From Pseudomonas furukawaii (GTDB lineage Bacteria > Pseudomonadota > Gammaproteobacteria > Pseudomonadales > Pseudomonadaceae), in contig NZ_AP014862.1 of the NCBI RefSeq assembly GCF_002355475.1, positions 3,782,001-3,846,000 of the forward strand: a DNA stretch of 64,000 nt, read 5' to 3'. Under the pieces are notes generated by a model. That model was not told the origin of the DNA, made no database searches, and saw only the letters and a program-made list of their open reading frames with translations. Below, piece by piece: positions 1 through 64,000 of the stretch. Each line of letters begins with the position of its first letter. Within the stretch, counting starts at the first letter, position 1. Both the position numbers and the translations under genes were made by a program.

Positions 1-1308
1 GCCCTGGTGATCGTGCTGCTGACGGCCTGGATCACGCACCTGCTGGGGCTGTCGATGGCCCTGGGCGCCTTCCTCGCCGGGATGATGCTTGGCGAGAGCC
101 ACTACCGGCACCAGATCGAAGCGGACATACGGCCGTTCCGCGACATTCTGCTGGGCCTGTTCTTCGTCACCGTGGGCATGTTGATCGACTGGCATCAGTT
201 CGCCGAACAGGGCGGGTACATCCTCGGGCTGACGCTGCTTCTGCTCCTGCTCAAAGGCAGCCTCATCACGCTGATCGCGCGCTGGCGCGGCGACGATATC
301 GAGACGGCCTGGCGCTCGGGCGTGGCCCTGGCCCAGGGCGGCGAGTTCTGCTTCGCGCTGGTGGCCCAGGCGCAGCAGCGGGGCCTGCTGGAAGCCACCC
401 ACTCCAGCCTGCTGCTGAGCGCCATCTTCTGCTCGATGGCGGTGTCGCCGCTGATGCTGCGGGCCGCCCCGCGCGCGGCACGGATGCTGCGCCGTCGCAA
501 CCACACAGCGGACCTGGCCGGCACCATCGCCAGCAGCAGCCAGGACCTGTCCGGGCACGTGGTGATCTGCGGCTATGGCCGCGTCGGCCAGTCCATCGCA
601 CGGATCCTGCAGCAGGAAGCGATCACCTTCATTGCCCTGGACGACGATCCCGTCCGGGTCGAGGAGGCGGCGGCCGGCGAGCGCAACGTTCACTTCGGCG
701 ACTCCCGTCGGGCTGACCTGCTGGAAGCCGCGGGCACAGTGCGGGCACGGTTGCTGGTGGTGGCGGTGAACGACACCGACGTCGCCCGGGCCGTTGTGGA
801 GTCCGCCCGCCACCTGCACTCCACGCTGCCCATCCTGGTCCGTACCCGCGATGACAGCCGGCTCTCGGAGTTGCAGGCGGCCGGGGCCACCGAGGTGGTG
901 CCGGAGGTGCTGGAGTCCAGCCTGCTGCTGGCGTCCCACGCCCTGGTGCTGCTGGGGTTGCCGCAGGCGCGGGTGGAAGCGCAGATGGACCGGATACGCC
1001 GCAATCGCTATCGGTTGCTGCATGGTTACTACCACGGCGCCCAGGGCAACCTCCTGGACATCCGGGGACAGCCCCGGCGGTTGCTGCATGCGATCAATCT
1101 CAGCGAGGACGCTTATGCCTGCGGGCGAAACCTCCGCGAGCTGGACCTCGCCAACCTGGGGCTGGAGGTCCAGGGCGTGCGTCGCCTGGGCGTCCCCCTG
1201 CAATCGTCCGACGACCTGCTGCTTGAGGATGGAGACGCCGTGCTGATCTGCGGTGACCTGCAGGCCATCGAGGCGGGTGAAGCCCTGCTGCTGACCGGCA
1301 AGACCTGA
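1..1308 (+). CDS. KefB/KefC-type monovalent cation:proton antiporter (CPA2), 5' end missing
   Basis: Inner-membrane K+/H+ antiporter of the CPA2 family, cut by the left edge: the frame is open from base 1 and no start is visible. What remains is the last part of the antiporter domain (hydrophobic segments to about base 480, with GMLIDW and GGEFCFAL). It is followed by a cytoplasmic TrkA-N/RCK nucleotide-binding domain with its GYGRVG loop near base 571, and a TrkA-C domain in the last 80 codons (DGDAVLICG). In the family the RCK part gates cation exchange. No KefF/KefG-like subunit is visible. Its stop abuts the stop of the convergent TetR gene with no gap. Confidence 0.9.
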   Translation, partial: ALVIVLLTAWITHLLGLSMALGAFLAGMMLGESHYRHQIEADIRPFRDILLGLFFVTVGMLIDWHQFAEQGGYILGLTLLLLLLKGSLITLIARWRGDDIETAWRSGVALAQGGEFCFALVAQAQQRGLLEATHSSLLLSAIFCSMAVSPLMLRAAPRAARMLRRRNHTADLAGTIASSSQDLSGHVVICGYGRVGQSIARILQQEAITFIALDDDPVRVEEAAAGERNVHFGDSRRADLLEAAGTVRARLLVVAVNDTDVARAVVESARHLHSTLPILVRTRDDSRLSELQAAGATEVVPEVLESSLLLASHALVLLGLPQARVEAQMDRIRRNRYRLLHGYYHGAQGNLLDIRGQPRRLLHAINLSEDAYACGRNLRELDLANLGLEVQGVRRLGVPLQSSDDLLLEDGDAVLICGDLQAIEAGEALLLTGKT

Positions 1309-1866
1309 TCAGAGCCCCTGGCTGAGCATCAACTGGTCAGCGGCGTCCCAGGCCTCGAGGGCCTGTCCGGCCGGCCCCTGGATATGGGCCATGCTGATGG
1401 CCCCCTCCATCAGGTACTGCAACTGCCGCGCGAGCTTCTCGGGGTCCTGGGCTCCCAGCCGCTCCAGTGCGTCGCGAAAGTAGCGCAGGGTGGCCGCCTT
1501 GTAGGAGGCCGAGAGGCGACGCACAGGGTGGTCGCGGTCGTGGAACTCGGCCGCAGCGTTGATGAAGGCGCAGCCACAGAAATCCTCGCCGCGAATCAAG
1601 GCATCCAGCCCCTCGAAGACCTTGCCGATGGCCTCCCGGGGGGGCAGGTGCTCGAACGCCCAGGCCATGCGCTGGGCGGCCGGCGCGAAGCGGGACTCGA
1701 GGGCGGCGACGATCAGCTCGTCCTTGGACTTGAAATGGTTGTAGAGGGTCATCTTGGCCACGCCGGACTCCGCGAGGATGCGGTCGATCCCGGTGGCGTG
1801 GAAGCCTTCGCGGTAGAAAAGCGCGAGGGCGGTGTTGACCAGTTGATCGCGTTTGCTCGATGCCAT
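1309..1866 (-). CDS. TetR/AcrR-family transcriptional regulator
   Basis: Repressor-type protein of 185 residues. The N-terminal helix-turn-helix (residues 1-50) has the typical TetR order: FYREGFHATGIDRI, then GVAKMTLYNHF, then KSKDELI. The C-terminal ligand domain carries a Cys pair (DFCGCAF), as in many TetR proteins next to detoxification genes. It is divergent from the exported metallo-beta-lactamase-fold gene. The 227-bp intergenic region holds a perfect inverted repeat inside the other gene's promoter, so local repression relieved by a small molecule is likely. The ligand is unknown. Start ATG is chosen because the HTH begins at once after it. Confidence 0.9.
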   Translation of the reverse strand: MASSKRDQLVNTALALFYREGFHATGIDRILAESGVAKMTLYNHFKSKDELIVAALESRFAPAAQRMAWAFEHLPPREAIGKVFEGLDALIRGEDFCGCAFINAAAEFHDRDHPVRRLSASYKAATLRYFRDALERLGAQDPEKLARQLQYLMEGAISMAHIQGPAGQALEAWDAADQLMLSQGL

Positions 1867-1960
1867 TGCAGCCTCCTGAACCGCCGCATTATGCGCATCC
1901 CTTCCAACCGGCTCAAACCGCGCGAGCAGCGACCTGGAATGCGGGTGGACGATCTAGCTC

Positions 1961-1990
1961 TTGAAATATACAGACAGGTCTGTCTAGTAT
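1961..1990 (+). promoter_or_regulatory. Promoter with embedded TetR-type operator for the MBL-fold gene
   Basis: A -35-like TTGAAA (1961-1966) and a -10-like TAGTAT (1985-1990) are separated by 18 bp. The spacer is largely filled by the inverted repeat AGACAG-GT-CTGTCT (1972-1985). Outer bases nearly extend it (ATAC and GTAT flanks with a one-base slip). A repressor bound here would exclude RNA polymerase. The obvious candidate is the divergent TetR protein starting at 1866. Promoter strength and TetR binding are inferred. Confidence 0.6.
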
Positions 1991-2093
1991 CCAGCGCAAC
2001 TTCCAGCCACCGGGATGGACCCGCCGGGACAGGTCAAGCTGCCCGCCGCTGGATCGCAGCCATTCCCCCTTTCATCACAAGGACCTAGATGCC

Positions 2094-2960
2094 ATGGCGC
2101 TTCGCTCCCTCATCACATTGATTCTTCTGAGCAGCTTCAGCCTGTTCGCACAGGCGGAGGGCGTGCGCTTCGCCCTGGTCAAGACGTCGGAGACCGAAAC
2201 CCTGGATGCCTTCACCGTCGCCGGTGGCAAGTGGACCGAGAAGGTGAAGGCCAATCACACCGCCGTGCTCATCCAGCACCACGCCGCCACCCTGCTCTTC
2301 GACACCGGCCTCGGACGCCAGGTGGACCGCCAGTTCAAGGAGGAGATGCCCTGGTGGGAAAAGCCCCTCATGCAATATGGCGCGGTGACGCCGGCCCGGG
2401 ACCAGTTGGACCGGGCGGGTATCCGCGTGGACCGAATCCTCCTCAGCCACGCTCACTGGGACCATGCCTCCGCCCTGGCGGACTTCGCCGAGGTACCGGT
2501 CTGGGCGCCCTACGAGGAGATCGAGTTCAGCGAAATCGCCACGCCGCCGGCCATCCTTCCCAGCCAGTTCGCCCATCGCGTCAATTGGCACCCCTTCGAG
2601 TTCCAGCCAGAACCTTTCATGGGCTTCGACCGGAGCCTGGACCTCTTCGGTGACCGCAGCCTGGTGCTGGTGCCGCTGGACGGCCATACCCCCGGCTCCA
2701 CGGGGCTGTTCCTGACCCTGGAGGATGGGCGCCGCTTCTTCTTCACCGGCGACGCCAGTTGGCGCCTGGAAGGCTTCACCGGACCGAAGGACAAGTTCTG
2801 GCTCAGCAGCCGCCTGGTGGACAACGACCGTGCCGGCACGCACGCCCAGTTGCGCAAGGTCCACGACCTGCTGAAAGCCACGCCCGGCCTTACCCTGATC
2901 CCCGCCCACGACGCCCAGGTGCAGGATCGGCTCGGCTATTACCCCCGCTGGATCCAGTGA
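2094..2960 (+). CDS. Exported metallo-beta-lactamase-fold hydrolase
   Basis: Periplasmic MBL-fold enzyme of 288 residues. A signal peptide (MALRSLITLILL...FAQAEG, cleaved near residue 21) is followed by the fold's metal motifs. These are HAHWDH around residue 120, DGHTPGST near residue 200 and GDAS near 220, with a further His (PAHD) near the C-terminus. This pattern fits the broad lactonase/hydrolase branch rather than a recognisable beta-lactamase. AAGGA lies about 10 nt before the ATG. The divergent TetR gene and the operator in the promoter suggest induction by its substrate or a related compound. The substrate cannot be told from sequence; acyl-lactone or ester hydrolysis are possibilities. 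Confidence 0.85.
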   Translation: MALRSLITLILLSSFSLFAQAEGVRFALVKTSETETLDAFTVAGGKWTEKVKANHTAVLIQHHAATLLFDTGLGRQVDRQFKEEMPWWEKPLMQYGAVTPARDQLDRAGIRVDRILLSHAHWDHASALADFAEVPVWAPYEEIEFSEIATPPAILPSQFAHRVNWHPFEFQPEPFMGFDRSLDLFGDRSLVLVPLDGHTPGSTGLFLTLEDGRRFFFTGDASWRLEGFTGPKDKFWLSSRLVDNDRAGTHAQLRKVHDLLKATPGLTLIPAHDAQVQDRLGYYPRWIQ

Positions 2961-3067
2961 CCTGCCGACCATCGTCTAACTGACAGGATTTGAAATGAAA
3001 TGCTTTAGTCAACTCGTTGTAACAGGGCGACCCGACCGACCTGAAACCCAACGAGGAGACAATAACA

Positions 3068-4333
3068 ATGAGCAAGACCTCGCTCGCCCAAGCCGTGGCC
3101 CTCGCCACGCTTGGCGCCAGTATCACCCTGCCGGGCGTGGCCCAGGCCGAGTTCATCAAGGACAGCAAGGCCAGCCTGGAACTGCGCAACTTCTACTTCA
3201 ACCGCGACTTCCGCCAGGACAACGCCCCCCAGGCCAAGGCCGAGGAGTGGGCCCAGGGCTTCCTCCTGCGCTATGAATCCGGCTACACCGAGGGCACCGT
3301 TGGCGTGGGTGTGGACGCCATCGGCCTGCTCGGCGTGAAACTGGACTCCAGCCCCGACCGCTCCGGCACCGCCCTGCTCAAGCGCGACCGCGAAACCGGC
3401 CGGGCCCAGGACGAATACGGCGAAGTCGGCCTCACCGCCAAGCTCCGCGCCTCCAAGAGCGTGCTGAAAGTGGGCACCCTGCTGCCCAAGCTGCCGGTGG
3501 TCCAGTACAACGACTCGCGCCTGCTGCCGCAGACCTTCCAGGGCGGCCACCTGAACTCCATGGAGATCGACGGCCTGACCTTCGACGGCGGCCAGCTCAA
3601 GCAGGTCAACCAGCGCGACTCCTCCGACTATGAGGACATGACCCTCACCACCGGCGCCGCCCGCGCCATCACCGTCAGGTCCGGCACCACCAGCGACGCC
3701 TTCAACTTCGGCGGCGCCAGCTACAAGTGGAACGACAGCCTTACCACCGGCTACCACTACGGCGAGCTGGACGACCTCTACAAGCAGCACGTCCTCAGCG
3801 CCGTGCATCTGCTGCCCCTGGGCGACAAGCAGTCCCTGAAGAGCGATATCCGCTACGCCCGCTCCACCGACGACGGCGCCAGCAACGTCGACAACAAGGC
3901 CTTCGGCGCCCTGTTCACCTACGCCCTCGGCGGCCACGCCTTCGGCCTCGGCTACCAGGCCATGAGCGGCGACACTGGCTTCGCCTACATCAACGGCACC
4001 GACCCCTTCCTGGTGAACTACGTGCAGATCGGCGACTTCGCCAACAAGGACGAGAAATCCTGGCAGGCCCGCTACGACTTCAACTTCGCCAGCGTCGGCA
4101 TCCCCGGCCTGACCTTCATGACCCGCTACCTCACCGGCGACAACGTCGACCGCGGCGCGGCGGCTTCCGAGGGCAAGGAGTGGGAACGCAACACGGACAT
4201 CGCCTACGTTTTCCAGGAAGGCCCGCTGAAGAACTTCGGCGTCAAATGGCGCAACGCCACCGTGCGCTCCAACTTCGGCAGCGACATCGACGAGAACCGC
4301 CTGATCCTCAGCTACGTGCTGCCACTCTGGTAA
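3068..4333 (+). CDS. opdQ: OprD-family outer-membrane porin, OpdQ-like
   Basis: Substrate-specific outer-membrane beta-barrel porin of 421 residues. A 27-residue signal peptide ends GVAQA. The mature protein has the OprD-family layout: ELRNFYFNRDFR near the N-terminus, alternating amphipathic strands, Gly/Asp-rich turns, and a C-terminal strand ending in an aromatic residue (YVLPLW), the signal for BAM assembly. A strong GAGGAGA ribosome site precedes the ATG. The OprQ/OpdQ assignment rests on length and on its place before the yqjD and dgt genes, as I recall for PA3038. Family members take up small acids or amino acids; the substrate is not deducible here. Confidence 0.8.
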   Translation: MSKTSLAQAVALATLGASITLPGVAQAEFIKDSKASLELRNFYFNRDFRQDNAPQAKAEEWAQGFLLRYESGYTEGTVGVGVDAIGLLGVKLDSSPDRSGTALLKRDRETGRAQDEYGEVGLTAKLRASKSVLKVGTLLPKLPVVQYNDSRLLPQTFQGGHLNSMEIDGLTFDGGQLKQVNQRDSSDYEDMTLTTGAARAITVRSGTTSDAFNFGGASYKWNDSLTTGYHYGELDDLYKQHVLSAVHLLPLGDKQSLKSDIRYARSTDDGASNVDNKAFGALFTYALGGHAFGLGYQAMSGDTGFAYINGTDPFLVNYVQIGDFANKDEKSWQARYDFNFASVGIPGLTFMTRYLTGDNVDRGAAASEGKEWERNTDIAYVFQEGPLKNFGVKWRNATVRSNFGSDIDENRLILSYVLPLW

Positions 4334-4345
4334 ACCCCGCTCCAA

Positions 4346-4377
4346 CGAAGAAACCCGCCTTCCGGCGGGTTTCTTCG
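4346..4377. terminator. Bidirectional intrinsic terminator between porin and amt
   Basis: A perfect 14-bp stem CGAAGAAACCCGCC / GGCGGGTTTCTTCG surrounds a TTCC loop. The embedded T tract (TTTCTTC) and its complementary A-rich side allow it to act on both the porin transcript and the convergent amt transcript, whose stop lies at 4413. Confidence 0.85.
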
Positions 4378-4412
4378 TCATGGCGCAGGCGACCTGTCCC
4401 CTGAGGACCTTA

Positions 4413-5621
4413 TCAGTCCTGGGAAGTCGCCCCGATCTTGTGGATCGACAGGTCCGCGCCGTAGTACTCCTCCTCCTGGCTCAGGCGGATACCCAGGCTG
4501 GACTTCAGCAGCCCGTAGACGACGAAGCCGCCCACCAGCGCCACCAGCACGCCGAGGCCCGTGCCGATCAACTGGCTCACCAGGCTGACGCCCCCCAGGC
4601 CGCCCAGGGCTTCCTGACCGAAGATGCCGCAGGCGATGCCACCCCAGACGCCGCACAGGCCGTGCAGCGGCCAGACGCCGAGGACGTCGTCCACTTTCCA
4701 TTTCACCTGGGTCGCGGTGAAGGCCCAGACGAACAGCGCGCCTGCCACGGCGCCGGTCGCCAAAGCGCCCACCGGGTGCATCAGGTCGGAACCGGCGCAG
4801 ACCGCCACCAGGCCGGCCAGCGGGCCGTTATGCAGGAAGCCGGGGTCGTTGCGGCCCACCAGCAGCGCAGCGACGGTACCGCCCACCATGGCCAGCAGGG
4901 AGTTGACCGCCACCAGGCCGCTGACGCCCTGCAGGGTCTGGGCGCTCATGACGTTGAAGCCGAACCAGCCCACGATCAGGATCCAGGAGCCCAGGGCCAG
5001 GAAGGGGATATTGGACGGTGCGAAGGCCACCAGGCGTCCTTCGCGGTAGCGACCGTCACGATGCCCCAGCAGCACCACGGCGCCGAAGGCCAGCCAACCG
5101 CCCACCGCATGGACCACCACCGAACCGGCGAAGTCGTGGAAGCTGGCGCCGAAGCTGTCCTTCAGCCAGTCCTGAAGACCGAAATTGCCGTTCCAGATCA
5201 GCCCCTCGAAGAAGGGATAGACGAAGGCGACTATCAGCAGGGTGGCGCAGAGCTGCGGATAGAAACGCGCGCGCTCGGCGATGCCGCCGGAGATGATCGC
5301 CGGGATGGCTGCGGCGAAGGTGAGCAGGAAGAAGAACTTCACCAGGGCGTAACCATGATCGGCCGCCAGCACGGCGGCCGGCTCGAGGAAGGTCACGCCA
5401 TAGGCGACCCAGTAGCCGACGAAGAAGTAGGCCAGGGCCGACACCGCAAAGTCGGAAAGGATCTTCGACAAGGCGTTGACCTGGTTCTTCTGCCGCACCG
5501 TCCCGACTTCGAGGAAGGCGAATCCGGCGTGCATGGCCAGCACCATGACGGCGCCCATGAGGATGAACAGGGTGTTGGAACCGTGGATCAGGGTTTCCAC
5601 GGCGCTATTGAGGTTTTCCAT
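4413..5621 (-). CDS. amt: Ammonium transporter (Amt/Mep/Rh family)
   Basis: Inner-membrane ammonium channel, 402 residues from the chosen ATG (MENLNSAVETL). The frame extends 31 codons upstream, but that part lacks family character. Eleven hydrophobic segments are visible. Signature pieces include ISGGIAERARF and both pore histidines (in SVVVHAVGGW and in WPLHGLCGVWGG), which line the ammonium path in Amt proteins. No glnK (PII) gene sits beside it, unlike the usual glnK-amtB pair, so this is probably a second amt copy. It is convergent with the porin and shares its terminator. A sigma-54-like element lies about 260 bp upstream. Confidence 0.93.
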   Translation of the reverse strand: MENLNSAVETLIHGSNTLFILMGAVMVLAMHAGFAFLEVGTVRQKNQVNALSKILSDFAVSALAYFFVGYWVAYGVTFLEPAAVLAADHGYALVKFFFLLTFAAAIPAIISGGIAERARFYPQLCATLLIVAFVYPFFEGLIWNGNFGLQDWLKDSFGASFHDFAGSVVVHAVGGWLAFGAVVLLGHRDGRYREGRLVAFAPSNIPFLALGSWILIVGWFGFNVMSAQTLQGVSGLVAVNSLLAMVGGTVAALLVGRNDPGFLHNGPLAGLVAVCAGSDLMHPVGALATGAVAGALFVWAFTATQVKWKVDDVLGVWPLHGLCGVWGGIACGIFGQEALGGLGGVSLVSQLIGTGLGVLVALVGGFVVYGLLKSSLGIRLSQEEEYYGADLSIHKIGATSQD

Positions 5622-5880
5622 TGGCGAAGGCAGCTCCCGCAGCGAGGAAAAAGCACCAAAGCGGTTCACCAGAAGCCCTTTGCGCACCATCCTGAAGCCT
5701 TTCGACACCACCACGGATCAGCAGCGGATTCCGATTTGGTGCGGATGGGGCATTGCTGGACATCTCTAGAACGGCATTTTTCTTTGAGTTTCATAAGCCT
5801 GGGCGTAACGCCCGATTACGGGCACGCACGAAAGAACGCCCCGAATCGGCGCATTCCGCTCCACCGACGCAGCAGCCGAA

Positions 5881-5897
5881 TGCAAGCGCTATACCAG
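5881..5897 (-). promoter_or_regulatory. Putative sigma-54 promoter for amt
   Basis: Read on the minus strand the site is TGGT-ATAGCGC-TTGCA, with the GG and GC dinucleotides at the 12-bp spacing that sigma-54 requires. It differs from TGGC-N7-TTGC by one base in the -24 half. Ammonium transporter genes are commonly NtrC/sigma-54 controlled, which supports the reading. The implied leader of about 250 nt is long, and no NtrC site was recognised. Confidence 0.4.
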
Positions 5898-5919
5898 TAG
5901 GCAGGGGAAATTTCCGAGT

Positions 5920-5947
5920 GAACCTCAGGAGAGCTCCTAAACTCTTA
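5920..5947 (+). promoter_or_regulatory. Putative ECF (AlgU/sigma-22-like) promoter for the yqjD operon
   Basis: GAACCT (5920-5925), then 17 bp, then TCTTA (5943-5947), resembles the AlgU/RpoE consensus GAACTT-N16/17-TCTGA with one mismatch in each half. It starts 57 bp before the yqjD-like ATG. The rest of the amt-yqjD gap shows only a GGGCG-TAA-CGCCC inverted repeat (about 5808) without a T tract. Confidence 0.4.
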
Positions 5948-5976
5948 ACGCTTGAGTCCCTACAAGGAGAATCCCC

Positions 5977-6291
5977 ATGCCCAGCAAGAACACGACCCGC
6001 CCCCAGGACGACGTGCTGGCCGACTTCCAGGCCCTTGTCAGCGATACCGAGAAACTCCTGCAGCACACCGCGAACCTCGCAGGCGACCAGGCCGATGAGC
6101 TGCGCCTGCAGATCCAGGACAGCCTCAAGCGCGCGCGGGACACCCTGCGCACCACGGAGCAGAACCTGCGTGAACGCAGCCAGGCTGCCGTCCAGGCCAC
6201 GGAGGACTACGTTCAGGAACACCCCTGGCAGAGCGTCGGACTGGCCGCCGGCATCGGCTTCCTGCTCGGCCTGCTGGCCGCGCGACGCTGA
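5977..6291 (+). CDS. YqjD/ElaB/DUF883-family membrane-anchored protein
   Basis: Small protein of 104 residues. A long polar, heptad-rich N-terminal region (about residues 10-75, helical and probably coiled coil) is followed by EHPWQSVGLAAGIGFLLGLL and the tail AARR. That tail is the hallmark C-terminal tail anchor of the ElaB/YqjD/DUF883 family. Homologues in E. coli sit in the inner membrane, bind ribosomes and are made in stationary phase. Its ribosome site TACAAGGAG is strong and resembles an RsmA/CsrA target. It is the first gene of a three-gene operon with a 2-nt gap to the next. Confidence 0.92.
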   Translation: MPSKNTTRPQDDVLADFQALVSDTEKLLQHTANLAGDQADELRLQIQDSLKRARDTLRTTEQNLRERSQAAVQATEDYVQEHPWQSVGLAAGIGFLLGLLAARR

Positions 6292-6293
6292 CC

Positions 6294-6683
6294 ATGAGTG
6301 ACGACGCCACCGCCTCTCCGGCGGAGGAGCGGGGCTCCTCGGCCAAGCGCCTGGGCGCCTCGCTCCTTGGGTTGCTGCAGGGTCACGTGGAGCTCTTCGG
6401 CATCGAACTGCAGGAGCAGAAAGCCGACAGCCTGCGCCTGCTGCTGCTTGGTGGCCTCACCCTGATCTGCGCCCTGCTGCTGCTGATCGGGTTGTCCGCG
6501 CTGGTCCTGCTGCTGTTCTGGGACAGCGCCCGACTGGAGGCCCTGATCGGCCTCTGCCTCTTCTATCTCGCGGCCACCCTGTACTGCGGGTTCCGCCTGC
6601 ACCACGCGGTGAACGACGAGGATTCGCCCTTCAGCGCCACCCTCGAAGAACTGGCCAAGGATCGCGAGCGCCTGCTGCCATGA
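6294..6683 (+). CDS. YqjE-like putative Actinobacterial-holin-X/phage-holin-family membrane protein
   Basis: 129 residues. A charged N-terminal region contains a short amphipathic stretch (LGLLQGHVELFGIELQEQ), typical of the YqjE/holin-superfamily III group. Two adjacent membrane helices follow at about residues 48-75 and 80-102, then a charged cytoplasmic tail. The product probably sits in the inner membrane with its YqjD-like neighbour. Despite the holin label nothing suggests lysis. Its last four bases overlap the next start (ATGA), so translation of the three genes is coupled. Confidence 0.85.
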   Translation: MSDDATASPAEERGSSAKRLGASLLGLLQGHVELFGIELQEQKADSLRLLLLGGLTLICALLLLIGLSALVLLLFWDSARLEALIGLCLFYLAATLYCGFRLHHAVNDEDSPFSATLEELAKDRERLLP

Positions 6684-6997
6684 GCCTTCCCGAACTGCCC
6701 CGAAAGGCCAGCCGTCGCGAGCTGCGCAAGGCGCTGGTGCGCCTGCGCCTGGAGATGCATCGCCAGGAACTGCGACACGAAACCCTGCAGCTGACCCAGC
6801 CCCTGCGCAGGGCGCGGGACCTCGGTCGCCAGTTGAACCTGCCGCACGCACCACTCTGGGGCGTGGCGGCGGTGGCGGCCCTGGGCTTCTTCGCGGCGCG
6901 CAAGGGCGCCCTGCGACGAGGCCTGCGCCTGGGTGCGCTGCTCTACCCCTTGCTGCAGGCCCTGTTGCACCCACCGCCCGAAAAAGGGCCGGACTGA
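6680..6997 (+). CDS. YqjK-like small membrane protein
   Basis: 105 residues, very basic and Leu/Arg-rich. A helical first half (LRKALVRLRLEMHRQELRHE) is followed by one weak hydrophobic segment around residues 61-72 (WGVAAVAALGFF) and a second near 85-95. It is the third gene of the yqjD-yqjE-yqjK arrangement and overlaps the preceding gene by four bases. Position, size and charge support the name; the sequence itself is weakly conserved in this family, so the exact family is less certain than for its neighbours. Confidence 0.7.
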   Translation: MSLPELPRKASRRELRKALVRLRLEMHRQELRHETLQLTQPLRRARDLGRQLNLPHAPLWGVAAVAALGFFAARKGALRRGLRLGALLYPLLQALLHPPPEKGPD

Positions 6998-7017
6998 TTC
7001 CCGCCAACCAGCGGCAA

Positions 7018-7035
7018 CTGGCCACATTCTTGCTT
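7018..7035 (+). promoter_or_regulatory. Putative sigma-54 promoter for the EAL gene
   Basis: TGGC-CACATTC-TTGCTT at 7019-7035 has the exact TGGC-N7-TTGC core with GG/GC spaced 12 bp. It lies just after the yqjK-like stop. A start near 7045 would give a leader of about 70 nt containing CAGGGATG (7057-7064), an RsmA/CsrA-like motif, and a 14-bp palindrome of GGCAGC arms (7065-7078). Confidence 0.45.
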
Positions 7036-7116
7036 CTGGTGAGCGGCCCGTCGCACCAGGGATGGGCAGCGCGCTGCCATTCGTGCGCTCAAGCAGCCGT
7101 CCACTAAGGAGTCAAC

Positions 7117-8295
7117 GTGATCGATGGGCAACCGCTCGCCTGCTTCCAGCCCTTCATCGATACCGCCACGGGGCTGATCGCCGGCGTCGAAGCCCTCGGC
7201 CGCCTGCGCCAACCCGACGGCAGCCTGCAGTCGGTGGGCCCGCTGTTCGTCGACTCCCGGCAATCACCCTCGCTGCTCCGCCGTCTCGACCGGCAGTTGC
7301 GGGAGCACGCGCTGCAACGCCTGCACGAGGCGCCGACGGACTGGTTCCTCAGCCTGAACATCTCGCCCCGCTGGATCAGCCGGCTGCGGCCCGGCCAGAC
7401 CTTGCCGAGCCTCAAGCAACTGCAACGCTTCGGCGTGCCTGCCGAGCGCATCGTCTTCGAGATCACCGAACTGGGCGGTGCCAGCCAGCGCCTGGCGGAC
7501 GTGGTGGCGCGCTACCGCGAAGCCGGTGCGCGCATCGCCATCGACGATTTCGGGGCGGGCTACTCGCAGCTCGACCGGGTACTGGCCCTGCAGCCGGACA
7601 TCCTCAAGCTGGACATGCGGCTGTTCCAGGCGGCGGCGCGCGGCGGCCCCAGCGGCGAGGTGGTCAAGGCGCTGGCGCAGATGGCGGAGAAGACCGGCTG
7701 CTGGATCATCGCCGAGGGCGTGGAAACCGAGGCCGAGTTGGATTTTGCCCTCGAATGCGGCGCCCGCTACGTGCAGGGCTACCTGTTCGCCGCGCCCCAA
7801 CAGGAGTTCTTCGCCTCCAACGCCTTCGTCGAGCGCTTCGCCCGACTGCGTGACCGTTACGTACAACGCAAGCTGGCCGAACGCGCGCAGTGGATGACCC
7901 TGCGGCGCCAGCTCAACCAGTTGATGTCACGCCTGCGCGGCTGGGCCGAGTGCGAGGCACCGATGTCCGAGCTGCTCAGTCCCGACGACTGTCCCTGGCT
8001 GCTGCGCGTCTACCAATGCGATCGCCACGGCACCCAGATCACCCCGAACCTGCAGTGGCGCGACGGCGCCTGGGAGGAAGACGCGAGCTTCCGGGGACAC
8101 AACTGGTCTTGGCGCCCGTACTTCTACCAGTTGCTGGCCGAAGGCTGGGAAGAGCGGCGCCTGACGCTGTCCAGCACCTACCGCGACGCCACCACCAACC
8201 AGTACTGCCTCACCGCCGGACAGTTCATCGACAACGGCCGACGCCTGTTGCTGCTGGACATCGATGCGGCCTGTCTCCAGATAGATCACGGCTGA
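7117..8295 (+). CDS. EAL-domain cyclic-di-GMP phosphodiesterase with C-terminal YkuI-like sensor region
   Basis: Soluble protein of 392 residues. The EAL domain spans about residues 1-245 and keeps the main catalytic and metal motifs: VEALGR (the EAL), NISPRW (Asn), EITE, DDFGAGYS, KLDM and AEGVET, then QGYLFA. It should hydrolyse c-di-GMP. The C-terminal 130 residues (SWRPYF, LSSTYRDATTNQYCLTAG) look like a PAS-like sensor of the type found after EAL in YkuI. The start is GTG with TAAGGAG six bases upstream. The gene stands alone between the yqjK-like gene and dgt, with a sigma-54-like promoter. Confidence 0.92.
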   Translation: MIDGQPLACFQPFIDTATGLIAGVEALGRLRQPDGSLQSVGPLFVDSRQSPSLLRRLDRQLREHALQRLHEAPTDWFLSLNISPRWISRLRPGQTLPSLKQLQRFGVPAERIVFEITELGGASQRLADVVARYREAGARIAIDDFGAGYSQLDRVLALQPDILKLDMRLFQAAARGGPSGEVVKALAQMAEKTGCWIIAEGVETEAELDFALECGARYVQGYLFAAPQQEFFASNAFVERFARLRDRYVQRKLAERAQWMTLRRQLNQLMSRLRGWAECEAPMSELLSPDDCPWLLRVYQCDRHGTQITPNLQWRDGAWEEDASFRGHNWSWRPYFYQLLAEGWEERRLTLSSTYRDATTNQYCLTAGQFIDNGRRLLLLDIDAACLQIDHG

Positions 8296-8337
8296 GTTAG
8301 AGTAGGGCCTTCAGCCACTGAACGGCGAGGACAGGCC

Positions 8338-9669
8338 TTGGACTGGCAGACCCTGCTCACCCGCGAACGCCTCGGCAAGCCGGTGCACAGCACCGATGAA
8401 CTGGGCCGCAGCCCCTTCCACAAGGATCACGACCGCATCATCTTCTCCGGGGCCTTCCGTCGTCTCGGACGCAAGACCCAGGTGCATCCGGTCTCCAGCA
8501 ACGACCACATCCACACCCGCCTCACCCATTCCCTGGAAGTGAGCTGTGTCGGACGCTCCCTGGGCATGCGCGTGGGCGAAACCCTGAGGGACGCCCTTCC
8601 CGCCTGGTGCGATCCCTCGGACCTCGGCGTGATCGTCCAGTCCGCCTGCCTGGCCCACGACATCGGCAACCCGCCCTTCGGCCATTCCGGCGAGGACGCC
8701 ATCCGACACTGGTTCGAGCAGGCGGCCAACCGCGGCTGGCTGGACAGCATGAGCGACGCCGAGCGGGCCGACTTCCTGAGCTTCGAAGGCAACGCCCAGG
8801 GGCTGCGGGTCCTGACGCAGCTGGAGTACCACCAGTTCGACGGCGGCATGCGCCTGACCTACGCGACGCTCGGCACTTACCTCAAGTACCCCTGGACGTC
8901 CCGGCATGCCGAAGCCCTGGGCTACAAGAAGCACAAGTTCGGCTGCTACCAAAGCGAGCTGCCCCTGCTGGAGCAGATCGCCACCAAGCTGGAGTTGCCG
9001 CGCCTCGATGAACACCGCTGGGCACGCCATCCGCTGGTTTACCTGATGGAGGCCGCGGACGACATCTGCTATGGCCTGATCGACCTGGAAGACGGCCTGG
9101 AGATGGAGCTGCTGAACTACGCGGAGGTGGAAGCGCTGCTGCTGGGCCTGGTGGGTGACGACCTCCCGGAAACCTACCGCCAACTGGGGCCCCGGGATTC
9201 GCGCCGACGCAAGCTGGCCATCCTGCGAGGCAAGGCCATCGAGCACCTCACCAACGCCGCCGCCCGCGCCTTCGTCGAGCAGCAGGACGCCCTGCTGGCG
9301 GGCACCCTGCAGGGTGATCTGGTGGAGCATATGCACGGCCCGGCCAAACGCTGCGTGCTCCACGCCAAGGCCATCGCACGGGAGAAGATCTTTCAGGACA
9401 AGCGCAAGACCCTCCACGAGATCGGCGCCTACACCACCCTGGAGATTCTCCTCAACGCCTTCTGCGGCGCCGCCCTGGAACAGCACGGAGGACGCACGCC
9501 CTCCTTCAAGCACCGGCGTATCCTCGACCTCCTTGGCAACAATGCGCCGCATCCGGACTGGCCGCTCTATCGCTCCTTCGTCCGGGTGCTGGATTTCATC
9601 GCCGGCATGACCGACAGCTACGCAACCGAGATGGCCCGGGAAATGACCGGCCGCTCCAGCCCGACCTGA
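8338..9669 (+). CDS. dgt: dGTPase-like HD-domain deoxynucleoside triphosphohydrolase
   Basis: Cytosolic HD-superfamily enzyme (443 residues) that releases triphosphate from dGTP or other dNTPs. The metal-binding His-Asp residues lie in [23 protein letters not shown] and the later EAADDICY. The substrate-side motif FEGNAQGLR is also intact. The length fits the shorter branch of dGTPase-like proteins rather than the 505-residue E. coli enzyme. The start is an uncommon TTG, supported by GGCGAGG seven bases before it and by the family N-terminus (RPFHKDHDR-like [11 protein letters not shown]) following close behind. From memory it corresponds to PA3043. Confidence 0.93.
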
Positions 9670-9691
9670 GCCCCACCAAGGAACCTCGCGG

Positions 9692-10756
9692 ATGCGAACC
9701 CTGTTCAGACGAAGCCTGCGCTGGCACGCGGGACCACCGGCCTGGGGCCCGGCCCTGATGGCGGGCATGGGCTGCGGACTGCCGTTGATGCTCGGCCTGT
9801 TCACCAGCCACAGCGGATTTCTCTGGGCGGCGACCGGCGCCTTCCAGGCCGCCCTGGCCAACCCCTTCCACCGCCTGGGCATGCTGCGCATGACCTTGCT
9901 CACCGGGCTCGGCGCCCTCTGCGCCGGCATCGGATTCTGGGCGGCCAGCCACCCGATGCTCAGCCTGTCCTGCTTCGCCCTGATGGGCCTGCTGCTGGCG
10001 CTGCTGCAACGTCATGGCGTCGAACTGGGCAAGCTGGGGGTGGGACTGGCCGCCTGCCTCTGCCTCGGCCAGGGCCAGGCGGGCCTCGGCAACCTGCACA
10101 ACGGGCTGGCGGTGGGCGCGCTGTTCGCCATAGGCGGGCTCTGGGTCATGCTGCTGGCGTTCGCCCTTCGCGGTGCGCGCGGGCTGCGGCTGTGGCCGCT
10201 GATGCCCCGACTCGACGGCTTCTCGCGGGTGCTTCGCCGCCACGCCCAGCGCCTTCCCCAGCGGCTCTGGCTGATTCACGCGGCGGCCTGCACCCTGGCT
10301 GGCGCCCTCGCGGGCGTGGCCGTCAACCTCTCCGGCCTGCCCCGGGGCTACTGGCTGACCCTGACGGTGATGACCAGCCTCCAGATGGACCTGGACAGCA
10401 GCCTTGAGCGTGGCATCCAGCGCTGCCTCGGCAGCCTGGCGGGTGCGCTGATCCTCATCGGCGTGGGCAACTGGCTGCAGGACCCGGCGCTGCTGGTGGC
10501 CTGCATGCTGCCGTTGATCGTCCTGAGCCGGGCCTTCATCGCGCAGCACTACGGGCTCTTCGTGATGCAGACCACCCTCTGCTTCGTGCTGCTGGCGGAA
10601 AGCCTCTCGCGCGACTGGCACCTGCCGGAATTGCGCCTCTACAACACCCTGCTGGGCACGGTGCTGGCCGTGGCGGTGGCCTATCTGGCGCACCGTGCGC
10701 GCTTGCGCTGGAAAGACCCGGCCCGCCAACCGGACGATGCGCGCCTGGGCGAGTGA
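9692..10756 (+). CDS. FUSC-family inner-membrane protein
   Basis: 354 residues with roughly ten hydrophobic helices arranged as two similar halves. The second half contains the FUSC signature region (GYWLTLTVMTSLQ ... LERGIQRCLGSLAGALI). Related proteins are aromatic-acid or fusaric-acid efflux components and other membrane proteins of unknown role. This one lacks the long cytoplasmic domain of full-length YccS/AaeB proteins. AAGGA precedes the ATG. It follows dgt by 22 bp and probably shares its transcript; it is convergent with the response regulator gene. Confidence 0.85.
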   Translation: MRTLFRRSLRWHAGPPAWGPALMAGMGCGLPLMLGLFTSHSGFLWAATGAFQAALANPFHRLGMLRMTLLTGLGALCAGIGFWAASHPMLSLSCFALMGLLLALLQRHGVELGKLGVGLAACLCLGQGQAGLGNLHNGLAVGALFAIGGLWVMLLAFALRGARGLRLWPLMPRLDGFSRVLRRHAQRLPQRLWLIHAAACTLAGALAGVAVNLSGLPRGYWLTLTVMTSLQMDLDSSLERGIQRCLGSLAGALILIGVGNWLQDPALLVACMLPLIVLSRAFIAQHYGLFVMQTTLCFVLLAESLSRDWHLPELRLYNTLLGTVLAVAVAYLAHRARLRWKDPARQPDDARLGE

Positions 10757-10826
10757 GTGGTAGCGGGAGCGGCCCAGCGCGCCCCGCCAACTCGGAACTG
10801 CATCGCAGCGGGCCGGCGAGGCGTGG

Positions 10827-11504
10827 TCAGATCAGGGCGTTACGGTTGGCGAACTCCACCAGTTCGATCAGGGAGCGGGCGTTGAGCTTGAGCAACAGTC
10901 GGGTCTTGTAGGTGCTGACGGTCTTGTTGCTGATGAACATCTCCTCGGCGATTTCCTTGTTGCTGTAGCCATTGGCGAGGAACTTCAGCACCACCAGTTC
11001 ACGGTCCGACAAGCGCCCGATCAGATCCGCCTCGTCGGGCAGGCCGATATGCCGCTTTCCAGACCGGATCACATCGCTGGGGAAGTAGCTGTAGCCCGAG
11101 AGCACCGCCCGCACGGCGGCGGTCACCTCGGCCAGGTCGCCTTCCTTGCAGACGAACCCTGCGGCACCGGCCTGCATGCAGCGAGTGGCATAGTGGTTGG
11201 GATTCTGTCCGGTGAGGACCAGTACCCGCATGGGCAGGTCCAGGGCGTTGAGGCGGGCGATCACGTCCAGCCCGCCCAGTTTGGGAATGCCGATATCCAG
11301 CACCACCAGGTCGGGCTGATGCTCACGGGCCAGCGCGATGGCGTCGACCCCATTGTCGGTCTCGGCCACTATCTCGTAGCCCTCCCGGTCCAGCAGGAGG
11401 CGCACGGCGAGACGTATCACCGGGTGGTCGTCGACCACCATGACGCGGTAGGCGGATTCGTTCCCGGCCTCGAGAAAATCATCCAGATTGACCAGTTTGC
11501 TCAC
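10827..11504 (-). CDS. RocA2-like NarL/FixJ-family response regulator
   Basis: 225 residues. An unusual 19-residue N-terminal extension precedes a receiver domain (residues 20-135) with the acidic pocket VVDDHP, phospho-acceptor Asp in VVLDIGIP, and Lys in CKEGD. A LuxR-type HTH follows (about 160-222: LSDRELVVLKFLANGYSNKEIAEEMFISNKTVSTYK). The start is GTG with GGGAGAG seven bases upstream. It resembles the RocA/SadR group of P. aeruginosa, and I recall PA3045 (RocA2) at this position. The partner sensor RocS2, adjacent in PAO1, is missing here, so the regulator is a local orphan. Confidence 0.88.
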   Translation of the reverse strand: MSKLVNLDDFLEAGNESAYRVMVVDDHPVIRLAVRLLLDREGYEIVAETDNGVDAIALAREHQPDLVVLDIGIPKLGGLDVIARLNALDLPMRVLVLTGQNPNHYATRCMQAGAAGFVCKEGDLAEVTAAVRAVLSGYSYFPSDVIRSGKRHIGLPDEADLIGRLSDRELVVLKFLANGYSNKEIAEEMFISNKTVSTYKTRLLLKLNARSLIELVEFANRNALI

Positions 11505-11827
11505 GGCTGCTCTCCCTTGGCGCCATTGGAGGCTGCCAAGATAGAGAACGCCATCACGCTGTCGAACCCCGGGACCAGCGTTAAGGAAGGCACCTACCCC
11601 AGCTTGGGCTGTGTCCTACGTGACCGGGCTTTTTTCAACGGGAACGATCCTTTGCATCCAGGGTAATAGTCGCCAAATAACCACCCGGAACACCAAAGAC
11701 CCACGCCTCCGCTACCCTTTTCTCCAGGGAGGATTCCCGCCTTCCCAGGACTCTCCGCACGGCTCGCCAGACGCCCTCGCGACCCGGACATGGCAAATTG
11801 CACGACGCCGTCACCTGCCTCATCTAT
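11505..11827. other. Divergent intergenic region, regulator / HD-GYP gene
   Basis: About 320 bp between the divergent start of the response regulator and the leader hairpin of the HD-GYP gene. An in-frame extension of the HD-GYP frame runs through it, but without a good ribosome site or protein-like composition, so I treat it as non-coding. I saw no convincing sigma-70 or sigma-54 promoter, terminator or repeat. Confidence 0.5.
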
Positions 11828-11864
11828 GCTCCTGTAGCCCCCAGGGACCAGGGGCCAAAGGAGC
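11828..11864 (+). promoter_or_regulatory. SD-sequestering leader hairpin with RsmA/CsrA-like loop
   Basis: The outer stem GCTCCT/AGGAGC (11828-11833 with 11859-11864) and inner stem GCCCC/GGGGC (11837-11841 with 11851-11855) are separated by a symmetric 3x3 internal loop. They close a 9-nt loop, CAGGGACCA. The 3' strand of the outer stem is the Shine-Dalgarno sequence AAAGGAG of the HD-GYP gene. The loop matches the CANGGAN core bound by RsmA/CsrA, and the SD holds a second GGA. Translation is therefore probably controlled post-transcriptionally. Confidence 0.5.
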
Positions 11865-11871
11865 AGCCACA

Positions 11872-14835
11872 ATGCCGCAATCGTTCGCCGGGCGCCGATT
11901 CCCCCTGCATGTCCACATCAGCTTTCTCTTCACCCTGCTTCTGCTGATTACCGGCGTTGTGCTGGGCCTGTTCAACTACCGCCAGACCAGCCAGATCATT
12001 CTTTCCAGCAGCGACGAACTCTTCGGCCGCATCAGCGAGGAGATGGAAACCGACCTGCGCCATACCTACCAGCCCATCCACCACCTGCTGAACCTGCTGG
12101 CGCTGTCCGATACCGACCAGAACCAGGACAGCGCGGCGCGCATGAAGGCCCTGCTCAGGCCCATGGCCCAGGCGCTACGGGACAACCCCAAGCTGGCCTC
12201 GCTCTACTTCGGCTATGACGACGGCGACTTCTTCATGGTGCGGCCGCTTCGTACCGAGGCCCTGAAAACCCTCTTCGACGCGCCGGAAGGGGCCGCCTAC
12301 CAGATCTGGAGCATCGAGCGCGACAACCTCGCCAGGGCGCAGTCCCAGTCCTTCTACCTGGACGCCGATCTCAACGAGATCAGCCGTCGCCAGGAACTCA
12401 GCGAGCGCTACGACCCCCGCGGGCGACCCTGGTACCACGGTGCCCTGGAGGACGGCGGCGTCATCACCACCGCGCCCTATGTGTTCTTCTCCAGCAGGGC
12501 GGTGGGGACCACCCTGGCCCGCTCGGCCGGTGACGACGCCGTACTGGGCGCCGACCTGACCCTGGACGACCTGTCGTCCACCCTTGCCAAGCACCGGGTG
12601 ACCGCCTCCACCGAAGTGGTGCTTTACCAACCCGACGGCCGCGCCGTGGCATACCCCGACGCCAGCAAGCTGGTGCAGGGAACCAACGGCACCCCGAAAC
12701 TGGGCGAGGTGAAGACCTTCAACCGCCCCCTGGAAGCCCTGATGGCGTTGCCCCTCGATGGCGACCTGCGCAGCAGCCTCGAGATCGACGGCCGTCGCTG
12801 GGTCCTGGCCCGGCAGCACCTGCGGGAAGGCGGCCCCCAGGGACTCCAGTTGAGCATCCTCGTGCCCGAAGACGAACTGCTGGAAGATGCCTACCGGATC
12901 CGCTGGCAAGGGGGCGTGCTGACCCTGGCGATCCTGCTCCTGTGCATCCCCCTGGGCATCCTGATGTCACGCATCCTGGTCAAGCCGTTGCGGGCCCTGG
13001 TGACCCAGGCAGAAGCCATCCGCAGCTTCAACTTCGACCTGCCGGCCATGGGCCGCTCGCCGGTGCTGGAAGTGGACCAGTTGGCGGTGGCCATGGCGCG
13101 GATGAAAGAAACCCTGAGCAGCTTCCTCGACATCGCCGCCAGCCTCTCGGCGGAGACCCGTTTCGACCATCTGCTGCATCGGGTACTGGCGGAAACCATC
13201 GACATCAGCGAAGCCTCCGGCGGCCTGCTCTACCTGATCGACAGCCAGAAGCAGCGCCTCGAACCCCAGGGCCTGATCCTCAAGGGCGAAGTGCTTGACC
13301 TGGCCGAGCACGGCCTCCACGGCGTCGGCCTGGACAGCACGACCCTGCCACACTGGCTCGACCTTCCAGCCCACGGCGGCCCCAGCCAGTCGCACTCCTT
13401 CGGCTTCGACCAGGCCGGGCCCTACCGCGACATCCTCCAGTCCCTCGAGAGCCCCAGGGCGCATCTGGTCAGCGTCGGCCTGCACAACCGCCAGGGCATC
13501 ACCATCGGCGTGCTGGTGCTCCTGCACAGCGACATCGGGATGGAGTCACGCCCCGCGCTGCTGAAGCCGGAGCGCATCGCCTTCGTCGAGGCCATTTCCG
13601 GCGTCGCGGCCCTGTGCATCGAAAGCCAGCGCCTGCTGGAGAGGCAGAAGCACCTGCTGGACGCCTTCATCCAGTTGCTGGCCGGCGCCATCGACGCCAA
13701 GAGCCCCTACACCGGCGGCCACTGCCAGCGGGTGCCCGAGCTCACCCTGATGCTGGCCCAGGCCGCCGCCGGCAGCGAGGCGCCTCCATTCCGCAGCTTC
13801 AATCCCTCCGACGAGGACTGGGAGGCGCTGCACATCGCCGCCTGGCTCCATGATTGCGGCAAGATCACCACGCCGGAGTACGTGGTGGACAAGGCCACCA
13901 AGCTGGAAACCCTGTACGACCGCATCCACGAAATCCGCACCCGCTTCGAGGTGCTCAAGCGCGATACCTGGGTGGATTACTGGAAGGCACGGGCGGAAGG
14001 CGCGGACGAGGCCGCCCAGGCACAAGTGCGGGACGAGAAACTGCGTGCCCTGGACGAGGAGTTCGCCTTTATCGCCCGCTGCAACCTGGGTGGCGAGGCC
14101 ATGGCCGAAGCCGACCTGGAGCGCCTGAAGTCCATCGCGTCGCGAACCTGGACCCGAACCCTGGACAACCGCCTGGGCATCTCCTGGGAAGAAGCCCAGC
14201 GCTTCGCCCGCACGCCGCCGCAGCCGCTCCCGGTGACCGAGCCGCTGCTGGCGGACCGTCCCGACCACCTCTTCGAGCGGGCGGCCAGCGAGGTGATCGC
14301 ACCGGACAATCCCTGGGGCTTCAGGCTCCAGGTGCCGGCCTACAAGTTCAACCGCGGCGAGCTGTACAACCTCTCGATCGGCCGTGGGACGCTCACCGAG
14401 GAGGAGCGTTACATCATCAACCACCACATCGTGCAAACCATCCTGATGCTCAACCACCTGCCCTTCCCGCCCCACCTCGCGAACGTGGCGGAGATCGCCG
14501 GTGGGCACCACGAGAAAATGGACGGAACGGGCTATCCGAAGCGCCTCAGCCGCGACGAGATGAGCCTGCCGGCGCGCATGATGGCCATCGCCGATATCTT
14601 CGAGGCGCTGACGGCGGTCGACCGGCCCTACAAGAAAGGCAAGACCCTGTCCGAAGCCCTGGGCATCATGTGCGGAATGTGCCGGGGCGCCCACGTGGAC
14701 CCCGACCTGTTCGGCCTGTTCATCCGCGCCGGCGTCTACCAGGAATACGCCCGGCGCTTCCTGAAGCCGGAGCAGATCGATGCAGTGGATGAGGCGGCCA
14801 TCCTGGAGAAAGCGGGGCTGACCGCTGAAAGCTGA
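11872..14835 (+). CDS. Membrane dCache-HAMP-GAF-HD-GYP cyclic-di-GMP phosphodiesterase
   Basis: 987 residues from the ATG that follows AAAGGAG by 8 nt. TM1 lies at about residues 14-34, then a periplasmic double-Cache-like sensor to about 340 (YDPRGRPWYHGA is a typical Cache piece), and TM2 near 345-367. HAMP, a GAF-like region (about 424-585) and the HD-GYP domain follow. Metal and catalytic motifs are intact: HDCGK at 660-664 and HHEKMDGTGYP at 879-889. About 155 extra residues separate them compared with standard HD-GYP proteins (usually some 60-65 apart). It should hydrolyse c-di-GMP in response to an external ligand. Confidence 0.93.
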   Translation: MPQSFAGRRFPLHVHISFLFTLLLLITGVVLGLFNYRQTSQIILSSSDELFGRISEEMETDLRHTYQPIHHLLNLLALSDTDQNQDSAARMKALLRPMAQALRDNPKLASLYFGYDDGDFFMVRPLRTEALKTLFDAPEGAAYQIWSIERDNLARAQSQSFYLDADLNEISRRQELSERYDPRGRPWYHGALEDGGVITTAPYVFFSSRAVGTTLARSAGDDAVLGADLTLDDLSSTLAKHRVTASTEVVLYQPDGRAVAYPDASKLVQGTNGTPKLGEVKTFNRPLEALMALPLDGDLRSSLEIDGRRWVLARQHLREGGPQGLQLSILVPEDELLEDAYRIRWQGGVLTLAILLLCIPLGILMSRILVKPLRALVTQAEAIRSFNFDLPAMGRSPVLEVDQLAVAMARMKETLSSFLDIAASLSAETRFDHLLHRVLAETIDISEASGGLLYLIDSQKQRLEPQGLILKGEVLDLAEHGLHGVGLDSTTLPHWLDLPAHGGPSQSHSFGFDQAGPYRDILQSLESPRAHLVSVGLHNRQGITIGVLVLLHSDIGMESRPALLKPERIAFVEAISGVAALCIESQRLLERQKHLLDAFIQLLAGAIDAKSPYTGGHCQRVPELTLMLAQAAAGSEAPPFRSFNPSDEDWEALHIAAWLHDCGKITTPEYVVDKATKLETLYDRIHEIRTRFEVLKRDTWVDYWKARAEGADEAAQAQVRDEKLRALDEEFAFIARCNLGGEAMAEADLERLKSIASRTWTRTLDNRLGISWEEAQRFARTPPQPLPVTEPLLADRPDHLFERAASEVIAPDNPWGFRLQVPAYKFNRGELYNLSIGRGTLTEEERYIINHHIVQTILMLNHLPFPPHLANVAEIAGGHHEKMDGTGYPKRLSRDEMSLPARMMAIADIFEALTAVDRPYKKGKTLSEALGIMCGMCRGAHVDPDLFGLFIRAGVYQEYARRFLKPEQIDAVDEAAILEKAGLTAES

Positions 14836-14884
14836 TGGCGCGACCATGCCCGCCTCGGCCACTCGGGCGGATTCCTTGCGCCTG

Positions 14885-14913
14885 AAACAAGAAAGGCGCC
14901 CCTTGGGGCGCCT
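14885..14913 (-). terminator. Intrinsic terminator of yggL
   Basis: Inverted repeat AGGCGCCCC / GGGGCGCCT (14894-14902, 14905-14913). On the minus strand it is followed by TTCTTGTTTC. It lies 19 bp past the yggL stop; the convergent HD-GYP gene ends at 14835 and may not use it. Confidence 0.75.
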
Positions 14914-14932
14914 CTCTTCACGTCGACGCCTG

Positions 14933-15274
14933 TCAGGCGTTGACGGGATTCTCCGGATACCACACGTCGATCAGCGGGCTCACGGTGTAACCGGCCAGCT
15001 CGGCCTGGCCCTGGCCCAGCCAGGCCTCGACCTGCGCACGCTGCTCAGCGGTCACCGAGCCACGCTTGCCGAGGCAGACGAAACCATAGTCCTCGGAGCC
15101 GATGAAACCGAGGCCATTGCCTTCGATGGCCTGCTCGATGAAGCGCTCGAAGAACACCGATACCGCTTCCGCGTCCAGGCCCTCCTTGTAGCTCAGGGTG
15201 ATCTCGAAACCCAGTTCCTGGAATTCATCGACGCACAGCTTCTTGCGCAGGCGACGGGAGCGATTGGTGGCCAT
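14933..15274 (-). CDS. yggL: YggL family protein (DUF469)
   Basis: 113 residues from the ATG preceded by GAGGAAA; the open frame runs 18 codons further upstream without family resemblance. The basic N-terminus (MATNRSRRLRKKLC) and the compact remainder (ELGFEITLSYKEGL, GSEDYGFVCLGKRGSVT) are characteristic of YggL/DUF469, a small ribosome-associated protein family in gammaproteobacteria. It is divergent from dacB across a 224-bp gap, the arrangement I recall for PA3046-PA3047. Confidence 0.92.
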   Translation of the reverse strand: MATNRSRRLRKKLCVDEFQELGFEITLSYKEGLDAEAVSVFFERFIEQAIEGNGLGFIGSEDYGFVCLGKRGSVTAEQRAQVEAWLGQGQAELAGYTVSPLIDVWYPENPVNA

Positions 15275-15498
15275 GTGGCGTTTCCTCGGCAGTTTTGACG
15301 GGCGGCACTCTAGCAGCTTCCGGCGCAACTTGCCCGCTCGCGAGCGCGCCTGGGTTGCACCGGCAGACGAAATGATCGGCCGACAGGTTCAGTCGCCGCA
15401 GGCTTGCGGCATAATGTTGCGATTTCCCGAACTGCCGTGGGAACACCTGCCATGTCATGCATTTTCTTCACCCGCCCTCGCCTGGAGGGCAATCGCTG

Positions 15499-16956
15499 AT
15501 GTTCAAGTCCATCCGTACCCTGGCCCTCGCCGCCCTGATCCTGCCCTGCGCGCTGCCGCTTTCCGCCGCCCAGGTGAACACCGCCCTGCCCGCCAAGGTG
15601 CAGAAGGCCCTGGCCGCCAACAAGATTTCCGCCAACTCGCTGTCCCTGGTGACCGTGCCGCTCACCGGCCCCGGCGCCCAGACCCTGGTCAACGCCGACC
15701 TGTCGGTGAATCCGGCATCCACCATGAAGCTGATCACCACCTACGCCGCCCTGGAGCTGCTGGGCCCGACCTATCAGTGGAAGACCGAGTTCTACAGCGA
15801 CGGCGTACTCAAGGACGGCGTGCTCAACGGCAACCTCTACCTCAAGGGTGGCGGCGATCCGAAGCTCAACATGGAAAAGCTCTGGCTGATGATGCGCGAC
15901 TTGCGCGCCAACGGCGTGCGCCAGGTCACCGGTGACCTGGTGCTGGACCGCAGCTATTTCGTCCCCCCGCAACTGCCCTCCTTCAATGACGACGGCGGCG
16001 ACGACAACAAGCCCTTCCTCGTCGGCCCCGACTCGCTGCTGGTGAATCTCAAGGCGGTGCGCCTGATCGCCCGCGCCGAGGGGGGCAAGTCCAACCTGGC
16101 CATGGAACCGCCCATCGAGAGCATCCGCATCGACAACAAGATCAAGGTGACCAAAGCCGCCAAATGCCCGGCCTGGCCCAATGTGCGCTACAACCCGGTG
16201 AGCCAGTTCGACGGCACCACCCTGATCGCCAGCGGCAGCCTGCCGGAAGGTTGCAGCGCCCAGACCTACATGTCCCTGCTTGACCATGCGGGATACGCCG
16301 CAGGGGCCGTGCGCGCCTTCTGGAAGGAGCTGGGTGGCAGCATCAACGGGCAGGACCGCCTGGGCGACGTGCCGAAAGGCGCCAAGCTGCTGGCCCGTTC
16401 CTTCTCGCCGGACCTGGTGGAAGTCATCCGCGACATCAACAAGTACAGCAACAACACCATGGCCCAGCAGCTGTTCCTCAGCATCGGCGCGCGCTACCGC
16501 ACCGAGGCCGACGGCGACGACGCCAAGGCCGCGCAGCGGGTGATCCGCAACTGGCTGGCGAAGAAAGGCATCACCGCGCCCCATCTGGTGATGGAGAACG
16601 GTTCGGGCCTGTCCCGCGCGGAACGCGTCAGCGCACGGGAAATGGCCACCATCCTCCAGGCCGCCTGGCACAGCCCCTACGCCGCCGAGTTCATCGCCTC
16701 CATGCCGCTGGTGGCGATGGACGGCACCATGCGCAAGCGCCTGCGCCGCACCGCCCTGGAGGGCGAGGCCCATATCAAGACCGGCACCCTGAACAACGTC
16801 CGCGCCATCGCCGGCTACAGCCGCGACAAGAACGGCAATACCTGGGCCGTGGTGGCCATCCTCAATGACCCGCGCCCCTGGGGCGCCTCGGCCATCCTCG
16901 ACCAGTTGCTGGTGGATCTGTATCGCCAGCCCAAGAGCGTGGCCAACAGCGACTGA
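15499..16956 (+). CDS. dacB: D-alanyl-D-alanine carboxypeptidase/endopeptidase PBP4 (S13)
   Basis: Periplasmic class C penicillin-binding protein, 485 residues, trimming peptidoglycan peptides (DD-carboxypeptidase and cross-link endopeptidase). The start is the ATG after GGAGGG, giving a proper signal peptide (MFKSIRTLALAALILPCALPLSAAQ). All three active-site motifs are present: S-T-M-K at residues 74-77, S-N-N at 317-319 and K-T-G at 427-429. The long insert between the first two motifs is typical of S13. PBP4 loss is a known trigger of AmpC beta-lactamase derepression in Pseudomonas. It is convergent with the GGDEF gene. Confidence 0.95.
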   Translation: MFKSIRTLALAALILPCALPLSAAQVNTALPAKVQKALAANKISANSLSLVTVPLTGPGAQTLVNADLSVNPASTMKLITTYAALELLGPTYQWKTEFYSDGVLKDGVLNGNLYLKGGGDPKLNMEKLWLMMRDLRANGVRQVTGDLVLDRSYFVPPQLPSFNDDGGDDNKPFLVGPDSLLVNLKAVRLIARAEGGKSNLAMEPPIESIRIDNKIKVTKAAKCPAWPNVRYNPVSQFDGTTLIASGSLPEGCSAQTYMSLLDHAGYAAGAVRAFWKELGGSINGQDRLGDVPKGAKLLARSFSPDLVEVIRDINKYSNNTMAQQLFLSIGARYRTEADGDDAKAAQRVIRNWLAKKGITAPHLVMENGSGLSRAERVSAREMATILQAAWHSPYAAEFIASMPLVAMDGTMRKRLRRTALEGEAHIKTGTLNNVRAIAGYSRDKNGNTWAVVAILNDPRPWGASAILDQLLVDLYRQPKSVANSD

Positions 16957-16966
16957 GCCCGATCCG

Positions 16967-16987
16967 GGGGCCGTCCAGCACGGCCCC
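16967..16987. terminator. Hairpin between convergent dacB and GGDEF gene
   Basis: GGGGCCGT-CCAGC-ACGGCCCC fills most of the 35-bp gap between the two stops. The 8-bp GC stem has no clear T tract on either strand, so it is a probable but weak bidirectional terminator. Confidence 0.5.
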
Positions 16988-16991
16988 TGCG

Positions 16992-19769
16992 TCAGTCGGC
17001 GATGCGGATCTGGTTGCGGCCGCCCTGCTTGGCCGCATAGACGGCCGCATCCACCCGCCGCAACAGGTCATCCGCCGTTTCCCCCTCGCGCCAGCCGGCA
17101 CAACCGAAGCTGGCGGTGACCTGCCCCACCCCCGCCACCGGATCACGCCCCATCGCCTGCCAGAGCGCCTGGGCCAGGGCGGCGGCCTGCTCGACATTGG
17201 TGTCCGGGCAAAGCACCACGAACTCCTCCCCGCCCAGCCGGCAGAGCACGTCGATACGCCGCAACCGCTCGCCTACGCGCTCGCACAGGCTCTTGAGCAC
17301 CCGATCCCCGGCCTCGTGACCATGGCAATCGTTGATCTGCTTGAAGTGGTCGACATCCAGCATCACCAGCGCCAGGGGCCCTTCCCGCCGCTCCGCCCGG
17401 GCGATCTCGAGTTCGAGCCGCTCCTGGAAATAACGCCGGTTATAGACGCCGGTGAGGGCATCGGTGACCGACAGCGCCCGCAGCTCCTGCTCCACCAGCT
17501 TCAGCCCGGTGATGTCGGAGATGTAGCCGTGCCAGAGCGTCCCGCCATCCTCGCTGCGTTCCGGCACCGACTCGCCCCGCAGCCAACGCAGGCCCTGGCG
17601 AGGCAGCAGCACGCGGAAGTCCTCCCGCCACTGGGCAAGCTGCTCGGCGGATCGGCGAATGGACGACTGCACCCGTTCGAGATCCTCCGGGTGCACACGC
17701 GCCAGCAAGCCGTTGGCGTCCTCGCGGACCCTTTCCGCGTCCACCTCGAACACCTGGTGGATACCGGCACTGGTGTAGGGGAAGCTGAAGCGGCCATCCG
17801 GGCCCATGCGGAACTGGTAGATCATCCCCGGCACACGGGCACTGAGCTTCTCCAGCAGGCGGTCGCGGGCCTCCAGGGCCTGCTGCACCTGTTTGCGCTC
17901 GGTCACGTCGAGGGCCACGCCGAGGTAGCCCACCGGCACGTCACGCTCGTCCCGTACCCCGGTGAGGATCAGGCTGCAGGTCAGGCGACTGCCATCGCGA
18001 CGTAGGAAGGTCCACTCGCGCTCATCGTAGTGACCGTCGGCGGTCACCTCCTCCATGTAGGCCTGGAAATCGGGCACCGCCCTGCCCAGTCGCTGCCCCA
18101 GCTCCCGGCAGCGCTCGCGGACCTCGTTCTCCAGGTGCAGCACCACCGGGTGGCGACCGATCATTTCCAGGGCGCGGTAACCGAACATGCGCTCGGCGCC
18201 GACATTGAATTGCAGGATGGCGCCCCTCAGGTCGGTACCGATGATCGCCACCTGGGTGGCCGCATTGAGCAGCCCGCGCAGTTGGCCATGAGCAATGGCC
18301 AGCTGCAGCTCCACGGCCTTGCTGGAACTGATGTCGGTCTGGGTGCCGATCATCCGCAGCGGCAGGCCCTCCTTGTTGCGCTCCACCACCCGCCCCCGAT
18401 CCAGCACCCAGATCCAGCGACCATCCTTGTGCAGCATGCGGTGCTGGCTCTGGTAGACCGCGCTGGCGCCTCGCAGGTGGCGCTCCAGCTCCGCGCGGGC
18501 CAGGGGTTGGTCCTGGGGATGAATCAGGCGGTAGCGCGACTCCGTGCTGTCCGCCACGTCCTCCTCGGCGTAGCCCAGCATGGTCTTCCAGCCCCGCGAA
18601 AGGAAAATCCGGCCGGACTGCGGCTCCCAATCCCAGACGCCATGCCCCGCACCGTCCAGGGCGAAGCTCCAGCGTTCCTCGCTCTGCTGCAGTTCGTGCT
18701 CCCGCTGGCGCAGCTCCAGGGTCCGTTCGGCCACCAGGGTCAGGGCGTGCTGGCGCTGGTTGAGCAGGAGCAGCAAGTAGCCGGCCAGCAACAGGGTGAA
18801 GGCCAGCCCGCTGATGCCCACCAGGTCGGCGGTGGAGAACGGCGAGCCGGCCAGGAAGGCGGCACTGGGCAGCACCTCCAGCAGGTACTGGCGATCGGCG
18901 AAGGGCACCACACGCCGCTGCAGCAGATCGCTGTCGACGGCCTCCCCGCTCTGGTAGATGAGCTGCTCATGGCCCTCGTCGCTGACATCGCTGACCCGCA
19001 TCACCAGGCTTTCCAGGCTGCGGGGGGCGATGGCGGCCTCCATTTCGAGATTGAGGCTCATCACCGAGACCACGAATCCCCGCAGGTCGGTATCGCCCGG
19101 CGGGCTGCTCCAATGGACCGGTGCCGCCAGTACCACGCCGCTGGCTTCGCGCTCCACCACGCCGATCAGCCTGAGCCGTTCGGTCACGGCGACACCCTGG
19201 ATGCGCTGCGCCTTCGAGAGGGCCGCGCGGCGCTCGGGGCTGGAAGCCATGTCCATGCCCACGGGTACCTGGTCGAGGCGCGAGGCGACGCTGTAGTAAA
19301 TGGGAAAATACTCGTCGCGACGGGGGCTCGGCACCAGGGCCCCATCCTTGAGATCACGAATGCCGAACCCCTTCAGCCCCTCGCTGCGGGCGCGTGCCTC
19401 GAAGGCTTCACGCTCGGCCCCGGCGACACGCGGCACCCAGGAGTAGACCAGGGTGTCGCCCAGCAGAGGCTCGACGAAGCCCTGGAACTCGCTTGACGTC
19501 ACCACGCGGGAATTGCTGAAGAAGCGCCGGACGGCGTCCAGCTCTCGAAGTTGTCCGTCCAGGCGCTCCTGGATACGGCTGATGCGCTCGCCAGCCGCCA
19601 GGTTGAAGCGTTCGCGCAACTGCTCTTCCTCGGCGCTGCGCACCGCTTCGCTGAGCAGGAGCGTGAGCCCGCCACCACCGAACAGGACCAGGCCACACAC
19701 CAGCCACACCAGCGGGCGGCCGGACAGCAAGGCTGACAGGGCGGATTTTTCGTTGGCAAGCGACTGCAT
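16992..19769 (-). CDS. CHASE-PAS-PAS-PAS-GGDEF diguanylate cyclase
   Basis: Inner-membrane protein of 925 residues from the ATG; a GTG two codons earlier is the alternative. TM1 lies near residues 20-40. A periplasmic CHASE domain follows (about 75-290; DEYFPIYYSVA is typical), TM2 near 315-338, then three PAS-type regions (about 365-490, 500-630 and 640-755). The last domain is GGDEF with RLGGEEF near residue 845. An RRID inhibitory site precedes GGEEF by five residues, so feedback inhibition by c-di-GMP is expected. No EAL domain. This gene sits between dacB and rlmKL, which I recall as neighbours in PAO1, suggesting an insertion here or a loss there. Confidence 0.92.
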   Translation of the reverse strand: MQSLANEKSALSALLSGRPLVWLVCGLVLFGGGGLTLLLSEAVRSAEEEQLRERFNLAAGERISRIQERLDGQLRELDAVRRFFSNSRVVTSSEFQGFVEPLLGDTLVYSWVPRVAGAEREAFEARARSEGLKGFGIRDLKDGALVPSPRRDEYFPIYYSVASRLDQVPVGMDMASSPERRAALSKAQRIQGVAVTERLRLIGVVEREASGVVLAAPVHWSSPPGDTDLRGFVVSVMSLNLEMEAAIAPRSLESLVMRVSDVSDEGHEQLIYQSGEAVDSDLLQRRVVPFADRQYLLEVLPSAAFLAGSPFSTADLVGISGLAFTLLLAGYLLLLLNQRQHALTLVAERTLELRQREHELQQSEERWSFALDGAGHGVWDWEPQSGRIFLSRGWKTMLGYAEEDVADSTESRYRLIHPQDQPLARAELERHLRGASAVYQSQHRMLHKDGRWIWVLDRGRVVERNKEGLPLRMIGTQTDISSSKAVELQLAIAHGQLRGLLNAATQVAIIGTDLRGAILQFNVGAERMFGYRALEMIGRHPVVLHLENEVRERCRELGQRLGRAVPDFQAYMEEVTADGHYDEREWTFLRRDGSRLTCSLILTGVRDERDVPVGYLGVALDVTERKQVQQALEARDRLLEKLSARVPGMIYQFRMGPDGRFSFPYTSAGIHQVFEVDAERVREDANGLLARVHPEDLERVQSSIRRSAEQLAQWREDFRVLLPRQGLRWLRGESVPERSEDGGTLWHGYISDITGLKLVEQELRALSVTDALTGVYNRRYFQERLELEIARAERREGPLALVMLDVDHFKQINDCHGHEAGDRVLKSLCERVGERLRRIDVLCRLGGEEFVVLCPDTNVEQAAALAQALWQAMGRDPVAGVGQVTASFGCAGWREGETADDLLRRVDAAVYAAKQGGRNQIRIAD

Positions 19770-19922
19770 GCTCACGTCTCGAATGGAGGATAGGAAAGTC
19801 CGTCCCTGAGAGCGTCAACATAGCCAGAATAGTGGCACTTTGCCTAGCAGGTATCGCAAGTCGCCGACCGTCCTGAGCAAATGCCGGACGGCCGGGGCGA
19901 GCAGTCACCTCACCGGGGAGAC

Positions 19923-22100
19923 TCAGCGGGTGGTGAAACGCCAGGCGCGGTGGATCTTCGTGTTGCGGGCGAAGTCCGGGTCCAGGGTCTCGGCGCTGAT
20001 CTCGGTGACCGCGTAGCGGGCGGCCAGGTCCTCATCCAGCTGGAACTTGCGGAAGTTGTTGGAGAAGTACAGCACTCCGCCCGGCGCCAGTCGCGCCATG
20101 GCCAGGTCCAGCAGGCGGCCATGGTCACGCTGCACGTCGAAGACCCCTTCCATCCGCTTGGAATTGGAGAAGGTGGGGGGGTCGATGAAGATCAGGTCGT
20201 ACTCGCCGCGATCCTCTTCGAGCCAGGCCAGTACGTCGCCCTGCTGCAACCGGTGCTTGTCGGAGAAGCCGTTCAGCGACAGGTTGCGTCGCGCCCAGTC
20301 CAGGTAGGTCTTCGACAGGTCGACGCTGGTGGTGCTGCGAACGCCGCCCTTGGCCGCATGCACGCTGGCGGTGGCGGTGTAGCAGAACAGGTTGAGGAAG
20401 CGCTTGCCGGCCGCCTCGCGCTGGATGCGCAGGCGCATGGGGCGATGGTCGAGGAACAGGCCGGTGTCCAGGTAGTCGGTGAGGTTCACCAGCAGCTTCA
20501 CGCCGCCCTCGCTGACCTCCATGAAGCGGCCTTCGGCGCCCTGGCGCTCGTACTGGCGGGTCCCACTCTGGCGCTCACGGCGCTTGACCACCACGCGGGA
20601 GGGGTCGAGCTGCAACGCCTGGGGAATCGCCGCCAGGGCGTCCAGCAGACGGGCCTGGGCCTTTTCCGGGTCGATGGAGCGCGGGGGCGCGTACTCCTGC
20701 ACATGCACCCAGTCGCCGTAGAGGTCCACCGCCAGGGCGTACTCCGGCATGTCGGCGTCATACAGGCGGTAGCACTGCACGCCTTCCTTGCGCGCCCACT
20801 TGCCCAGTTGCTTGAGGTTCTTCTGCAGGCGGTTGGCGAACATCTGCCCCCCCTCGGACAGACGCGCCGGCTCGCTTCGGGGCGCCGCAGGGTCGGCGTC
20901 GCCGGACGGACGACGCTCGCCGGTGACGAACTGCTCCGGCAACACCTTCAGCAGCAGGAGTTTGCACGCCAGGGCGCCGTTCCAGAAGGCGTACTGCTTG
21001 TGGCTGCGAATGCCCATCCGCTTGCCCAGCTCCGGCGCGCCGGTGAACACCGCCGCTTCCCAACCGAGGCAGGACTGGCGCAAGCGCTCGCCCAGGTGCT
21101 GGTAGAGGTACAGCAGGCTGGCTTCATCGCCCAGGCGCTCGCCGTAGGGCGGGTTGCTGATCACCAGGCCTTTCTGGTTCTGGTCCGGTCGCGGCTCGAA
21201 GGTCGCCAGTTCACCCTGGTAGATCTTCACCCAGTCGCCGAGACCGGCTCGCTCGATGTTGTTGCGACCAGGCTGGATGAGGCGCGGGTCGGCCTCATAA
21301 CCCCGGATCCAAAGCGCCGGACGGGCCAGGCCGGCTTCCGCGCGTGCCCGGGCCTCCTCGTGGAGTTTCTTCCACAACGCCGGCACGTGGCCGAGCCAGT
21401 TGGAGAAACCCCAGCGTTCGCGCTTGAGGTTGGGGGCGATATCGGCAGCCATCATCGCGGCCTCCACCAGGAAGGTCCCGACGCCACACATGGGGTCCGC
21501 CAGGGCGCCCCCCTCGGCGGCGATGCGCGGCCAGCCGGCGCGGATCAGGATGGCGGCGGCGAGGTTCTCCTTCAGCGGTGCGGCACCCTGCTGCAGGCGA
21601 TAGCCGCGCTGGTGCAGGCTGTGGCCGGCCAGGTCCAGGGAGAGGATCGCCTCCCCCTTCTCCAGGCGCAGGTGAATTCGCAGGTCCGGATTGACCTTGT
21701 CGATCGACGGACGCTCGCCGCTGGCGGTTCGGAGCTTGTCGACAATGGCGTCCTTCACCTTGAGCGCACCGAAGTGGGTATTGTCGATGCCCGAACCGTG
21801 ACCGCTGAATTCCACCGCCAGGCTGCCGTTGGGCATCAGGTGGTCGTGCCAGTCCACCGCCAGAACCCCCTGGTAGAGCTCCTCGGCGTTACGCACGGGA
21901 AAGCGCTTGAGTACCAGCAGCACGCGGTTGGCCAGCCTCGACCAGAGGCAGAGCCGGTAGGCCGTCTCCAGGTCACCCTGGCCGCGCACCGCAGCCACCT
22001 GCTCGCGGACCTCCTCCAGGCCAAGTTGCGTGGCCTCCTCGGCCAGCAGGCCCTCCAGGCTCTTGGGGCAGGTGAGAAAAAGTTCGTAGCGGTCCGACAT
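19923..22100 (-). CDS. rlmL: Bifunctional 23S rRNA methyltransferase RlmKL
   Basis: 725 residues, two fused SAM-dependent methyltransferases acting on 23S rRNA (m2G2445 by the N-terminal half, m7G2069 by the C-terminal half). The N-terminal half has a THUMP region (about 45-155), then DPMCGVGTF and the base-methylation motif NPPYGER near 310. The C-terminal half shows FLNLFCYTATASVHAA, DLSKTYLDWARRNL and IDPPTFSNS. The length fits the fused gammaproteobacterial form. It is divergent from rmf. The SD is weak (GGATCT), so the exact start is less certain. Confidence 0.96.
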   Translation of the reverse strand: MSDRYELFLTCPKSLEGLLAEEATQLGLEEVREQVAAVRGQGDLETAYRLCLWSRLANRVLLVLKRFPVRNAEELYQGVLAVDWHDHLMPNGSLAVEFSGHGSGIDNTHFGALKVKDAIVDKLRTASGERPSIDKVNPDLRIHLRLEKGEAILSLDLAGHSLHQRGYRLQQGAAPLKENLAAAILIRAGWPRIAAEGGALADPMCGVGTFLVEAAMMAADIAPNLKRERWGFSNWLGHVPALWKKLHEEARARAEAGLARPALWIRGYEADPRLIQPGRNNIERAGLGDWVKIYQGELATFEPRPDQNQKGLVISNPPYGERLGDEASLLYLYQHLGERLRQSCLGWEAAVFTGAPELGKRMGIRSHKQYAFWNGALACKLLLLKVLPEQFVTGERRPSGDADPAAPRSEPARLSEGGQMFANRLQKNLKQLGKWARKEGVQCYRLYDADMPEYALAVDLYGDWVHVQEYAPPRSIDPEKAQARLLDALAAIPQALQLDPSRVVVKRRERQSGTRQYERQGAEGRFMEVSEGGVKLLVNLTDYLDTGLFLDHRPMRLRIQREAAGKRFLNLFCYTATASVHAAKGGVRSTTSVDLSKTYLDWARRNLSLNGFSDKHRLQQGDVLAWLEEDRGEYDLIFIDPPTFSNSKRMEGVFDVQRDHGRLLDLAMARLAPGGVLYFSNNFRKFQLDEDLAARYAVTEISAETLDPDFARNTKIHRAWRFTTR

Positions 22101-22531
22101 GGGAGATCCAGGGCCTTTCTGAGGCGATCAGCGGCACAGACAACAGGCTGTGCGGTAACAGAATGTGTGACGTAAGGTCGCGAAACGGCCCTTCGTCGGA
22201 ATTGAAACATCGTGCTCGCATGCACAAAGACAACTAGCACTGCGACATCAAGACTCCGGCCAGCCCTTAAACCACGGGGCTTAGACCGAAAAGTGGCAAA
22301 AATCGTTTCCTACAGCTTATGGCCATTGCCACCATCAAGTTACGTGCTTATGACAAAACGATCATTCACATGCCCGGGGGCATTGGTTAGAACTCAGCTT
22401 AACCCGTCACCGCAATGGTGGCGGATCAAGGCCCGTCACGCCGGCAACGGGCCTTTCAAGGCAGAGCATTTCTGCCCGGTCCCGACTAGGGGCCAATGGA
22501 CATAACAGTCAACAAATGAGGGCTACACCCT
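22101..22531. other. rlmKL-rmf intergenic region with a leader hairpin
   Basis: 431 bp between divergent genes. It contains a perfect 9-bp inverted repeat, AAGGCCCGT (22428-22436) and ACGGGCCTT (22447-22455) with a 10-nt loop, followed by one extra T. A smaller CACC-GCAAT-GGTG hairpin lies just upstream. Both lie in what should be the rmf leader, and the larger ends 76 bp before its ATG. Small open frames here lack ribosome sites. No clear promoter motif was identified, though rmf must have one here. Confidence 0.5.
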
Positions 22532-22747
22532 ATGAGAAGACTTAAGCGTGATCCGATGGAACGAGCATTCTTGCGCGGCTATCAGCACGGCATCAACGGC
22601 AAATCCCGCGACATGTGTCCTTTCACCCATCCCACCACACGGCAAGCCTGGATCAACGGTTGGCGCGAGGGCCGTGGCGACAACTGGGATGGCCTTACCG
22701 GCGCCGCCGGTATTCACCGCCTGAACGAACTCCACGCCGTCGGCTGA
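22532..22747 (+). CDS. rmf: Ribosome modulation factor
   Basis: 71-residue basic protein that pairs 70S ribosomes into inactive 100S dimers in stationary phase. The family core is clear: AFLRGYQHGINGKSRDMCPF, then RQAWINGWREGR. It is somewhat longer than the 55-residue E. coli protein because of a C-terminal tail (GAAGIHRLNELHAVG), usual in Pseudomonas. GAGGG lies nine bases before the ATG. The gene is monocistronic, with its own terminator. Confidence 0.97.
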   Translation: MRRLKRDPMERAFLRGYQHGINGKSRDMCPFTHPTTRQAWINGWREGRGDNWDGLTGAAGIHRLNELHAVG

Positions 22748-22806
22748 CCACGGATCACACCGACTTCACCATGCACGCCCCATCCGGGCGGCGGGCGCAA
22801 GCCCAG

Positions 22807-22833
22807 GGGCTCCCTTGAAGGGAGCCCTTTTTA
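22807..22833 (+). terminator. Intrinsic terminator of rmf
   Basis: GGGCTCCC-TTGAA-GGGAGCCC followed by TTTTTATT: a textbook 8-bp stem with 5-nt loop and T tract, 60 bp after the rmf stop. It ends 8 bp before the convergent pyrD stop. Confidence 0.92.
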
Positions 22834-22840
22834 TTGGGGC

Positions 22841-23866
22841 TCAGTACTTCGGCAATGCGGCGATGGCATCCACCGCTTCGCGAATCAGCGCCGGGCCCCT
22901 GTAGATGAAGCCGGAATAGACCTGCACCAGGCTCGCACCCGCCTCGATCTTCTCCGCCGCATGGCGCCCCTCGGTCACCCCCCCCACCGCGATGATCGGC
23001 AACCGACCGCCGAGCTCGCCAGCCAGCACCTTGACGGTGTGGGTGCTCTTGTCCCGAACGGGGGCACCGGACAGGCCGCCCGCCTCGTCGCCATGGGGCA
23101 GGCCCTCGACGCCTTCGCGCCCCAGGGTGGTGTTGGTGGCGATCACCGCATCCATGCCGGACTCCAGCAGTGCCCGGGCCACCATCACGGTCTCCTCGTC
23201 GCTCATGTCCGGGGCGATCTTGATGGCCAGGGGCACATAGCGACCCTGCTCGGCGGCCAGGGCCTGCTGGCGCTGGCGCAGGGCTTCGAGCAGCTGCTTG
23301 AGCGAGTCGCCGAACTGCAGGCTGCGCAGGCCGGGGGTGTTGGGCGAACTGACGTTCACGGTGATGTAGCTGGCGTGGGCGTAGACCTTCTCCAGGCAGA
23401 TCAGGTAGTCATCCACCGCCCGCTCCACCGGCGTATCGAAGTTCTTGCCGATATTGATACCCAGCACGCCGTCATACTTCGCCGCGCGGACCCGCTCCAG
23501 CAGGTGGTCGACGCCGCGATTGTTGAAGCCCATGCGATTGATGATGGCCTCGGCTTCCGGCAGGCGGAACAGGCGCGGCTTGGGATTGCCCGGCTGCGGA
23601 CGCGGGGTGACGGTGCCGATCTCGATGAAGCCGAATCCCAGCTGGGCGAAGCCATCGATGGCATCGCCGTTCTTGTCCAGGCCGGCGGCCAGGCCGACCG
23701 GGTTGGGGAACTCCAGGCCCATCACCTTCACCGGCAGACTGGCCGGGGACTTGGTCAGGATTCGGTTCAGGCCGAGGCGGCCACCCGCTCCGATCAGGTC
23801 GATGGAGAGTTCGTGGGACGTTTCCGGGGACAGGGAGAAAAGCAGCTCGCGGGCCAGTTTGTACAT
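22841..23866 (-). CDS. pyrD: Dihydroorotate dehydrogenase (quinone), class 2
   Basis: 341 residues; membrane-associated FMN enzyme of pyrimidine synthesis oxidising dihydroorotate to orotate with quinone. The N-terminal amphipathic helices that dock class 2 enzymes to the membrane are present ([20 protein letters not shown]). FMN/substrate motifs include [22 protein letters not shown], and the catalytic serine region [12 protein letters not shown]. The C-terminal phosphate-binding [10 protein letters not shown] and [11 protein letters not shown] are intact. Length matches the family. It is convergent with rmf. Confidence 0.97.
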
Positions 23867-23923
23867 GGTCGGTCGGGCATCGATCGGCGGGATGGGCCGG
23901 CGATTATAGCCGCGCGGCCCCGC

Positions 23924-24145
23924 TCAGGCGAGGCGACGCAGGCTGAGCAGTGCCCCTTCGCTGGAGAATTCGAGCTCGAAGGTGCCACGAATGCCACCAT
24001 GGCCGAGGTAGGGACGCAGATGATGGGCCGGCAGGCTCACCCTGCGACCGTCGCGGCTGCGCAGCAGCACGCGATTGGCCCGCCCCTGGTAGACGGCCAG
24101 GAACTCCTCGGACGTCAGGGAAACATCCAGCACCAGGCTGGGCAT
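23924..24145 (-). CDS. DUF2835-family small protein
   Basis: 73 residues from the ATG with GAGGT seven bases upstream. The frame continues far upstream only because of high GC. The sequence (SLTSEEFLAVYQGRANRVLL, SLPAHHLRPYLGHGGIRG, FELEFSS) matches what I know of DUF2835, a small cytosolic family of unknown function common in Pseudomonas. It follows pyrD on the same strand, upstream of it in transcription with a 57-bp gap, so the two may be co-transcribed. Confidence 0.82.
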   Translation of the reverse strand: MPSLVLDVSLTSEEFLAVYQGRANRVLLRSRDGRRVSLPAHHLRPYLGHGGIRGTFELEFSSEGALLSLRRLA

Positions 24146-24292
24146 GACCATCACCTCGACAATGAAAGCTCGAATTCTGCCATACCGCCCATGCCCACTC
24201 CGCCCCCTCCGGGAGGAAATCTGTGCCGCGCGGGGTGCGAGGCGGACGGGCCTCTGCCACACTGCCGTCCGTGACCCGGGAGTATTCAGGCC

Positions 24293-25162
24293 ATGACCCA
24301 GCTGCAGTCCCCCCCCTTGAGCGCCCGCCTGGCAGCCATCGCCCAGCGCTTCGGCATTGGCAAGTCGCCACGCCGGATACTCGAGCGTGCCAGCCAGTTG
24401 CACTTGCCTTTCCAGCCGCTGCCCTGCCCCCAGGACAGCATCTGGTGGCAGGCGGGCCCACCCCTGGAGCGTCTGGTGGAACTGCCGCGTGGCGCACTCT
24501 CCGGTCCCGTGCAGGAAGACAAGGCCGAAGCCCATGAAGTGCTCGTGGGGGTGGTCCGGCGCCACGAGCATTCGCTCGAGCGTTTCGACCTGCGCCAGGT
24601 GGACGGCCTCTGTGGCAACGACCTCGCCCCCACCCCTTTCCCGAACTTCGAGGAGTACCTGGCCGGGCTTCCCAGCCGGCAGGTACGGATCATCAGCTAC
24701 AAGGACTTCATCAAGGCCATCAGCCTGCCACTACCGCGCTTCCTCGCTGGCGCGGCCATCAGCCTTTCCCGTGCGAGCTGGCGCCACAAGCGCGTGTTCT
24801 GGAACGGCGACCAGCACCCGGAGGCCTTCGCCGCCTCCATCGCCTACGCCCGCTTGCGGGAACTGGAAGCCACCCTGCCCGCCGAACTGACGGACTACCA
24901 CCTCGACAGCGATGGCCTGGACAGACTCCACGAGCGCTTCCACGCGCTCGCCCTGCCCGTCCAGGCCTGGAGCGACCCGGCCTTCATGGGGCTCCTGCTG
25001 GACAGCCGCATCCCCTACTCCCGACTGACCCTGCTGCGCCACCCCGGCGCCCCGGAGTTCATCCTGCTGCCAAAGAAGCACGCCGACGCCACGGCCCTGG
25101 GCGAAGGGCTTCGGCTGGCGGGAGCACCGGACGTGGTGAAGTACCTGCAGGCCCTGGGCTGA
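24293..25162 (+). CDS. Conserved hypothetical protein, 289 residues
   Basis: I do not recognise the family. The protein looks soluble, without signal peptide or membrane segments. The N-terminus is polar and basic (RLAAIAQRFGIGKSPRRILERA). The middle holds conserved-looking aromatic stretches (PNFEEYLAGLPSRQVRIISYKDF, SWRHKRVFWNG), and the C-terminal half is Leu-rich and helical, with IPYSRLTLLRHPGAPEFILLPKKH near the end. GGGAG precedes the ATG. It is divergent from the DUF2835 gene and convergent with gdhB, as I recall for PA3052. Codon use matches the neighbours, so it is probably a real ancestral gene. Confidence 0.75.
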   Translation: MTQLQSPPLSARLAAIAQRFGIGKSPRRILERASQLHLPFQPLPCPQDSIWWQAGPPLERLVELPRGALSGPVQEDKAEAHEVLVGVVRRHEHSLERFDLRQVDGLCGNDLAPTPFPNFEEYLAGLPSRQVRIISYKDFIKAISLPLPRFLAGAAISLSRASWRHKRVFWNGDQHPEAFAASIAYARLRELEATLPAELTDYHLDSDGLDRLHERFHALALPVQAWSDPAFMGLLLDSRIPYSRLTLLRHPGAPEFILLPKKHADATALGEGLRLAGAPDVVKYLQALG

Positions 25163-25215
25163 CCCCCGCCCGCCGTCTCGAAAGCGGCGCCCAACGGCAC
25201 GGTTTCCCCGACACT

Positions 25216-25243
25216 AAAAAAGAGCCCCGCACAAGGCGGGGCT
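25216..25243 (-). terminator. Intrinsic terminator of gdhB
   Basis: Stem AGCCCCGC / GCGGGGCT (25223-25230, 25236-25243) with ACAAG loop, flanked on the plus-strand left by a run of As, i.e. TCTTTTTT after the hairpin on the minus strand. It lies 35 bp beyond the gdhB stop. Confidence 0.9.
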
Positions 25244-25277
25244 GAGAGCACAAGCTAGTGTCGGACGCAGGCGGGCA

Positions 25278-28200
25278 TCAGGGGATGCACACGCCATGCT
25301 GGCCGCTCTGGGCCAGGTCCATCAGTTCGCGGTTGGCCACGGCGTACATGGCGTAGTCGGTACCGGTCGCGGCACGCAGCTCCGCCAGCATCGCCTTCCA
25401 GCGCTCCACCAGCGGGCGCTGCTGTTCCAGCCAGAGGGCGACTCGCTCCTCGATATCCGCCGGCCCCTCGTTCATCTGCAACACCGAGATGGTGATGGCG
25501 CGCTGCTGCCAGTCCAGGTCGTCGCGGAAGGCTTCCCGGGCCAGGGCCTGCCAGTTGTTCTCCACCGGCAGGCTGGTGATCTGCTGCAGGTACCAGGACA
25601 GGTCCAGTGCGCCCCCCACGGCGAAGTAGGCGGCAGCCACTTCGGCCGTGTCCTTGCCGGTGACGTCCGAGGCCTCGATGATCGGCAACAGGGTGTAGAG
25701 GTGGCTGGTGCCCGCGACCACGCGGGCCAGTTCCTCGGGGGCGCCGGCCTCGACGTAGGACTGGTAGCGCGCCAGCCACTGCTCGCGGGACGGCCCCTCC
25801 AGCAACTCGTCCAGACGACCGGCCAGGGCGGCCACGCGCGGCGCGAAGTGGTTCACGTCACGGGCGGCGTTCTGGTCGTCGCGACGGCTGCGCAGGAACC
25901 AGCGGGTAGCGCGGCGACCGAGACGCATCAGCTCATCCATCAGGGTCAGCTGCAGCTCCGCCGGGACCTTGTAGTCGAGCGCCTCGATCTGCTGCCACCA
26001 GTGCGGCAGGCGGAACACGTCGCGCACCACCACGTAGGCGCCGGCGACATTGGCCGCGCTCATGCCGGTGGACTCCTTCAGGCGCTGCACGAAGGTGATG
26101 CCCATGTGGTTCACCAGGTCGTTGGCGATCTGGGTGCTGATGATCTCGCGCTTCAGGCGGTGACGGCGCATGGCCTCGCCGAAGGTTTCCGCCAGCCGCG
26201 CCGGGAAGGCGGTCTCCATCTCCTGGGCCAGGTAATCGTCGTCCGGGACCAGGGATTTGAGCAGCGATTCCTTGAGGTCGATCTTGCTGTAGGAAATCAG
26301 CACCGACAGCTCCGGACGGGTCAGGCCATGGCCACTGGCGATACGCTCGTTGAGTTCCTCGTCGGTGGGCAGGAACTCCAGGCCACGGTCCAGCTTGCCG
26401 GCCGCTTCCAGGGCGGCGATCAGGCGCTTGTACTCGCCGATCTTCTCCCGTGCGCGACGCTCCGCCAGGGACAGCGCCTGGGTCTGCTTGTAGTTGTTGC
26501 CCAGCACCAGGTTGCCCACGTCATCGGTCATTTCCGCCAGCAGCTTGTTGCGCTGCTTGCCGGTCATGTCGCCGTTGCCGACGATCTCGTTGAGCAGGAT
26601 CTTGATGTTGACCTCATGGTCCGAGCAGTCCACGCCGCCGGCGTTGTCGATGAAGTCGGTGTTGCTGGCCCCGCCGTTCAGGCCGAACTCCACACGACCC
26701 AGCTGGGTCATGCCGAGGTTGCCGCCCTCGCCCACCACCTTGGCCCGCAGGTCGCGGCCATCCACGCGCAGGGCGTCGTTGGCCTTGTCGCCCACGTCGG
26801 CATGGCTCTCGCTGCTGGCCTTGACGTAGGTGCCGATGCCGCCGTTCCAGATCAGGTCCACCGGTGCCTTGAGCAACGCGTTGAGCAGTTCGGTGGGGGT
26901 CAGCTTGTCCGCCTCGATCTCGAAACGGGCCTTCATCTGCGGGCTGATGGCGATGCTCTTGGCGCTGCGCAGGAAGATGCCGCCGCCCTCGGAGATCAGC
27001 TTGGCGTCGTAGTCCGCCCAGGAGGACCGGGGCAGGTCGAACAGGCGCTGGCGCTCCTTGAAGCTGGAGGCGGCGTCCGGATTCGGATCGATGAAGATGT
27101 GCATGTGGTTGAAGGCGGCCACCAACTGCAGCTTGTCCGACAGCAGCATGCCGTTGCCGAACACGTCGCCGGCCATGTCACCGATGCCGATCACGGTGAC
27201 GTGATCCTTCTGCACATCGATGCCGCGCTCGCGGAAGTGACGCTGCACCGACACCCAGCCGCCCTTGGCGGTGATGCCCATGCCCTTGTGGTCGTAGCCG
27301 GCGGAGCCGCCGGAGGCGAAGGCGTCGCCGAGCCAGAAGCCGTATTCCTGGGCAATGCCGTTGGCGATGTCGGAGAAGGTCGCGGTGCCCTTGTCGGCCG
27401 CCACCACCAGGTAGGGGTCGTCGTGGTCATGACGGACCACGTTGGCCGGCGGCACCACCTGGCCTTCCTTCAGGTTGTCGGTGACGTCCAGCAGGCCGCT
27501 GATGAAGATGCGGTAGCAGGCGATGGCCTCGGCCTGGATGTCATCGCGCGTACCGCCCACCGGCAGGCGGCGCGGGATGAAGCCGCCCTTGGCGCCCATG
27601 GGCACGATCACCGCGTTCTTCACCTGCTGCGCCTTCACCAGGCCCAGCACCTCGGTGCGGAAGTCCTCTTCACGGTCCGACCAGCGCAGGCCGCCCCGCG
27701 CCACGTCGCCGAAGCGCAGGTGCACGCCCTCCACGCGCGGGCAGTAGACGAAGATCTCGAACTTGGGCACCGGGCGCGGGATGTCGGGAATCAGGCGTGG
27801 GCTCAGCTTGAAGCTGAAGTACGACTTGTTCTGGCCGCTGGCGTCCGGCTGGTAGAAGTTGGTGCGCAGCGTCGCCTTGATCAGGTCCAGGTAGCGACGC
27901 AGGATGCGGTCTTCGTTGAGCACCGCGACATTGTCCAGCTCGCCGAGGATGGCCTGCTCCAGCTTCTGTTGCTTGTCGTCCAGGTCTTCTGCGGAGAGCT
28001 TGCGCGCCAGGTAGAAGCGGGTCTTGAACAGCCGCACCAGCTCCTTGGCGATGTTGGTGTGGTTCAGCAGGGTGCTGGCGATATAGGACAGGTCGAAGCC
28101 CAGGCGGATCTGTTTCAGGTAGCGGGCGTAGGCGCGCAACAGCGCCACATCGCGCCAGGGCATGGACGCGGTGAGTACGAGGCGGTTGAACGCATCGTTC

Positions 28201-30140
28201 TCGGCATGGCCGCCGACGATGTGGACGAAGGCGTCCTGGAGCACGTCGTTGAGCTCCTGGATGTCCACTTCCACGCCGGTGCCGGCGGTGAAGGCGAAGT
28301 CATGGATCCAGAACTGGCGGCCGTCCTGGCGCACCAGGCGGTAGGGAAACTCGCCCAGTACGCGCAGGCCGAGGTTCTCCAGGATCGGCAGCACATCCGA
28401 CAGCGCCAGCGGCGTATCGGCATGGTAGAGCTTGCAGTGCAGCTGCTGCTCGCCCTGGGCCAGGGGCTGGTAGAAGCTCATCACCAGCGGGCGCTCATCG
28501 GACAGGCTGTGCAGGTGCTGCATGTCCACCACCGCCGAGTGCGGGGCGAAACGCTCGCGGTAACCGGCCGGGAAGCCTTTCGGGAAGTCGGCCAGGATGC
28601 GGGTGCCCTGCCCTTCGCCGAAGCTCTCGTTGACCAGGCTGGCGTAGTCGTCCTTCCAGGAACGGCAGGCCTGGATGACCTCCTTCTCCAGCAGGACGAG
28701 GTCGACGTTGACCTTGTTCCTGGGGTTCAGGCGCAGGATGAACTGCACGCGGGCCAGCACGGACTCGGAGAAGAAGGTCCAGAACTCGCAATCGCTGGCC
28801 TGCAGGCGATCCATCAGGATCTGCTGGATCTTCAGCCGGGTCTCGGTGGAATAGACGTCACGGGGCACATAGGCCAGCGCGTAGGCGAAGCGGCCATAGG
28901 GATCACGACGCAGGAACAGGCGGATCTTGTTGCGTTCCTGCATCTGCACGATGGACATGGCGGTGCTGAAGAGATCGTCCACCGGGGTCTGGAACAGGTC
29001 GTCGCGGGGCAGCACCTCCAGGACCTGGGACAGCTCCTTGCCCAGGTGCGCCTTGGCGTCGAAGCCGGAGCGACGCCGGATCTCCGCCACCTTGCGACGG
29101 ATGTAGGGGATGTGCTCCACGCTCTCGGCATAGACGGCCGAGGTGTAGAGGCCCATGAAACGGCACTCGCGGATCACCTTGCCCTTGGCATCCAGCTCGC
29201 GGATGGAAACGAAGTCCGGGTAGGCCGGGCGATGCACGCGGCTCGGCTCGGCGGCCTTGGCGAAGGACAGCAGCATGGGCTCGCGCAGGTAGGCGACGGC
29301 CTCGGACTCGATGTGCAGCTCGTCCTTCTTCAGGCCTGCGCGGCGGAGACGGGAAACCCCGAGGAGCGACTGCTCGTCATAGACCAGGTGGCCACCTTCC
29401 GCGCCATCGGCCACGGTGAACTCCTCATAGCCGAGGAAGGTGAAGTGGTCGTCCAGCAACCACTCCATGAACACCTTCACCTCCGCCAGCTCGTCCTTGT
29501 CCACCTTGAGCTTGGCCTTGTCCAGCCAGGCACGCAGCTCCTCGGCCTTGGCCTTCATCGGCTTGAAGTCGGCCACGGCCACGCGGACCTCGCCCAGCAC
29601 TTCCAGCAGCGCCTTCTCCAGGGTCTTCATCGCACCGTTGTTGGCGCAGCGGTCGATCTCCATGAAAATCAGGGATTCCTGCTGCACACCCTTGCCCTGG
29701 GTCCCCTTGGGCAGGATCTCCTGCAGGTCGCCCTTGGCGTTGCGGCGCACACTGATGACGTTGTTCTGCAGGGTATGGATGCTGTAGCCGCGACGGTTCA
29801 GCTCCATGCGCACCGAATCCACCAGGAAGGGGATGTCCGGGTGCAGCACTTCCACCGCGGTATGGGTGGACTGCCAGCCGTGCTTCTCGTAGTCGGGGTT
29901 GAACACCCGCACCTCCGGGCTGGCGGCGTCGAAGCGCTCCAGCAGCCGCCAGGAGGACAGGGTGCAGCCCGCCAGGTCGGACAGGCGACGCTGGGTCAGC
30001 TCCTCGAGGGCGATGATGCCGAAGAATTGCTCGGCGAACAGGGCAACTTGTGGCAATGCCTGTTCGCTGACGTGCTGCGCCAGGGCCGCTTGCAGTTGGT
30101 GCTGGAAGTCGGCTTTGCTGGCCGCCGTGAAGAACGCCAT
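25278..30140 (-). CDS. gdhB: NAD-specific glutamate dehydrogenase, large (180-kDa) class
   Basis: 1620 residues, the giant bacterial NAD-GDH that deaminates glutamate to 2-oxoglutarate and ammonium during amino-acid catabolism. A long N-terminal regulatory half (to about residue 730) carries ACT-like regions. The catalytic core follows (about 800-1180): RFGDVARGGLRWSDR, MGAKGGFIPRR, then the nucleotide-binding area VIGIGDMAGDVFGNGML and DPNPDAASSF. A long helical C-terminal domain completes it. Length and layout match the Pseudomonas enzyme, reported as arginine-inducible and allosteric. GGAGC precedes the ATG. It is monocistronic, with its own terminator. Confidence 0.96.
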   Translation of the reverse strand: MAFFTAASKADFQHQLQAALAQHVSEQALPQVALFAEQFFGIIALEELTQRRLSDLAGCTLSSWRLLERFDAASPEVRVFNPDYEKHGWQSTHTAVEVLHPDIPFLVDSVRMELNRRGYSIHTLQNNVISVRRNAKGDLQEILPKGTQGKGVQQESLIFMEIDRCANNGAMKTLEKALLEVLGEVRVAVADFKPMKAKAEELRAWLDKAKLKVDKDELAEVKVFMEWLLDDHFTFLGYEEFTVADGAEGGHLVYDEQSLLGVSRLRRAGLKKDELHIESEAVAYLREPMLLSFAKAAEPSRVHRPAYPDFVSIRELDAKGKVIRECRFMGLYTSAVYAESVEHIPYIRRKVAEIRRRSGFDAKAHLGKELSQVLEVLPRDDLFQTPVDDLFSTAMSIVQMQERNKIRLFLRRDPYGRFAYALAYVPRDVYSTETRLKIQQILMDRLQASDCEFWTFFSESVLARVQFILRLNPRNKVNVDLVLLEKEVIQACRSWKDDYASLVNESFGEGQGTRILADFPKGFPAGYRERFAPHSAVVDMQHLHSLSDERPLVMSFYQPLAQGEQQLHCKLYHADTPLALSDVLPILENLGLRVLGEFPYRLVRQDGRQFWIHDFAFTAGTGVEVDIQELNDVLQDAFVHIVGGHAENDAFNRLVLTASMPWRDVALLRAYARYLKQIRLGFDLSYIASTLLNHTNIAKELVRLFKTRFYLARKLSAEDLDDKQQKLEQAILGELDNVAVLNEDRILRRYLDLIKATLRTNFYQPDASGQNKSYFSFKLSPRLIPDIPRPVPKFEIFVYCPRVEGVHLRFGDVARGGLRWSDREEDFRTEVLGLVKAQQVKNAVIVPMGAKGGFIPRRLPVGGTRDDIQAEAIACYRIFISGLLDVTDNLKEGQVVPPANVVRHDHDDPYLVVAADKGTATFSDIANGIAQEYGFWLGDAFASGGSAGYDHKGMGITAKGGWVSVQRHFRERGIDVQKDHVTVIGIGDMAGDVFGNGMLLSDKLQLVAAFNHMHIFIDPNPDAASSFKERQRLFDLPRSSWADYDAKLISEGGGIFLRSAKSIAISPQMKARFEIEADKLTPTELLNALLKAPVDLIWNGGIGTYVKASSESHADVGDKANDALRVDGRDLRAKVVGEGGNLGMTQLGRVEFGLNGGASNTDFIDNAGGVDCSDHEVNIKILLNEIVGNGDMTGKQRNKLLAEMTDDVGNLVLGNNYKQTQALSLAERRAREKIGEYKRLIAALEAAGKLDRGLEFLPTDEELNERIASGHGLTRPELSVLISYSKIDLKESLLKSLVPDDDYLAQEMETAFPARLAETFGEAMRRHRLKREIISTQIANDLVNHMGITFVQRLKESTGMSAANVAGAYVVVRDVFRLPHWWQQIEALDYKVPAELQLTLMDELMRLGRRATRWFLRSRRDDQNAARDVNHFAPRVAALAGRLDELLEGPSREQWLARYQSYVEAGAPEELARVVAGTSHLYTLLPIIEASDVTGKDTAEVAAAYFAVGGALDLSWYLQQITSLPVENNWQALAREAFRDDLDWQQRAITISVLQMNEGPADIEERVALWLEQQRPLVERWKAMLAELRAATGTDYAMYAVANRELMDLAQSGQHGVCIP

Positions 30141-30546
30141 GGTTGTGCTCCGCTAGGCTCGTTTCGGTGGGAATAAGCGTAGAACGCCTACAGGCGGAGG
30201 CAGGGCCACAGGTCGAACGGGCAGTGGGACCCTCCCCCGGGAGAACGCCGGGAGACAACTGCGACCCGGCGGTCACCATTGCCGCGAAAGCTTAACGAGG
30301 GAGCACGAGGGGCGACTTACGGCGCTGCGACATATTCGTTCATGCAGCGCCCATTCGCTTCGGACTTTACCTACATCCATCGAGAAGAAGGCCTACAGGA
30401 GACCCTGCCGAACAAATATCCCGGCAAATGCGGAACCATTTCCCAACGCCCGGTTCTCTAGGCCGTCTCCCCGTGCGTGCTTTCACCCGATGCCTCATAA
30501 TTCCCGGCGCCTGCTGTCCACGTCCTCTCCTCGAACGAGTCCATCG
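30141..30546. other. gdhB-moxR intergenic region
   Basis: 406 bp between divergent genes, so promoters of both must lie here. A 60-codon plus-strand frame starting at 30279 has no ribosome site and no family resemblance. The moxR frame extends back to an ATG at 30490, again without an SD. No clear -35/-10 pair, sigma-54 site, repeat or terminator was identified; a CATAAT near 30495 is the best -10-like string on the moxR side. Confidence 0.4.
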
Positions 30547-31505
<959 letters not shown>

Positions 31506-31506
<1 letters not shown>

Positions 31507-32504
31507 TGCGCCTGAAGACGGCGGCCTGGAATTTCCGACTCCGCAAGCGCCGCCCGGCGACGCCCGCCTTCGCCCCGCCCGCCACCAGTGCCGAAGGCGT
31601 CCACGTCGGCCTGGCCGAGCTGATCGACATGCGCCACCGGGTGCGCGAAGTGCAGATCTTCTCCAGCCCGGCGCGGCGCAGCCCGCTGATCGGCCTGCAC
31701 CACTCCAAGCTGCGCGGACGCGGCGTCGACTTCGACCAGGTGCGTATCTACCAGGCCGGCGACGACGTGCGCACCATCGACTGGCGCGTCACCGCCCGCA
31801 CCCAGGAGCCCCACACCAAGCTGTTCCACGAAGAGCGCGAGCGCCCCGTGTTCATCATGGTGGAACAGACCCAGCGGCTGTTCTTCGGCACCGGCCTGGT
31901 GTTCAAGTCCGTGCTCGCCGCCCAGGCGGCCAGCCTGATCGGCTGGGCCGCCCTCGCCCACAACGACCGGGTCGGCGGGCTGGTGTTCAACGACCAGGAG
32001 CACCACGAGATCAAGCCGCGCCGCAGCAAGCAGAGCCTGCTGCAACTGCTCAATCGCCTGGCCCGCGCCAACCAGAGCCTCGGCAGCCCCGCCAGCAGCC
32101 CGCGCGACAGTTTCAGCCTGGCCTTGCGCAGGGCCCGCGAAGTGCTGCGCCCCGGCAGCCTCGTGGTGATCCTCTGCGATGAACGCACCCTGTCCGATAC
32201 CGCCGAGAAGCAACTCTCCCTGCTGGCCCGCCACACCGACATGATCCTCCTGCCGGTGTCCGATCCCCTCGACCACGCCCTGCCCGCCGCCGGCCTGCTG
32301 CGTTTCGCCGAACAGGGCGCCCAGCTGGAACTGGACACCCATGCCAGCGACCTCCGCCAGGCCTACCGCGAACAGGCGGAAGCCCGCACGGCGCGCTGGG
32401 AACGCCTGGCCCAGCGCCTGGGCGTGCTGCTGCTGCCCCTGACCACCCAGGAAGGCATGATCGACCAGCTGCAGGATTACCTGCAGCACCGGAGGGCGCG
32501 ATGA
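31506..32504 (+). CDS. DUF58 domain protein of the MoxR/Bat operon
   Basis: 332 residues, cytosolic. The DUF58 signature is clear around residues 60-100: LRGRGVDFDQVRIYQAGDDV, then RTIDWRVTART. The following half resembles a VWA-like fold (VFIMVEQTQRLFFGTG, GSLVVILCDERTLS). DUF58 proteins nearly always sit between MoxR and the VWA genes, and are thought to work with them in envelope-complex maturation. The frame opens well upstream inside moxR; the ATG overlapping the moxR stop is preferred. Its last 4 bases overlap the next start. Confidence 0.9.
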
Positions 32505-32992
32505 ATCCGCTGGAGGGCCTCGAGCCCCTGATCGCGCCGCCACCCATTCCCTGGTGGCCGCCCGCCCCGGGCTGGTGGGCCCTGCCACCGCTGCTGGCCC
32601 TGCTGGCCGGCGCGCTGTGGTACGCCTGGAAACGAAGAACCCCGGAGCGCCCCGAGGAACAGGAGCCCACGCTCGATCCCTCTCGCCAGGCCGCCCTGGA
32701 AGAGCTGGCGCGCCTGCCCAAGCCCTACGACGGTGCCCCGGCGGGCCCCTGGCTGCAGGAACTGAATGGCCTGCTCAAGCGCCTCTGCCGCATCCACTAC
32801 CCCGGCGACCAGAGCCATACCCTGAGCGGCCGGGCCTGGCTGGCCTACCTGGACAACCGCTGCCCGGCCGCCGGCCTGACCCGCTGGATGATCCTGGTGG
32901 AAGGCGCCTATCGCCCCCAGTGCAAACTGGACGACAAGGCGATCCAGGGCCTCAACCAGTCCGTCGAGACCTGGATCCGCAAGCATGTTTGA
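32501..32992 (+). CDS. DUF4381 membrane protein of the Bat operon
   Basis: 163 residues: a proline/tryptophan-rich N-terminus (APPPIPWWPPAPGWW), one membrane helix (about residues 27-43), and a cytoplasmic helical domain with RLCRIHYPGDQSHTLSGRAWLAYLD. This is the DUF4381 pattern, found between DUF58 and VWA genes. It probably anchors or bridges the MoxR/VWA assembly at the inner membrane. It overlaps the preceding gene by four bases (ATGA) and the next by eight, so all are translationally coupled. Confidence 0.87.
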   Translation: MNPLEGLEPLIAPPPIPWWPPAPGWWALPPLLALLAGALWYAWKRRTPERPEEQEPTLDPSRQAALEELARLPKPYDGAPAGPWLQELNGLLKRLCRIHYPGDQSHTLSGRAWLAYLDNRCPAAGLTRWMILVEGAYRPQCKLDDKAIQGLNQSVETWIRKHV

Positions 32993-34004
32993 GTTCACCT
33001 GGCCCTGGATCTTCCTCCTGGCTCCCCTGCCCTGGGTGCTGCGGCAACTGCTGCCCCCGGCGGACAGCGGCGAGGCCGCCCTCAAGGTGAGCTTCCTCGC
33101 CGACCTCGAAGGCCTGGTGGGCCGCCGCGCCCGCGCCAACCTGCCGGCCTGGCGCCAGCAGGCCCCCTTCGTCGCGCTCTGGCTGCTGCTGCTCGGCGCC
33201 GCGGCGCGCCCGGAGTGGGTGGGCGAGCCCCAGCCACTGGCCACCAGCGGCCGCGACCTGCTGCTGGCGGTGGATGTGTCCGGTTCCATGGACTACGCCG
33301 ACATGCGCTGGGAAGACGAGGACGTCAGCCGCCTCACCCTGGTCAAGCACCTCATGGGCGAGTTCATCGAGGGACGCCGTGGCGATCGCATCGGCCTGAT
33401 CCTCTTCGGCAGCCAGGCCTACGTGCAGTCACCGCTGACCTTCGACCGCGACACCGTGCACACCTGGCTCGACGAGGCGCGCATCGGCATCGCCGGCAAG
33501 AACACCGCCATCGGCGACGCCATCGGCCTCGCCGTGAAACGCCTGCGCCAGCGCCCGGCCGAGAGCCGCGTACTGGTGCTGGTCACCGACGGCGCCAACA
33601 CCGGCGGCGAGATCGACCCGCTCACCGCCGCCCGCCTGGCCGCCGAAGAGCAGGTGAAGATCTACACCATCGGCATCGGCGCCGACCCGGAGCAAAGCGA
33701 CGTACTGGGCATCCTCGGCCTCAACCCGAGCATGGACCTGGACGAGCCCACCCTCACCGCCATCGCCGAGCAGACCGGTGGCCGCTACTTCCGCGCACGC
33801 AACAGCCAGGAACTGATGGAGATCGAGGAAAACCTCGATGACCTGGAGCCGGTGACCCAGCGCGCCAGCCAGGCGCGACCCGCCCTCGCCCTCTACAGCT
33901 GGCCGCTGGCCGCGGCCCTGCTGCTGAGCGTCGGCCTGGTCGTTCGCGTGCTCTGGCCCCACCCTTGGCAGCACCGCCCGGGCTGGCTCCGGAGGCGCAC
34001 ATGA
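32985..34004 (+). CDS. BatA-like von Willebrand factor A membrane protein
   Basis: 339 residues. Two N-terminal membrane segments (about 7-25 and 60-77) and one C-terminal (about 305-325) flank a periplasm-side or cytosolic VWA domain. A complete metal-ion-dependent adhesion site is visible: DVSGSMD near residue 96, with TDGAN (about 202) as a further MIDAS element. This is the metal-binding VWA of the operon. In related systems VWA/MoxR pairs mature or insert metal centres or protect against oxidative stress. Confidence 0.92.
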   Translation: MFEFTWPWIFLLAPLPWVLRQLLPPADSGEAALKVSFLADLEGLVGRRARANLPAWRQQAPFVALWLLLLGAAARPEWVGEPQPLATSGRDLLLAVDVSGSMDYADMRWEDEDVSRLTLVKHLMGEFIEGRRGDRIGLILFGSQAYVQSPLTFDRDTVHTWLDEARIGIAGKNTAIGDAIGLAVKRLRQRPAESRVLVLVTDGANTGGEIDPLTAARLAAEEQVKIYTIGIGADPEQSDVLGILGLNPSMDLDEPTLTAIAEQTGGRYFRARNSQELMEIEENLDDLEPVTQRASQARPALALYSWPLAAALLLSVGLVVRVLWPHPWQHRPGWLRRRT

Positions 34005-35719
34005 TGGAGCTCTGGCCCCACTGGCTGCGCCCCGCCTGGCTCCTCCTGCTGCCTCCGCTGGGCTGGCTGCTGTGGCAACTCTGGCACCGTGAGCGGCGCA
34101 GCGGCCGCTGGGAACAGCTGCTGCCCCGTGCCTTCCAGCCCTGGCTCCTGGCGGGCGGGCGCCAGCGCGGCACCCGCCTGCCCTGGCTCGCGCTGGGCCT
34201 GGCCTGGCTGCTCTGCCTGCTGGCCCTGCTCGGCCCCAGTTGGCAGCAGGTGGAACAGAGCACCCAGAAGCGCGCGGATCCCCTGGTGGTGATGCTGGAA
34301 CTGACGCCGGCCATGCTCGCCACCGATATCGCGCCAAGCCGCCTGGAGCAGGCCAAGCGCAAGCTGCGTGACCTGCTGGATGCGCGGCGCGATGCCCAGA
34401 CCGCCATCATCGTCTATGCCGGCAGCGCCCACAGCCTGGTTCCCCTGTCCGACGACCTGATGACCAGCCTCAACCTGATCGACTCCCTCAAACCCTCGAT
34501 CATGCCCCTGCCTGGCAGGCGCGCCGACCTGGCCGTGGGACAGGCCATGCGCCTGCTGGACCAGGGCGCCCTCGGGCGCGGTCGCCTGCTGCTGATCACC
34601 AGCGGCCTGGACCAGCAGGAGCAGGCGGGGATTCGCCAGGCGCTGGGCTCCCGGGGCGAGCGCCTGGCCATCCTCGGCATCGGCACCGCCGCCGGCGCCC
34701 CCATCGCCCAGGAAGACGGTGGCTTCCTCAAGGACGACCAGGGCGCCATCCTCCTGCCCAAGCTGGACAGCCCGCAGCTGCGCCGCTTCGCCGCCGACCT
34801 GGACGGCCGCTACAGCAGCGGCCAGCTGGACGACAGCGACCTGCGCCGACTCGGCTTGCTGGAAGGGGCCAGCAGCCTGCGGGACAGCGGCGAGGTCGCG
34901 CGCCTGGCCGCCTGGGCCGACCAGGGCCACTGGCTGCTGCTGCCCCTTTTACTGCTCGCCGCCTGCGCCGGCCGTCGCGGCTGGCTGTTCTGCCTGCCGC
35001 TGCTCCTGGCCCTGCCCAACCCCAGCCACGCCTTCGACTTCGCCGACCTCTGGTTGCGCCCGGACCAACAGGGCCAGCGTCTCCTGGACGCCCAGCGGCC
35101 GGCCGAGGCGGCGACCCGATTCAGCGACCCGCGCTGGCAGGGGCTGGCCCTCTACCAGGCCGGCGACTACGCCGAGGCCGCCGCGCGCTTCGCCCAGGGC
35201 GATGGCGCGGCGGATCATTACAACCGGGGCAACGCCCTGGCCCGCTCCGGCGAGCTGGAGGCTGCGATCGACGCCTATGATTCGGCCCTGGAGCGCCAGC
35301 CTGACCTGGTCGCGGCGCAGAAGAACAAGGCCCTGCTGGAAGCCTTGCTGCGCCAGCGGGAAGCCGAGGCCGCAGCCGCGAACAGCGCCCGGGAAACGCA
35401 GGACGCCCGACAACAACAGGCCGGGCAAGGCGAGCAACGCCAGGACGGCGGACCACAGGCCGAAGACCGCGAATCGAATGACGCCAGCCCGCAGCAGGGC
35501 CTGACCGAGAGCGGCCAGGGCGACAGCGGCGGCAACGACCCGGGCGGCACGGAGGAGGCCTCGCCCAGCGAGCCGCTCCAGTCCGCCCGCACCGAACCCC
35601 AGGGGGACGAACGTCGCCAGGCCCTGGAACAGTGGCTGCGGCAGATTCCGGATGATCCCGCCGAATTGCTGCGCCGAAAATTCTGGTACGAACAGCAACA
35701 GCGCCAGGAAGACCCGTGA
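34001..35719 (+). CDS. BatB/BatC-like degenerate VWA plus TPR protein
   Basis: 572 residues from ATG 34001 (GGAGG five bases upstream; a second ATG follows directly). Order: two N-terminal membrane helices, a VWA domain (about 85-290), two membrane helices around 312-345, a TPR-like region (about 355-460; DHYNRGNALARSGELEAAIDAY), and a Gln/Gly-rich acidic linker to the end. The MIDAS motif is degenerate: the DxSxS position reads ELTPA and the TDG position reads TSG, so metal binding is probably lost. It combines the BatB and BatC roles in one chain. Confidence 0.88.
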   Translation: MMELWPHWLRPAWLLLLPPLGWLLWQLWHRERRSGRWEQLLPRAFQPWLLAGGRQRGTRLPWLALGLAWLLCLLALLGPSWQQVEQSTQKRADPLVVMLELTPAMLATDIAPSRLEQAKRKLRDLLDARRDAQTAIIVYAGSAHSLVPLSDDLMTSLNLIDSLKPSIMPLPGRRADLAVGQAMRLLDQGALGRGRLLLITSGLDQQEQAGIRQALGSRGERLAILGIGTAAGAPIAQEDGGFLKDDQGAILLPKLDSPQLRRFAADLDGRYSSGQLDDSDLRRLGLLEGASSLRDSGEVARLAAWADQGHWLLLPLLLLAACAGRRGWLFCLPLLLALPNPSHAFDFADLWLRPDQQGQRLLDAQRPAEAATRFSDPRWQGLALYQAGDYAEAAARFAQGDGAADHYNRGNALARSGELEAAIDAYDSALERQPDLVAAQKNKALLEALLRQREAEAAAANSARETQDARQQQAGQGEQRQDGGPQAEDRESNDASPQQGLTESGQGDSGGNDPGGTEEASPSEPLQSARTEPQGDERRQALEQWLRQIPDDPAELLRRKFWYEQQQRQEDP

Positions 35720-37368
35720 TGACGCGCCTGCTCTGCACCCTCCTTCTCAGCCTGCTGGCCTGTACCCTGCAGGCCGCCGGATTCACCGCCAGCGTGGACC
35801 GCACGCGCCTCAGCGAAGGCGAGACCGTCGAACTGACCCTGGAGTCCTCCGACCCGACCCTCTTCGGCAAGCCGGACCTCGCCCCCCTGGACGGCCAGTT
35901 CGAGGTGCTCGGCACCCGCCAGATCAACCAGCTCGGCACCTTCAACGGCCGCAACGACCGCGCCACGCGCTGGATCATCACCCTGCAACCGAAGCAGACC
36001 GGCTTCGTCACCATCCCCGCCCTGAAACTCGGCGACGTCCACAGCGCCCCCATCACCCTGCACGTGGCGAAGGCGGAGAAGCGCGAAGGGCCGGCCAAGG
36101 GTGCGCTGGCGCCGGTGTTCATCGATGCCAGCCTCGATACCGACAGCGTCTACGTCCAGGCCCAGGCGATCCTCACCCTGCGCATCTACCACTCCGTCTC
36201 CCTCTATGACGACAGCAGCCTCAGCCCGCTGCAGATGGACGACGCCCGGGTGGAGCAACTGGGTGAGCCGCGCACCTACGAGAAGGAGATCAATGGCGTT
36301 CGCCACGGCGTGATCGAGGTGCGCTACGCCGTGTTCCCGCAAAAGAGCGGCGTGCTGCAGATTCCGCCCCAGGTGTTCAGCGCGACCCTCGTGGATGCCG
36401 GCACCCAGGATGGCTACCAGCCCTTCGGGCCGCGCCCCGGCAAGCTGAGCCGGGTGAACTCGCCACGCATTCCCCTGACGGTGAAGCCCAAGCCTGCCGA
36501 CTACCCGGCCGACGCTCCCTGGCTGCCGGCCCGCAACCTGACCCTGACCGAATCCTGGAGCCCGGACCCCAACGCCGTCAGGGCCGGCGACTCGCTGACC
36601 CGCAGCCTGCAGCTGCAGGTGGAGGGGCTTTCCAGCGCGCAGATCCCGCCCCTGCCAGCCACCGAGGCCACCGGGCTGCGGCGCTATCCCGACCAGCCCC
36701 AGCTGAGCAACAGGGTCGGTGAACGCGGCCTCATCGCCAGCCGCGAGGAGCGCGAAGCCCTGGTGCCCACCACCAGCGGCCGGCTGGAGCTGCCCGCCGT
36801 CACCCTGACCTGGTGGAACACCCGTGACGATCGCCTGGAGCGCAGCGTGATTGCCGCCCGCACCCTGGAGGTCGCCATCAATCCCGAACTGGAGCCCGCC
36901 GCCGCCGCGCCGGTGCAGGAAACGGTCGAACGCGCCGGCCACCGGGGCCTGCTCTGGCCCTGGCAGCTGGCCTGCGCGCTGCTGGCGGGCACCACGCTGC
37001 TGGGTTTCGGCCTCTGGTGGCGCGCACGCCGCCAGCCGGCGATCCTCCCCACCGCAGCCACCGGTCCGAGTCCGCGCACGCTGCTGGACGACCTGCGCCG
37101 CGCCTGTCAGTCCAACGACCCCCACGCCACCCGCCAGGCGCTGGACAACTGGGCCCGGCAGCAGCCGGAGACCCTGGCGGACATGGCGGCGCGCTTCGTG
37201 CCGCTGTCCGACGCCATGGACGGGCTCAACGGGGCGCTCTACAGCGAGGCCGGCCAGCACTGGCAGGGCGAGGAGCTGTGGAAAGCCATCCGCGCCCTGC
37301 CCGCCCCCCAGGCCGGCGAACAGGTAGCGGGCGAACCGAGCCAGCTGCCGCCCTTGTATCCACGCTGA
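35719..37368 (+). CDS. BatD-like exported protein
   Basis: 549 residues. A signal peptide (MTRLLCTLLLSLLACTLQAA) is followed by a periplasmic region with repeated Ig-like beta segments (SVDRTRLSEGETVELTLES, FTATV-like repeats), one membrane helix near 412-432 (WPWQLACALLAGTTLLGFGLWW), and a cytoplasmic tail of about 115 residues. This is the BatD/oxygen-tolerance family layout. The start is the ATG overlapping the upstream stop, with AGGAAG seven bases before it; a GTG one codon earlier is possible. Last gene of the operon. Confidence 0.9.
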   Translation: MTRLLCTLLLSLLACTLQAAGFTASVDRTRLSEGETVELTLESSDPTLFGKPDLAPLDGQFEVLGTRQINQLGTFNGRNDRATRWIITLQPKQTGFVTIPALKLGDVHSAPITLHVAKAEKREGPAKGALAPVFIDASLDTDSVYVQAQAILTLRIYHSVSLYDDSSLSPLQMDDARVEQLGEPRTYEKEINGVRHGVIEVRYAVFPQKSGVLQIPPQVFSATLVDAGTQDGYQPFGPRPGKLSRVNSPRIPLTVKPKPADYPADAPWLPARNLTLTESWSPDPNAVRAGDSLTRSLQLQVEGLSSAQIPPLPATEATGLRRYPDQPQLSNRVGERGLIASREEREALVPTTSGRLELPAVTLTWWNTRDDRLERSVIAARTLEVAINPELEPAAAAPVQETVERAGHRGLLWPWQLACALLAGTTLLGFGLWWRARRQPAILPTAATGPSPRTLLDDLRRACQSNDPHATRQALDNWARQQPETLADMAARFVPLSDAMDGLNGALYSEAGQHWQGEELWKAIRALPAPQAGEQVAGEPSQLPPLYPR

Positions 37369-37503
37369 CAACCGCCTTCGCCGCCCCAGGGTGCGCCGTG
37401 CGCAGCGGGAAAACTCGAAGCGCCACGCAGCGCACCCGGCGAATCATCTGCACCACCGCAGGGTGTCGTTACCCGCAGGGCAACGCAGCGGGACTCACCG
37501 CCC

Positions 37504-37536
37504 ATAAAAAAACCGCGGCCAGGGCCGCGGTTCTTT
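37504..37536. terminator. Bidirectional terminator between BatD and the MMPL gene
   Basis: AACCGCGGCC-AG-GGCCGCGGTT (37511-37532), with seven As on the left and TTCTTT on the right, serves both converging transcripts. It lies 15 bp beyond the MMPL stop. The remaining 135 bp back to the batD stop show nothing notable. Confidence 0.87.
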
Positions 37537-37551
37537 CATTGCCTCGATGGA

Positions 37552-39927
37552 TCAGTGGGCCAGCAGCGAACCGCCGACCTTGCCCGCCAGCTTCTCGGGC
37601 TTGATCAGGAAGCGCGCCAGGGCCGGCAGCAGCCAGAGGGCGCCGAACATGTTCCAGAGGAGCATGAAGGTCAGCATCAGGCCCATGTCCGCCTGGAACT
37701 TGATGGCGGAGAAGATCCAGGTGACCACGCCGATGGCCAGGCACAGGCCGGTGAAGAGCACGGCCTTGCCGGTGGACTTCAGGGTCTGGTAGTAGGCCTC
37801 CTGCAGCGGCAGCCCGGCACGCAGGAAGCTTTCCAGGCGGCTGTAGATGTAGATGCCGTAGTCCACGCCGATGCCCACGCCGAGCGCGATCACCGGCAGG
37901 GTGGCCACTTTCACGCCGATGCCGAGGAAGGCCATCAGCGCGTTGCCCAGCACCGAGGTGAGGATCAAGGGCAACACGATGCACAGGGTGGCCGCCACGG
38001 AGCGGAAGGTCAGCAGGCACATCACGGCGACGCAGATGTACACCAGGATCAGGATGGTCAGTTCGGCCTGGGCGATCACCTCGTTGGTGGCCGCCTCGAT
38101 ACCGGCGTTACCCGCCGCCAGCATGAACTCCAGCCCTTCCTTGTTGTGCTCCTTGGCGAACGCCTCGACGGCATCCACCGCGCGGCTCAGGGTCTCGGCC
38201 TTGTGGTCGTTGAGGAACACCAGCACCGGCGCCAGGGAGCAGTCGGAGTTGTACAGGCCTTCGGCGCGGCTGATGGAGTTGTTCAGCACGTCCTGGTTGC
38301 GGGACAGGGTTTCCCACTTCAGGTTGCCTTCGTTCATCCCTTTGATCACCTGCTTGGAGACGGTGACCATGGAGATGGCGGATTGCACGCCCGGCGTGTT
38401 CTCCATCTTCCACATCAGCTCGTCCACCGGCGCCAGGGTGTCATGGGTGGAGCAGCCTTCGGGGCCGGTCTTGACCATGACCACCAGGACGTCGGAGCTG
38501 GTGGAGTAGTTGTTGATGATGAAGTTGTTGTCCTGGTTGTAGCGCGAGTCCGGGCGCAGTTCCGGAGCCCCCTGGTCGAGGTCGCCGATCTTCAGGTTCT
38601 GGCTGTACCAGAGGCCGCCACCGAAGGCGATCAGGGCGATCACCACGGAAATGGGCGCCACCACCGGATGGGCGAAATTGGACAGCAGGCGCCAGAAGCG
38701 ATGATCGCGCTGGGCGTCGCGCTTGCTGCGCTCGATGGCCTTCTTGCTGATGCCGATGTAGGAGATGGCAACCGGCAGCAGGATCAGGTTGGTGAAGACG
38801 ATGACACCCACGCCGATGGAGGCGCCGATGGCCAGCTCGCGGATCACGCCGATATCGATGACCAGCAGGGTGATGAAGCCCACGGCGTCCACCAGGATGG
38901 CGATCATGCCGGGCAGGAACAGCTGGCGGAAGGTGCGTCGCGCCGCCGTCAGGGCATTGTCGGAATCACTGGATTGCAGGGCGATACCGTTGATCTTCTG
39001 CACGCCATGGGAGATGCCGATGGCGAAGATCAGGAAGGGCACCAGCATGGAATAGGGGTCCAGGCCGAACCCCGCCAGATGCATCAGGCCCAGTTGCCAG
39101 ATCACCGCGATCAGGGTGGTGGACAGCACGGAGATGGTGCTGCGGATGCACCAGCTGAACCAGTAGAGCAGCACCAGGGTGATCAGGAAGGCGATGCCGA
39201 AGAAGGCCACCACCATCATCAGGCCATCGATCAGGTCGCCCACCTTCTTCGCGAAGCCGACGATGTGGATCTTCACGTTGGCGTTCTGAAGCTGGTACTT
39301 GTCGCGGATCTTCTCTTCCAGCTCATGGGAGAACTGGCGATAGTCCAGCTTCATCAGCTTGCCCTGGTCGCTGGGGTCCGGGTAGGACTCCAGCAGCGGC
39401 ACGTCGATGATGCTGGACTTGAAGTTGTTGGCCACCAGGCGACCGATCTGGCCGGACTTGAGCACGTTGTTGCGCAGCTCTTCCAGGCTCGCCTCGGAAC
39501 CGTCGTAGGTCTGCGGGATCACTTCGCCACCGGCGAAGCCTTCCTCGGTCACCTCGGTCCAGCGCACGCTGGGGCTCCACAGGGACTTCAGGCCGGAGCG
39601 ATCGACACCCGGAATGTAGAAGACCTCGTCGTGGATCTGACGCAGGGTCTCCATGTAGTCCTTGTTGAAGATGTCGCCGTCCTTGGCTTCCACCGAGATG
39701 CGCACGGTGTTGCCCAGGTTGGCCAGGTCGTTGCGGTGCTCGATCATCTTCTGGATGTAGGGATGATGGAGCGGGATCATCTTCTCGAAGCTGGTGGACG
39801 GCCGGACCTGCAGCGCCTGCCAGGCCAGGAAGAGGGTCGTCAGCAGACAGAGAATGATCACGGTCGGCCGGTTGTTGAAGATCAGGCGTTCCAGGAAGGT
39901 CGCCTTGTCCTGGTGATGGGTACTCAT
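37552..39927 (-). CDS. MMPL/RND-superfamily lipid- or hydrophobe-type exporter
   Basis: 791 residues, inner membrane. Duplicated RND layout: a TM helix at 24-44, a large periplasmic loop (to about 225), five to six helices (about 230-400), then again a TM (about 425-445), a second periplasmic loop (to about 615) and a final cluster of helices with VIALGVGIGVDYGIYIYSR. This conserved GxGxDY motif in the fourth helix of the half carries the proton-relay Asp of MMPL/HpnN-like transporters. There is no membrane-fusion protein or TolC partner nearby. It follows the YCF48 gene by 20 bp, and the pair forms one transcript downstream of the DUF1329 terminator. Confidence 0.92.
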   Translation of the reverse strand: MSTHHQDKATFLERLIFNNRPTVIILCLLTTLFLAWQALQVRPSTSFEKMIPLHHPYIQKMIEHRNDLANLGNTVRISVEAKDGDIFNKDYMETLRQIHDEVFYIPGVDRSGLKSLWSPSVRWTEVTEEGFAGGEVIPQTYDGSEASLEELRNNVLKSGQIGRLVANNFKSSIIDVPLLESYPDPSDQGKLMKLDYRQFSHELEEKIRDKYQLQNANVKIHIVGFAKKVGDLIDGLMMVVAFFGIAFLITLVLLYWFSWCIRSTISVLSTTLIAVIWQLGLMHLAGFGLDPYSMLVPFLIFAIGISHGVQKINGIALQSSDSDNALTAARRTFRQLFLPGMIAILVDAVGFITLLVIDIGVIRELAIGASIGVGVIVFTNLILLPVAISYIGISKKAIERSKRDAQRDHRFWRLLSNFAHPVVAPISVVIALIAFGGGLWYSQNLKIGDLDQGAPELRPDSRYNQDNNFIINNYSTSSDVLVVMVKTGPEGCSTHDTLAPVDELMWKMENTPGVQSAISMVTVSKQVIKGMNEGNLKWETLSRNQDVLNNSISRAEGLYNSDCSLAPVLVFLNDHKAETLSRAVDAVEAFAKEHNKEGLEFMLAAGNAGIEAATNEVIAQAELTILILVYICVAVMCLLTFRSVAATLCIVLPLILTSVLGNALMAFLGIGVKVATLPVIALGVGIGVDYGIYIYSRLESFLRAGLPLQEAYYQTLKSTGKAVLFTGLCLAIGVVTWIFSAIKFQADMGLMLTFMLLWNMFGALWLLPALARFLIKPEKLAGKVGGSLLAH

Positions 39928-39947
39928 CGAAACTCTCCGCCTTGTTC

Positions 39948-41036
39948 TTATAGTTGGCCCAGCTCGGCGCCGGTCGGCGACGCTACGCGTACACCGCCCT
40001 GTCCCACCAGGATCAGGTTGCCCTTGTCGTCAGCGGTGACAGCGGCCAGCGACAGTCGATCGCTGCGGTTCACCACCTTGAAGCTCCGGCCGCCATCGGT
40101 GCTCTTCAGCACGCTGCCACCGTGGCCGACCACCACCAGGCTGCCGTCGGGCAGCAGGGTGCCACCGGACAGTCCGAACTCCAGCTCGCCGTTGCCGGCG
40201 CTCAGGGGAATGGTCTCCCAGGTGGCGCCGAAGTCGGCGGAGCGGAACAGATGGCCACGCAGGCCATAGGCGATCACGCCACCGGTCTCGCCGGTGCCGA
40301 GCACGCCGAACAGCGAACCCTCGTAGGGGCCTTCGAGGCGCTCCCAGGTTTCGCCCCAGTCGGCGGAGCGGAACATGCTGCCCATCTCGCCGACCACGAA
40401 CAGGCCGGAATCCTTCACGGTGGCGATGGCATTGAGGTGGTACTGATCTTCGTTGTCCAGGCGGTCGCTGACGTCTTCCCAGTTCCGGCCGCCGTCTCGG
40501 GTGCTCAGCAGGGCGCCGTAGGCACCGACGGCAAAGCCGGTGTCGGCGTCCTTGAACCAGATGTCCAGCAGCGGCGCTTCGCGCTCCAGGTCCTGGAACT
40601 GCAGGGCCCAGGTGGCACCGCCATCCTCGCTGGCGAGGATCTGCGCGTCATGGCCGACGGCCCAGCCTTTCTTGTCATCGAGGAAAAAGACGGCGGTCAG
40701 CATCTGGCGACTGGGCACCTTGGCCTGGGTCCAGGACTTGCCGTCGTCATCGGAGTAGAGGATGTGGCCACGATCACCGACGGCCACCAGGCGCTTGCCG
40801 GCGTGGGCGACGTCGAGCAGAAGGCTGCTCACCGCCTTGGGTGATTCGATGGCGAAGACCGGCGCATCGGGCGACGCGGCGGACACGGAAACAGGCGCGA
40901 CGGCTGCGGCAAGGATGGAGAGCACACTGAACAGCGAGAGCGCTTTGGCCAGCGGCGAGTGGAAGCGGAACGCCGGCGTGTGGAGAGCCTCCACGGTGAG
41001 GCCGGACCGGGTGCGCCGCATGACGGGCTCACTCAT
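39948..41036 (-). CDS. YCF48/BNR-repeat beta-propeller protein, exported
   Basis: 362 residues. An N-terminal hydrophobic segment (about 30-53, ending SVSAA) acts as signal peptide or anchor. Six or more BNR-type blade motifs of the form S-x-D-x-G-x-x-W follow: SDDDGKSW, SEDGGATW, TRDGGRNW, SADWGETW, SADFGATW, STDGGRSF. This predicts a periplasmic beta-propeller like the YCF48/HCF136 photosystem assembly factor, here more likely an accessory or assembly factor for the RND transporter. The SD GGGGAAAGG is strong; an internal ATG at codon 6 is an alternative start. Confidence 0.9.
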   Translation of the reverse strand: MSEPVMRRTRSGLTVEALHTPAFRFHSPLAKALSLFSVLSILAAAVAPVSVSAASPDAPVFAIESPKAVSSLLLDVAHAGKRLVAVGDRGHILYSDDDGKSWTQAKVPSRQMLTAVFFLDDKKGWAVGHDAQILASEDGGATWALQFQDLEREAPLLDIWFKDADTGFAVGAYGALLSTRDGGRNWEDVSDRLDNEDQYHLNAIATVKDSGLFVVGEMGSMFRSADWGETWERLEGPYEGSLFGVLGTGETGGVIAYGLRGHLFRSADFGATWETIPLSAGNGELEFGLSGGTLLPDGSLVVVGHGGSVLKSTDGGRSFKVVNRSDRLSLAAVTADDKGNLILVGQGGVRVASPTGAELGQL

Positions 41037-41259
41037 ACACCTTTCCCCTTATTGTTATAGGTGGAGCTGCCCAGGCAGGCAGCGAGCTAATCCTAGCCAG
41101 CTTTGAAAACGCTGCACAATCAGCGGGACGTTATGTTTTGTTAAGCGCAGGTGGCGCTCTGTAACAGGCTCCGCGAGCGGCAAGGCGCCTCGGAGCCGGC
41201 AGCCGACCCCTGATCCGGATGCAAGGGGGTCGGGCCGCAGATGCCCCGGCTCCAAATAA

Positions 41260-41290
41260 GAAGGCCGCTACAGGGTAGCGGCCTTCTTTT
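41260..41290 (-). terminator. Intrinsic terminator after the DUF1329 gene
   Basis: Perfect 12-bp stem GAAGGCCGCTAC / GTAGCGGCCTTC with a 3-nt loop, followed on the minus strand by TTATTT and on the plus strand by TTTT. It lies just past the DUF1329 stop, so the DUF1302-DUF1329 pair probably ends here. The YCF48-MMPL pair would then be transcribed by its own promoter or by read-through. The rest of the 272-bp gap shows no further clear signal. Confidence 0.88.
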
Positions 41291-41308
41291 CCTTGGGCGG
41301 GGTATCGA

Positions 41309-42676
41309 TCAGCGGGTGCCGCGGCGACGCAGGGCGGACGGCTTGAAGTAGCCATCGTCCGACACGGCCTGGGTGAAGTCGATGGTGCTCGGCTCTTCGT
41401 TATCCAGGTTCTGCACGTGGTAGCGACGGGCCTGCAGGTCGTGGAACACGTCCAGCGCGGACCAGGTGGTCGGCAGATCGTAGTAGTTCTTCAGGTAGGC
41501 CACCGAGACGCGCCACAGCTCGCCACGACCGTCGTACTGGTCCACCACCGCGGCTTGCCAGCTGTCCTCGTCGAGGAACAGGGTGCGCTTGGAGTAGATG
41601 TGGCGAGCGCCCGACTTCAGGGTGCCTTCCACGACCCACACGCGGTGCAGTTCGTTACGGGTGACAGCCGGATTCAGGTGGCCAGGCTGCAGCAGTTCCT
41701 CGTACTTAACCTCAGGGCTGGAGACCTTGTAGTTGTTGTACGGGATGTAGATTTCCTTCTTGCCCACCAGCTTCCAGTCGTAGCGGTCCGGGGCACCGTT
41801 GAACATGTCGGTGTCGTCGGCGGTACGCAGGCCGTCGGCGGCGGCGATCGGGGTGTCGTAGGCCAGGTTCGGCGCACGGCGCACGCGGCGCTGGCCGGCG
41901 TTGTAGCCCCAGGCCTGGCGGGGTTCCTTCACCTGGTCCAGGGTCTCGTGAACCAGGGTCGCGCCACCGGCCAGACGCGCCGGGCTCTTGGTGAAGGACA
42001 GGTAGTAGAAGAGGATGTTGTTCAGGTCGGCGTACGAACCCTGCGGGTTGTAGTACTTGAACAGGGCTTCCTGCTGCGAGGTCACCAGGGAGTAGTCACC
42101 GTTGCGCTGCACGGCCACTTCGGAGGCGCGACGCACGATGTAGGTGCCGCGATAGCGGGTGACGTGGTTCCACAGGGCTTCCACGCCGCTCTGCGGAATC
42201 GGGAACGGGATGCCGCCGTAGGCGTCGGCGAAACCGTTGCCGCCGTCGAGCAGCTTGGCGGTGGTGGCGTTCTTGACGGTGTTGTCATAGACCCACTGCG
42301 GCGCGGAACCGGAGCGGCGGGTCTGGTAGACCGGCATCTGGAAGCTGTCGGGATAGGCGTTGAACAGGGCGATCTGGCCGGGGGTCAGGTTGGCCTTGTA
42401 CTGGTCCAGGTTGGCCTTGGTGATGGTGAACAGCGGCTTGTCTTCCGGGAACGGATCGACGTGGTGCTTGCCGGACTTGTAGCCAGCGGGGGCCTGGGTG
42501 ATGCCACCGTTCCACTCGGGAATGGTGCCTGCGGCGTTGCCGGCCTTCTCGGCGCCGAAGGGGGTCAGGCTGGCGCCCAGCTTGGCCGCGTCCTGGGCAG
42601 AAACCAGGGCCAGGGCGTTGCTGGCGGTAAGCGCCAGGGCTACTGCGGCGCTAATCAGCGAAAGCTTTTTCAGCAT
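41309..42676 (-). CDS. DUF1329 exported protein
   Basis: 455 residues with a clean signal peptide (MLKKLSLISAAVALALTASNALA). The mature protein is beta-rich and aromatic; typical DUF1329 pieces are GTIPEWNGGITQAP near residue 50, RRAPNLAYDTP, RYDWKLVGKKEIYIPYNNYK and RKRTLFLDEDSW-like SKRTLFLDEDSWQAA. The function is unknown; I recall the fold being compared with lipoprotein/lipid carriers such as LolA/LolB, but could not verify this. It almost always accompanies a DUF1302 gene, as here (60 bp downstream of it). GGAG precedes the ATG by seven bases. Confidence 0.92.
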   Translation of the reverse strand: MLKKLSLISAAVALALTASNALALVSAQDAAKLGASLTPFGAEKAGNAAGTIPEWNGGITQAPAGYKSGKHHVDPFPEDKPLFTITKANLDQYKANLTPGQIALFNAYPDSFQMPVYQTRRSGSAPQWVYDNTVKNATTAKLLDGGNGFADAYGGIPFPIPQSGVEALWNHVTRYRGTYIVRRASEVAVQRNGDYSLVTSQQEALFKYYNPQGSYADLNNILFYYLSFTKSPARLAGGATLVHETLDQVKEPRQAWGYNAGQRRVRRAPNLAYDTPIAAADGLRTADDTDMFNGAPDRYDWKLVGKKEIYIPYNNYKVSSPEVKYEELLQPGHLNPAVTRNELHRVWVVEGTLKSGARHIYSKRTLFLDEDSWQAAVVDQYDGRGELWRVSVAYLKNYYDLPTTWSALDVFHDLQARRYHVQNLDNEEPSTIDFTQAVSDDGYFKPSALRRRGTR

Positions 42677-42702
42677 GAGGAGTCTCCGTGATGAGTCTGT
42701 AT

Positions 42703-42722
42703 CGGGCGCCTTCAGGCGCCCG
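42703..42722 (-). other. Intercistronic hairpin between DUF1302 and DUF1329
   Basis: CGGGCGCC-TTCA-GGCGCCCG, an 8-bp GC stem with a tetraloop and no T tract, in the 60-bp gap between the two genes. It could stabilise the upstream mRNA or attenuate transcription, giving unequal amounts of the two products. Confidence 0.5.
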
Positions 42723-42736
42723 TATTGTTCTTGTGC

Positions 42737-44773
42737 TTAGAAGGAGTACTTGACGTTGAAGCCGATGTTGTCGCGGTCACGAACCGAGTTGTTCTGGCCG
42801 CCGCCGAAGAACTCGGTGTACTGCAGCTCGGCTTCCAGGCTGTTCAGGTAGCTGGCCTTGACGCCCAGGGTGTAGGCCTTGCGACCTTCGATGAAGTTGC
42901 CGGTCTGGTAGGAGTTGCCCTCGAAGTCGTCCTTGTAGACGACGTAGGGGGAGATGTTCACGCCCGCGTAGACGTCGTTCCAGGTACCGGACAGCAGCAG
43001 GGTGTAGCCGTAGGCGTTCTTGTTGACCTGGTCGTCACGATCGCCGCCGGACACGTAGGAGTTGTTGCCACGACCGGAGTAGTAGCGCTTCTGCCCGTTG
43101 AAGGCGGTGTACTGCAGGTCGCTGCCGCGCAGGTGCTCGGACGCCAGCTCGGCCACGCCGAACAGGGAGTCGAAGGACAGGGACGGGCCGAAGTTATAGA
43201 TGGTGCCCAGGGAGGTGTTGAAGGCCTCCACGCGCTCGTAGTTATGGATCGAATCGCCCAGCTGGACATTCTGCCCGCCGATGTTCACCACGCCGCCAGC
43301 CGACAGTTGCGGCGCCTGGAGCAGCAGGTCACCCAGCAGGTCGTTGGTGGTGGCGACGCCGATGGGCAGGTTCGGACGGTAGGCCAGTTCGCCGAACACC
43401 GAGGCGTTGCCCACGGTGGTGTTGAAGCTGAGGCCGTACATGCGGATGTCTTCGACGTACTCGCGCTGGGCCTGGACGGCATTCGCCACGTCGATGGTCG
43501 CCAGGCCGCCGGCAGCGGTGGTGGCGGCGGCGGTGAGCGCGTTGGAGTACGCCTGGGCCAGCGCCGGGTTGAGGGCCGGGTTGGCCAGCACGGCCTGCAG
43601 CTGGGGAACGCTGATTCCTGCCCCGGCAGCGACGGCCTGCTGCACCTGGGGTGCGAGGACGGTAGCGGCCTGGCCGGCGATCTGGGCCAGGTCGAGACCG
43701 GCGTAGTCACCCAGGTTGGCCGAGATGGTCGGCTCCTTGGCGTGGTAGTTCACGAAATAGAAGCCGAACTCGGTGGAGTTCAATTCTTCCGCGATATAGC
43801 GGAAGGCGACGCCGAACTGGCCATCGTTCTTCGCGTTGATATCAGGACCGACGGAAGCCACCTTGATCACGCCATTGGCGTCCACGGTGCGGCCGCCTTG
43901 CAGGCCGCCCACGCCCAGGGCGCTGAAGCCGCTGTAGAGGCCGGCCAGCGGCTGCAGGCGCGGCTGGGTCGAGTAAGCGGTGTTGCCGCCATCGGCGAAC
44001 AGGTCGGTTTCCGAGTAGTAGGTGCCCACCGGGTCGATGGCCGACTCCTTCCAGTTCCACTGGTAGAAGGTCTCCATGGACAGGTTCTCGGTCAGGCCGA
44101 GGTTGAAGCTCAGGGCCTCCACCGGCACCAGCACTTCCTTCAGCTCCGAGCCCGGCAGGCGGAACTTGGCGGCGTCCACCGGGTTGGTGGTGTTCACGCC
44201 GCCCCGGTAGAAGACGCCCTCGCCCCAGTTGAACACCTGCTTGCCGATACGGCCGGTGACCGGCATGTCGGCCACGTCCCAGTTGCCATAGAGGTAGGCG
44301 TCGAGGATCTGCGCATCGCGACCGGCCTTGTGGCGGGTCTCGTAGGTGAAGCTGTCATCCTTGGGGAAGTTCTGGCTCGGCTGGCCCGGGTTGTTGTTGT
44401 CGTAGTAGTCGTTGCGCTTGTCCATGATCTGGGTGTCATAGAAAGCGGTACCGCGCACGAACAGGCCGTAGTTCTTGTAGGTGGCTTCCAGGTCGGAGGT
44501 GATCTTGTACACCTCGGAAACCAGCCCGGTGTCGAAGTTGCGGTTGCCGTCGTTGGTATTGATGTCGTCGTTGGACTTGTCCCGGCCCTGGACGCGCCAC
44601 AGCTGGCCGTAGGAGACGGTGGTATCGAGGGAACCGGAAATTTCGTCGTTGGCGAAGCTGAACTCCACCGCCTGGGCCTGAGCCGCCACCAGCAGGGGGA
44701 GGATGCCGGCGAAGGCGAAGCCTGCCTTGGCCGGCGCAAAACGCAATAGGGGCTTACGGGACTTGAGTTCCAT
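42737..44773 (-). CDS. DUF1302 outer-membrane protein
   Basis: 678 residues. The signal peptide ends AAQAQA (about residue 35). The mature protein starts with VEFSFANDEISGSLDTTVSYG and is rich in amphipathic beta strands (e.g. YTYETR, GRIGKQVFNWGEG). It ends in an aromatic residue (GFNVKYSF), as outer-membrane barrels do. Residues about 358-440 are different: an Ala/Leu/Val-rich, predicted helical segment (AGQAATVLAPQVQQAVAAGA) that a simple barrel would not need. First gene of the DUF1302-DUF1329 operon, with GGAG before the ATG and a strong sigma-54 site about 165 bp upstream. Confidence 0.92.
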   Translation of the reverse strand: MELKSRKPLLRFAPAKAGFAFAGILPLLVAAQAQAVEFSFANDEISGSLDTTVSYGQLWRVQGRDKSNDDINTNDGNRNFDTGLVSEVYKITSDLEATYKNYGLFVRGTAFYDTQIMDKRNDYYDNNNPGQPSQNFPKDDSFTYETRHKAGRDAQILDAYLYGNWDVADMPVTGRIGKQVFNWGEGVFYRGGVNTTNPVDAAKFRLPGSELKEVLVPVEALSFNLGLTENLSMETFYQWNWKESAIDPVGTYYSETDLFADGGNTAYSTQPRLQPLAGLYSGFSALGVGGLQGGRTVDANGVIKVASVGPDINAKNDGQFGVAFRYIAEELNSTEFGFYFVNYHAKEPTISANLGDYAGLDLAQIAGQAATVLAPQVQQAVAAGAGISVPQLQAVLANPALNPALAQAYSNALTAAATTAAGGLATIDVANAVQAQREYVEDIRMYGLSFNTTVGNASVFGELAYRPNLPIGVATTNDLLGDLLLQAPQLSAGGVVNIGGQNVQLGDSIHNYERVEAFNTSLGTIYNFGPSLSFDSLFGVAELASEHLRGSDLQYTAFNGQKRYYSGRGNNSYVSGGDRDDQVNKNAYGYTLLLSGTWNDVYAGVNISPYVVYKDDFEGNSYQTGNFIEGRKAYTLGVKASYLNSLEAELQYTEFFGGGQNNSVRDRDNIGFNVKYSF

Positions 44774-44937
44774 CGAGTCTTACTCCGTGGACTGATCACT
44801 TTGTTATTGGCTGCCCGTCAGGCGGGCTTGTTTGTCCAGCCGCTCCGGGCGGCCTGGTCTGCTTCGGCAGGAAATCCCCAGCGCAGAGCACTCCCCGTTC
44901 CCGATGCACCGAAACGGGGCTAGATCGGCAGCGGCGT
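44774..44937. other. DUF1302 leader region with two GC hairpins
   Basis: Expected 5' leader of the DUF1302 transcript (about 155 nt from the predicted start near 44928). Two hairpins are visible: GCCCG-TCAGG-CGGGC (44813-44827) and GCCGC-TCCGG-GCGGC (44839-44853). Neither sequesters the SD or is followed by a T tract. Confidence 0.45.
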
Positions 44938-44955
44938 TGCAACCATGGTGCCAAG
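44938..44955 (-). promoter_or_regulatory. Near-consensus sigma-54 promoter of the DUF1302 operon
   Basis: On the minus strand the site reads TTGGCACCATGGTTGCA, matching YTGGCACG-N4-TTGCW at all positions but one. GG and GC are at the required 12-bp spacing. It points at the DUF1302 gene, with transcription expected to start near 44928. This is the best sigma-54 site I found in the window. Confidence 0.75.
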
Positions 44956-45048
44956 TCACTCGCAGTCGTCAAAAAACAACCCCGGTTCCGGCGACGAAAA
45001 ATTGTCAAACAAGTGACTGATCATCCACTGACCAATAACCGATTTTCT

Positions 45049-45065
45049 GTCCGATCTTGTCGGAC
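45049..45065. promoter_or_regulatory. Inverted repeat at enhancer distance upstream of the sigma-54 promoter
   Basis: GTCCGA-TCTTG-TCGGAC, perfect 6-bp arms, centred about 130 bp upstream of the predicted start. That is the usual range for a sigma-54 activator binding site. Near-identical 12-mers TTGTCAAACAAG (45002-45013) and TTGTCACTCAAG (45079-45090) flank it. Binding by an enhancer-binding protein is inferred. Confidence 0.5.
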
Positions 45066-45202
45066 GATCTGGCTCGATTTGTCACTCAAGATCACACTTG
45101 CAGGGCATGTACGTCCCTACCGAAAGCTGCCTGGTCAAGTGAAATGCAGTGTTTTCAGTCCCTCCGCGCATAAGCACGCCAAGGGTTATTTCCTTGAGTA
45201 AC

Positions 45203-45235
45203 AAAAAAGTGTTACCGGCGCTGACCGGTAACACT
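45203..45235 (-). terminator. Intrinsic terminator of pepN
   Basis: AGTGTTACCGG-CGCTGA-CCGGTAACACT, an 11-bp perfect stem followed by TTTTTTGTT on the minus strand. It lies 57 bp past the pepN stop and also insulates the DUF1302 regulatory region. Confidence 0.92.
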
Positions 45236-45292
45236 TCGGGGAAAGGCGGTGCGGAGGGGTGGACGACCCGCCTGGACGGGCCGTCGGCAGGG

Positions 45293-47950
45293 TCAGGCGA
45301 GGCTCTTGCTGACGACCTCGAACACGTCACTGGACAGCTCGCCCGAGGCGAGGATGCGCTCCAGCTCGGCCTTCATCAGTTGCTGGCGACCCGCGTCGTA
45401 CTTGCGCCAGCGGGTGAGCGGCGCCAACTGGCGGGAGGCGATCTGCGGGTTGAAGGCGTTGAGGGTGATCACATGGTCGGCCAGGAAGCGATAGCCCTCG
45501 CCATCGGCCCGGTGGAAGTTCACCAGGTTCTGGTTGGCGAAGGCGCCGATCAGGGCGCGGACCTTGTTGGGATTCTTCAGGGTGAACGCCGGATGCTCCA
45601 TCAGCGCCTTGACCCGCTCCAGCCCACCCGGCAGCCCGCAGCCGGCCTGCACGCTGAACCACTGGTCCATGACCAGGGGATCGTCCTTGAAGTACTCGGC
45701 GAAGCGCGCCAGGGCATCGGCCTTCTCCCGCTCGAAGCCGGAATTCACGAGGACGGCCAGGGCGGACAGGCGCTCGGTCATGTTGTCGCACGCGTCGAAC
45801 TGCTCCAGGCAGGCGTCCAGCACTTCCCCGCGACCGCTCTGCATCAGGTAGGACAGGGCGATGTTCTGCAGGGTACGCCGGGCGATATGGTCCGCTTCGG
45901 CCTTGTAGGCCGTGTCACGGGAAATCGCCCGGTTGGCCTGGTAGCGCGCCAGCAGCGGCTGGAACAGGGCCTGGCCGATGGACTGGCGAGCGAATTCGCG
46001 AGCGGCGTGGATGGCGTCCACATCAGCCACGTCGCTGATCTCGGTGAGGTAGGCCTCGCTGGGCAGCGAGAGCATTTCCGCCACCATGGCCTGATCCAGG
46101 GTGGCGTCCTCCAGCAGGGTGCGGAAGGCATCCACCAGGCGCTGGTCGAGCACCAGGGCTTCGCCACGCTGGTACTGGCCGACCAGCTCCTGCAGCACCT
46201 GCACGGAGAGCTGCTGGCCCGCTTCCCAGCGGTTGAATCCGTCGGAATCGTGCTGCATCAGGAACATCAGCTGGTCGCGGCTGTAGGGGAAGTTCAGCTT
46301 CACCGGCGCGGAGAAGCCGCGCAGCAGCGACGGCAGCGGTTTTTCGGCGATGCCGACGAAGGTGAAGGTCTGCTCGGCCTCGGTGACCGAGAGCACCCGA
46401 TTACCGCCCTGGGCCTCGGCCTCGCCAGCCAGGCGCAGTGGGAGGTCACGGCCGGCGGCGTCCAGCAGGCCCAGCTCGACCGGGATGACGAAGGGCTGCT
46501 TCTCGGCCTGCCCCGGGGTGGCCGGACAGCTCTGGCGGAAAGTCAGGCTGTAGGTCTGGGCGGCGGCGTCGAAGGCTTCCTCGACGCTCAGGCGCGGGGT
46601 GCCGGCCTGGCTGTACCAGCGCTTGAACTGGCTGAGGTCGATGCCGTTGGCGTCTTCCATGGCCTTGACGAAGTCGTCGCAGGTCACGGCCTGGCCGTCA
46701 TGGCGCTCGAAGTACAGGTCGGTGCCCTTGCGGAAGCCCTCGGCGCCCAGCAGGGTGTGGATCATGCGCACCACTTCCGAGCCCTTCTCGTAGACGGTCA
46801 GGGTGTAGAAGTTGGAGATCTCGATGAAGGAATCCGGGCGCACCGGGTGGGCCATCGGACCGGCGTCCTCGGCGAACTGGTTGGTCCGCAGGAAGGCCAC
46901 GTCCTCGATGCGCTTGACGGTGCGCGAGTTCATGTCGGCGGAGAACTCCGCGTCGCGGAACACCGTGAAGCCTTCCTTAAGGGACAGCTGGAACCAGTCA
47001 CGGCAGGTCACGCGATTGCCGGACCAGTTATGGAAGTACTCGTGGGCGACCACCGCCTCCACCCGCTGGTGGGCGGCGTCGGTGGCGGTTTCGGCCTTCG
47101 CCAGCACGCAGCTGGAGTTGAAGATGTTGAGGCCCTTGTTCTCCATGGCGCCCATGTTGAAATCGTTCACGGCGACGATCATGAAGATGTCTAGGTCATA
47201 TTCGCGACCATAGACCTCCTCGTCCCAGCGCATGGACTTCTTCAGGCTGTCCATGGCGTGCTGGACCTTGTCGATGTTCTCCGGCTCGACGTAGATGCGC
47301 AGGGCCACCTCGCGCTGGCTCATGGTGGTGAAGCTGTCTTCGACGCACCAGAGGTCGCCGGCCACCAGGGCGAAGAGGTAGGCCGGTTTCTTGAAGGGAT
47401 CTTCCCAGGTGGCCCAGTGGCGGCCGCCCTCCTCCGACCCGCTGGCCACCGGGTTGCCGTTGGACAGCAGCACCGGGTAGCGATGCTGCTCCGCACTCAC
47501 CGTGGTGGTGAAGGCGCTCATCACGTCGGGGCGGTCGAGGTAATAGGTGATCTTGCGGAAGCCTTCGGCCTCGCACTGGGTGCAGAACATCTTGCCGGAC
47601 TTGTACAGGCCCTCCAGCGCGGTGTTGGTCTCCGGGTGGATGCGCACCGTGCTGTCCAGGGTGAAGGTCGGCGCGACCGGCTGCAGGCTGAGGTGGCTGT
47701 CGTCCACCTGGTAATCGGCGGCCCCCAGCTCACGGTCATCCATGGACAGCGACAGCAGCTCCAGTTGCTGGCCATCCAGCACCAGGGGCGGCAGGCCGGC
47801 GCCGGCCTCGGGGTTGCGGCGCATCACCAGCTGGGCGTGGACCAGCGTGTGGTCCTCGTACAGCTCGAAGGTCAGGTTGGTCTCGTCGATCAGGTAGTCG
47901 GGTACCTGATAGTCCTTGAGGTAGATGACTTTCGGTTGCTCGGTGCGCAT
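45293..47950 (-). CDS. pepN: Aminopeptidase N (M1 family)
   Basis: 885 residues; cytosolic zinc metallopeptidase removing N-terminal amino acids from peptides. The M1 landmarks are intact: substrate-anchoring GAMENKG (about residue 262), the zinc site HEYFHNW followed 18 residues later by the third ligand Glu (LKEGFTVFRD), and the conserved Tyr region in YEKGSEVVRM. Length matches E. coli-type PepN (870-890). The SD is weak (GAAGAGAC). It is the last gene on this strand before its terminator and is separated from DUF2797 by 112 bp. Confidence 0.96.
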   Translation of the reverse strand: MRTEQPKVIYLKDYQVPDYLIDETNLTFELYEDHTLVHAQLVMRRNPEAGAGLPPLVLDGQQLELLSLSMDDRELGAADYQVDDSHLSLQPVAPTFTLDSTVRIHPETNTALEGLYKSGKMFCTQCEAEGFRKITYYLDRPDVMSAFTTTVSAEQHRYPVLLSNGNPVASGSEEGGRHWATWEDPFKKPAYLFALVAGDLWCVEDSFTTMSQREVALRIYVEPENIDKVQHAMDSLKKSMRWDEEVYGREYDLDIFMIVAVNDFNMGAMENKGLNIFNSSCVLAKAETATDAAHQRVEAVVAHEYFHNWSGNRVTCRDWFQLSLKEGFTVFRDAEFSADMNSRTVKRIEDVAFLRTNQFAEDAGPMAHPVRPDSFIEISNFYTLTVYEKGSEVVRMIHTLLGAEGFRKGTDLYFERHDGQAVTCDDFVKAMEDANGIDLSQFKRWYSQAGTPRLSVEEAFDAAAQTYSLTFRQSCPATPGQAEKQPFVIPVELGLLDAAGRDLPLRLAGEAEAQGGNRVLSVTEAEQTFTFVGIAEKPLPSLLRGFSAPVKLNFPYSRDQLMFLMQHDSDGFNRWEAGQQLSVQVLQELVGQYQRGEALVLDQRLVDAFRTLLEDATLDQAMVAEMLSLPSEAYLTEISDVADVDAIHAAREFARQSIGQALFQPLLARYQANRAISRDTAYKAEADHIARRTLQNIALSYLMQSGRGEVLDACLEQFDACDNMTERLSALAVLVNSGFEREKADALARFAEYFKDDPLVMDQWFSVQAGCGLPGGLERVKALMEHPAFTLKNPNKVRALIGAFANQNLVNFHRADGEGYRFLADHVITLNAFNPQIASRQLAPLTRWRKYDAGRQQLMKAELERILASGELSSDVFEVVSKSLA

Positions 47951-48062
47951 GGTCGTCTCTTCGCGTACGGAGCGGCCACGGAACCCCGGGCCGCTGGAAT
48001 GGATGGGTCAAGATCGGAGTATGGACTATTCCCCCACCGACCTGACGCCCTGATGACAGCCT

Positions 48063-48893
48063 TCAGGCGGCGCTGATGGCCAACTGGTAGGCGGTGTACT
48101 TCCGCAGGTTGATCACGCCGGTGTCGAGGATCAGGTACTGCCCCTTGATACCCCGCAGCGTACCTTCCACCACGGACGTCTTGTCCAGGTCGAAGCTGAC
48201 GACCTTGGTCGGATAGGCATCCACGGGGTACTTGATCTCGATGGGCGCAAGATCGGTGACCGGCTGGATGGCCTGCAGGCCGAAGCGGTCCTGCAGTGCG
48301 CGCAGGCCCTCCGCGCAGTGCTCGAACAGCTCGTCGCGGATCGCCGGCAGGTCCAGCGCCGGCACCTCGCCCTTGAGCATGGCGCGCCAGTTGGTGCGAT
48401 CGGCCACCCGCGTCCGCAGCAGGTCTTCGACGAAACCCGACTGCTGGCGGGTCGCCACGCGCATGATGGGCAGCGCCTGGCTGGCGCCCTGGTCGATCCA
48501 GCGGGTCGGCACCTGGCTGGCGCGGGTGATGCCCACCTTGATGCCGGTCGAATTGGCCAGGTAGACCACATGGTCGGTCATGCAGAAGCGCTCGCCCCAC
48601 TCCGGCTCGCGGCAGGTGCCCGCCTCGAAATGGCACTTCTCGGGACTGATGATGCAGCTGTCGCACTGGGCCAGCTTGGTGAAACAGGGGTAGCAGTAGC
48701 CCTGGCTGAAGCTCGTTTTGGTCTTTCGCCCGCAATGGATGCAGTGGATGGCGCCCAGGTACTCCAGGCGCAGCGCCTGGCCGATCAGCGGATTGGCGGG
48801 GATCTCCGCGTCGTCGAGACGGAAGGCGTACTGAACGGGTTCCTCAAGGCGCACCGCCATCTTGGTGAGCGCGCCACGTCCTAGTTCCCGCAT
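48063..48893 (-). CDS. DUF2797 zinc-ribbon-like protein
   Basis: 276 residues from the ATG that overlaps the DUF1315 stop (ATGA). Cys pairs near residue 55-90 (CIHCGRKT, GYCYPCF, CDSCIISPEKCHFEAGTC) suggest two structural zinc sites. The remainder is DUF2797-like (HVVYLANSTGIKVGITR, DQGASQALPIMRVATRQQSG), resembling a GIY-YIG-type fold with the strands VVYLANS and KVGITR. No experimental function is known to me; nucleic-acid interaction is plausible from zinc ribbons plus a GIY-YIG-like core. Last gene of the nadK operon. Confidence 0.87.
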   Translation of the reverse strand: MRELGRGALTKMAVRLEEPVQYAFRLDDAEIPANPLIGQALRLEYLGAIHCIHCGRKTKTSFSQGYCYPCFTKLAQCDSCIISPEKCHFEAGTCREPEWGERFCMTDHVVYLANSTGIKVGITRASQVPTRWIDQGASQALPIMRVATRQQSGFVEDLLRTRVADRTNWRAMLKGEVPALDLPAIRDELFEHCAEGLRALQDRFGLQAIQPVTDLAPIEIKYPVDAYPTKVVSFDLDKTSVVEGTLRGIKGQYLILDTGVINLRKYTAYQLAISAA

Positions 48894-49153
48894 CAGTGGA
48901 CCGAATTCGACTTGAAGAGGATGTTCGGGATGGGCTCGGACTTGGAGCTGCATTCCTGCGGGCCCATGTAACCCGTGCGCTCCTCCTCCGGCAGGTTCTT
49001 CGCCTCCCAGGCGATCATGGCCTGCAGCGACAGCTCCTTCTGCTCCTGGGTGAGCACTCGGCCGTCCGGCCATTTGCCGATCTCCACGGCGAGCTTGAGG
49101 CTCTCGTAGACATCCTGGGTGATGTTGCTGATCAGTTGGGCAAAGGAGGACAT
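48893..49153 (-). CDS. YeaC-like DUF1315 protein
   Basis: 86 residues, soluble and helical: ITQDVYESLKLAVEIGKWPDGR, LTQEQKELSLQAMIAWEAKNL, then a C-terminal tail. This matches the YeaC/DUF1315 family of unknown function. It overlaps DUF2797 by four bases and starts 36 bp after the rhomboid stop, so all five genes from nadK to DUF2797 are likely co-transcribed. Confidence 0.9.
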   Translation of the reverse strand: MSSFAQLISNITQDVYESLKLAVEIGKWPDGRVLTQEQKELSLQAMIAWEAKNLPEEERTGYMGPQECSSKSEPIPNILFKSNSVH

Positions 49154-49189
49154 GGGCCACTCACCGGAAGTTGGGACAGACCGGGCATT

Positions 49190-50056
49190 CTACCGGCGCA
49201 TTTTCGCTATTGCACCGCCAAGCAGCCCGGTGGCGCAGCCCGCCACCAGCCCGCCGATGTGGGCGCCGTTGGCGATGGCGCCGAAGCCGAGCGCGGTGAT
49301 CAGGCCGGACAGGCAGACCAGCAGCCAGATCAGCATCATCGCCATCACCCCGGGCGGCAGGCGGTAGGCCGGGCACGGTGCCAGGCGCTGGAAGACCCAG
49401 CAGTGGCCGAGCAGTCCGTAGAGCACACCGGACAAGCCGCCGAACAACGAGGGGCCGCTGTTGAAGTACTGCACGCCGTTGGACACCAGGCTGAACCCCA
49501 GGGTCAGCGCCAGGAGCATCAGGCCGCCCTGGCGGGACTCGATGCGCCGCCCCAGCTCCCAGTACCACAAGGCGTTCATGGCCAGGTGGAGGATGCCGAA
49601 GTGGATCAGCATCGGCGTCACCAGTCGCCACCACTGCCCTGCGGCCAGGGACTCGGCCAGCGGCGTGAAATAGAGGTATTCGCCCTCGATCTGGAAGTCC
49701 TGGAAGCTCAGCCAGCGGATGGTCGCGAAGTTGTCACCCAGGCCGGTGAGCGCCGCGACCGCCAGGGTCAGCAGCAGCACCAGGGCGGTCAGGCGGCTGG
49801 CCTTGAGCTGGTCCAGGACGCTGCCCCGAGGCGACGGCCGGGGCGTCTCGTCGGCCAGCTGGAAATGCGGATCGCCCTCGGGGAAGCGCTGGTAAAGCCC
49901 GCGCACCTGGTCCGCCAGCTGCGGGCCGGGCACCCAGAGCACCTGCTCGCCGGATTCCTCGCTGACCCGGTAGGGGACGTCCAGGCGCTGCAGCAGGGCG
50001 ATGAAACCGGACAGGTCCACGGTCAGTGGCAGGCGTAGTACTTCAACCGCACTCAT
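49190..50056 (-). CDS. glpG: Rhomboid-family intramembrane serine protease (GlpG-like)
   Basis: 288 residues. A cytoplasmic N-terminal GlpG-like domain (about 1-75) is followed by six membrane segments. Catalytic dyad: Ser in GGLSGVLYG (about 202) and His in NGAHIGGL (about 260). The oxyanion region HLAMNALW (about 158) supplies the conserved His and Asn. It should cleave membrane proteins within the bilayer. Its ATG overlaps the phosphatase stop by four bases. The upstream open frame is an artefact of high GC. Confidence 0.93.
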   Translation of the reverse strand: MSAVEVLRLPLTVDLSGFIALLQRLDVPYRVSEESGEQVLWVPGPQLADQVRGLYQRFPEGDPHFQLADETPRPSPRGSVLDQLKASRLTALVLLLTLAVAALTGLGDNFATIRWLSFQDFQIEGEYLYFTPLAESLAAGQWWRLVTPMLIHFGILHLAMNALWYWELGRRIESRQGGLMLLALTLGFSLVSNGVQYFNSGPSLFGGLSGVLYGLLGHCWVFQRLAPCPAYRLPPGVMAMMLIWLLVCLSGLITALGFGAIANGAHIGGLVAGCATGLLGGAIAKMRR

Positions 50057-51033
50057 GGCAGATGGGGCTCCTCGGGGCGTTCCACATTGACCCAGACGAA
50101 CTTGTCGGGGTCCAGCCGGTGTTCCTGGTCCAGCCGGTAGGCCACCAGTTTTCCGTACATCACCGCGCTGTAGTCCAGGCAGGCCAGGTTGCCGCGGATC
50201 GGCGCCGGCCGCCCGCGTCGCCAGTAGTGCCCGACGAACAGGATGGGTTCGTGGGCGCCGTAGCTGAGCAGGCGAGCGCGATGGGCCTTGGACAGTGGCC
50301 GGCTGGCGACCTCCTCCGGCAGGGCGTCGGGCTGGAACACCACGTCGCCGTAGGTCTTCGGGTCCTCCGCCCAGAACTTGGTGCGGAACGCCGAGCGGGT
50401 GAAACCATCGCTGCTGGTGAGCGTCATGCCCTCCGGCAACGGCAAGTCGGTGCCCCGCAGCAGGCGATCGAAGACCCGCGATGCGAAGCTGGAAGGATCG
50501 GCGGCGGCCTTGATGAAGGCCTCGTCGACCCGGCCATCGGCGTGCATCTCTCGAAGGGCGGCGATCATCGCGGTGTCCCAGCAGGCGTGGACCATGCGGA
50601 AGTGACCGCCGTCGATGAACAGCGGCAGCTCGCGGAACCAGCCGAGGAAGTCCCGCCAGTCCGCCGGGTGCCCCTCGAACTGATCCAGGGTCTCGCGGAT
50701 CAGCCGGGCATGGCGCGGCGTGTGCTCGCGGACGAACTGGCGACCGCTGCCCGGAGGCGCCGGCGTGCTCCAGCCCAGGGCGTAGAACTCGTGGTTGCCC
50801 ATGATGCAGCGTGCCTCGCCCGCCTCCACCATGGCGTGTACCAGGTGCAGCGCCTCGCGGATGCGCGGGCCCCGGTCGATGATATCGCCGAGGAACAGCG
50901 CCATCCGCTGTGGGTGACGCCAGACGTCGCCATGCTTGCGGTAACCCAGGCGCTCCAGCAGGTGTTCCAGGGTCCTGGCGCACCCGTGGACATCGCCGAT
51001 CAGGTCATAGCCACGGCCGGGATCGAGGCTCAT
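50053..51033 (-). CDS. Calcineurin-like metallophosphoesterase
   Basis: 326 residues, cytosolic. Dinuclear-metal motifs in the right order: GDVHGC (about 13), GDIIDRGP (about 48), GNHEFY (about 78), then VHACWD and VGHYW, the latter two supplying further His ligands. This is the PPP-type/serine-threonine or diadenosine-tetraphosphatase-like branch; the substrate is not deducible. It is coupled to nadK upstream (TGATG) and to the rhomboid gene downstream (ATGA). Confidence 0.9.
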   Translation of the reverse strand: MSLDPGRGYDLIGDVHGCARTLEHLLERLGYRKHGDVWRHPQRMALFLGDIIDRGPRIREALHLVHAMVEAGEARCIMGNHEFYALGWSTPAPPGSGRQFVREHTPRHARLIRETLDQFEGHPADWRDFLGWFRELPLFIDGGHFRMVHACWDTAMIAALREMHADGRVDEAFIKAAADPSSFASRVFDRLLRGTDLPLPEGMTLTSSDGFTRSAFRTKFWAEDPKTYGDVVFQPDALPEEVASRPLSKAHRARLLSYGAHEPILFVGHYWRRGRPAPIRGNLACLDYSAVMYGKLVAYRLDQEHRLDPDKFVWVNVERPEEPHLP

Positions 51034-51920
51034 CAGTCGCCTCCGCCGAGACGGCTACCCCAACCCAGCTTGGTCCGGCAGACCTCGTAGTAGTTATGGT
51101 CCAGGGGGTGGATAAGGCGCAGCTTCTGCGGCTTCTTGCGCACCGTGATGGTGTCGCCGGGGGCGCAGGTGAAGTGGTTCTGGCCGTCGCAGGACACCAG
51201 CGGATAGATCTGCAGGTTCGGCGAGACCACGATCTTCAGCTCGCTGGTGCTGTCCACCACGATGGGACGGCTGGAGAGGGTGTGCGGGTACATGGGCACG
51301 ACGACGATGGCGTCGAGCTTGGGGTGCATGATCGGACCGCCCGCGGACAGCGCATAGGCGGTGGACCCGGTGGGGGTGGCGATGATCAGGCCGTCGGCCT
51401 TCTGGCTGCAGACGAACTGGCCGTCGATGTGCAGCTCGAACTCGATCATCCGGGTCGATTTGCCGGGGTGCAGCACCACGTCGTTCAGGGCATCGCCCTG
51501 GCCGATGGCTTCCCCGTGTCGACGCACCTCGGCCTCCAGCAGGAAACGGTTCTCGACGCTGAAGCGGCCGTCCAGCACCTCGGCCACCTTCACTTCCAGC
51601 TCGTCGGGGCGGATGTCGGTGAGGAAGCCCAGGCTGCCACGGTTGACGCCCAGCACCGGGACGTTGTGCCGCGCCAGCGCGCGGGCCGCACCCAGCATGC
51701 TGCCGTCGCCGCCCACCACGATCACCAGGTCGCACACCTCGCCGAGGATCTTCCGCGACGAGGTCTGCAGGCCATGGCCCGGCAGCACTTCGGCAATGGT
51801 GTCCTCGAGGATCACGTGCAGGTGGCGATCCAGCAGGAATCGCTTGAGTCGGCGAATGGTATCCAGTACGTGGGGGCTGCCCAGGCGACCGATGATGCCG
51901 ATATTGCGGAATTGCTCCAT
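51033..51920 (-). CDS. nadK: NAD kinase
   Basis: 295 residues; makes NADP from NAD and ATP. Hallmarks: GGDGSMLGA (about 70), NRGSLGFLTD, DALNDVVLH (the NE/D motif that contacts the nicotinamide ribose), and TPTGSTAYALSAGGP with the following VVPMYPHTL. Length and motifs match Pseudomonas NadK. First gene of a five-gene operon, divergent from the DUF1853 gene. Confidence 0.97.
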   Translation of the reverse strand: MEQFRNIGIIGRLGSPHVLDTIRRLKRFLLDRHLHVILEDTIAEVLPGHGLQTSSRKILGEVCDLVIVVGGDGSMLGAARALARHNVPVLGVNRGSLGFLTDIRPDELEVKVAEVLDGRFSVENRFLLEAEVRRHGEAIGQGDALNDVVLHPGKSTRMIEFELHIDGQFVCSQKADGLIIATPTGSTAYALSAGGPIMHPKLDAIVVVPMYPHTLSSRPIVVDSTSELKIVVSPNLQIYPLVSCDGQNHFTCAPGDTITVRKKPQKLRLIHPLDHNYYEVCRTKLGWGSRLGGGD

Positions 51921-52014
51921 GGGGCTCCAGGGCGGTAGTGCGGGGTGGGTGAATGGCGGAATTATGGAGTAAGGCGACTGAGAGCGGCAAACCGCCGTCA
52001 GCTATGCTCGCAGC

Positions 52015-52959
52015 ATGCACCCTTTCGACAGCCTCACCGACCTGCCCCGCCAGTTGCACCGCCCCGTCGTGCGCGACCTGGCCTGGGCCCTGCTCTCCCC
52101 GCCCCTGCTGAGCCAGTCGCCCTGGCGCCAGCGCCACCCCCTGACGGCCAGCGACTGGGCACGTCGTCCGGGCGACCTGGCGGATTGGCTGCTGCGCCTG
52201 GACCGGCAACCGGCTCCCCTGGAGTCCTGGCTGGCCCAGGCGCCCAACCGGCGCCTGGGCCTCTACTACGAGCGACTCTGGCAGTTCGCCCTGCGCCAGT
52301 CTCCGGGCGTCGAGCTGCTGGCGGCCAACCTGCCGATCCGCATCGGCGGCCAGACCCTCGGCGAGCTGGACCTGCTGCTGCGGGACGCCGAAGGCGTGCA
52401 CCACCTGGAGCTGGCCATCAAGCTCTACCTGGGCCCCCGCCATGGCGACGGCCAGGACCCGGCGGACTGGATCGGCCCGGGCAGCCACGACCGGCTCGAC
52501 CTCAAGCTGGACCACCTGAGCCAGCACCAGCTGCCACTCTCGGCCGGCCCGGAGAGTCGCGCGGCCCTGGCCCTGCTGGATGCCGGGAACGCCAGCGCCG
52601 AACTCTGGCTCGGCGGCTACCTCTTCTATCCCTGGCCGGGGGACTGCACCGCACCGCGTGGCGTGAACCCACGGCATCTCAAGGGCCGCTGGGTACGCCT
52701 GCAGGACCTCGGGGACTTCCTCCAGGCCGCCGACTCCGGCCACTGGCAGGTACTGCCCCGACGCGCCTGGCTGGCGCCCGCCGCCTGCGCGCCCGACGAA
52801 TGCTGGACAACCGAGGCCGTCGAGCACTGGCAAGGACAACTGCAGCCGGACAGTCCGGCGCAACTCCTGGTGCGCCTGGACGACGACGGCACGGGCCGCC
52901 GGCAGGAAGTCGAACGGGTCTTCGTGGTGGGGGATCGCTGGCCGCTGGCCCCCCTGTGA
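52015..52959 (+). CDS. DUF1853 family protein
   Basis: 314 residues, soluble. The core resembles a PD-(D/E)XK-like nuclease fold: GLYYERLWQFAL, LGELDLLLRD, then HHLELAIKLYLG. The series E...D...ExK is spaced as in that superfamily and is diagnostic for DUF1853. The C-terminal half carries WLGGYLFYPWPG. The function is not established; a nuclease-like activity is only suggested by the motif. It is divergent from nadK and ends 21 bp before the convergent rhodanese gene. Confidence 0.87.
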   Translation: MHPFDSLTDLPRQLHRPVVRDLAWALLSPPLLSQSPWRQRHPLTASDWARRPGDLADWLLRLDRQPAPLESWLAQAPNRRLGLYYERLWQFALRQSPGVELLAANLPIRIGGQTLGELDLLLRDAEGVHHLELAIKLYLGPRHGDGQDPADWIGPGSHDRLDLKLDHLSQHQLPLSAGPESRAALALLDAGNASAELWLGGYLFYPWPGDCTAPRGVNPRHLKGRWVRLQDLGDFLQAADSGHWQVLPRRAWLAPAACAPDECWTTEAVEHWQGQLQPDSPAQLLVRLDDDGTGRRQEVERVFVVGDRWPLAPL

Positions 52960-52980
52960 AGCCGGCGGCCCCCGCGCGGA

Positions 52981-54087
52981 TCAGCGGCTGCGCTCGATGC
53001 GTCCGCCGGAGCGGGCCAGGTAACCGGCGCCGGTTTCACTGATCAGGGCGTCCCGCTGCAGGGCCGGCAAGGCATCCAGGCCATCTCGCAGGGCGTAGGC
53101 GCGATAGCCCAGTTGGGACAGCATGAACACGGCGCTGGCACTGCGCTTGCCGCTGTCGCAGTAGCAGAGGTAGGTCCCTTCGCCATCCAGCAGGCGGGCC
53201 TTGAGACGCAGCAGGTGCAGCGGCATGTTCAGTGCCTGGGGCGCATGGGCCCGCTCGTACTCGTCCTGCAGGCGCACATCCAGCCATTGGCCGCCCCCGC
53301 CCAGCAGGCGCGCCGCCTCGCCCAGGCTGACCTGGTCCACCACCGGCGCCTTGAGCAGGTCGATGAAATCCTCGCGATCCAGCCGCTGGAGGACGCTGTC
53401 CTCCAGCAGGGTGACCGTGGCGTTGCGCGGACAGTCCCCCAGCAACGCCTCCTCGCCGAAGCAGGCGCCCACCTCCAGCTCCGCCAGCAACTGCTGCTGG
53501 CTGCCGGCGCCACGGATCACCTCGGCGCGACCGGACTGGAGGAAATAGCAGCAATCCCCCGTCTCCCCCTCCCTCAGCACCTGGCTGCCGGCGGGCAGCG
53601 CCACCCGATGCAGGCGCTGCAGCATGGAGCGGACATTGGCTGGCGGGACCCGCACCAGCAGCGGACTGGCCAGCAGGGCTTCGAGCCAGTCGCTGTCGCC
53701 CTCGCGACCGAGTTCGAGCAACAGGTCCTGGTGCGTCGAGCCCCAGGTGAGCTGGCGTTCCAGGGTGGCACTGTCGATGGCCAGCAGCGACGAGTCCCGC
53801 ACCGCCAGGGCGTCATGCAGGCGCGGCAGGCTGGGCGACAACGGATGGCAGCTGGCTTCGCTGCCAGCCTCCAGCAAGGTCGCGCCTCCGGAGGCATCAC
53901 GCAGTTCCAGCGCTCCGGACAGCAGGTAATAGGCGAGGCGGGCGTGGTCGCCACGACGAAACAGCATCTGCCCCGCCAGCAGCGGCTGGGGCACCAGCTG
54001 CGGGCGCAGTTCGCGCCACTGCCGCTCGGTCAGGGCATTGAGGGGCACCAGGCCACGCAGTTGCGGGGGGTTCAGGGGGGCGCTCAT
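52981..54087 (-). CDS. Cyclic-nucleotide-binding/rhodanese fusion protein
   Basis: 368 residues from ATG 54087 (AAGGAT upstream; an ATG seven codons earlier is the alternative). A first cNMP-like domain (about 15-110) is degenerate. A second (about 125-235) keeps the phosphate-cassette-like FGEEALLGDCPRNATVT. A rhodanese domain follows (about 240-335) with active-site loop CDSGKRS, so the sulfur-accepting Cys is present. This joins nucleotide sensing to sulfur transfer or Cys chemistry. It sits 7 bp downstream of the PLP-enzyme gene. Confidence 0.9.
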   Translation of the reverse strand: MSAPLNPPQLRGLVPLNALTERQWRELRPQLVPQPLLAGQMLFRRGDHARLAYYLLSGALELRDASGGATLLEAGSEASCHPLSPSLPRLHDALAVRDSSLLAIDSATLERQLTWGSTHQDLLLELGREGDSDWLEALLASPLLVRVPPANVRSMLQRLHRVALPAGSQVLREGETGDCCYFLQSGRAEVIRGAGSQQQLLAELEVGACFGEEALLGDCPRNATVTLLEDSVLQRLDREDFIDLLKAPVVDQVSLGEAARLLGGGGQWLDVRLQDEYERAHAPQALNMPLHLLRLKARLLDGEGTYLCYCDSGKRSASAVFMLSQLGYRAYALRDGLDALPALQRDALISETGAGYLARSGGRIERSR

Positions 54088-54094
54088 GGTGTTG

Positions 54095-55066
54095 TCATCC
54101 TTGTACATCCACTGCCCGGTCAGTGTAGTTCGTCAGTCGCTCAAGCTCCGCTTGAAGCGCCCGCCGCCCCTGCAGGCCGCCGGTGTGCAGCAGTACCAGG
54201 CGGCTGCCAGCGGCGATACGCCCGGCACGGACCTCGTCGCGCAGGGCCATCAGCGCCTTGGCGGTATACACCGGCTCCAGGGGCACTCCGCCTTCGCGTT
54301 CGGCCTGCAGCAGGAACCCCGCCAGTTCGGCGTCGATCCTGGCAAAACCGCCCCGGCAGGCATCCAGCAGCGAGTAACCGGCATCGGCCACCCCGGCCTC
54401 GGCCAGCAGGGCGCGCACCTGCTCCTGCACGCCATGGTCGCGGGGCACCGCCAAGGCGCCCAGCACCGGGTGCCGCCCGCCCTCTCCCAGCACCAGGCCG
54501 GCCAGGGTGGTGCCGGTGCCGGCGGCGACCCAGAGCCCGTGGTAATCGTCCCAGCCCAGGGCCGGCAACTGCTCCCGGACCCACCCCACCAATTGCCTGC
54601 AACCCTGGGCGCCGGGCAGTCCGCCGCCCCCTTCGGGTACCGGCTGGAAGCGGGGATAGCGGCGCTGCCAGGACACCCAGAAATCCGGCTCGTGTCGCCG
54701 ACGATAGCCCCCGTAGCCGAGCCACTGGAGCTCCATGCCCAGCGCTTGCAGGTCCCGCACCGTCGGCGTGTCCTGGGGATCGCCGCGCAGCAGGCCGAGA
54801 GTGGCGAAACCGAAGCGACGCCCGGCGGCGGCCAGCGCATGGAGGTGATTGGAATGGGCGCCCCCCAGGCTCATCACGCCCTCGGCGCCAGCCTCGGCGG
54901 CGCGAGACAGCCAGGGGGCCAGCTTGAACCATTTGTTGCCGGACACCAGCGGGTCCACGAGGTCCAGGCGCAGCACCGCCAGCGCCACGCCGGCCTCGTC
55001 GAGCCAGGACAGCCGAAGGGGTTCCAGGGGCGCTCGCGGCGCCCAGTCAGGCAGGGTCAGAGGCAA
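54095..55066 (-). CDS. PLP-dependent ACC deaminase / D-cysteine desulfhydrase-like enzyme
   Basis: 323 residues, fold-type II PLP enzyme. The PLP lysine lies in SGNKWFKL (about residue 43-49), the conserved Ser/Asn in GGAHSNH (about 70), the phosphate-binding GTGTTLAG (about 183) and the C-terminal HTGGLQG. Relatives are 1-aminocyclopropane-1-carboxylate deaminases and D-cysteine desulfhydrases; the sequence alone does not choose. Coupling to a rhodanese domain protein 7 bp downstream favours a sulfur-related substrate such as D-cysteine. The start appears to be TTG with GGAA six bases before it. Confidence 0.85.
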   Translation of the reverse strand: MPLTLPDWAPRAPLEPLRLSWLDEAGVALAVLRLDLVDPLVSGNKWFKLAPWLSRAAEAGAEGVMSLGGAHSNHLHALAAAGRRFGFATLGLLRGDPQDTPTVRDLQALGMELQWLGYGGYRRRHEPDFWVSWQRRYPRFQPVPEGGGGLPGAQGCRQLVGWVREQLPALGWDDYHGLWVAAGTGTTLAGLVLGEGGRHPVLGALAVPRDHGVQEQVRALLAEAGVADAGYSLLDACRGGFARIDAELAGFLLQAEREGGVPLEPVYTAKALMALRDEVRAGRIAAGSRLVLLHTGGLQGRRALQAELERLTNYTDRAVDVQG

Positions 55067-55131
55067 GGTCGGTTCCGTGGGCGTCCGTACGGGGGGCGCA
55101 AGAAGAGGTCATCGGGGGATGGCGGCGCGGC

Positions 55132-56502
55132 TCAGCCAGCGGTGCGCAAACGCCCTCCCGCGCGGTGACGGGGGCAGCAGTTGGATTCACCCACGACGAA
55201 GCGGCTCGGCGCGTCGACGCGATCGACCGGCATTCCGCAGCGATCGCCATTGGCCAGGCTGGCCTCGCAGCTGGGTTGCTGGTAATGGGCGAGCCACTGG
55301 CGGTACTGGCCCTCGGACACGAAGCACTTGGCCGCGGCGTAGGCCAGGGGGTTGTCCTGGTAGCGCGGCACGTCCGCCAGGGGAATGGTCAGGTGCCCGG
55401 CCCCCGGGTGATAGACGACGAAGACCACACCCAGGTCCGACAGCTGCTCGAGGACCCGCTGACCGCTCTGCCGCTCCAGGGCTTCGCACACCTCGCGCAG
55501 GCGATTGACCTCGTCCTGCAGCTGGGCGTCCAGTTGATCGCGGTAGGCCAGCTCCACGTCACGCACGGCGATCAGCTCGCGGTACTCGGCGATGGCCGCC
55601 TCGACCCGGGCCTGCAATTCCCCCTCGAACTGGGCCCGCAGGATGTCCGTCTCGGTGCGGCCGTGGCGCTCCAGGGCGCGCAGCTGCAGGTTCATTTCCT
55701 CGCGGCTGGCCTGGTAGCGCTCGGCTTCACCGGCCAGTTGCGCCTCCAGGGTGGCATTGATTTCCTGCTGCTCGCGCAGGGCATGCTGCAAGGCCCGGAT
55801 CTGCTGCTGCAGCTCCGCAGTGCTCTGGTCGGCGGCATGGCGCATGCGCGCCAGGGCTTCCTCGTTCTGCTGGCTCAGGGACGTGAGTCGCAGGCGCTGC
55901 TGGCGCACAAGTTGCGCGGTCTTCAGCCGGTGCTCCTTCTCCATCTTGTCCGCCAGTTGCTCGGCCATCTCCCGGGTGATCTCCGGGGGGGCGTACCAAC
56001 TGTCCTCCTGGGCGACCTGCAGGCGTTCGGCGTCCAGCGCCTGGGGCGCCTCTTCCTCCACCAGCACCCCCAGGTTGTTGGCCTTGATGGCATCGCGCAG
56101 CAGCACCAGGTCATTGCGTTCGGGGGTCAGGCTCGGGTCCCAGAGGTGCATCTGCTGCCAGGCCACCGGACACTGGCTGGCACAGGCCAGGCGAATGGGC
56201 CCGGCACCCAGGTCGGGCCCGCGGCCGGCCCGCTCGGCCAGCTGCCGCAGCGGCAGGTTCCAGCCGGTATCGGCGCGTCCTTCCTCGTCGAAATCGAGGT
56301 AGAAGAAGACCACGGAGCGCACCTGCAAGCGCAGGTTCACCAGCAGATAGGCCGAACGCATCTGGCGATCGGCGTACTCCGGCAGGCCCACGACGCCATC
56401 GAGCACGGCTTCGAACTCCGGATAGAGCATCTGCTTGCAGATGCCACGGTCGTTGAAGAACACGACGGCTTCCACCAGTTGTGGCTTCTTCAGCATGCTC
56501 AT
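55132..56502 (-). CDS. Coiled-coil protein with C-terminal Cys-rich module
   Basis: 456 residues. An N-terminal globular region (1-160; VEAVVFFNDRGICKQMLYPEFEAVLDGVVG) is followed by a long coiled coil (about 170-370, heptad-rich and Glu/Gln/Arg-rich). The C-terminal domain (375-456) contains CEASLANGDRCGMP and later NCCPRH, a probable zinc site. Proteins of this kind in Pseudomonas are often labelled chromosome-partitioning or DNA-repair ATPase, but no Walker motif is present here. Function unknown. It begins the PLP-rhodanese operon (65-bp gap) and corresponds, from memory, to PA3091 next to fadH. Confidence 0.8.
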   Translation of the reverse strand: MSMLKKPQLVEAVVFFNDRGICKQMLYPEFEAVLDGVVGLPEYADRQMRSAYLLVNLRLQVRSVVFFYLDFDEEGRADTGWNLPLRQLAERAGRGPDLGAGPIRLACASQCPVAWQQMHLWDPSLTPERNDLVLLRDAIKANNLGVLVEEEAPQALDAERLQVAQEDSWYAPPEITREMAEQLADKMEKEHRLKTAQLVRQQRLRLTSLSQQNEEALARMRHAADQSTAELQQQIRALQHALREQQEINATLEAQLAGEAERYQASREEMNLQLRALERHGRTETDILRAQFEGELQARVEAAIAEYRELIAVRDVELAYRDQLDAQLQDEVNRLREVCEALERQSGQRVLEQLSDLGVVFVVYHPGAGHLTIPLADVPRYQDNPLAYAAAKCFVSEGQYRQWLAHYQQPSCEASLANGDRCGMPVDRVDAPSRFVVGESNCCPRHRAGGRLRTAG

Positions 56503-56712
56503 CGCTCTACCTCTGGCTCTGCGCGGTCAATCACGGCGGGCGTTGTGGGGACTGGAGATCGTGCGGATTCGCTCCACACACACTGATCCGGACTTTAGAA
56601 AAGTCTAGGGGAAATCAGTTGCCGCGCAATGTGATTGGGTTGGCAGACGCCGGCCGCGACGGACCAGCGGACCAACGGCAAGGCGAAACTGTGACGGGGT
56701 TGGAGCGGCGGG

Positions 56713-56740
56713 GCGCCGCCCGGCGATATCCGGGCGGCGC
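56713..56740 (-). terminator. Hairpin after fadH
   Basis: GCGCCGCCCGG-CGATAT-CCGGGCGGCGC, an 11-bp GC-rich stem beginning 7 bp past the fadH stop. It has no T tract, so it is a probable but non-canonical terminator. The remaining 210 bp to the next gene must hold the promoter of the coiled-coil gene; none stood out. Confidence 0.55.
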
Positions 56741-56746
56741 GGAGGG

Positions 56747-58828
<2,082 letters not shown>

Positions 58829-58887
58829 TCAGGGGACCGGGGTCGGTTATGGGCCAGACGATAAAGAGCGGGCACCCACCGCTCAAT

Positions 58888-58922
58888 GATCGGAAGTGAC
58901 AAGTTACTGATCGAAAATGACA
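58888..58922. promoter_or_regulatory. Phased direct repeats, probable AraC-family operator
   Basis: GATCGGAAGTGACA (58888-58901) and GATCGAAAATGACA (58909-58922) are identical at 12 of 14 positions, start-to-start 21 bp. This is two helical turns, the usual layout for AraC/XylS regulators. The second copy ends 7 bp before a -35-like TTGGCA (58930-58935), which is 17 bp from TACCCT (58953-58958) and points toward the nitrilase-like gene. The fadH ATG lies 105 bp away on the other side. Confidence 0.6.
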
Positions 58923-58987
58923 GCCCCACTTGGCATCCGCCAGCACCTCCCCTACCCTGACGCTCATTACCGGACCACGGATTCGCC

Positions 58988-59911
58988 ATGCGCAAACTGC
59001 TCACGCCCCTGATCGCCACCTTGCTGGTGGGCTGCCTGACCGCCTACGGGGTCTGGACCGGCGAGCGCCCCCACATCCACTACCTCTCCGACCTGCGCGC
59101 GAGCCTGACCCAGGACAGCGGCAGCGCCGGCGAACAGGGCAACCTGCTGGCGATACGCCCCCTCCTCTACCCCAGCGACTACCGAGACCCGGAGTTGCTG
59201 CGCATGAAAATCGCCGCCGCCCTGGACCTGGCCAAGGCCAGGGGGCTGCTCAACGCACGCACGGTGGTCGCGCTTCCCGATCACATCGGCACCTGGCTGC
59301 TGCTCCAGGATGAAAAGCACAGCCTCTACCAGGCGCGCGCCTTCACCGAAGTGGATCGCCTGCTCACCCTCAGCCACCCGAGCCTGCTGGGTCGCCGCTT
59401 CCTCCAGGGACAGGACCTGGAAGAAGCCCTGCTGCGGGCCAAGGCCCGGCGCATGGCGCGGGACTACCAGAAACTCTTCGAGCGGCTGGCCGGCCAGTAC
59501 CGGGTGACGATCCTGGCCGGCTCGATCCTGCTGCCCTCACCCAGCTTCAGGGACGGCAAGCTCCGCGCCGGCCACGGCGACCTGGTCAACCTCTCCCTCG
59601 CCTTCGCCCCGGACGGTTCGGTGATCGGCGCACCCTTCAGCCAGCCCTGGCCGGAGGGCAGCCGCGAGGAGTCCCGCCAGGAGCTGGATACCCCGGCCGG
59701 CCGGGTTTCCATCCTGCGCAGCTGGAAAGCCGGCTACCCCCTGAACCAGGTAACCCTGAGCGGCGACAACGCCAGCGCCCAGGAAACGCTCTTTCTCCGG
59801 GGACGCCTCTGGCCCCTGTACAACGCCCCCGCCGCCGGCCTGACCCCACCGTTGCGTGCGGATGAGGCGCCCGGCAGTCACCTGCTGAACGCCTGGCTGG
59901 AGGCGCCATGA
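58988..59911 (+). CDS. Nitrilase-fold-like protein, probably non-catalytic
   Basis: 307 residues. An N-terminal membrane anchor or signal segment (LTPLIATLLVGCLTAYGVW) has a Cys that could be lipidated, though the lipobox is poor. The remainder is reminiscent of the carbon-nitrogen hydrolase fold (RTVVALPDHIGTW; YRVTILAGSILLPSP; NLSLAFAPDGSVIG). The catalytic Glu-Lys-Cys are not apparent: PE reads PD, the post-DGSVIG Lys is absent, and no Cys lies in the RVSILRSWKAGYP segment. It overlaps the AraC gene by four bases, so the two are co-regulated. The assignment is tentative; a family search would settle it. Confidence 0.6.
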   Translation: MRKLLTPLIATLLVGCLTAYGVWTGERPHIHYLSDLRASLTQDSGSAGEQGNLLAIRPLLYPSDYRDPELLRMKIAAALDLAKARGLLNARTVVALPDHIGTWLLLQDEKHSLYQARAFTEVDRLLTLSHPSLLGRRFLQGQDLEEALLRAKARRMARDYQKLFERLAGQYRVTILAGSILLPSPSFRDGKLRAGHGDLVNLSLAFAPDGSVIGAPFSQPWPEGSREESRQELDTPAGRVSILRSWKAGYPLNQVTLSGDNASAQETLFLRGRLWPLYNAPAAGLTPPLRADEAPGSHLLNAWLEAP

Positions 59912-60945
59912 AAAACCAGCGGGTCAAGCTCGGCGATCTCTCGGTGGGCTTCATCCACGGGCTGGCGGCGGCGCTGGAGGAACGCGGACATCCCGCCGAT
60001 GAGCTGCTGGAGCGTTTCGGCCTCGACGCCTCGCGACTGGCGGAGCCCCAGGGACGCCTGTCGATTCCCCGCTTCATGCGCCTCGGCCATGCCGCCATCC
60101 AGCTCTGTGGCGACCCCGCCCTGGGACTGTCGATGGGCCGCCTGAGCCGACTGGGCCACCTGGGCCTGGCAGGCGTCTGCGCCGCCCAGGCGCCGAACCT
60201 GCGGGAGGCCGCCCGCGTCCTGACCCGCTTCGAGCGGCTCTACGCCAGCAACTACCGTGGCCAGTCGAGCTTCCACGAAGACAGCAAGGGCGCCTGGCTG
60301 CGCTTCTACTCCATCAGCCCCTACAACGCCTACAACCGCTTCGTGGTGGACTCGGTGCTGGCGGGCTGGCGCACCTACCTCGGCCACCTGGCGGGGGGCG
60401 GCATGAGCGTGGACAAGGTGCAGATCGAGTTCGCCGCGCCGGACTATGCGGAACGCTATGCCGACTTCTTCGGCTGCCCGGTGGAATTCGAAGCCGACGC
60501 CAACCAGCTGCGCCTGTCCCTGGACAGCCTGGCGCTGCGCAATAGCGACCATTGCCCGAGCACCTGGCGACAACTGCTGGACCTCTGCGAACGGGAACTG
60601 CAACAGCTGACCCGTACCCGCAGCCTGCGGGAACGCATCACCCAGTTGCTGGGCCCGCTGCTCCACGGTCGCGAACCGGACCTCGAGGAAGTGGCGACCC
60701 GCCTGCAGATGCCCAGCTGGACGCTGCGGCGCAAGCTGGCGGAGGAAGGCACCCAGTTCCGCGCCATCCTCAACGACACCCGCCGCGACCTGGCCATGGC
60801 CTACATCCGCGACACCGAACTGGCCTTCGGCGAGATCGCCTACCTGCTGGGCTTCGCCTCGGCGGAAGCCTTCCAGCGGGCCTTCAAGCGCTGGAGCGGC
60901 AGCACCCCCGGAGAGTTCCGCCGCGCCCAGCGCCAGGCGGTCTGA
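59908..60945 (+). CDS. AraC-family transcriptional regulator
   Basis: 345 residues. An N-terminal ligand-sensing domain of the Arabinose_bd/OruR-like type (about 20-205; GLDASRL, ALGLSMGRLSRLGHLGLAG, AARVLTRFERLY) is followed by a C-terminal double HTH (about 240-342; EVATRLQMPSWTLRRKLAEEG, EIAYLLGFASAEAFQRAFKRW). Translationally coupled (ATGA) to the nitrilase-like gene. Relatives often control fatty-acid or amino-acid catabolism genes beside them; the neighbour is fadH. The phased direct repeats upstream are the likely binding site. GGAGG precedes the ATG. Confidence 0.92.
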   Translation: MKNQRVKLGDLSVGFIHGLAAALEERGHPADELLERFGLDASRLAEPQGRLSIPRFMRLGHAAIQLCGDPALGLSMGRLSRLGHLGLAGVCAAQAPNLREAARVLTRFERLYASNYRGQSSFHEDSKGAWLRFYSISPYNAYNRFVVDSVLAGWRTYLGHLAGGGMSVDKVQIEFAAPDYAERYADFFGCPVEFEADANQLRLSLDSLALRNSDHCPSTWRQLLDLCERELQQLTRTRSLRERITQLLGPLLHGREPDLEEVATRLQMPSWTLRRKLAEEGTQFRAILNDTRRDLAMAYIRDTELAFGEIAYLLGFASAEAFQRAFKRWSGSTPGEFRRAQRQAV

Positions 60946-61032
60946 TCACATCTCTGTGGCGTCGTCGGCAGGCTCGACAGGGTCCTGCTCGGTGGCGTGG
61001 AAATCGAGAATTTCTTCCTGGTAGTCGTCCAT
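60946..61032 (-). CDS. Small acidic ORF, 28 residues, unknown function
   Basis: The frame begins ATG GAC GAC TAC CAG GAA GAA, giving MDDYQEEILDF..., and ends ...DDATEM before TGA. A strong SD, GGAGGAATCAGCA before the ATG, is unlikely by chance at this spacing. Of 28 residues 11 are Asp/Glu and there is no Lys or Arg. The stop abuts the convergent AraC stop. It is upstream of the tRNA terminator on the same side, with its own leader. I do not recognise a family; no function is claimed. A ribosome-profiling peak or conservation in other Pseudomonas would confirm it. Confidence 0.65.
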   Translation of the reverse strand: MDDYQEEILDFHATEQDPVEPADDATEM

Positions 61033-61129
61033 TGCTGATTCCTCCTGGCGGGGACACCGATTGACGGAAACAAAGACCGTGCCAGAACGGTAGCGAAATC
61101 AGGTGACGGGGAAATTAACGCAGGCGTGG

Positions 61130-61166
61130 AAAAGAAAAAGCCCCCAGGTATCGCTACCTGAGGGCT
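61130..61166 (-). terminator. Terminator of the tRNA operon
   Basis: AGCCCCCAGGTA-TCGC-TACCTGAGGGCT (12-bp stem with one mismatch), followed on the minus strand by TTTTTCTTTT. It lies just past the 3' end of the last tRNA-Asp. Confidence 0.9.
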
Positions 61167-61174
61167 TCTCTGTA

Positions 61175-61251
61175 TGGCGCAGCGGACGGGACTCGAACCC
61201 GCGACCCCCGGCGTGACAGGCCGGTATTCTAACCGACTGAACTACCGCTGC
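61175..61251 (-). tRNA. tRNA-Asp (GTC), distal copy
   Basis: 77 nt including encoded CCA. Acceptor stem GCAGCGG/CCGCTGC, D-arm AGTTCAGTCGGTTAGAAT, anticodon loop CTGTCAC with anticodon GTC, TPsiC arm GGGTTCGAGTCCC. Cloverleaf complete. Identical in sequence to the copy at 61356-61432. Confidence 0.97.
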
Positions 61252-61355
61252 GTGTCGGCTTGGACTTGCGTCCGGTACAACGAACTGATGTCTGGCGCAG
61301 CAGCCTGATGGCTTCTGCCGCCTCATGCCGGAGCGAACCCCCGCATGGGAAATAA

Positions 61356-61432
61356 TGGCGCAGCGGACGGGACTCGAACCCGCGACCCCCGGCGTGACAG
61401 GCCGGTATTCTAACCGACTGAACTACCGCTGC
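61356..61432 (-). tRNA. tRNA-Asp (GTC), middle copy
   Basis: 77 nt including CCA, identical to the copy at 61175-61251, anticodon GTC. The short stretch 5' of each copy is also similar (GTCGGC...GGACTTGCGTCC versus GTCGGC...GGACTTTCGTCC on the plus strand), pointing to tandem duplication of tRNA plus flank. Confidence 0.97.
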
Positions 61433-61467
61433 GCGTCGGCCGGACTTTCGTCCGTATCTCGCAAGAT

Positions 61468-61543
61468 TGGTGGGTGGTGACGGGATCGAACCGCCGACCC
61501 TCTGCTTGTAAGGCAGATGCTCTCCCGGCTGAGCTAACCACCC
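61468..61543 (-). tRNA. tRNA-Val (TAC)
   Basis: 76 nt including CCA. Acceptor GGGTGGT/ACCACCC, D-arm TAGCTCAGCCGGGAGAGCA, anticodon loop CTTACAA (anticodon TAC), TPsiC arm GCGGTTCGATCCCGT. First gene of the Val-Asp-Asp operon. Confidence 0.97.
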
Positions 61544-61563
61544 ATCGGCCTTGCGAGGCGCGC

Positions 61564-61592
61564 AATTTACGCAGTGGCCTCCGCTAAGTCAA
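61564..61592 (-). promoter_or_regulatory. Sigma-70 promoter of the tRNA operon
   Basis: On the minus strand TTGACT, 17 bp, TAAATT, followed by GCGCGCC. The -35 and -10 hexamers each match at five of six, with ideal spacing. The GC-rich discriminator is the type seen at stable-RNA promoters under stringent control. Transcription would start just before tRNA-Val. Confidence 0.8.
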
Positions 61593-61691
61593 CACCCCGT
61601 ATGGAATTTTTCTTGGGCCCGGACCGACCCTTTCCTTCTCCAGTACGGGCCACGCCCCCATCCGGTGCGCACGCACCAATCACAGGCACAC

Positions 61692-62210
61692 TCAGCCGCC
61701 CACCTTGAGGGACAGGCGAGCCGTGACCCGGCCATCCTCGTTGCGGGTCAGGCCAGCCTCTTCGATCCTCACGCCCTGCCCCTCCAGTACGCCGAACCAG
61801 CGCAACAGGTTGGGAAAGGCGGTCGGCTGCAGGCTCACCTGGACGGCGCCCGGGCCGTCGCTGTCGATGCGTTCGACCGCCAGCCCCTGCTGCTGGGCCG
61901 TGGCGGTCACCAGGCCCTGCAGGCGCTCCGGCTCCACCTGCGCCTGGGGCCGGCCCTGGGTTGCACGGGCCTGCGGCGCGTGGAGTTGCAGATAGGCGTG
62001 CAGCCCGCGCTGGATCTCGAAGTACTCCCGCGCGGCGGCCAGCCTGCGCTCGGCGGGGAGCCAGAGCAGCAGGTAGAGCAGCACCAGGCCGAGGAACAGG
62101 AGCAGGCCGGAAAGCGCCAGCCGATCCCGCGCCGGCAAGGCGCGCCAGCGCTGGCCCAGTGAGGAGGTTTGCCATTGCGCCCGCAAAGGGGCTTTCAGGG
62201 TGTCGAGCAT
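61692..62210 (-). CDS. xcpZ: Type II secretion system protein M
   Basis: 172 residues from ATG 62210 (AGGAGGT five bases upstream, within the end of gspL). A bitopic inner-membrane protein: cytoplasmic N-terminus, one membrane helix (about 34-52; LSGLLLFLGLVLLYLLLWLP), and a periplasmic ferredoxin-like domain. GspM binds GspL and links the secretion ATPase to the pseudopilus. Last gene of the xcp/gsp operon on this strand, with stop 84 bp from the tRNA promoter on the left. The gspL stop precedes its start by 2 bp. Confidence 0.93.
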   Translation of the reverse strand: MLDTLKAPLRAQWQTSSLGQRWRALPARDRLALSGLLLFLGLVLLYLLLWLPAERRLAAAREYFEIQRGLHAYLQLHAPQARATQGRPQAQVEPERLQGLVTATAQQQGLAVERIDSDGPGAVQVSLQPTAFPNLLRWFGVLEGQGVRIEEAGLTRNEDGRVTARLSLKVGG

Positions 62211-62212
62211 GA

Positions 62213-63355
62213 TCAACCTCCTATCACCAGGCGCGCGCTGACGCCGCTTTCGTCGCGGCTGGCGGACCCCATCTGCACGGAAAGCCCGGTACCGATCAGT
62301 CGTTCCCGCAGGCGCTCCAGGGCATCGAAGCCCGGCGCCTGCACCTGCAGCGCCAGGTCACCGCGCACCTCGCTGAAGTCCAGTTGCTGCACCCGCACCT
62401 GGGCACCTTCCGCAATCAATGCCTGGGCGGCCTGCCCCAGCAGCGCCAGCAGCCGCCCCTGCCCCGCCCCGGCGCCTTCGGCCAGGTGCTGGTCGAACTG
62501 CGCCCGCAGGTTCACCAGGCGGCTGTCCTGGGGGAAGAGTTCGCGGTAGAGGGCTTCGTTGGCGTCGGCGTAGGTGTCGCCCTGGCGTTCGAGCTGCCAG
62601 GCCTGGACCAGGTTGAAGCCCCATTGCAGCACCAGCCAGAGCCCCACCAGCCCCAGCAGTGGCTTCCAGCGCGACCAGTCCTGCCGCGCTTCCACCAGGC
62701 TGAACTCGCCCTGGGCGAGGTCGGCGCCCGCCTGCGCGGCCAGCCAGCCATGGAGATCGCCTTCCGCGCTCCAGTTCTCCACCCCATCCAGGGTCTGTCG
62801 CTCGACCGGTGCATGGCCGTTGCGCGGCATCGGACAGGCATCCCGCAGGTGCGGCCAGTCCGCGTCCTCGAAGGCCAGGCGGGCACCGCCCTCGCCGCCC
62901 AGCAGCCAACGCTGATCGAGCCAGAGCAACTGCGTGCCCGTCTCCGGCAACAGATCGGCGTCGACCTGAATGACCGATGGCGCCGGCCCCAGCTGACGCG
63001 CCAGGTCGAGCCAGCCGGCGAGCCAGCTGCGGCGGACCGCGAAGACCCGGTGACGTCCGTCCGGCAGGGCGCCGCCCAGGCCGAGGTGGTAGCTTTCCAC
63101 CTCCTCCGCCAGCAGTTCCTCCACCGCAAAGGGCAAGGCCTGGCGCAGCCAGCGCCCCTTCTGGGTGGGCAGGCGAACCGCGCAGCAGGTCACCGCCTCC
63201 ACCGGCAGGATCAGCCGCCAGGGAGGCGTCACCTCATCCAGCGCCCGGGCGAAGGGCAATCGTCGCCCGCTGCCCGCCTGCCAGAGCATCACCTCCAGCT
63301 CGGCGTCCAGCTCGCCACCGGCGGATGCCGGCAGGAAGATGCAAGCCTGTGTCAT
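62213..63355 (-). CDS. xcpY: Type II secretion system protein L
   Basis: 380 residues. A cytoplasmic actin-like N-terminal domain (about 1-230; WLRQALPFAVEELLAEEVESYHLGLG) recruits the GspE ATPase in this family. One membrane helix lies at about 235-252 (PLLGLVGLWLVLQWGFNLV). A periplasmic ferredoxin-like domain (about 300-380; VRVQQLDFSEVRGDLALQVQ) pairs with GspM. Overlaps gspK by four bases. Confidence 0.94.
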   Translation of the reverse strand: MTQACIFLPASAGGELDAELEVMLWQAGSGRRLPFARALDEVTPPWRLILPVEAVTCCAVRLPTQKGRWLRQALPFAVEELLAEEVESYHLGLGGALPDGRHRVFAVRRSWLAGWLDLARQLGPAPSVIQVDADLLPETGTQLLWLDQRWLLGGEGGARLAFEDADWPHLRDACPMPRNGHAPVERQTLDGVENWSAEGDLHGWLAAQAGADLAQGEFSLVEARQDWSRWKPLLGLVGLWLVLQWGFNLVQAWQLERQGDTYADANEALYRELFPQDSRLVNLRAQFDQHLAEGAGAGQGRLLALLGQAAQALIAEGAQVRVQQLDFSEVRGDLALQVQAPGFDALERLRERLIGTGLSVQMGSASRDESGVSARLVIGG

Positions 63356-64000
63356 GACTGTGGCTCCTTGATGGGCGCAGGCGGCAAGCCGCCCTGCCCG
63401 AGATCACGAGAGAGAACCCGTACCTTGCCGTCGCGGCCGCGCTGCAGGGTACTCACCAGAACCTGGCGGCGACCGCCGAGACGCACCTCGGTGATCACCT
63501 GGAAATAGCGGCTGCCCACGGCCAGTCCCTGGGCTTCCAGCCCCATGCCCGCCAGGGCCGGCTGGCCAAGGAAGGCGTCGAGACTGGCAAAGCCGGTGGC
63601 GCCCCGGGCCGCCGCCAACAGACCGCCCGCCCCGGCATCCAGGTTGTCGGCCAGGCTGGACAGGACCAGGGCGCTCGCGGTGTTGACATTGAGGGTGGCA
63701 TCGCCCGGCAGCGCCGTGATGTAGGGCAACAGCTTGCGGTAGTCCAGCTCCGTCATGCCGGCCAGCAGGCGCAGTTCGGAGACGTCGCTCATGGCGTGAT
63801 TGGCCGCGCGGTAGGGCGGCTGCAGCAGCAGGTACTGGTTGTCCTCGGCGCCGTTGGGGCCGTAAGGCTCCTGGTCGGCGTCGAGCCAGTCCACCAGCCG
63901 CTCGGCGTAGGGCGCTTCGATGCCCAGGCGCAGCAGCAGGCGGCGGAACTGACGAATGCCCTGCTCATTGAACTGGCCGTTGCGCACCAGTCCATTGAGG
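63352..64000 (-). CDS. xcpX: Type II secretion system minor pseudopilin K, 5' end missing
   Basis: C-terminal two-thirds of GspK; the frame is open through the right edge (no stop to base 64000), so the prepilin leader and start lie outside. The visible 216 codons include GIRQFRRLLLRLGIEAPYAERLVDWLDAD, the Ca-site region, and LPGDATLNVNTASALVLSSL, characteristic of the GspK helical/alpha domain. GspK caps the pseudopilus tip with GspI and GspJ. Overlaps gspL by four bases. Confidence 0.95.
   Translation of the reverse strand, partial: LNGLVRNGQFNEQGIRQFRRLLLRLGIEAPYAERLVDWLDADQEPYGPNGAEDNQYLLLQPPYRAANHAMSDVSELRLLAGMTELDYRKLLPYITALPGDATLNVNTASALVLSSLADNLDAGAGGLLAAARGATGFASLDAFLGQPALAGMGLEAQGLAVGSRYFQVITEVRLGGRRQVLVSTLQRGRDGKVRVLSRDLGQGGLPPAPIKEPQS

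What the first reader, a model, noticed from the sequence alone, without database searches (positions are those of the whole stretch)
37552..44773. Four-gene envelope module DUF1302-DUF1329-YCF48-MMPL as a candidate undescribed system
Seen: an outer-membrane DUF1302 protein, an exported DUF1329 protein, an exported six-blade BNR/YCF48 protein and an MMPL/RND transporter, all on one strand and flanked by terminators. Known: these families are individually uncharacterised or only loosely assigned, and DUF1302/DUF1329 genes usually travel together. Inference: the four span inner membrane, periplasm and outer membrane and could move a hydrophobic compound or lipid, with YCF48 as assembly factor. 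From memory, PAO1 has cprRS near this position instead, so the block looks accessory.
Basis: partly seen in the sequence, partly recalled or inferred. Interest (0 to 1): 0.78.

Follow-up and report, generated by a model that had tools for sequence, protein, structure and literature searches.

The report
AmeABCD-type envelope hydrophobe transporter
Four neighbouring Pseudomonas genes code for the parts of an already described but poorly understood machine thought to move oily molecules across the cell envelope; what looks new is that the DNA treats it as two separately controlled halves, and one inner-membrane half may serve several outer-membrane halves.

Summary
The four genes are real and at the stated coordinates: DUF1302, DUF1329, YCF48 and MMPL, all on the minus strand. 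The system is not undescribed. The same families in the same order are AmeABCD of Castellaniella defragrans (2018). PP_0765/0766 with PP_2018/2019 of P. putida were proposed as a transport system in 2024, and a benzene-linked relative in 2026.

Co-occurrence is far beyond chance: all 6 YCF48 loci of this genome lie in complete cassettes, and in 143 genomes of the class YCF48 and DUF1329 co-occur (Fisher p 2e-18). The block is not simply accessory: YCF48-MMPL beside pepN is widespread in the family, and PA3079 of P. aeruginosa, listed as an SSD-domain protein, is probably its counterpart (inferred).

New here: two predicted units. DUF1302-DUF1329 has a perfect sigma54 promoter; a terminator follows; YCF48-MMPL has its own conserved promoter. 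Three genomes with one such MMPL carry 8 to 10 DUF1329 genes, mostly in pairs without a local MMPL: perhaps one engine serving several ports, in line with published P. putida data. Verdict: a member of a known kind, with a testable new idea.

The parts
42737..44773 (-). DUF1302 outer-membrane protein, 678 aa, AmeA-like (port)
   Evidence: PF06980 E 1.3e-162; signal peptide-like N terminus, C-terminal Phe
41309..42676 (-). DUF1329 exported protein, 455 aa, AmeB-like, LolA-like C-terminal part (periplasmic carrier)
   Evidence: PF07044 E 7e-165, LolA_like PF17131 E 1.2e-6 (28.7 bits, cut-off 30); PF17131 at E up to 0.01 in 16 of 18 DUF1329 proteins
39948..41036 (-). YCF48/PSII_BNR beta-propeller protein, 362 aa, AmeC-like
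   Evidence: PF14870 E 1.6e-26; PDB Ycf48 structures, best E 3.9e-20
37552..39927 (-). MMPL/RND inner-membrane transporter, 791 aa, AmeD-like (engine)
   Evidence: PF03176 E 4e-32; HAE3 TIGR00921 best NCBIfam hit, below its cut-off; S306-H307-Q310 and D689-Y690-Y693 invariant in 55 of 55 proteins, window included (numbering)
44938..44953 (-). sigma54 (-24/-12) promoter in front of DUF1302
   Evidence: 11 of 11 consensus positions; 11 of 11 also in 11 of 22 other pepN-site loci, at least 10 in 14 of 22; shuffles reach 10 in 0.29%
45013..45028 (-). palindromic box about 60 bases upstream of the -24 element, possible activator site
   Evidence: similar boxes in close relatives, seen by eye; only perfect match to the pattern in the genome; no regulon found
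41254..41291 (-). intrinsic terminator between DUF1329 and YCF48
   Evidence: hairpin in 16 of 24 other pair-bearing loci by a crude rule without a shuffle control, 11 of 24 with energy at or below -15
41129..41145 (-). conserved box (TTAACAAAA core) upstream of YCF48
   Evidence: core in 73 of 76 upstream regions, window included
41090..41119 (-). sigma70-type promoter of YCF48-MMPL (TTGTGC, 18 nt, TAGGAT)
   Evidence: box plus promoter arrangement with an 18-nt spacer in 74 of 78 named loci; pattern fitted after seeing the k-mers, no control
37504..37531 (-). intrinsic terminator after MMPL
45206..45237 (-). terminator after pepN, upstream border of the block

Best explanation
The block codes for an AmeABCD-type trans-envelope transporter for hydrophobic or amphiphilic compounds. 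MMPL is the proton-driven inner-membrane engine. YCF48 is a periplasmic propeller that assembles or couples it. DUF1329 is a LolA-like periplasmic carrier. DUF1302 is the outer-membrane port. At this site it is two transcription units: a sigma54-switched port-and-carrier pair, and an engine with its own sigma70-type promoter. Shown by sequence here: the families, the co-occurrence and the synteny; the two promoters and the terminator are predictions backed by conservation. Inferred: the roles of the parts, lipid-like or acyl-ester-like substrates, and outward movement (extraction from the inner membrane towards the outer membrane; direction about 0.55).
For: Family assignments. In the own genome all 6 YCF48 loci lie in four-gene cassettes. 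Of 32 YCF48 genes from 23 other genomes, 26 have MMPL nearby and 16 all four. In 143 genomes YCF48 and DUF1329 are both present in 20, one only in 6, neither in 117. The MMPL keeps an Asp-Tyr pair in its second half in 55 of 55. Other cassettes sit beside catabolic genes and on plasmids. Published: the ameABCD deletion lowers monoterpene tolerance and raises Nile Red accumulation in CCCP-treated cells; PP_0765/0766/2018/2019 are reported essential on Tween 20; an MMPL-LolA protein and a porin rise on C28 alkane in Thalassolituus.
Against: No experiment on this locus, and no structure could be predicted. HAE3 membership is below its curated cut-off (155.7 against 351.9 bits). LolA likeness is weak for the window protein (28.7 bits, cut-off 30) and the best solved relative has E 0.0029. 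Nile Red efflux kinetics were almost identical in wild type and mutant. A growth requirement on Tween 20 fits uptake as well as export. The P. aeruginosa DUF1302 protein PA3923 has been tied to laminin binding and biofilm instead. Two of 22 DUF1329-bearing genomes of the class sample have no PF14870 match (G034, G081).
Confidence: 0.66

Rival explanations
1. The same machine works inward: DUF1302 admits fatty-acyl or hydrocarbon substrates, DUF1329 carries them over the periplasm, and MMPL/YCF48 helps deliver them to the inner membrane for catabolism.
For: Cassettes and pairs sit beside catabolic genes and, at L018 and L260, an AMP-binding (acyl-CoA ligase-type) gene; P. putida needs the genes on Tween 20; the benzene cluster authors leave direction open.
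Against: RND/MMPL pumps of known direction export (established knowledge, recalled); ameABCD loss raises dye accumulation in de-energised cells and monoterpene toxicity.
Confidence: 0.25
2. The system serves surface biology: it builds or loads the outer membrane or vesicles (nanopods), or positions a surface esterase, and the substrate effects are indirect.
For: phnL (YCF48) disruption cuts vesicle and nanopod formation in Delftia; DUF1302 and DUF1329 proteins are listed among those found in Delftia nanopods; PA3923 and laminin/biofilm phenotypes; PP_0765/0766 were earlier suspected of a link to hydrolase activity.
Against: Different catabolic neighbours of many of the copies point to individual compounds.
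Confidence: 0.2
3. Merely positional neighbours: DUF1302-DUF1329 and YCF48-MMPL are unrelated functions that happen to abut.
For: Two promoters and a terminator separate them; the pair is missing at this site in 48 of the 63 named loci that show pepN.
Against: 6 of 6 own YCF48 loci and 16 of 32 YCF48 genes elsewhere lie in four-gene sets; genome-level Fisher p 2e-18; shared P. putida phenotypes.
Confidence: 0.04

Closest known systems
AmeABCD of Castellaniella defragrans (PMC6394551; parts 1-3 of 5 read)
   Same: Same four families in the same order: DUF1302, DUF1329/LolA superfamily, COG4447 YCF48-like, HAE3-type RND.
   Different: AmeABCD lies in a monoterpene island and is monoterpene-induced. 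The window set lies between pepN and Bat genes and is split by a predicted terminator and second promoter.
P. putida PP_0765/PP_0766 + PP_2018/PP_2019 (PMC10866462, section 12 read)
   Same: PP_0765/0766 are DUF1302/DUF1329, PP_2018 periplasmic, PP_2019 an efflux transporter; shared Tween 20 phenotype and AlphaFold contacts. PP_2018/2019 beside pepN (PP_2017, recalled) would be the window's engine.
   Different: There the pair and the engine are at separate loci. The own-genome relative of PP_0765/0766 is probably the 5.16 Mb pair (L018), not the window pair (inferred from neighbours; the PP sequences were not read).
'Nanopod' cluster of anaerobic benzene degraders (PMC13101534, passages) and phn island of Delftia Cs1-4 (PMC3958437 and PMC3110197, passages)
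   Same: DUF1329, YCF48 and MMPL with a porin-like protein (benzene cluster); DUF1302, DUF1329 and YCF48 (Delftia).
   Different: Extra genes, other substrates; sequences not compared here.
Hopanoid transporter HpnN and sterol transporter BstA (RND/MMPL)
   Same: Same superfamily; hydrophobic cargo (recalled).
   Different: Scores far below their curated cut-offs; no DUF1302/DUF1329 partners known to me (recalled).
HAE1 tripartite pumps (AcrAB-TolC type)
   Same: RND engine with periplasmic and outer-membrane partners.
   Different: No membrane fusion protein or TolC-type family among the four Pfam assignments.

Membership tests
AmeABCD-type tetrapartite RND cassette | outer-membrane DUF1302 protein with signal peptide | tested here: met
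   PF06980 E 1.3e-162; N terminus and final Phe read by eye; localisation not measured
AmeABCD-type tetrapartite RND cassette | periplasmic DUF1329 of the LolA superfamily | tested here: met
   PF07044 E 7e-165; LolA_like in 16 of 18 relatives at E up to 0.01, window protein itself just under that family's cut-off
AmeABCD-type tetrapartite RND cassette | periplasmic YCF48/COG4447 protein | tested here: met
   PF14870 E 1.6e-26; PDB Ycf48 best E 3.9e-20
AmeABCD-type tetrapartite RND cassette | RND transporter of the HAE3 family | tested here: inconclusive
   TIGR00921 is the best NCBIfam hit (E 1.4e-45) but 155.7 bits against a cut-off of 351.9
AmeABCD-type tetrapartite RND cassette | gene order A-B-C-D on one strand | tested here: met
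AmeABCD-type tetrapartite RND cassette | one co-expressed cassette | tested here: inconclusive
   sequence predicts two units: sigma54 promoter, internal terminator, second promoter; no RNA data
AmeABCD-type tetrapartite RND cassette | AmeD lineage in a tree | not tested
   AmeD sequence not obtained; only other relatives were treed
AmeABCD-type tetrapartite RND cassette | tolerance of hydrophobic compounds | not testable with these tools
   needs mutants
Hopanoid transporter HpnN | curated model score | tested here: not met
   65.8 bits against 751.85 (TIGR03480)
Sterol transporter BstA | curated model score | tested here: not met
   22 bits against 1400 (NF045600)
Photosystem II factor Ycf48 | curated equivalog score | tested here: not met
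   88.9 bits against 326 (NF010237)
HAE1 tripartite efflux pump | membrane fusion protein and TolC-type channel in the block | tested here: not met
   no such family among the four proteins

The most novel reading that the evidence does not exclude
Hub-and-ports transport: a single, separately promoted YCF48-MMPL engine, found beside pepN in most of the pseudomonad loci examined, is shared by several separately regulated DUF1302-DUF1329 port-carrier pairs. Each pair would bring its own cargo and its own control (sigma54 here, MalT-type LuxR regulators elsewhere), so pairs are the interchangeable specificity parts. The window is the site where one pair sits beside the hub.
Probability: 0.4. Interest if true: 0.72.

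Novelty: new member of a known kind. Interest (0 to 1): 0.45.

Why it matters
DUF1302, DUF1329 and bacterial YCF48-like proteins are mostly unnamed; this genome has 12, 13 and 6 loci of them. Placing them in one envelope transport system would explain many unknown genes in hydrocarbon, lipid and aromatic degraders and their plasmids. If one engine really serves several ports, it is a modular arrangement unlike classical RND pumps, where the inner-membrane pump sets specificity, and it can be tested by comparing engine and pair mutants in a laboratory strain.

Tried and rejected
Rejected: 'undescribed system' (papers). Rejected: accessory island by synteny; base composition gives no clear sign of an island. 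Rejected: PsrA-type operator upstream of YCF48 (0 of 76).

Led nowhere: a genome scan for the palindrome upstream of the sigma54 promoter gave 12 sites against 3 for the reversed control, but five identical sites look like 16S rRNA (recalled), leaving no regulon. The cprRS claim could not be tested for want of a named P. aeruginosa chromosome; 10 of the predicted proteins downstream of MMPL in L240, L036, L041 and L039 were scanned and no kinase/regulator pair was among them. Sequence searches of solved structures found nothing useful for DUF1302 or, with the single protein, for DUF1329. Sigma54 scores in front of 11 other own pairs and cassettes: one reaches 10 of 11 (L027), two reach 9 (L018, L020), eight are 5 to 8; shuffles reach 9 or more in 3.5%, so this promoter type is not shown for the other pairs. 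The first MMPL residue numbering was off by 19 and was corrected. The statement in PMC13101534 that a DUF1329 deletion impaired phenanthrene growth was not found in the paper it cites (no hit for the locus number or for '1722'). The first P. putida fitness paper (DOI recalled) is not held.

Full report
WHAT IS THERE. Four minus-strand genes fill 44773-37552: DUF1302 (678 aa), DUF1329 (455 aa), YCF48/PSII_BNR (362 aa), MMPL (791 aa), each confirmed by Pfam. pepN lies upstream (45293-47950) and BatD/BatB-type genes lie downstream on the other strand (the BatB name is mine, only BatD was scanned).

MORE THAN CHANCE. The genome (6.24 Mb) holds 13 DUF1329 and 12 DUF1302 genes. PF14870 rings at six places, and each is in a cassette with MMPL, DUF1329 and DUF1302: the window, L023, L024, L026, L027 (order changed) and L028. 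Six more DUF1302-DUF1329 pairs and one lone DUF1329 show no YCF48 or MMPL hit in the 20 kb fetched around them (PF14870 and PF03176 places). In a draw of 143 genomes of the class, PF14870 (E at most 1e-6) is in 24 and PF07044 (E at most 1e-20) in 22; both in 20, only PF14870 in 4 (G055, G120, G147, G148), only PF07044 in 2 (G034, G081) (Fisher 1.8e-18, or 9.6e-18 without the own genome). I fetched all 32 distinct YCF48 genes listed for the 23 other positive genomes. MMPL is nearby at 26 of 32 and all four genes at 16 of 32. Misses: L181, L185, L190, L198, L199 and L201 have no MMPL (some are short contigs); L170 lacks DUF1302; L175 lacks DUF1329; eight more (L186, L187, L188, L191, L192, L196, L197, L200) have MMPL but no full set.

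ALREADY DESCRIBED. AmeABCD of Castellaniella defragrans has the same four families in the same order; its deletion lowers monoterpene tolerance and raises Nile Red accumulation in CCCP-treated cells, though real-time efflux was almost identical (PMC6394551, parts 1-3 of 5 read). In P. putida, PP_0765/0766 (DUF1302/DUF1329) share a Tween 20 phenotype with PP_2018/2019, and AlphaFold contacts led the authors to propose a transport system (PMC10866462, section 12). A 'Nanopod' cluster with DUF1329, YCF48 and MMPL is highly expressed in benzene degraders (PMC13101534, passages). Disruption of a YCF48 gene, phnL, lowers vesicle formation in Delftia (PMC3958437, passage). In Thalassolituus an MMPL protein with a LolA-like domain and a neighbouring porin rise on C28 alkane (PMC6304351, passages). 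Literature searches made.

NOT SIMPLY ACCESSORY. In the best 80 of 588 named relatives of the MMPL, YCF48 is directly upstream in 80 of 80, pepN upstream in 63 of 80 (70 had at least 9 kb upstream; 7 of those lacked pepN), and the pair in 15 of 80, always with pepN. In the family sample, 94 of 119 genomes have the MMPL at E at most 1e-200 and 25 do not. Of 20 loci that I picked from those genomes, 16 show pepN and 8 show both genes of the pair; L251 shows DUF1329 alone. PA3079 of P. aeruginosa is listed as an SSD-domain protein (PMC11987610, one passage); SSD is a name used for the membrane domain of this transporter class (recalled). With cprRS recalled as PA3077-3078, PAO1 probably has the engine beside cprRS, not cprRS instead of it. 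I could not read that chromosome.

TWO UNITS. In front of DUF1302 lies a perfect -24/-12 element, 44953-44938: 11 of 11 positions in the window and in 11 of 22 other pair-bearing loci, at least 10 in 14 of 22; the other eight score 7 or less or have no candidate. Shuffles reach 10 in 0.29% and 11 never; 0 of 78 engine upstream regions reach 10. Behind DUF1329 lies a terminator (41291-41254): a strong hairpin in the window and in five of five close relatives, and by a crude rule in 16 of 24 pair-bearing loci, 11 of 24 at or below -15 (one of the five, L035, fails that rule). In front of YCF48 lie a conserved box (73 of 76) and a sigma70-type promoter with an 18-nt spacer; the arrangement is found in 74 of 78 named loci, most of which have no local pair.

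ONE ENGINE, MANY PORTS. DUF1329 genes number 4 to 19 in each of 19 named genomes. In six genomes I counted MMPL relatives at E at most 1e-30: 1 in P. alcaligenes MRY13-0052, 1 in Pseudomonas sp. BMS12 and 1 in P. subflava, against 8, 10 and 10 DUF1329 genes; the own genome has 6 against 13. The count is not lopsided everywhere: P. putida 31800 has 4 against 4 and P. citri 3 against 4. Of 20 DUF1329 sites fetched from the three single-engine genomes (of 25 outside the pepN site, by the counts), 17 are DUF1302-DUF1329 pairs with no engine hit in the 15-16 kb fetched and 3 are lone DUF1329. Some stand-alone pairs have a MalT-type LuxR regulator next door: own L018 and L020, and L260, L261 and L262 of BMS12. 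In the DUF1329 tree of 74 proteins the window pair falls with the other pepN-site pairs plus two copies at other places (L133, L138); the larger stand-alone clade (22 rows), which holds P. putida 31800's copy, is separate and groups with full cassettes of other families, with some support values below 95. So stand-alone pairs plausibly lost their own engine. Together with the published P. putida phenotypes this is the hub-and-ports idea. It remains unproven: stand-alone pairs might work without any engine, and G034 and G081 have DUF1329 without a PF14870 match.

SPREAD. Four of the five other own engines pair with a plasmid engine in the MMPL tree (L023-L207, L024-L209, L026-L204, L027-L206; the fifth, L028, is next to L023-L207; quick method). 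The plasmid search gave 40 records; of 8 regions opened, 6 are annotated with all four genes, several beside catabolic genes; L202 shows only YCF48-MMPL at the start of the record and L203 only MMPL.

MECHANISM. The MMPL keeps S306-H307-Q310 in the first half and D689-Y690-Y693 in the second in 55 of 55 proteins (numbering corrected). The Asp-Tyr pair resembles the proton relay of MmpL3 (recalled), so a proton-driven pump with one acidic relay is likely. DUF1329 resembles LolA-like carriers, weakly. Direction and cargo are inferred, not shown.

VERDICT. A member of a known, poorly understood kind; not an undescribed system. The sigma54/sigma70 split and the engine-to-port ratio are the new, testable parts; I did not search the literature for either of these two points by name.

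Noticed in passing
L255 (unnamed family genome G207), 8326-15467: The YCF48-MMPL engine is duplicated in tandem beside pepN; several genomes of that genus show a second MMPL at 67-68% identity.
   Followed up: no
L027 and plasmid locus L206: A divergent cassette with changed order (DUF1329-DUF1302-MMPL-YCF48); the own copy lies beside TetR and AraC regulators, the plasmid copy between two phytanoyl-CoA dioxygenase genes. A similar set is tabled for a crude-oil P. aeruginosa isolate in PMC7145413 (passage).
   Followed up: partly
L021, L267, L276, L279: A lone DUF1329 gene without DUF1302 in four genomes; its partner is unknown.
   Followed up: no
L187, L196, L200: MMPL and YCF48 with only a weak DUF1329-like protein and no detected DUF1302: possibly a more distant version of the system.
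   Followed up: no
P. aeruginosa PA3080 (literature): A PA3080 transposon mutant was reported with reduced killing of worms, adherence and swarming (PMC2714965, passages); whether PA3080 is the YCF48 gene was not checked.
   Followed up: no
window 37000-38500: Cumulative GC skew turns from falling to rising at the junction of the Bat genes and this block, probably just the change of coding strand.
   Followed up: no
window 61175-61543: Cluster of two tRNA-Asp and one tRNA-Val genes.
   Followed up: no

Follow-up and report, generated by a model that had tools for sequence, protein, structure and literature searches.

We believe that the four genes at 37552-44773 of the stretch of DNA analysed here (the window, 64,000 nucleotides from Pseudomonas furukawaii) are probably a core Pseudomonadaceae member of the AmeABCD type of envelope transporter, working by the hydrophobe-transport mechanism proposed below. 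This assigns a conserved, unnamed Pseudomonas locus to a known transporter type. It also flags a misleading enzyme name on what is likely an outer-membrane protein. The block sits between batD and pepN, and a profile search places all four of its ORFs above the Pfam cut-offs for their families. Its features, in the direction of transcription, are these:

45206-45237, minus strand: terminator-like hairpin after pepN, followed by a T-run; upstream border of the block
45013-45115 (element 45013-45065), minus strand: conserved upstream region with the GTCCGACAAGATCGGAC inverted repeat and TGATCAGTCAC, from an alignment of 25 upstream regions
44938-44953, minus strand: sigma-54-type promoter motif TGGCACCATGGTTGCA, 180 nt upstream of the start codon of DUF1302
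42737-44773, minus strand: DUF1302 protein, a predicted outer-membrane barrel, AmeA-like (678 aa; PF06980, 543 bits)
41309-42676, minus strand: DUF1329 protein, exported, AmeB-like (455 aa; PF07044, 549 bits)
41258-41288, minus strand: terminator-like hairpin directly after DUF1329 and before YCF48 (-26 kcal/mol)
39948-41036, minus strand: YCF48 beta-propeller protein, exported, AmeC-like (362 aa; PF14870, 94 bits)
37552-39927, minus strand: MMPL/RND inner-membrane protein, AmeD-like, the core pump (791 aa; PF03176, 112 bits)
37511-37532, minus strand: terminator-like hairpin after MMPL, followed by a T-run

The sequence-only reading had described four families in a block on one strand flanked by terminators, and this is borne out: every ORF lies on the minus strand with its own Pfam match, and terminator-like hairpins with T-runs stand after pepN and after MMPL. 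It overlooked the hairpin at 41258-41288, which lies in the 272-bp gap between DUF1329 and YCF48 and is absent from the terminator scan list because its stem extends into a short T-rich tail. Taken together, this hairpin, the gap and the sigma-54-type site indicate that the block is probably transcribed as two units, DUF1302-DUF1329 and YCF48-MMPL. The sigma-54-type site is the only one of its score within the window. All 18 loci of the window's genus have it (once with an altered spacer base). Among full-block loci, 12 of the 17 in the P. aeruginosa-type genus and 7 of the 15 named ones have it, the strict motif being missing from five and eight respectively. The counts for the window's genus and for the named loci are not independent, since the 18 genus genomes and the named loci share species. 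Upstream of the site lies the conserved region 45013-45115, in which the inverted repeat and TGATCAGTCAC are candidate activator sites. The element occurs once in the window's genome when up to 3 mismatches are allowed, so it points to no regulon and gives no clue to the substrate.

The proteins were also said to span the envelope and perhaps to move a hydrophobic compound. We agree that the module is real: the predicted places run from the inner to the outer membrane, and hydrophobe phenotypes are described for mutants of relatives in the accessible parts of PMC6394551 and PMC10866462. The best NCBIfam model for the MMPL protein is HAE3 (TIGR00921; E 1.4e-45), scoring 155.7 bits where the cut-off is 351.9, and it falls far short of the HpnN models (65.8 bits vs 751.85, and 22.2 vs 1100). 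In a PDB sequence search its solved relatives are MmpL proteins. One half of the pump has Ser-His and the other has Asp-Tyr at the corresponding motif. All 80 orthologs and all 6 paralogs keep both, an invariance that, judged from known RND relays, would fit proton coupling. The same PDB search matched the YCF48 protein to solved Ycf48 chains (E 4e-20), gave a single chance-level match for DUF1329 (E 0.17) and returned none for DUF1302. DUF1329 scores weakly against PF17131 LolA_like (28.7 bits, cut-off 30), and precomputed annotation lists PF17131.12 for its close homologs. Phe is the last residue of the window's DUF1302 protein, as it is in outer-membrane barrels, and 11 of the genome's 12 DUF1302 proteins share this ending. 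Single-protein AlphaFold2 models were poor, with a mean pLDDT of 35 for DUF1329 (18 close homologs) and 53 for DUF1302 (28 close homologs).

The block is a stable-chromosome copy and not an acquired extra. The sequence-only reading took it to be accessory on the ground that PAO1 has cprRS there instead. We reject this: the window has the conserved copy beside pepN. All 18 genomes of the window's genus have DUF1302, and all 25 of the P. aeruginosa-type genus have the pump. Of these 25 (window proteins as queries, E 1e-15), 17 have a full block beside pepN, 2 have just one of the two genes DUF1302 and DUF1329 there and 6 lack both, and the P. aeruginosa-type loci whose gap was read hold other genes there. 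One of the 17, G129, carries a response regulator (by Pfam) and an ORF with a histidine-kinase motif directly beside MMPL, with the full block and pepN present. Its azurin is 98 percent identical to that of P. aeruginosa. For PAO1 the evidence is indirect, and we take the gene order at this locus to be PA3079-PA3083. The accessible parts of the literature list PA3079 as an SSD-domain protein (PMC11987610), PA3082 as gbt (PMC7775676) and Gbt at 71 kDa (PMC12893005), and report that a transposon mutant in PA3080, probably the YCF48 gene of the pepN locus, showed attenuation when P. aeruginosa TB was screened in C. elegans (PMC2714965).

The DUF1302 orthologs of the block (P0131, P0139, P0153, P0154, P0183) carry, in some database sources, the name glycine/betaine transmethylase. 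As judged from the sequence this name is implausible. DUF1302 is the sole Pfam family found in the protein, which shows no methyltransferase domain in Pfam and has no NCBIfam matches, and we reject the identity on the Pfam result. The label seems to come from PA3082 (gbt) of PAO1 and a 2002 mutant paper, as far as the sources available in part allow us to trace it.

The neighbourhood comparison proposed along with the block was carried out, and the families do cluster. The window's genome has 12 DUF1302, 13 DUF1329, 6 YCF48 and 6 close MMPL loci. All six pumps and all six YCF48 loci sit with DUF1302 and DUF1329, and six further DUF1302-DUF1329 pairs have no adjoining pump. Pairwise identity among the six pumps is 36-62 percent. 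Apart from the window's block, loci L014-L019 comprise five four-gene cassettes and one pump-less pair, with neighbours that look catabolic in a by-eye reading of their translations. The thirteenth DUF1329 gene (G000:C1:269733-270824) has no DUF1302 match beside it.

Seven named Pseudomonas genomes together hold 64 DUF1302 genes and 34 pumps, and DUF1302 lies within 6 kb of 25 of the 27 accessory pumps vs 2 of the 7 core pumps. In each of the five genomes whose core pump lacks an adjoining DUF1302, between 2 and 9 DUF1302 genes are orphans. YCF48 adjoins the pump in all of the best 80 named pump loci, every one from Pseudomonas. The full block is at the pepN site in 15 of these 80 and missing in many species; ten of the 80 end upstream at contig ends, and one of the 15 (L105) is counted on a 379-residue DUF1302 segment.

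Across the family the pump (E 1e-60 or better) occurs in 95 of 119 genomes, all of which have DUF1302 (E 1e-30 or better). The 24 pump-less genomes, four of them assigned by elimination, divide into 12 with DUF1302 and 12 without. The association gives a Fisher p of 3e-10, the genomes being related and thus not independent. Some genomes combine a single pump with several DUF1302 genes (at least 8 in G008, at least 7 in G007). These DUF1302 counts are lower bounds, with no more than 10 candidates scored in any genome, as the window's own genome illustrates with at least 10 there vs 12 in its own search. In one genus of Pseudomonadaceae (g6) the 12 sampled genomes, G022 included, all lack both DUF1302 and the pump. 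In genus g5 (L149:9954-16084) two pump copies stand in tandem, sharing 72 and 67 percent identity with the window's pump, and the best YCF48 match lies between them.

Plasmids carry the system as well. A pump of this type is present in 40 records of the plasmid collection, and all four genes are on 7 of the 8 of these that were inspected (on L150 two of them are absent from the gene table and were located by tblastn). On the remaining one, L151, MMPL and a shortened YCF48 lie amid transposases. Neighbours of the cassettes include homogentisate dioxygenase (L153), pobA (L154), dmpG (L156) and CoA-pathway genes (L150, L155). The four-gene cassettes on the P. aeruginosa PA83, H15 and LYT4 plasmids (L150, L155, L157) lie close to transposases. 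Transporters of this type are found both as complete cassettes and as pumps separated from their outer modules.

In the mechanism we propose, the MMPL/RND protein, driven by protons and with YCF48 as its partner, would move a hydrophobic molecule between the inner membrane and the periplasm. The cargo may be a long-chain acyl compound, a hydrocarbon or something similar. We infer that DUF1329 would be the carrier of the hydrophobe and DUF1302 its door in the outer membrane, with a likely path from the inner membrane to DUF1329 and then DUF1302. Outward movement is slightly favoured, by analogy, because characterised RND pumps export.

The core pumps without a local DUF1302, the orphan DUF1302 genes and the two-locus phenotype of P. 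putida suggest a further idea. The YCF48-MMPL pair beside pepN could be a hub pump, with DUF1302-DUF1329 as one of several exchangeable outer modules. One conserved pepN-side pair would then serve several modules, each separately regulated, and a new substrate would need only a new outer module. We put this forward tentatively, at rather less than an even chance. If it is true, deleting one pump would probe many DUF1302-DUF1329 pairs together. The accessible parts of the open-licence literature searched contained no mention that we found of either the hub idea or the sigma-54-type promoter.

The same parts could instead work inwards. DUF1302 would admit the hydrophobe, DUF1329 would carry it in, and YCF48-MMPL would help it to enter or cross the inner membrane on its way to catabolism. 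The plasmid cassettes close to catabolic genes would suit such uptake, but it runs against the general knowledge that characterised RND pumps export. The mutant data, in the parts of the papers available, also point both ways: the requirement for the four families on Tween 20 in P. putida (PMC10866462) and the poorer growth of a Delftia DUF1329 deletion on phenanthrene (cited in PMC13101534) speak for uptake, while the raised Nile Red accumulation of the ameABCD deletion (PMC6394551) speaks against it. We consider uptake unlikely, if still a serious competitor.

It is harder to defend the view that the core pump exports a lipid or lipid-like compound made by the cell to the outer membrane, the growth phenotypes being indirect. 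The presence of the pump in 25 of 25 P. aeruginosa-type genomes, at a housekeeping site beside pepN, and its solved MmpL relatives would be expected of envelope upkeep. Yet the pump is missing from 24 of 119 family genomes and is therefore not essential, and six diverse cassettes in one genome better fit substrates from outside; we find this explanation improbable. Finally, the hairpin and separate promoter that divide the block, along with the 5 of 7 named genomes whose core pump has no adjoining DUF1302, could mean that two unrelated units are neighbours by accident. We give this very little credence, given DUF1302 within 6 kb of 25 of 27 accessory pumps and, in the accessible text of PMC10866462, a Tween 20 phenotype common to both P. 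putida loci.

Systems of the AmeABCD type were already in print, and the suggestion that the block is an undescribed system is not supported. The HpnN, MmpL3 and BstA transporters share the RND/MMPL superfamily with the window's pump, which is far below their NCBIfam cut-offs. The remaining reports are described as far as the parts of each source available go. A 'nanopod' cluster in a methanogenic benzene degrader combines DUF1329, YCF48-related and MMPL genes with a porin-like protein; it differs from the block in belonging to distant bacteria, in its extra stress-protein genes and in having a predicted function only (PMC13101534, which also cites the Delftia deletion). DUF1302 and DUF1329 proteins have been found in nanopods (PMC3110197). 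A crude-oil P. aeruginosa has RND, DUF1302 and DUF1329 genes and a 'glycosyl hydrolase' near an almA-like gene (PMC7145413).

Closer to the window is P. putida, in which PP_0765, PP_0766, PP_2018 and PP_2019 are required on Tween 20, again in the available parts of the source (PMC10866462). These are the same four families acting jointly, from two loci and not from one block as in the window. Contacts predicted by AlphaFold were strong for PP_2018-PP_2019 (YCF48-RND) and weak for PP_0766 with PP_0765 (DUF1302-DUF1329) and with PP_2019 (DUF1329-RND) (PMC10866462). A P. putida genome in our set has pepN-YCF48-MMPL without DUF1302 or DUF1329 (L061), a locus that we take to be PP_2018-PP_2019.

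The closest likeness is to AmeABCD of Castellaniella defragrans 65Phen, which the accessible text of PMC6394551 gives as a DUF1302, a DUF1329, a YCF48-type (COG4447) and an RND protein. The families and their order, DUF1302-DUF1329-YCF48-RND, are identical to those of the window's block, and it is by families and order that we liken the two. A deletion mutant exists: it grew poorly on limonene, and its Nile Red accumulation was slightly higher, as seen with a protonophore (PMC6394551). The same text places every member of the AmeD lineage in such cassettes. AmeABCD lies in a monoterpene island, whereas the window's block lies between batD and pepN. Unlike AmeABCD, the block has an internal hairpin and its own promoter, and in other species its pump often stands alone.
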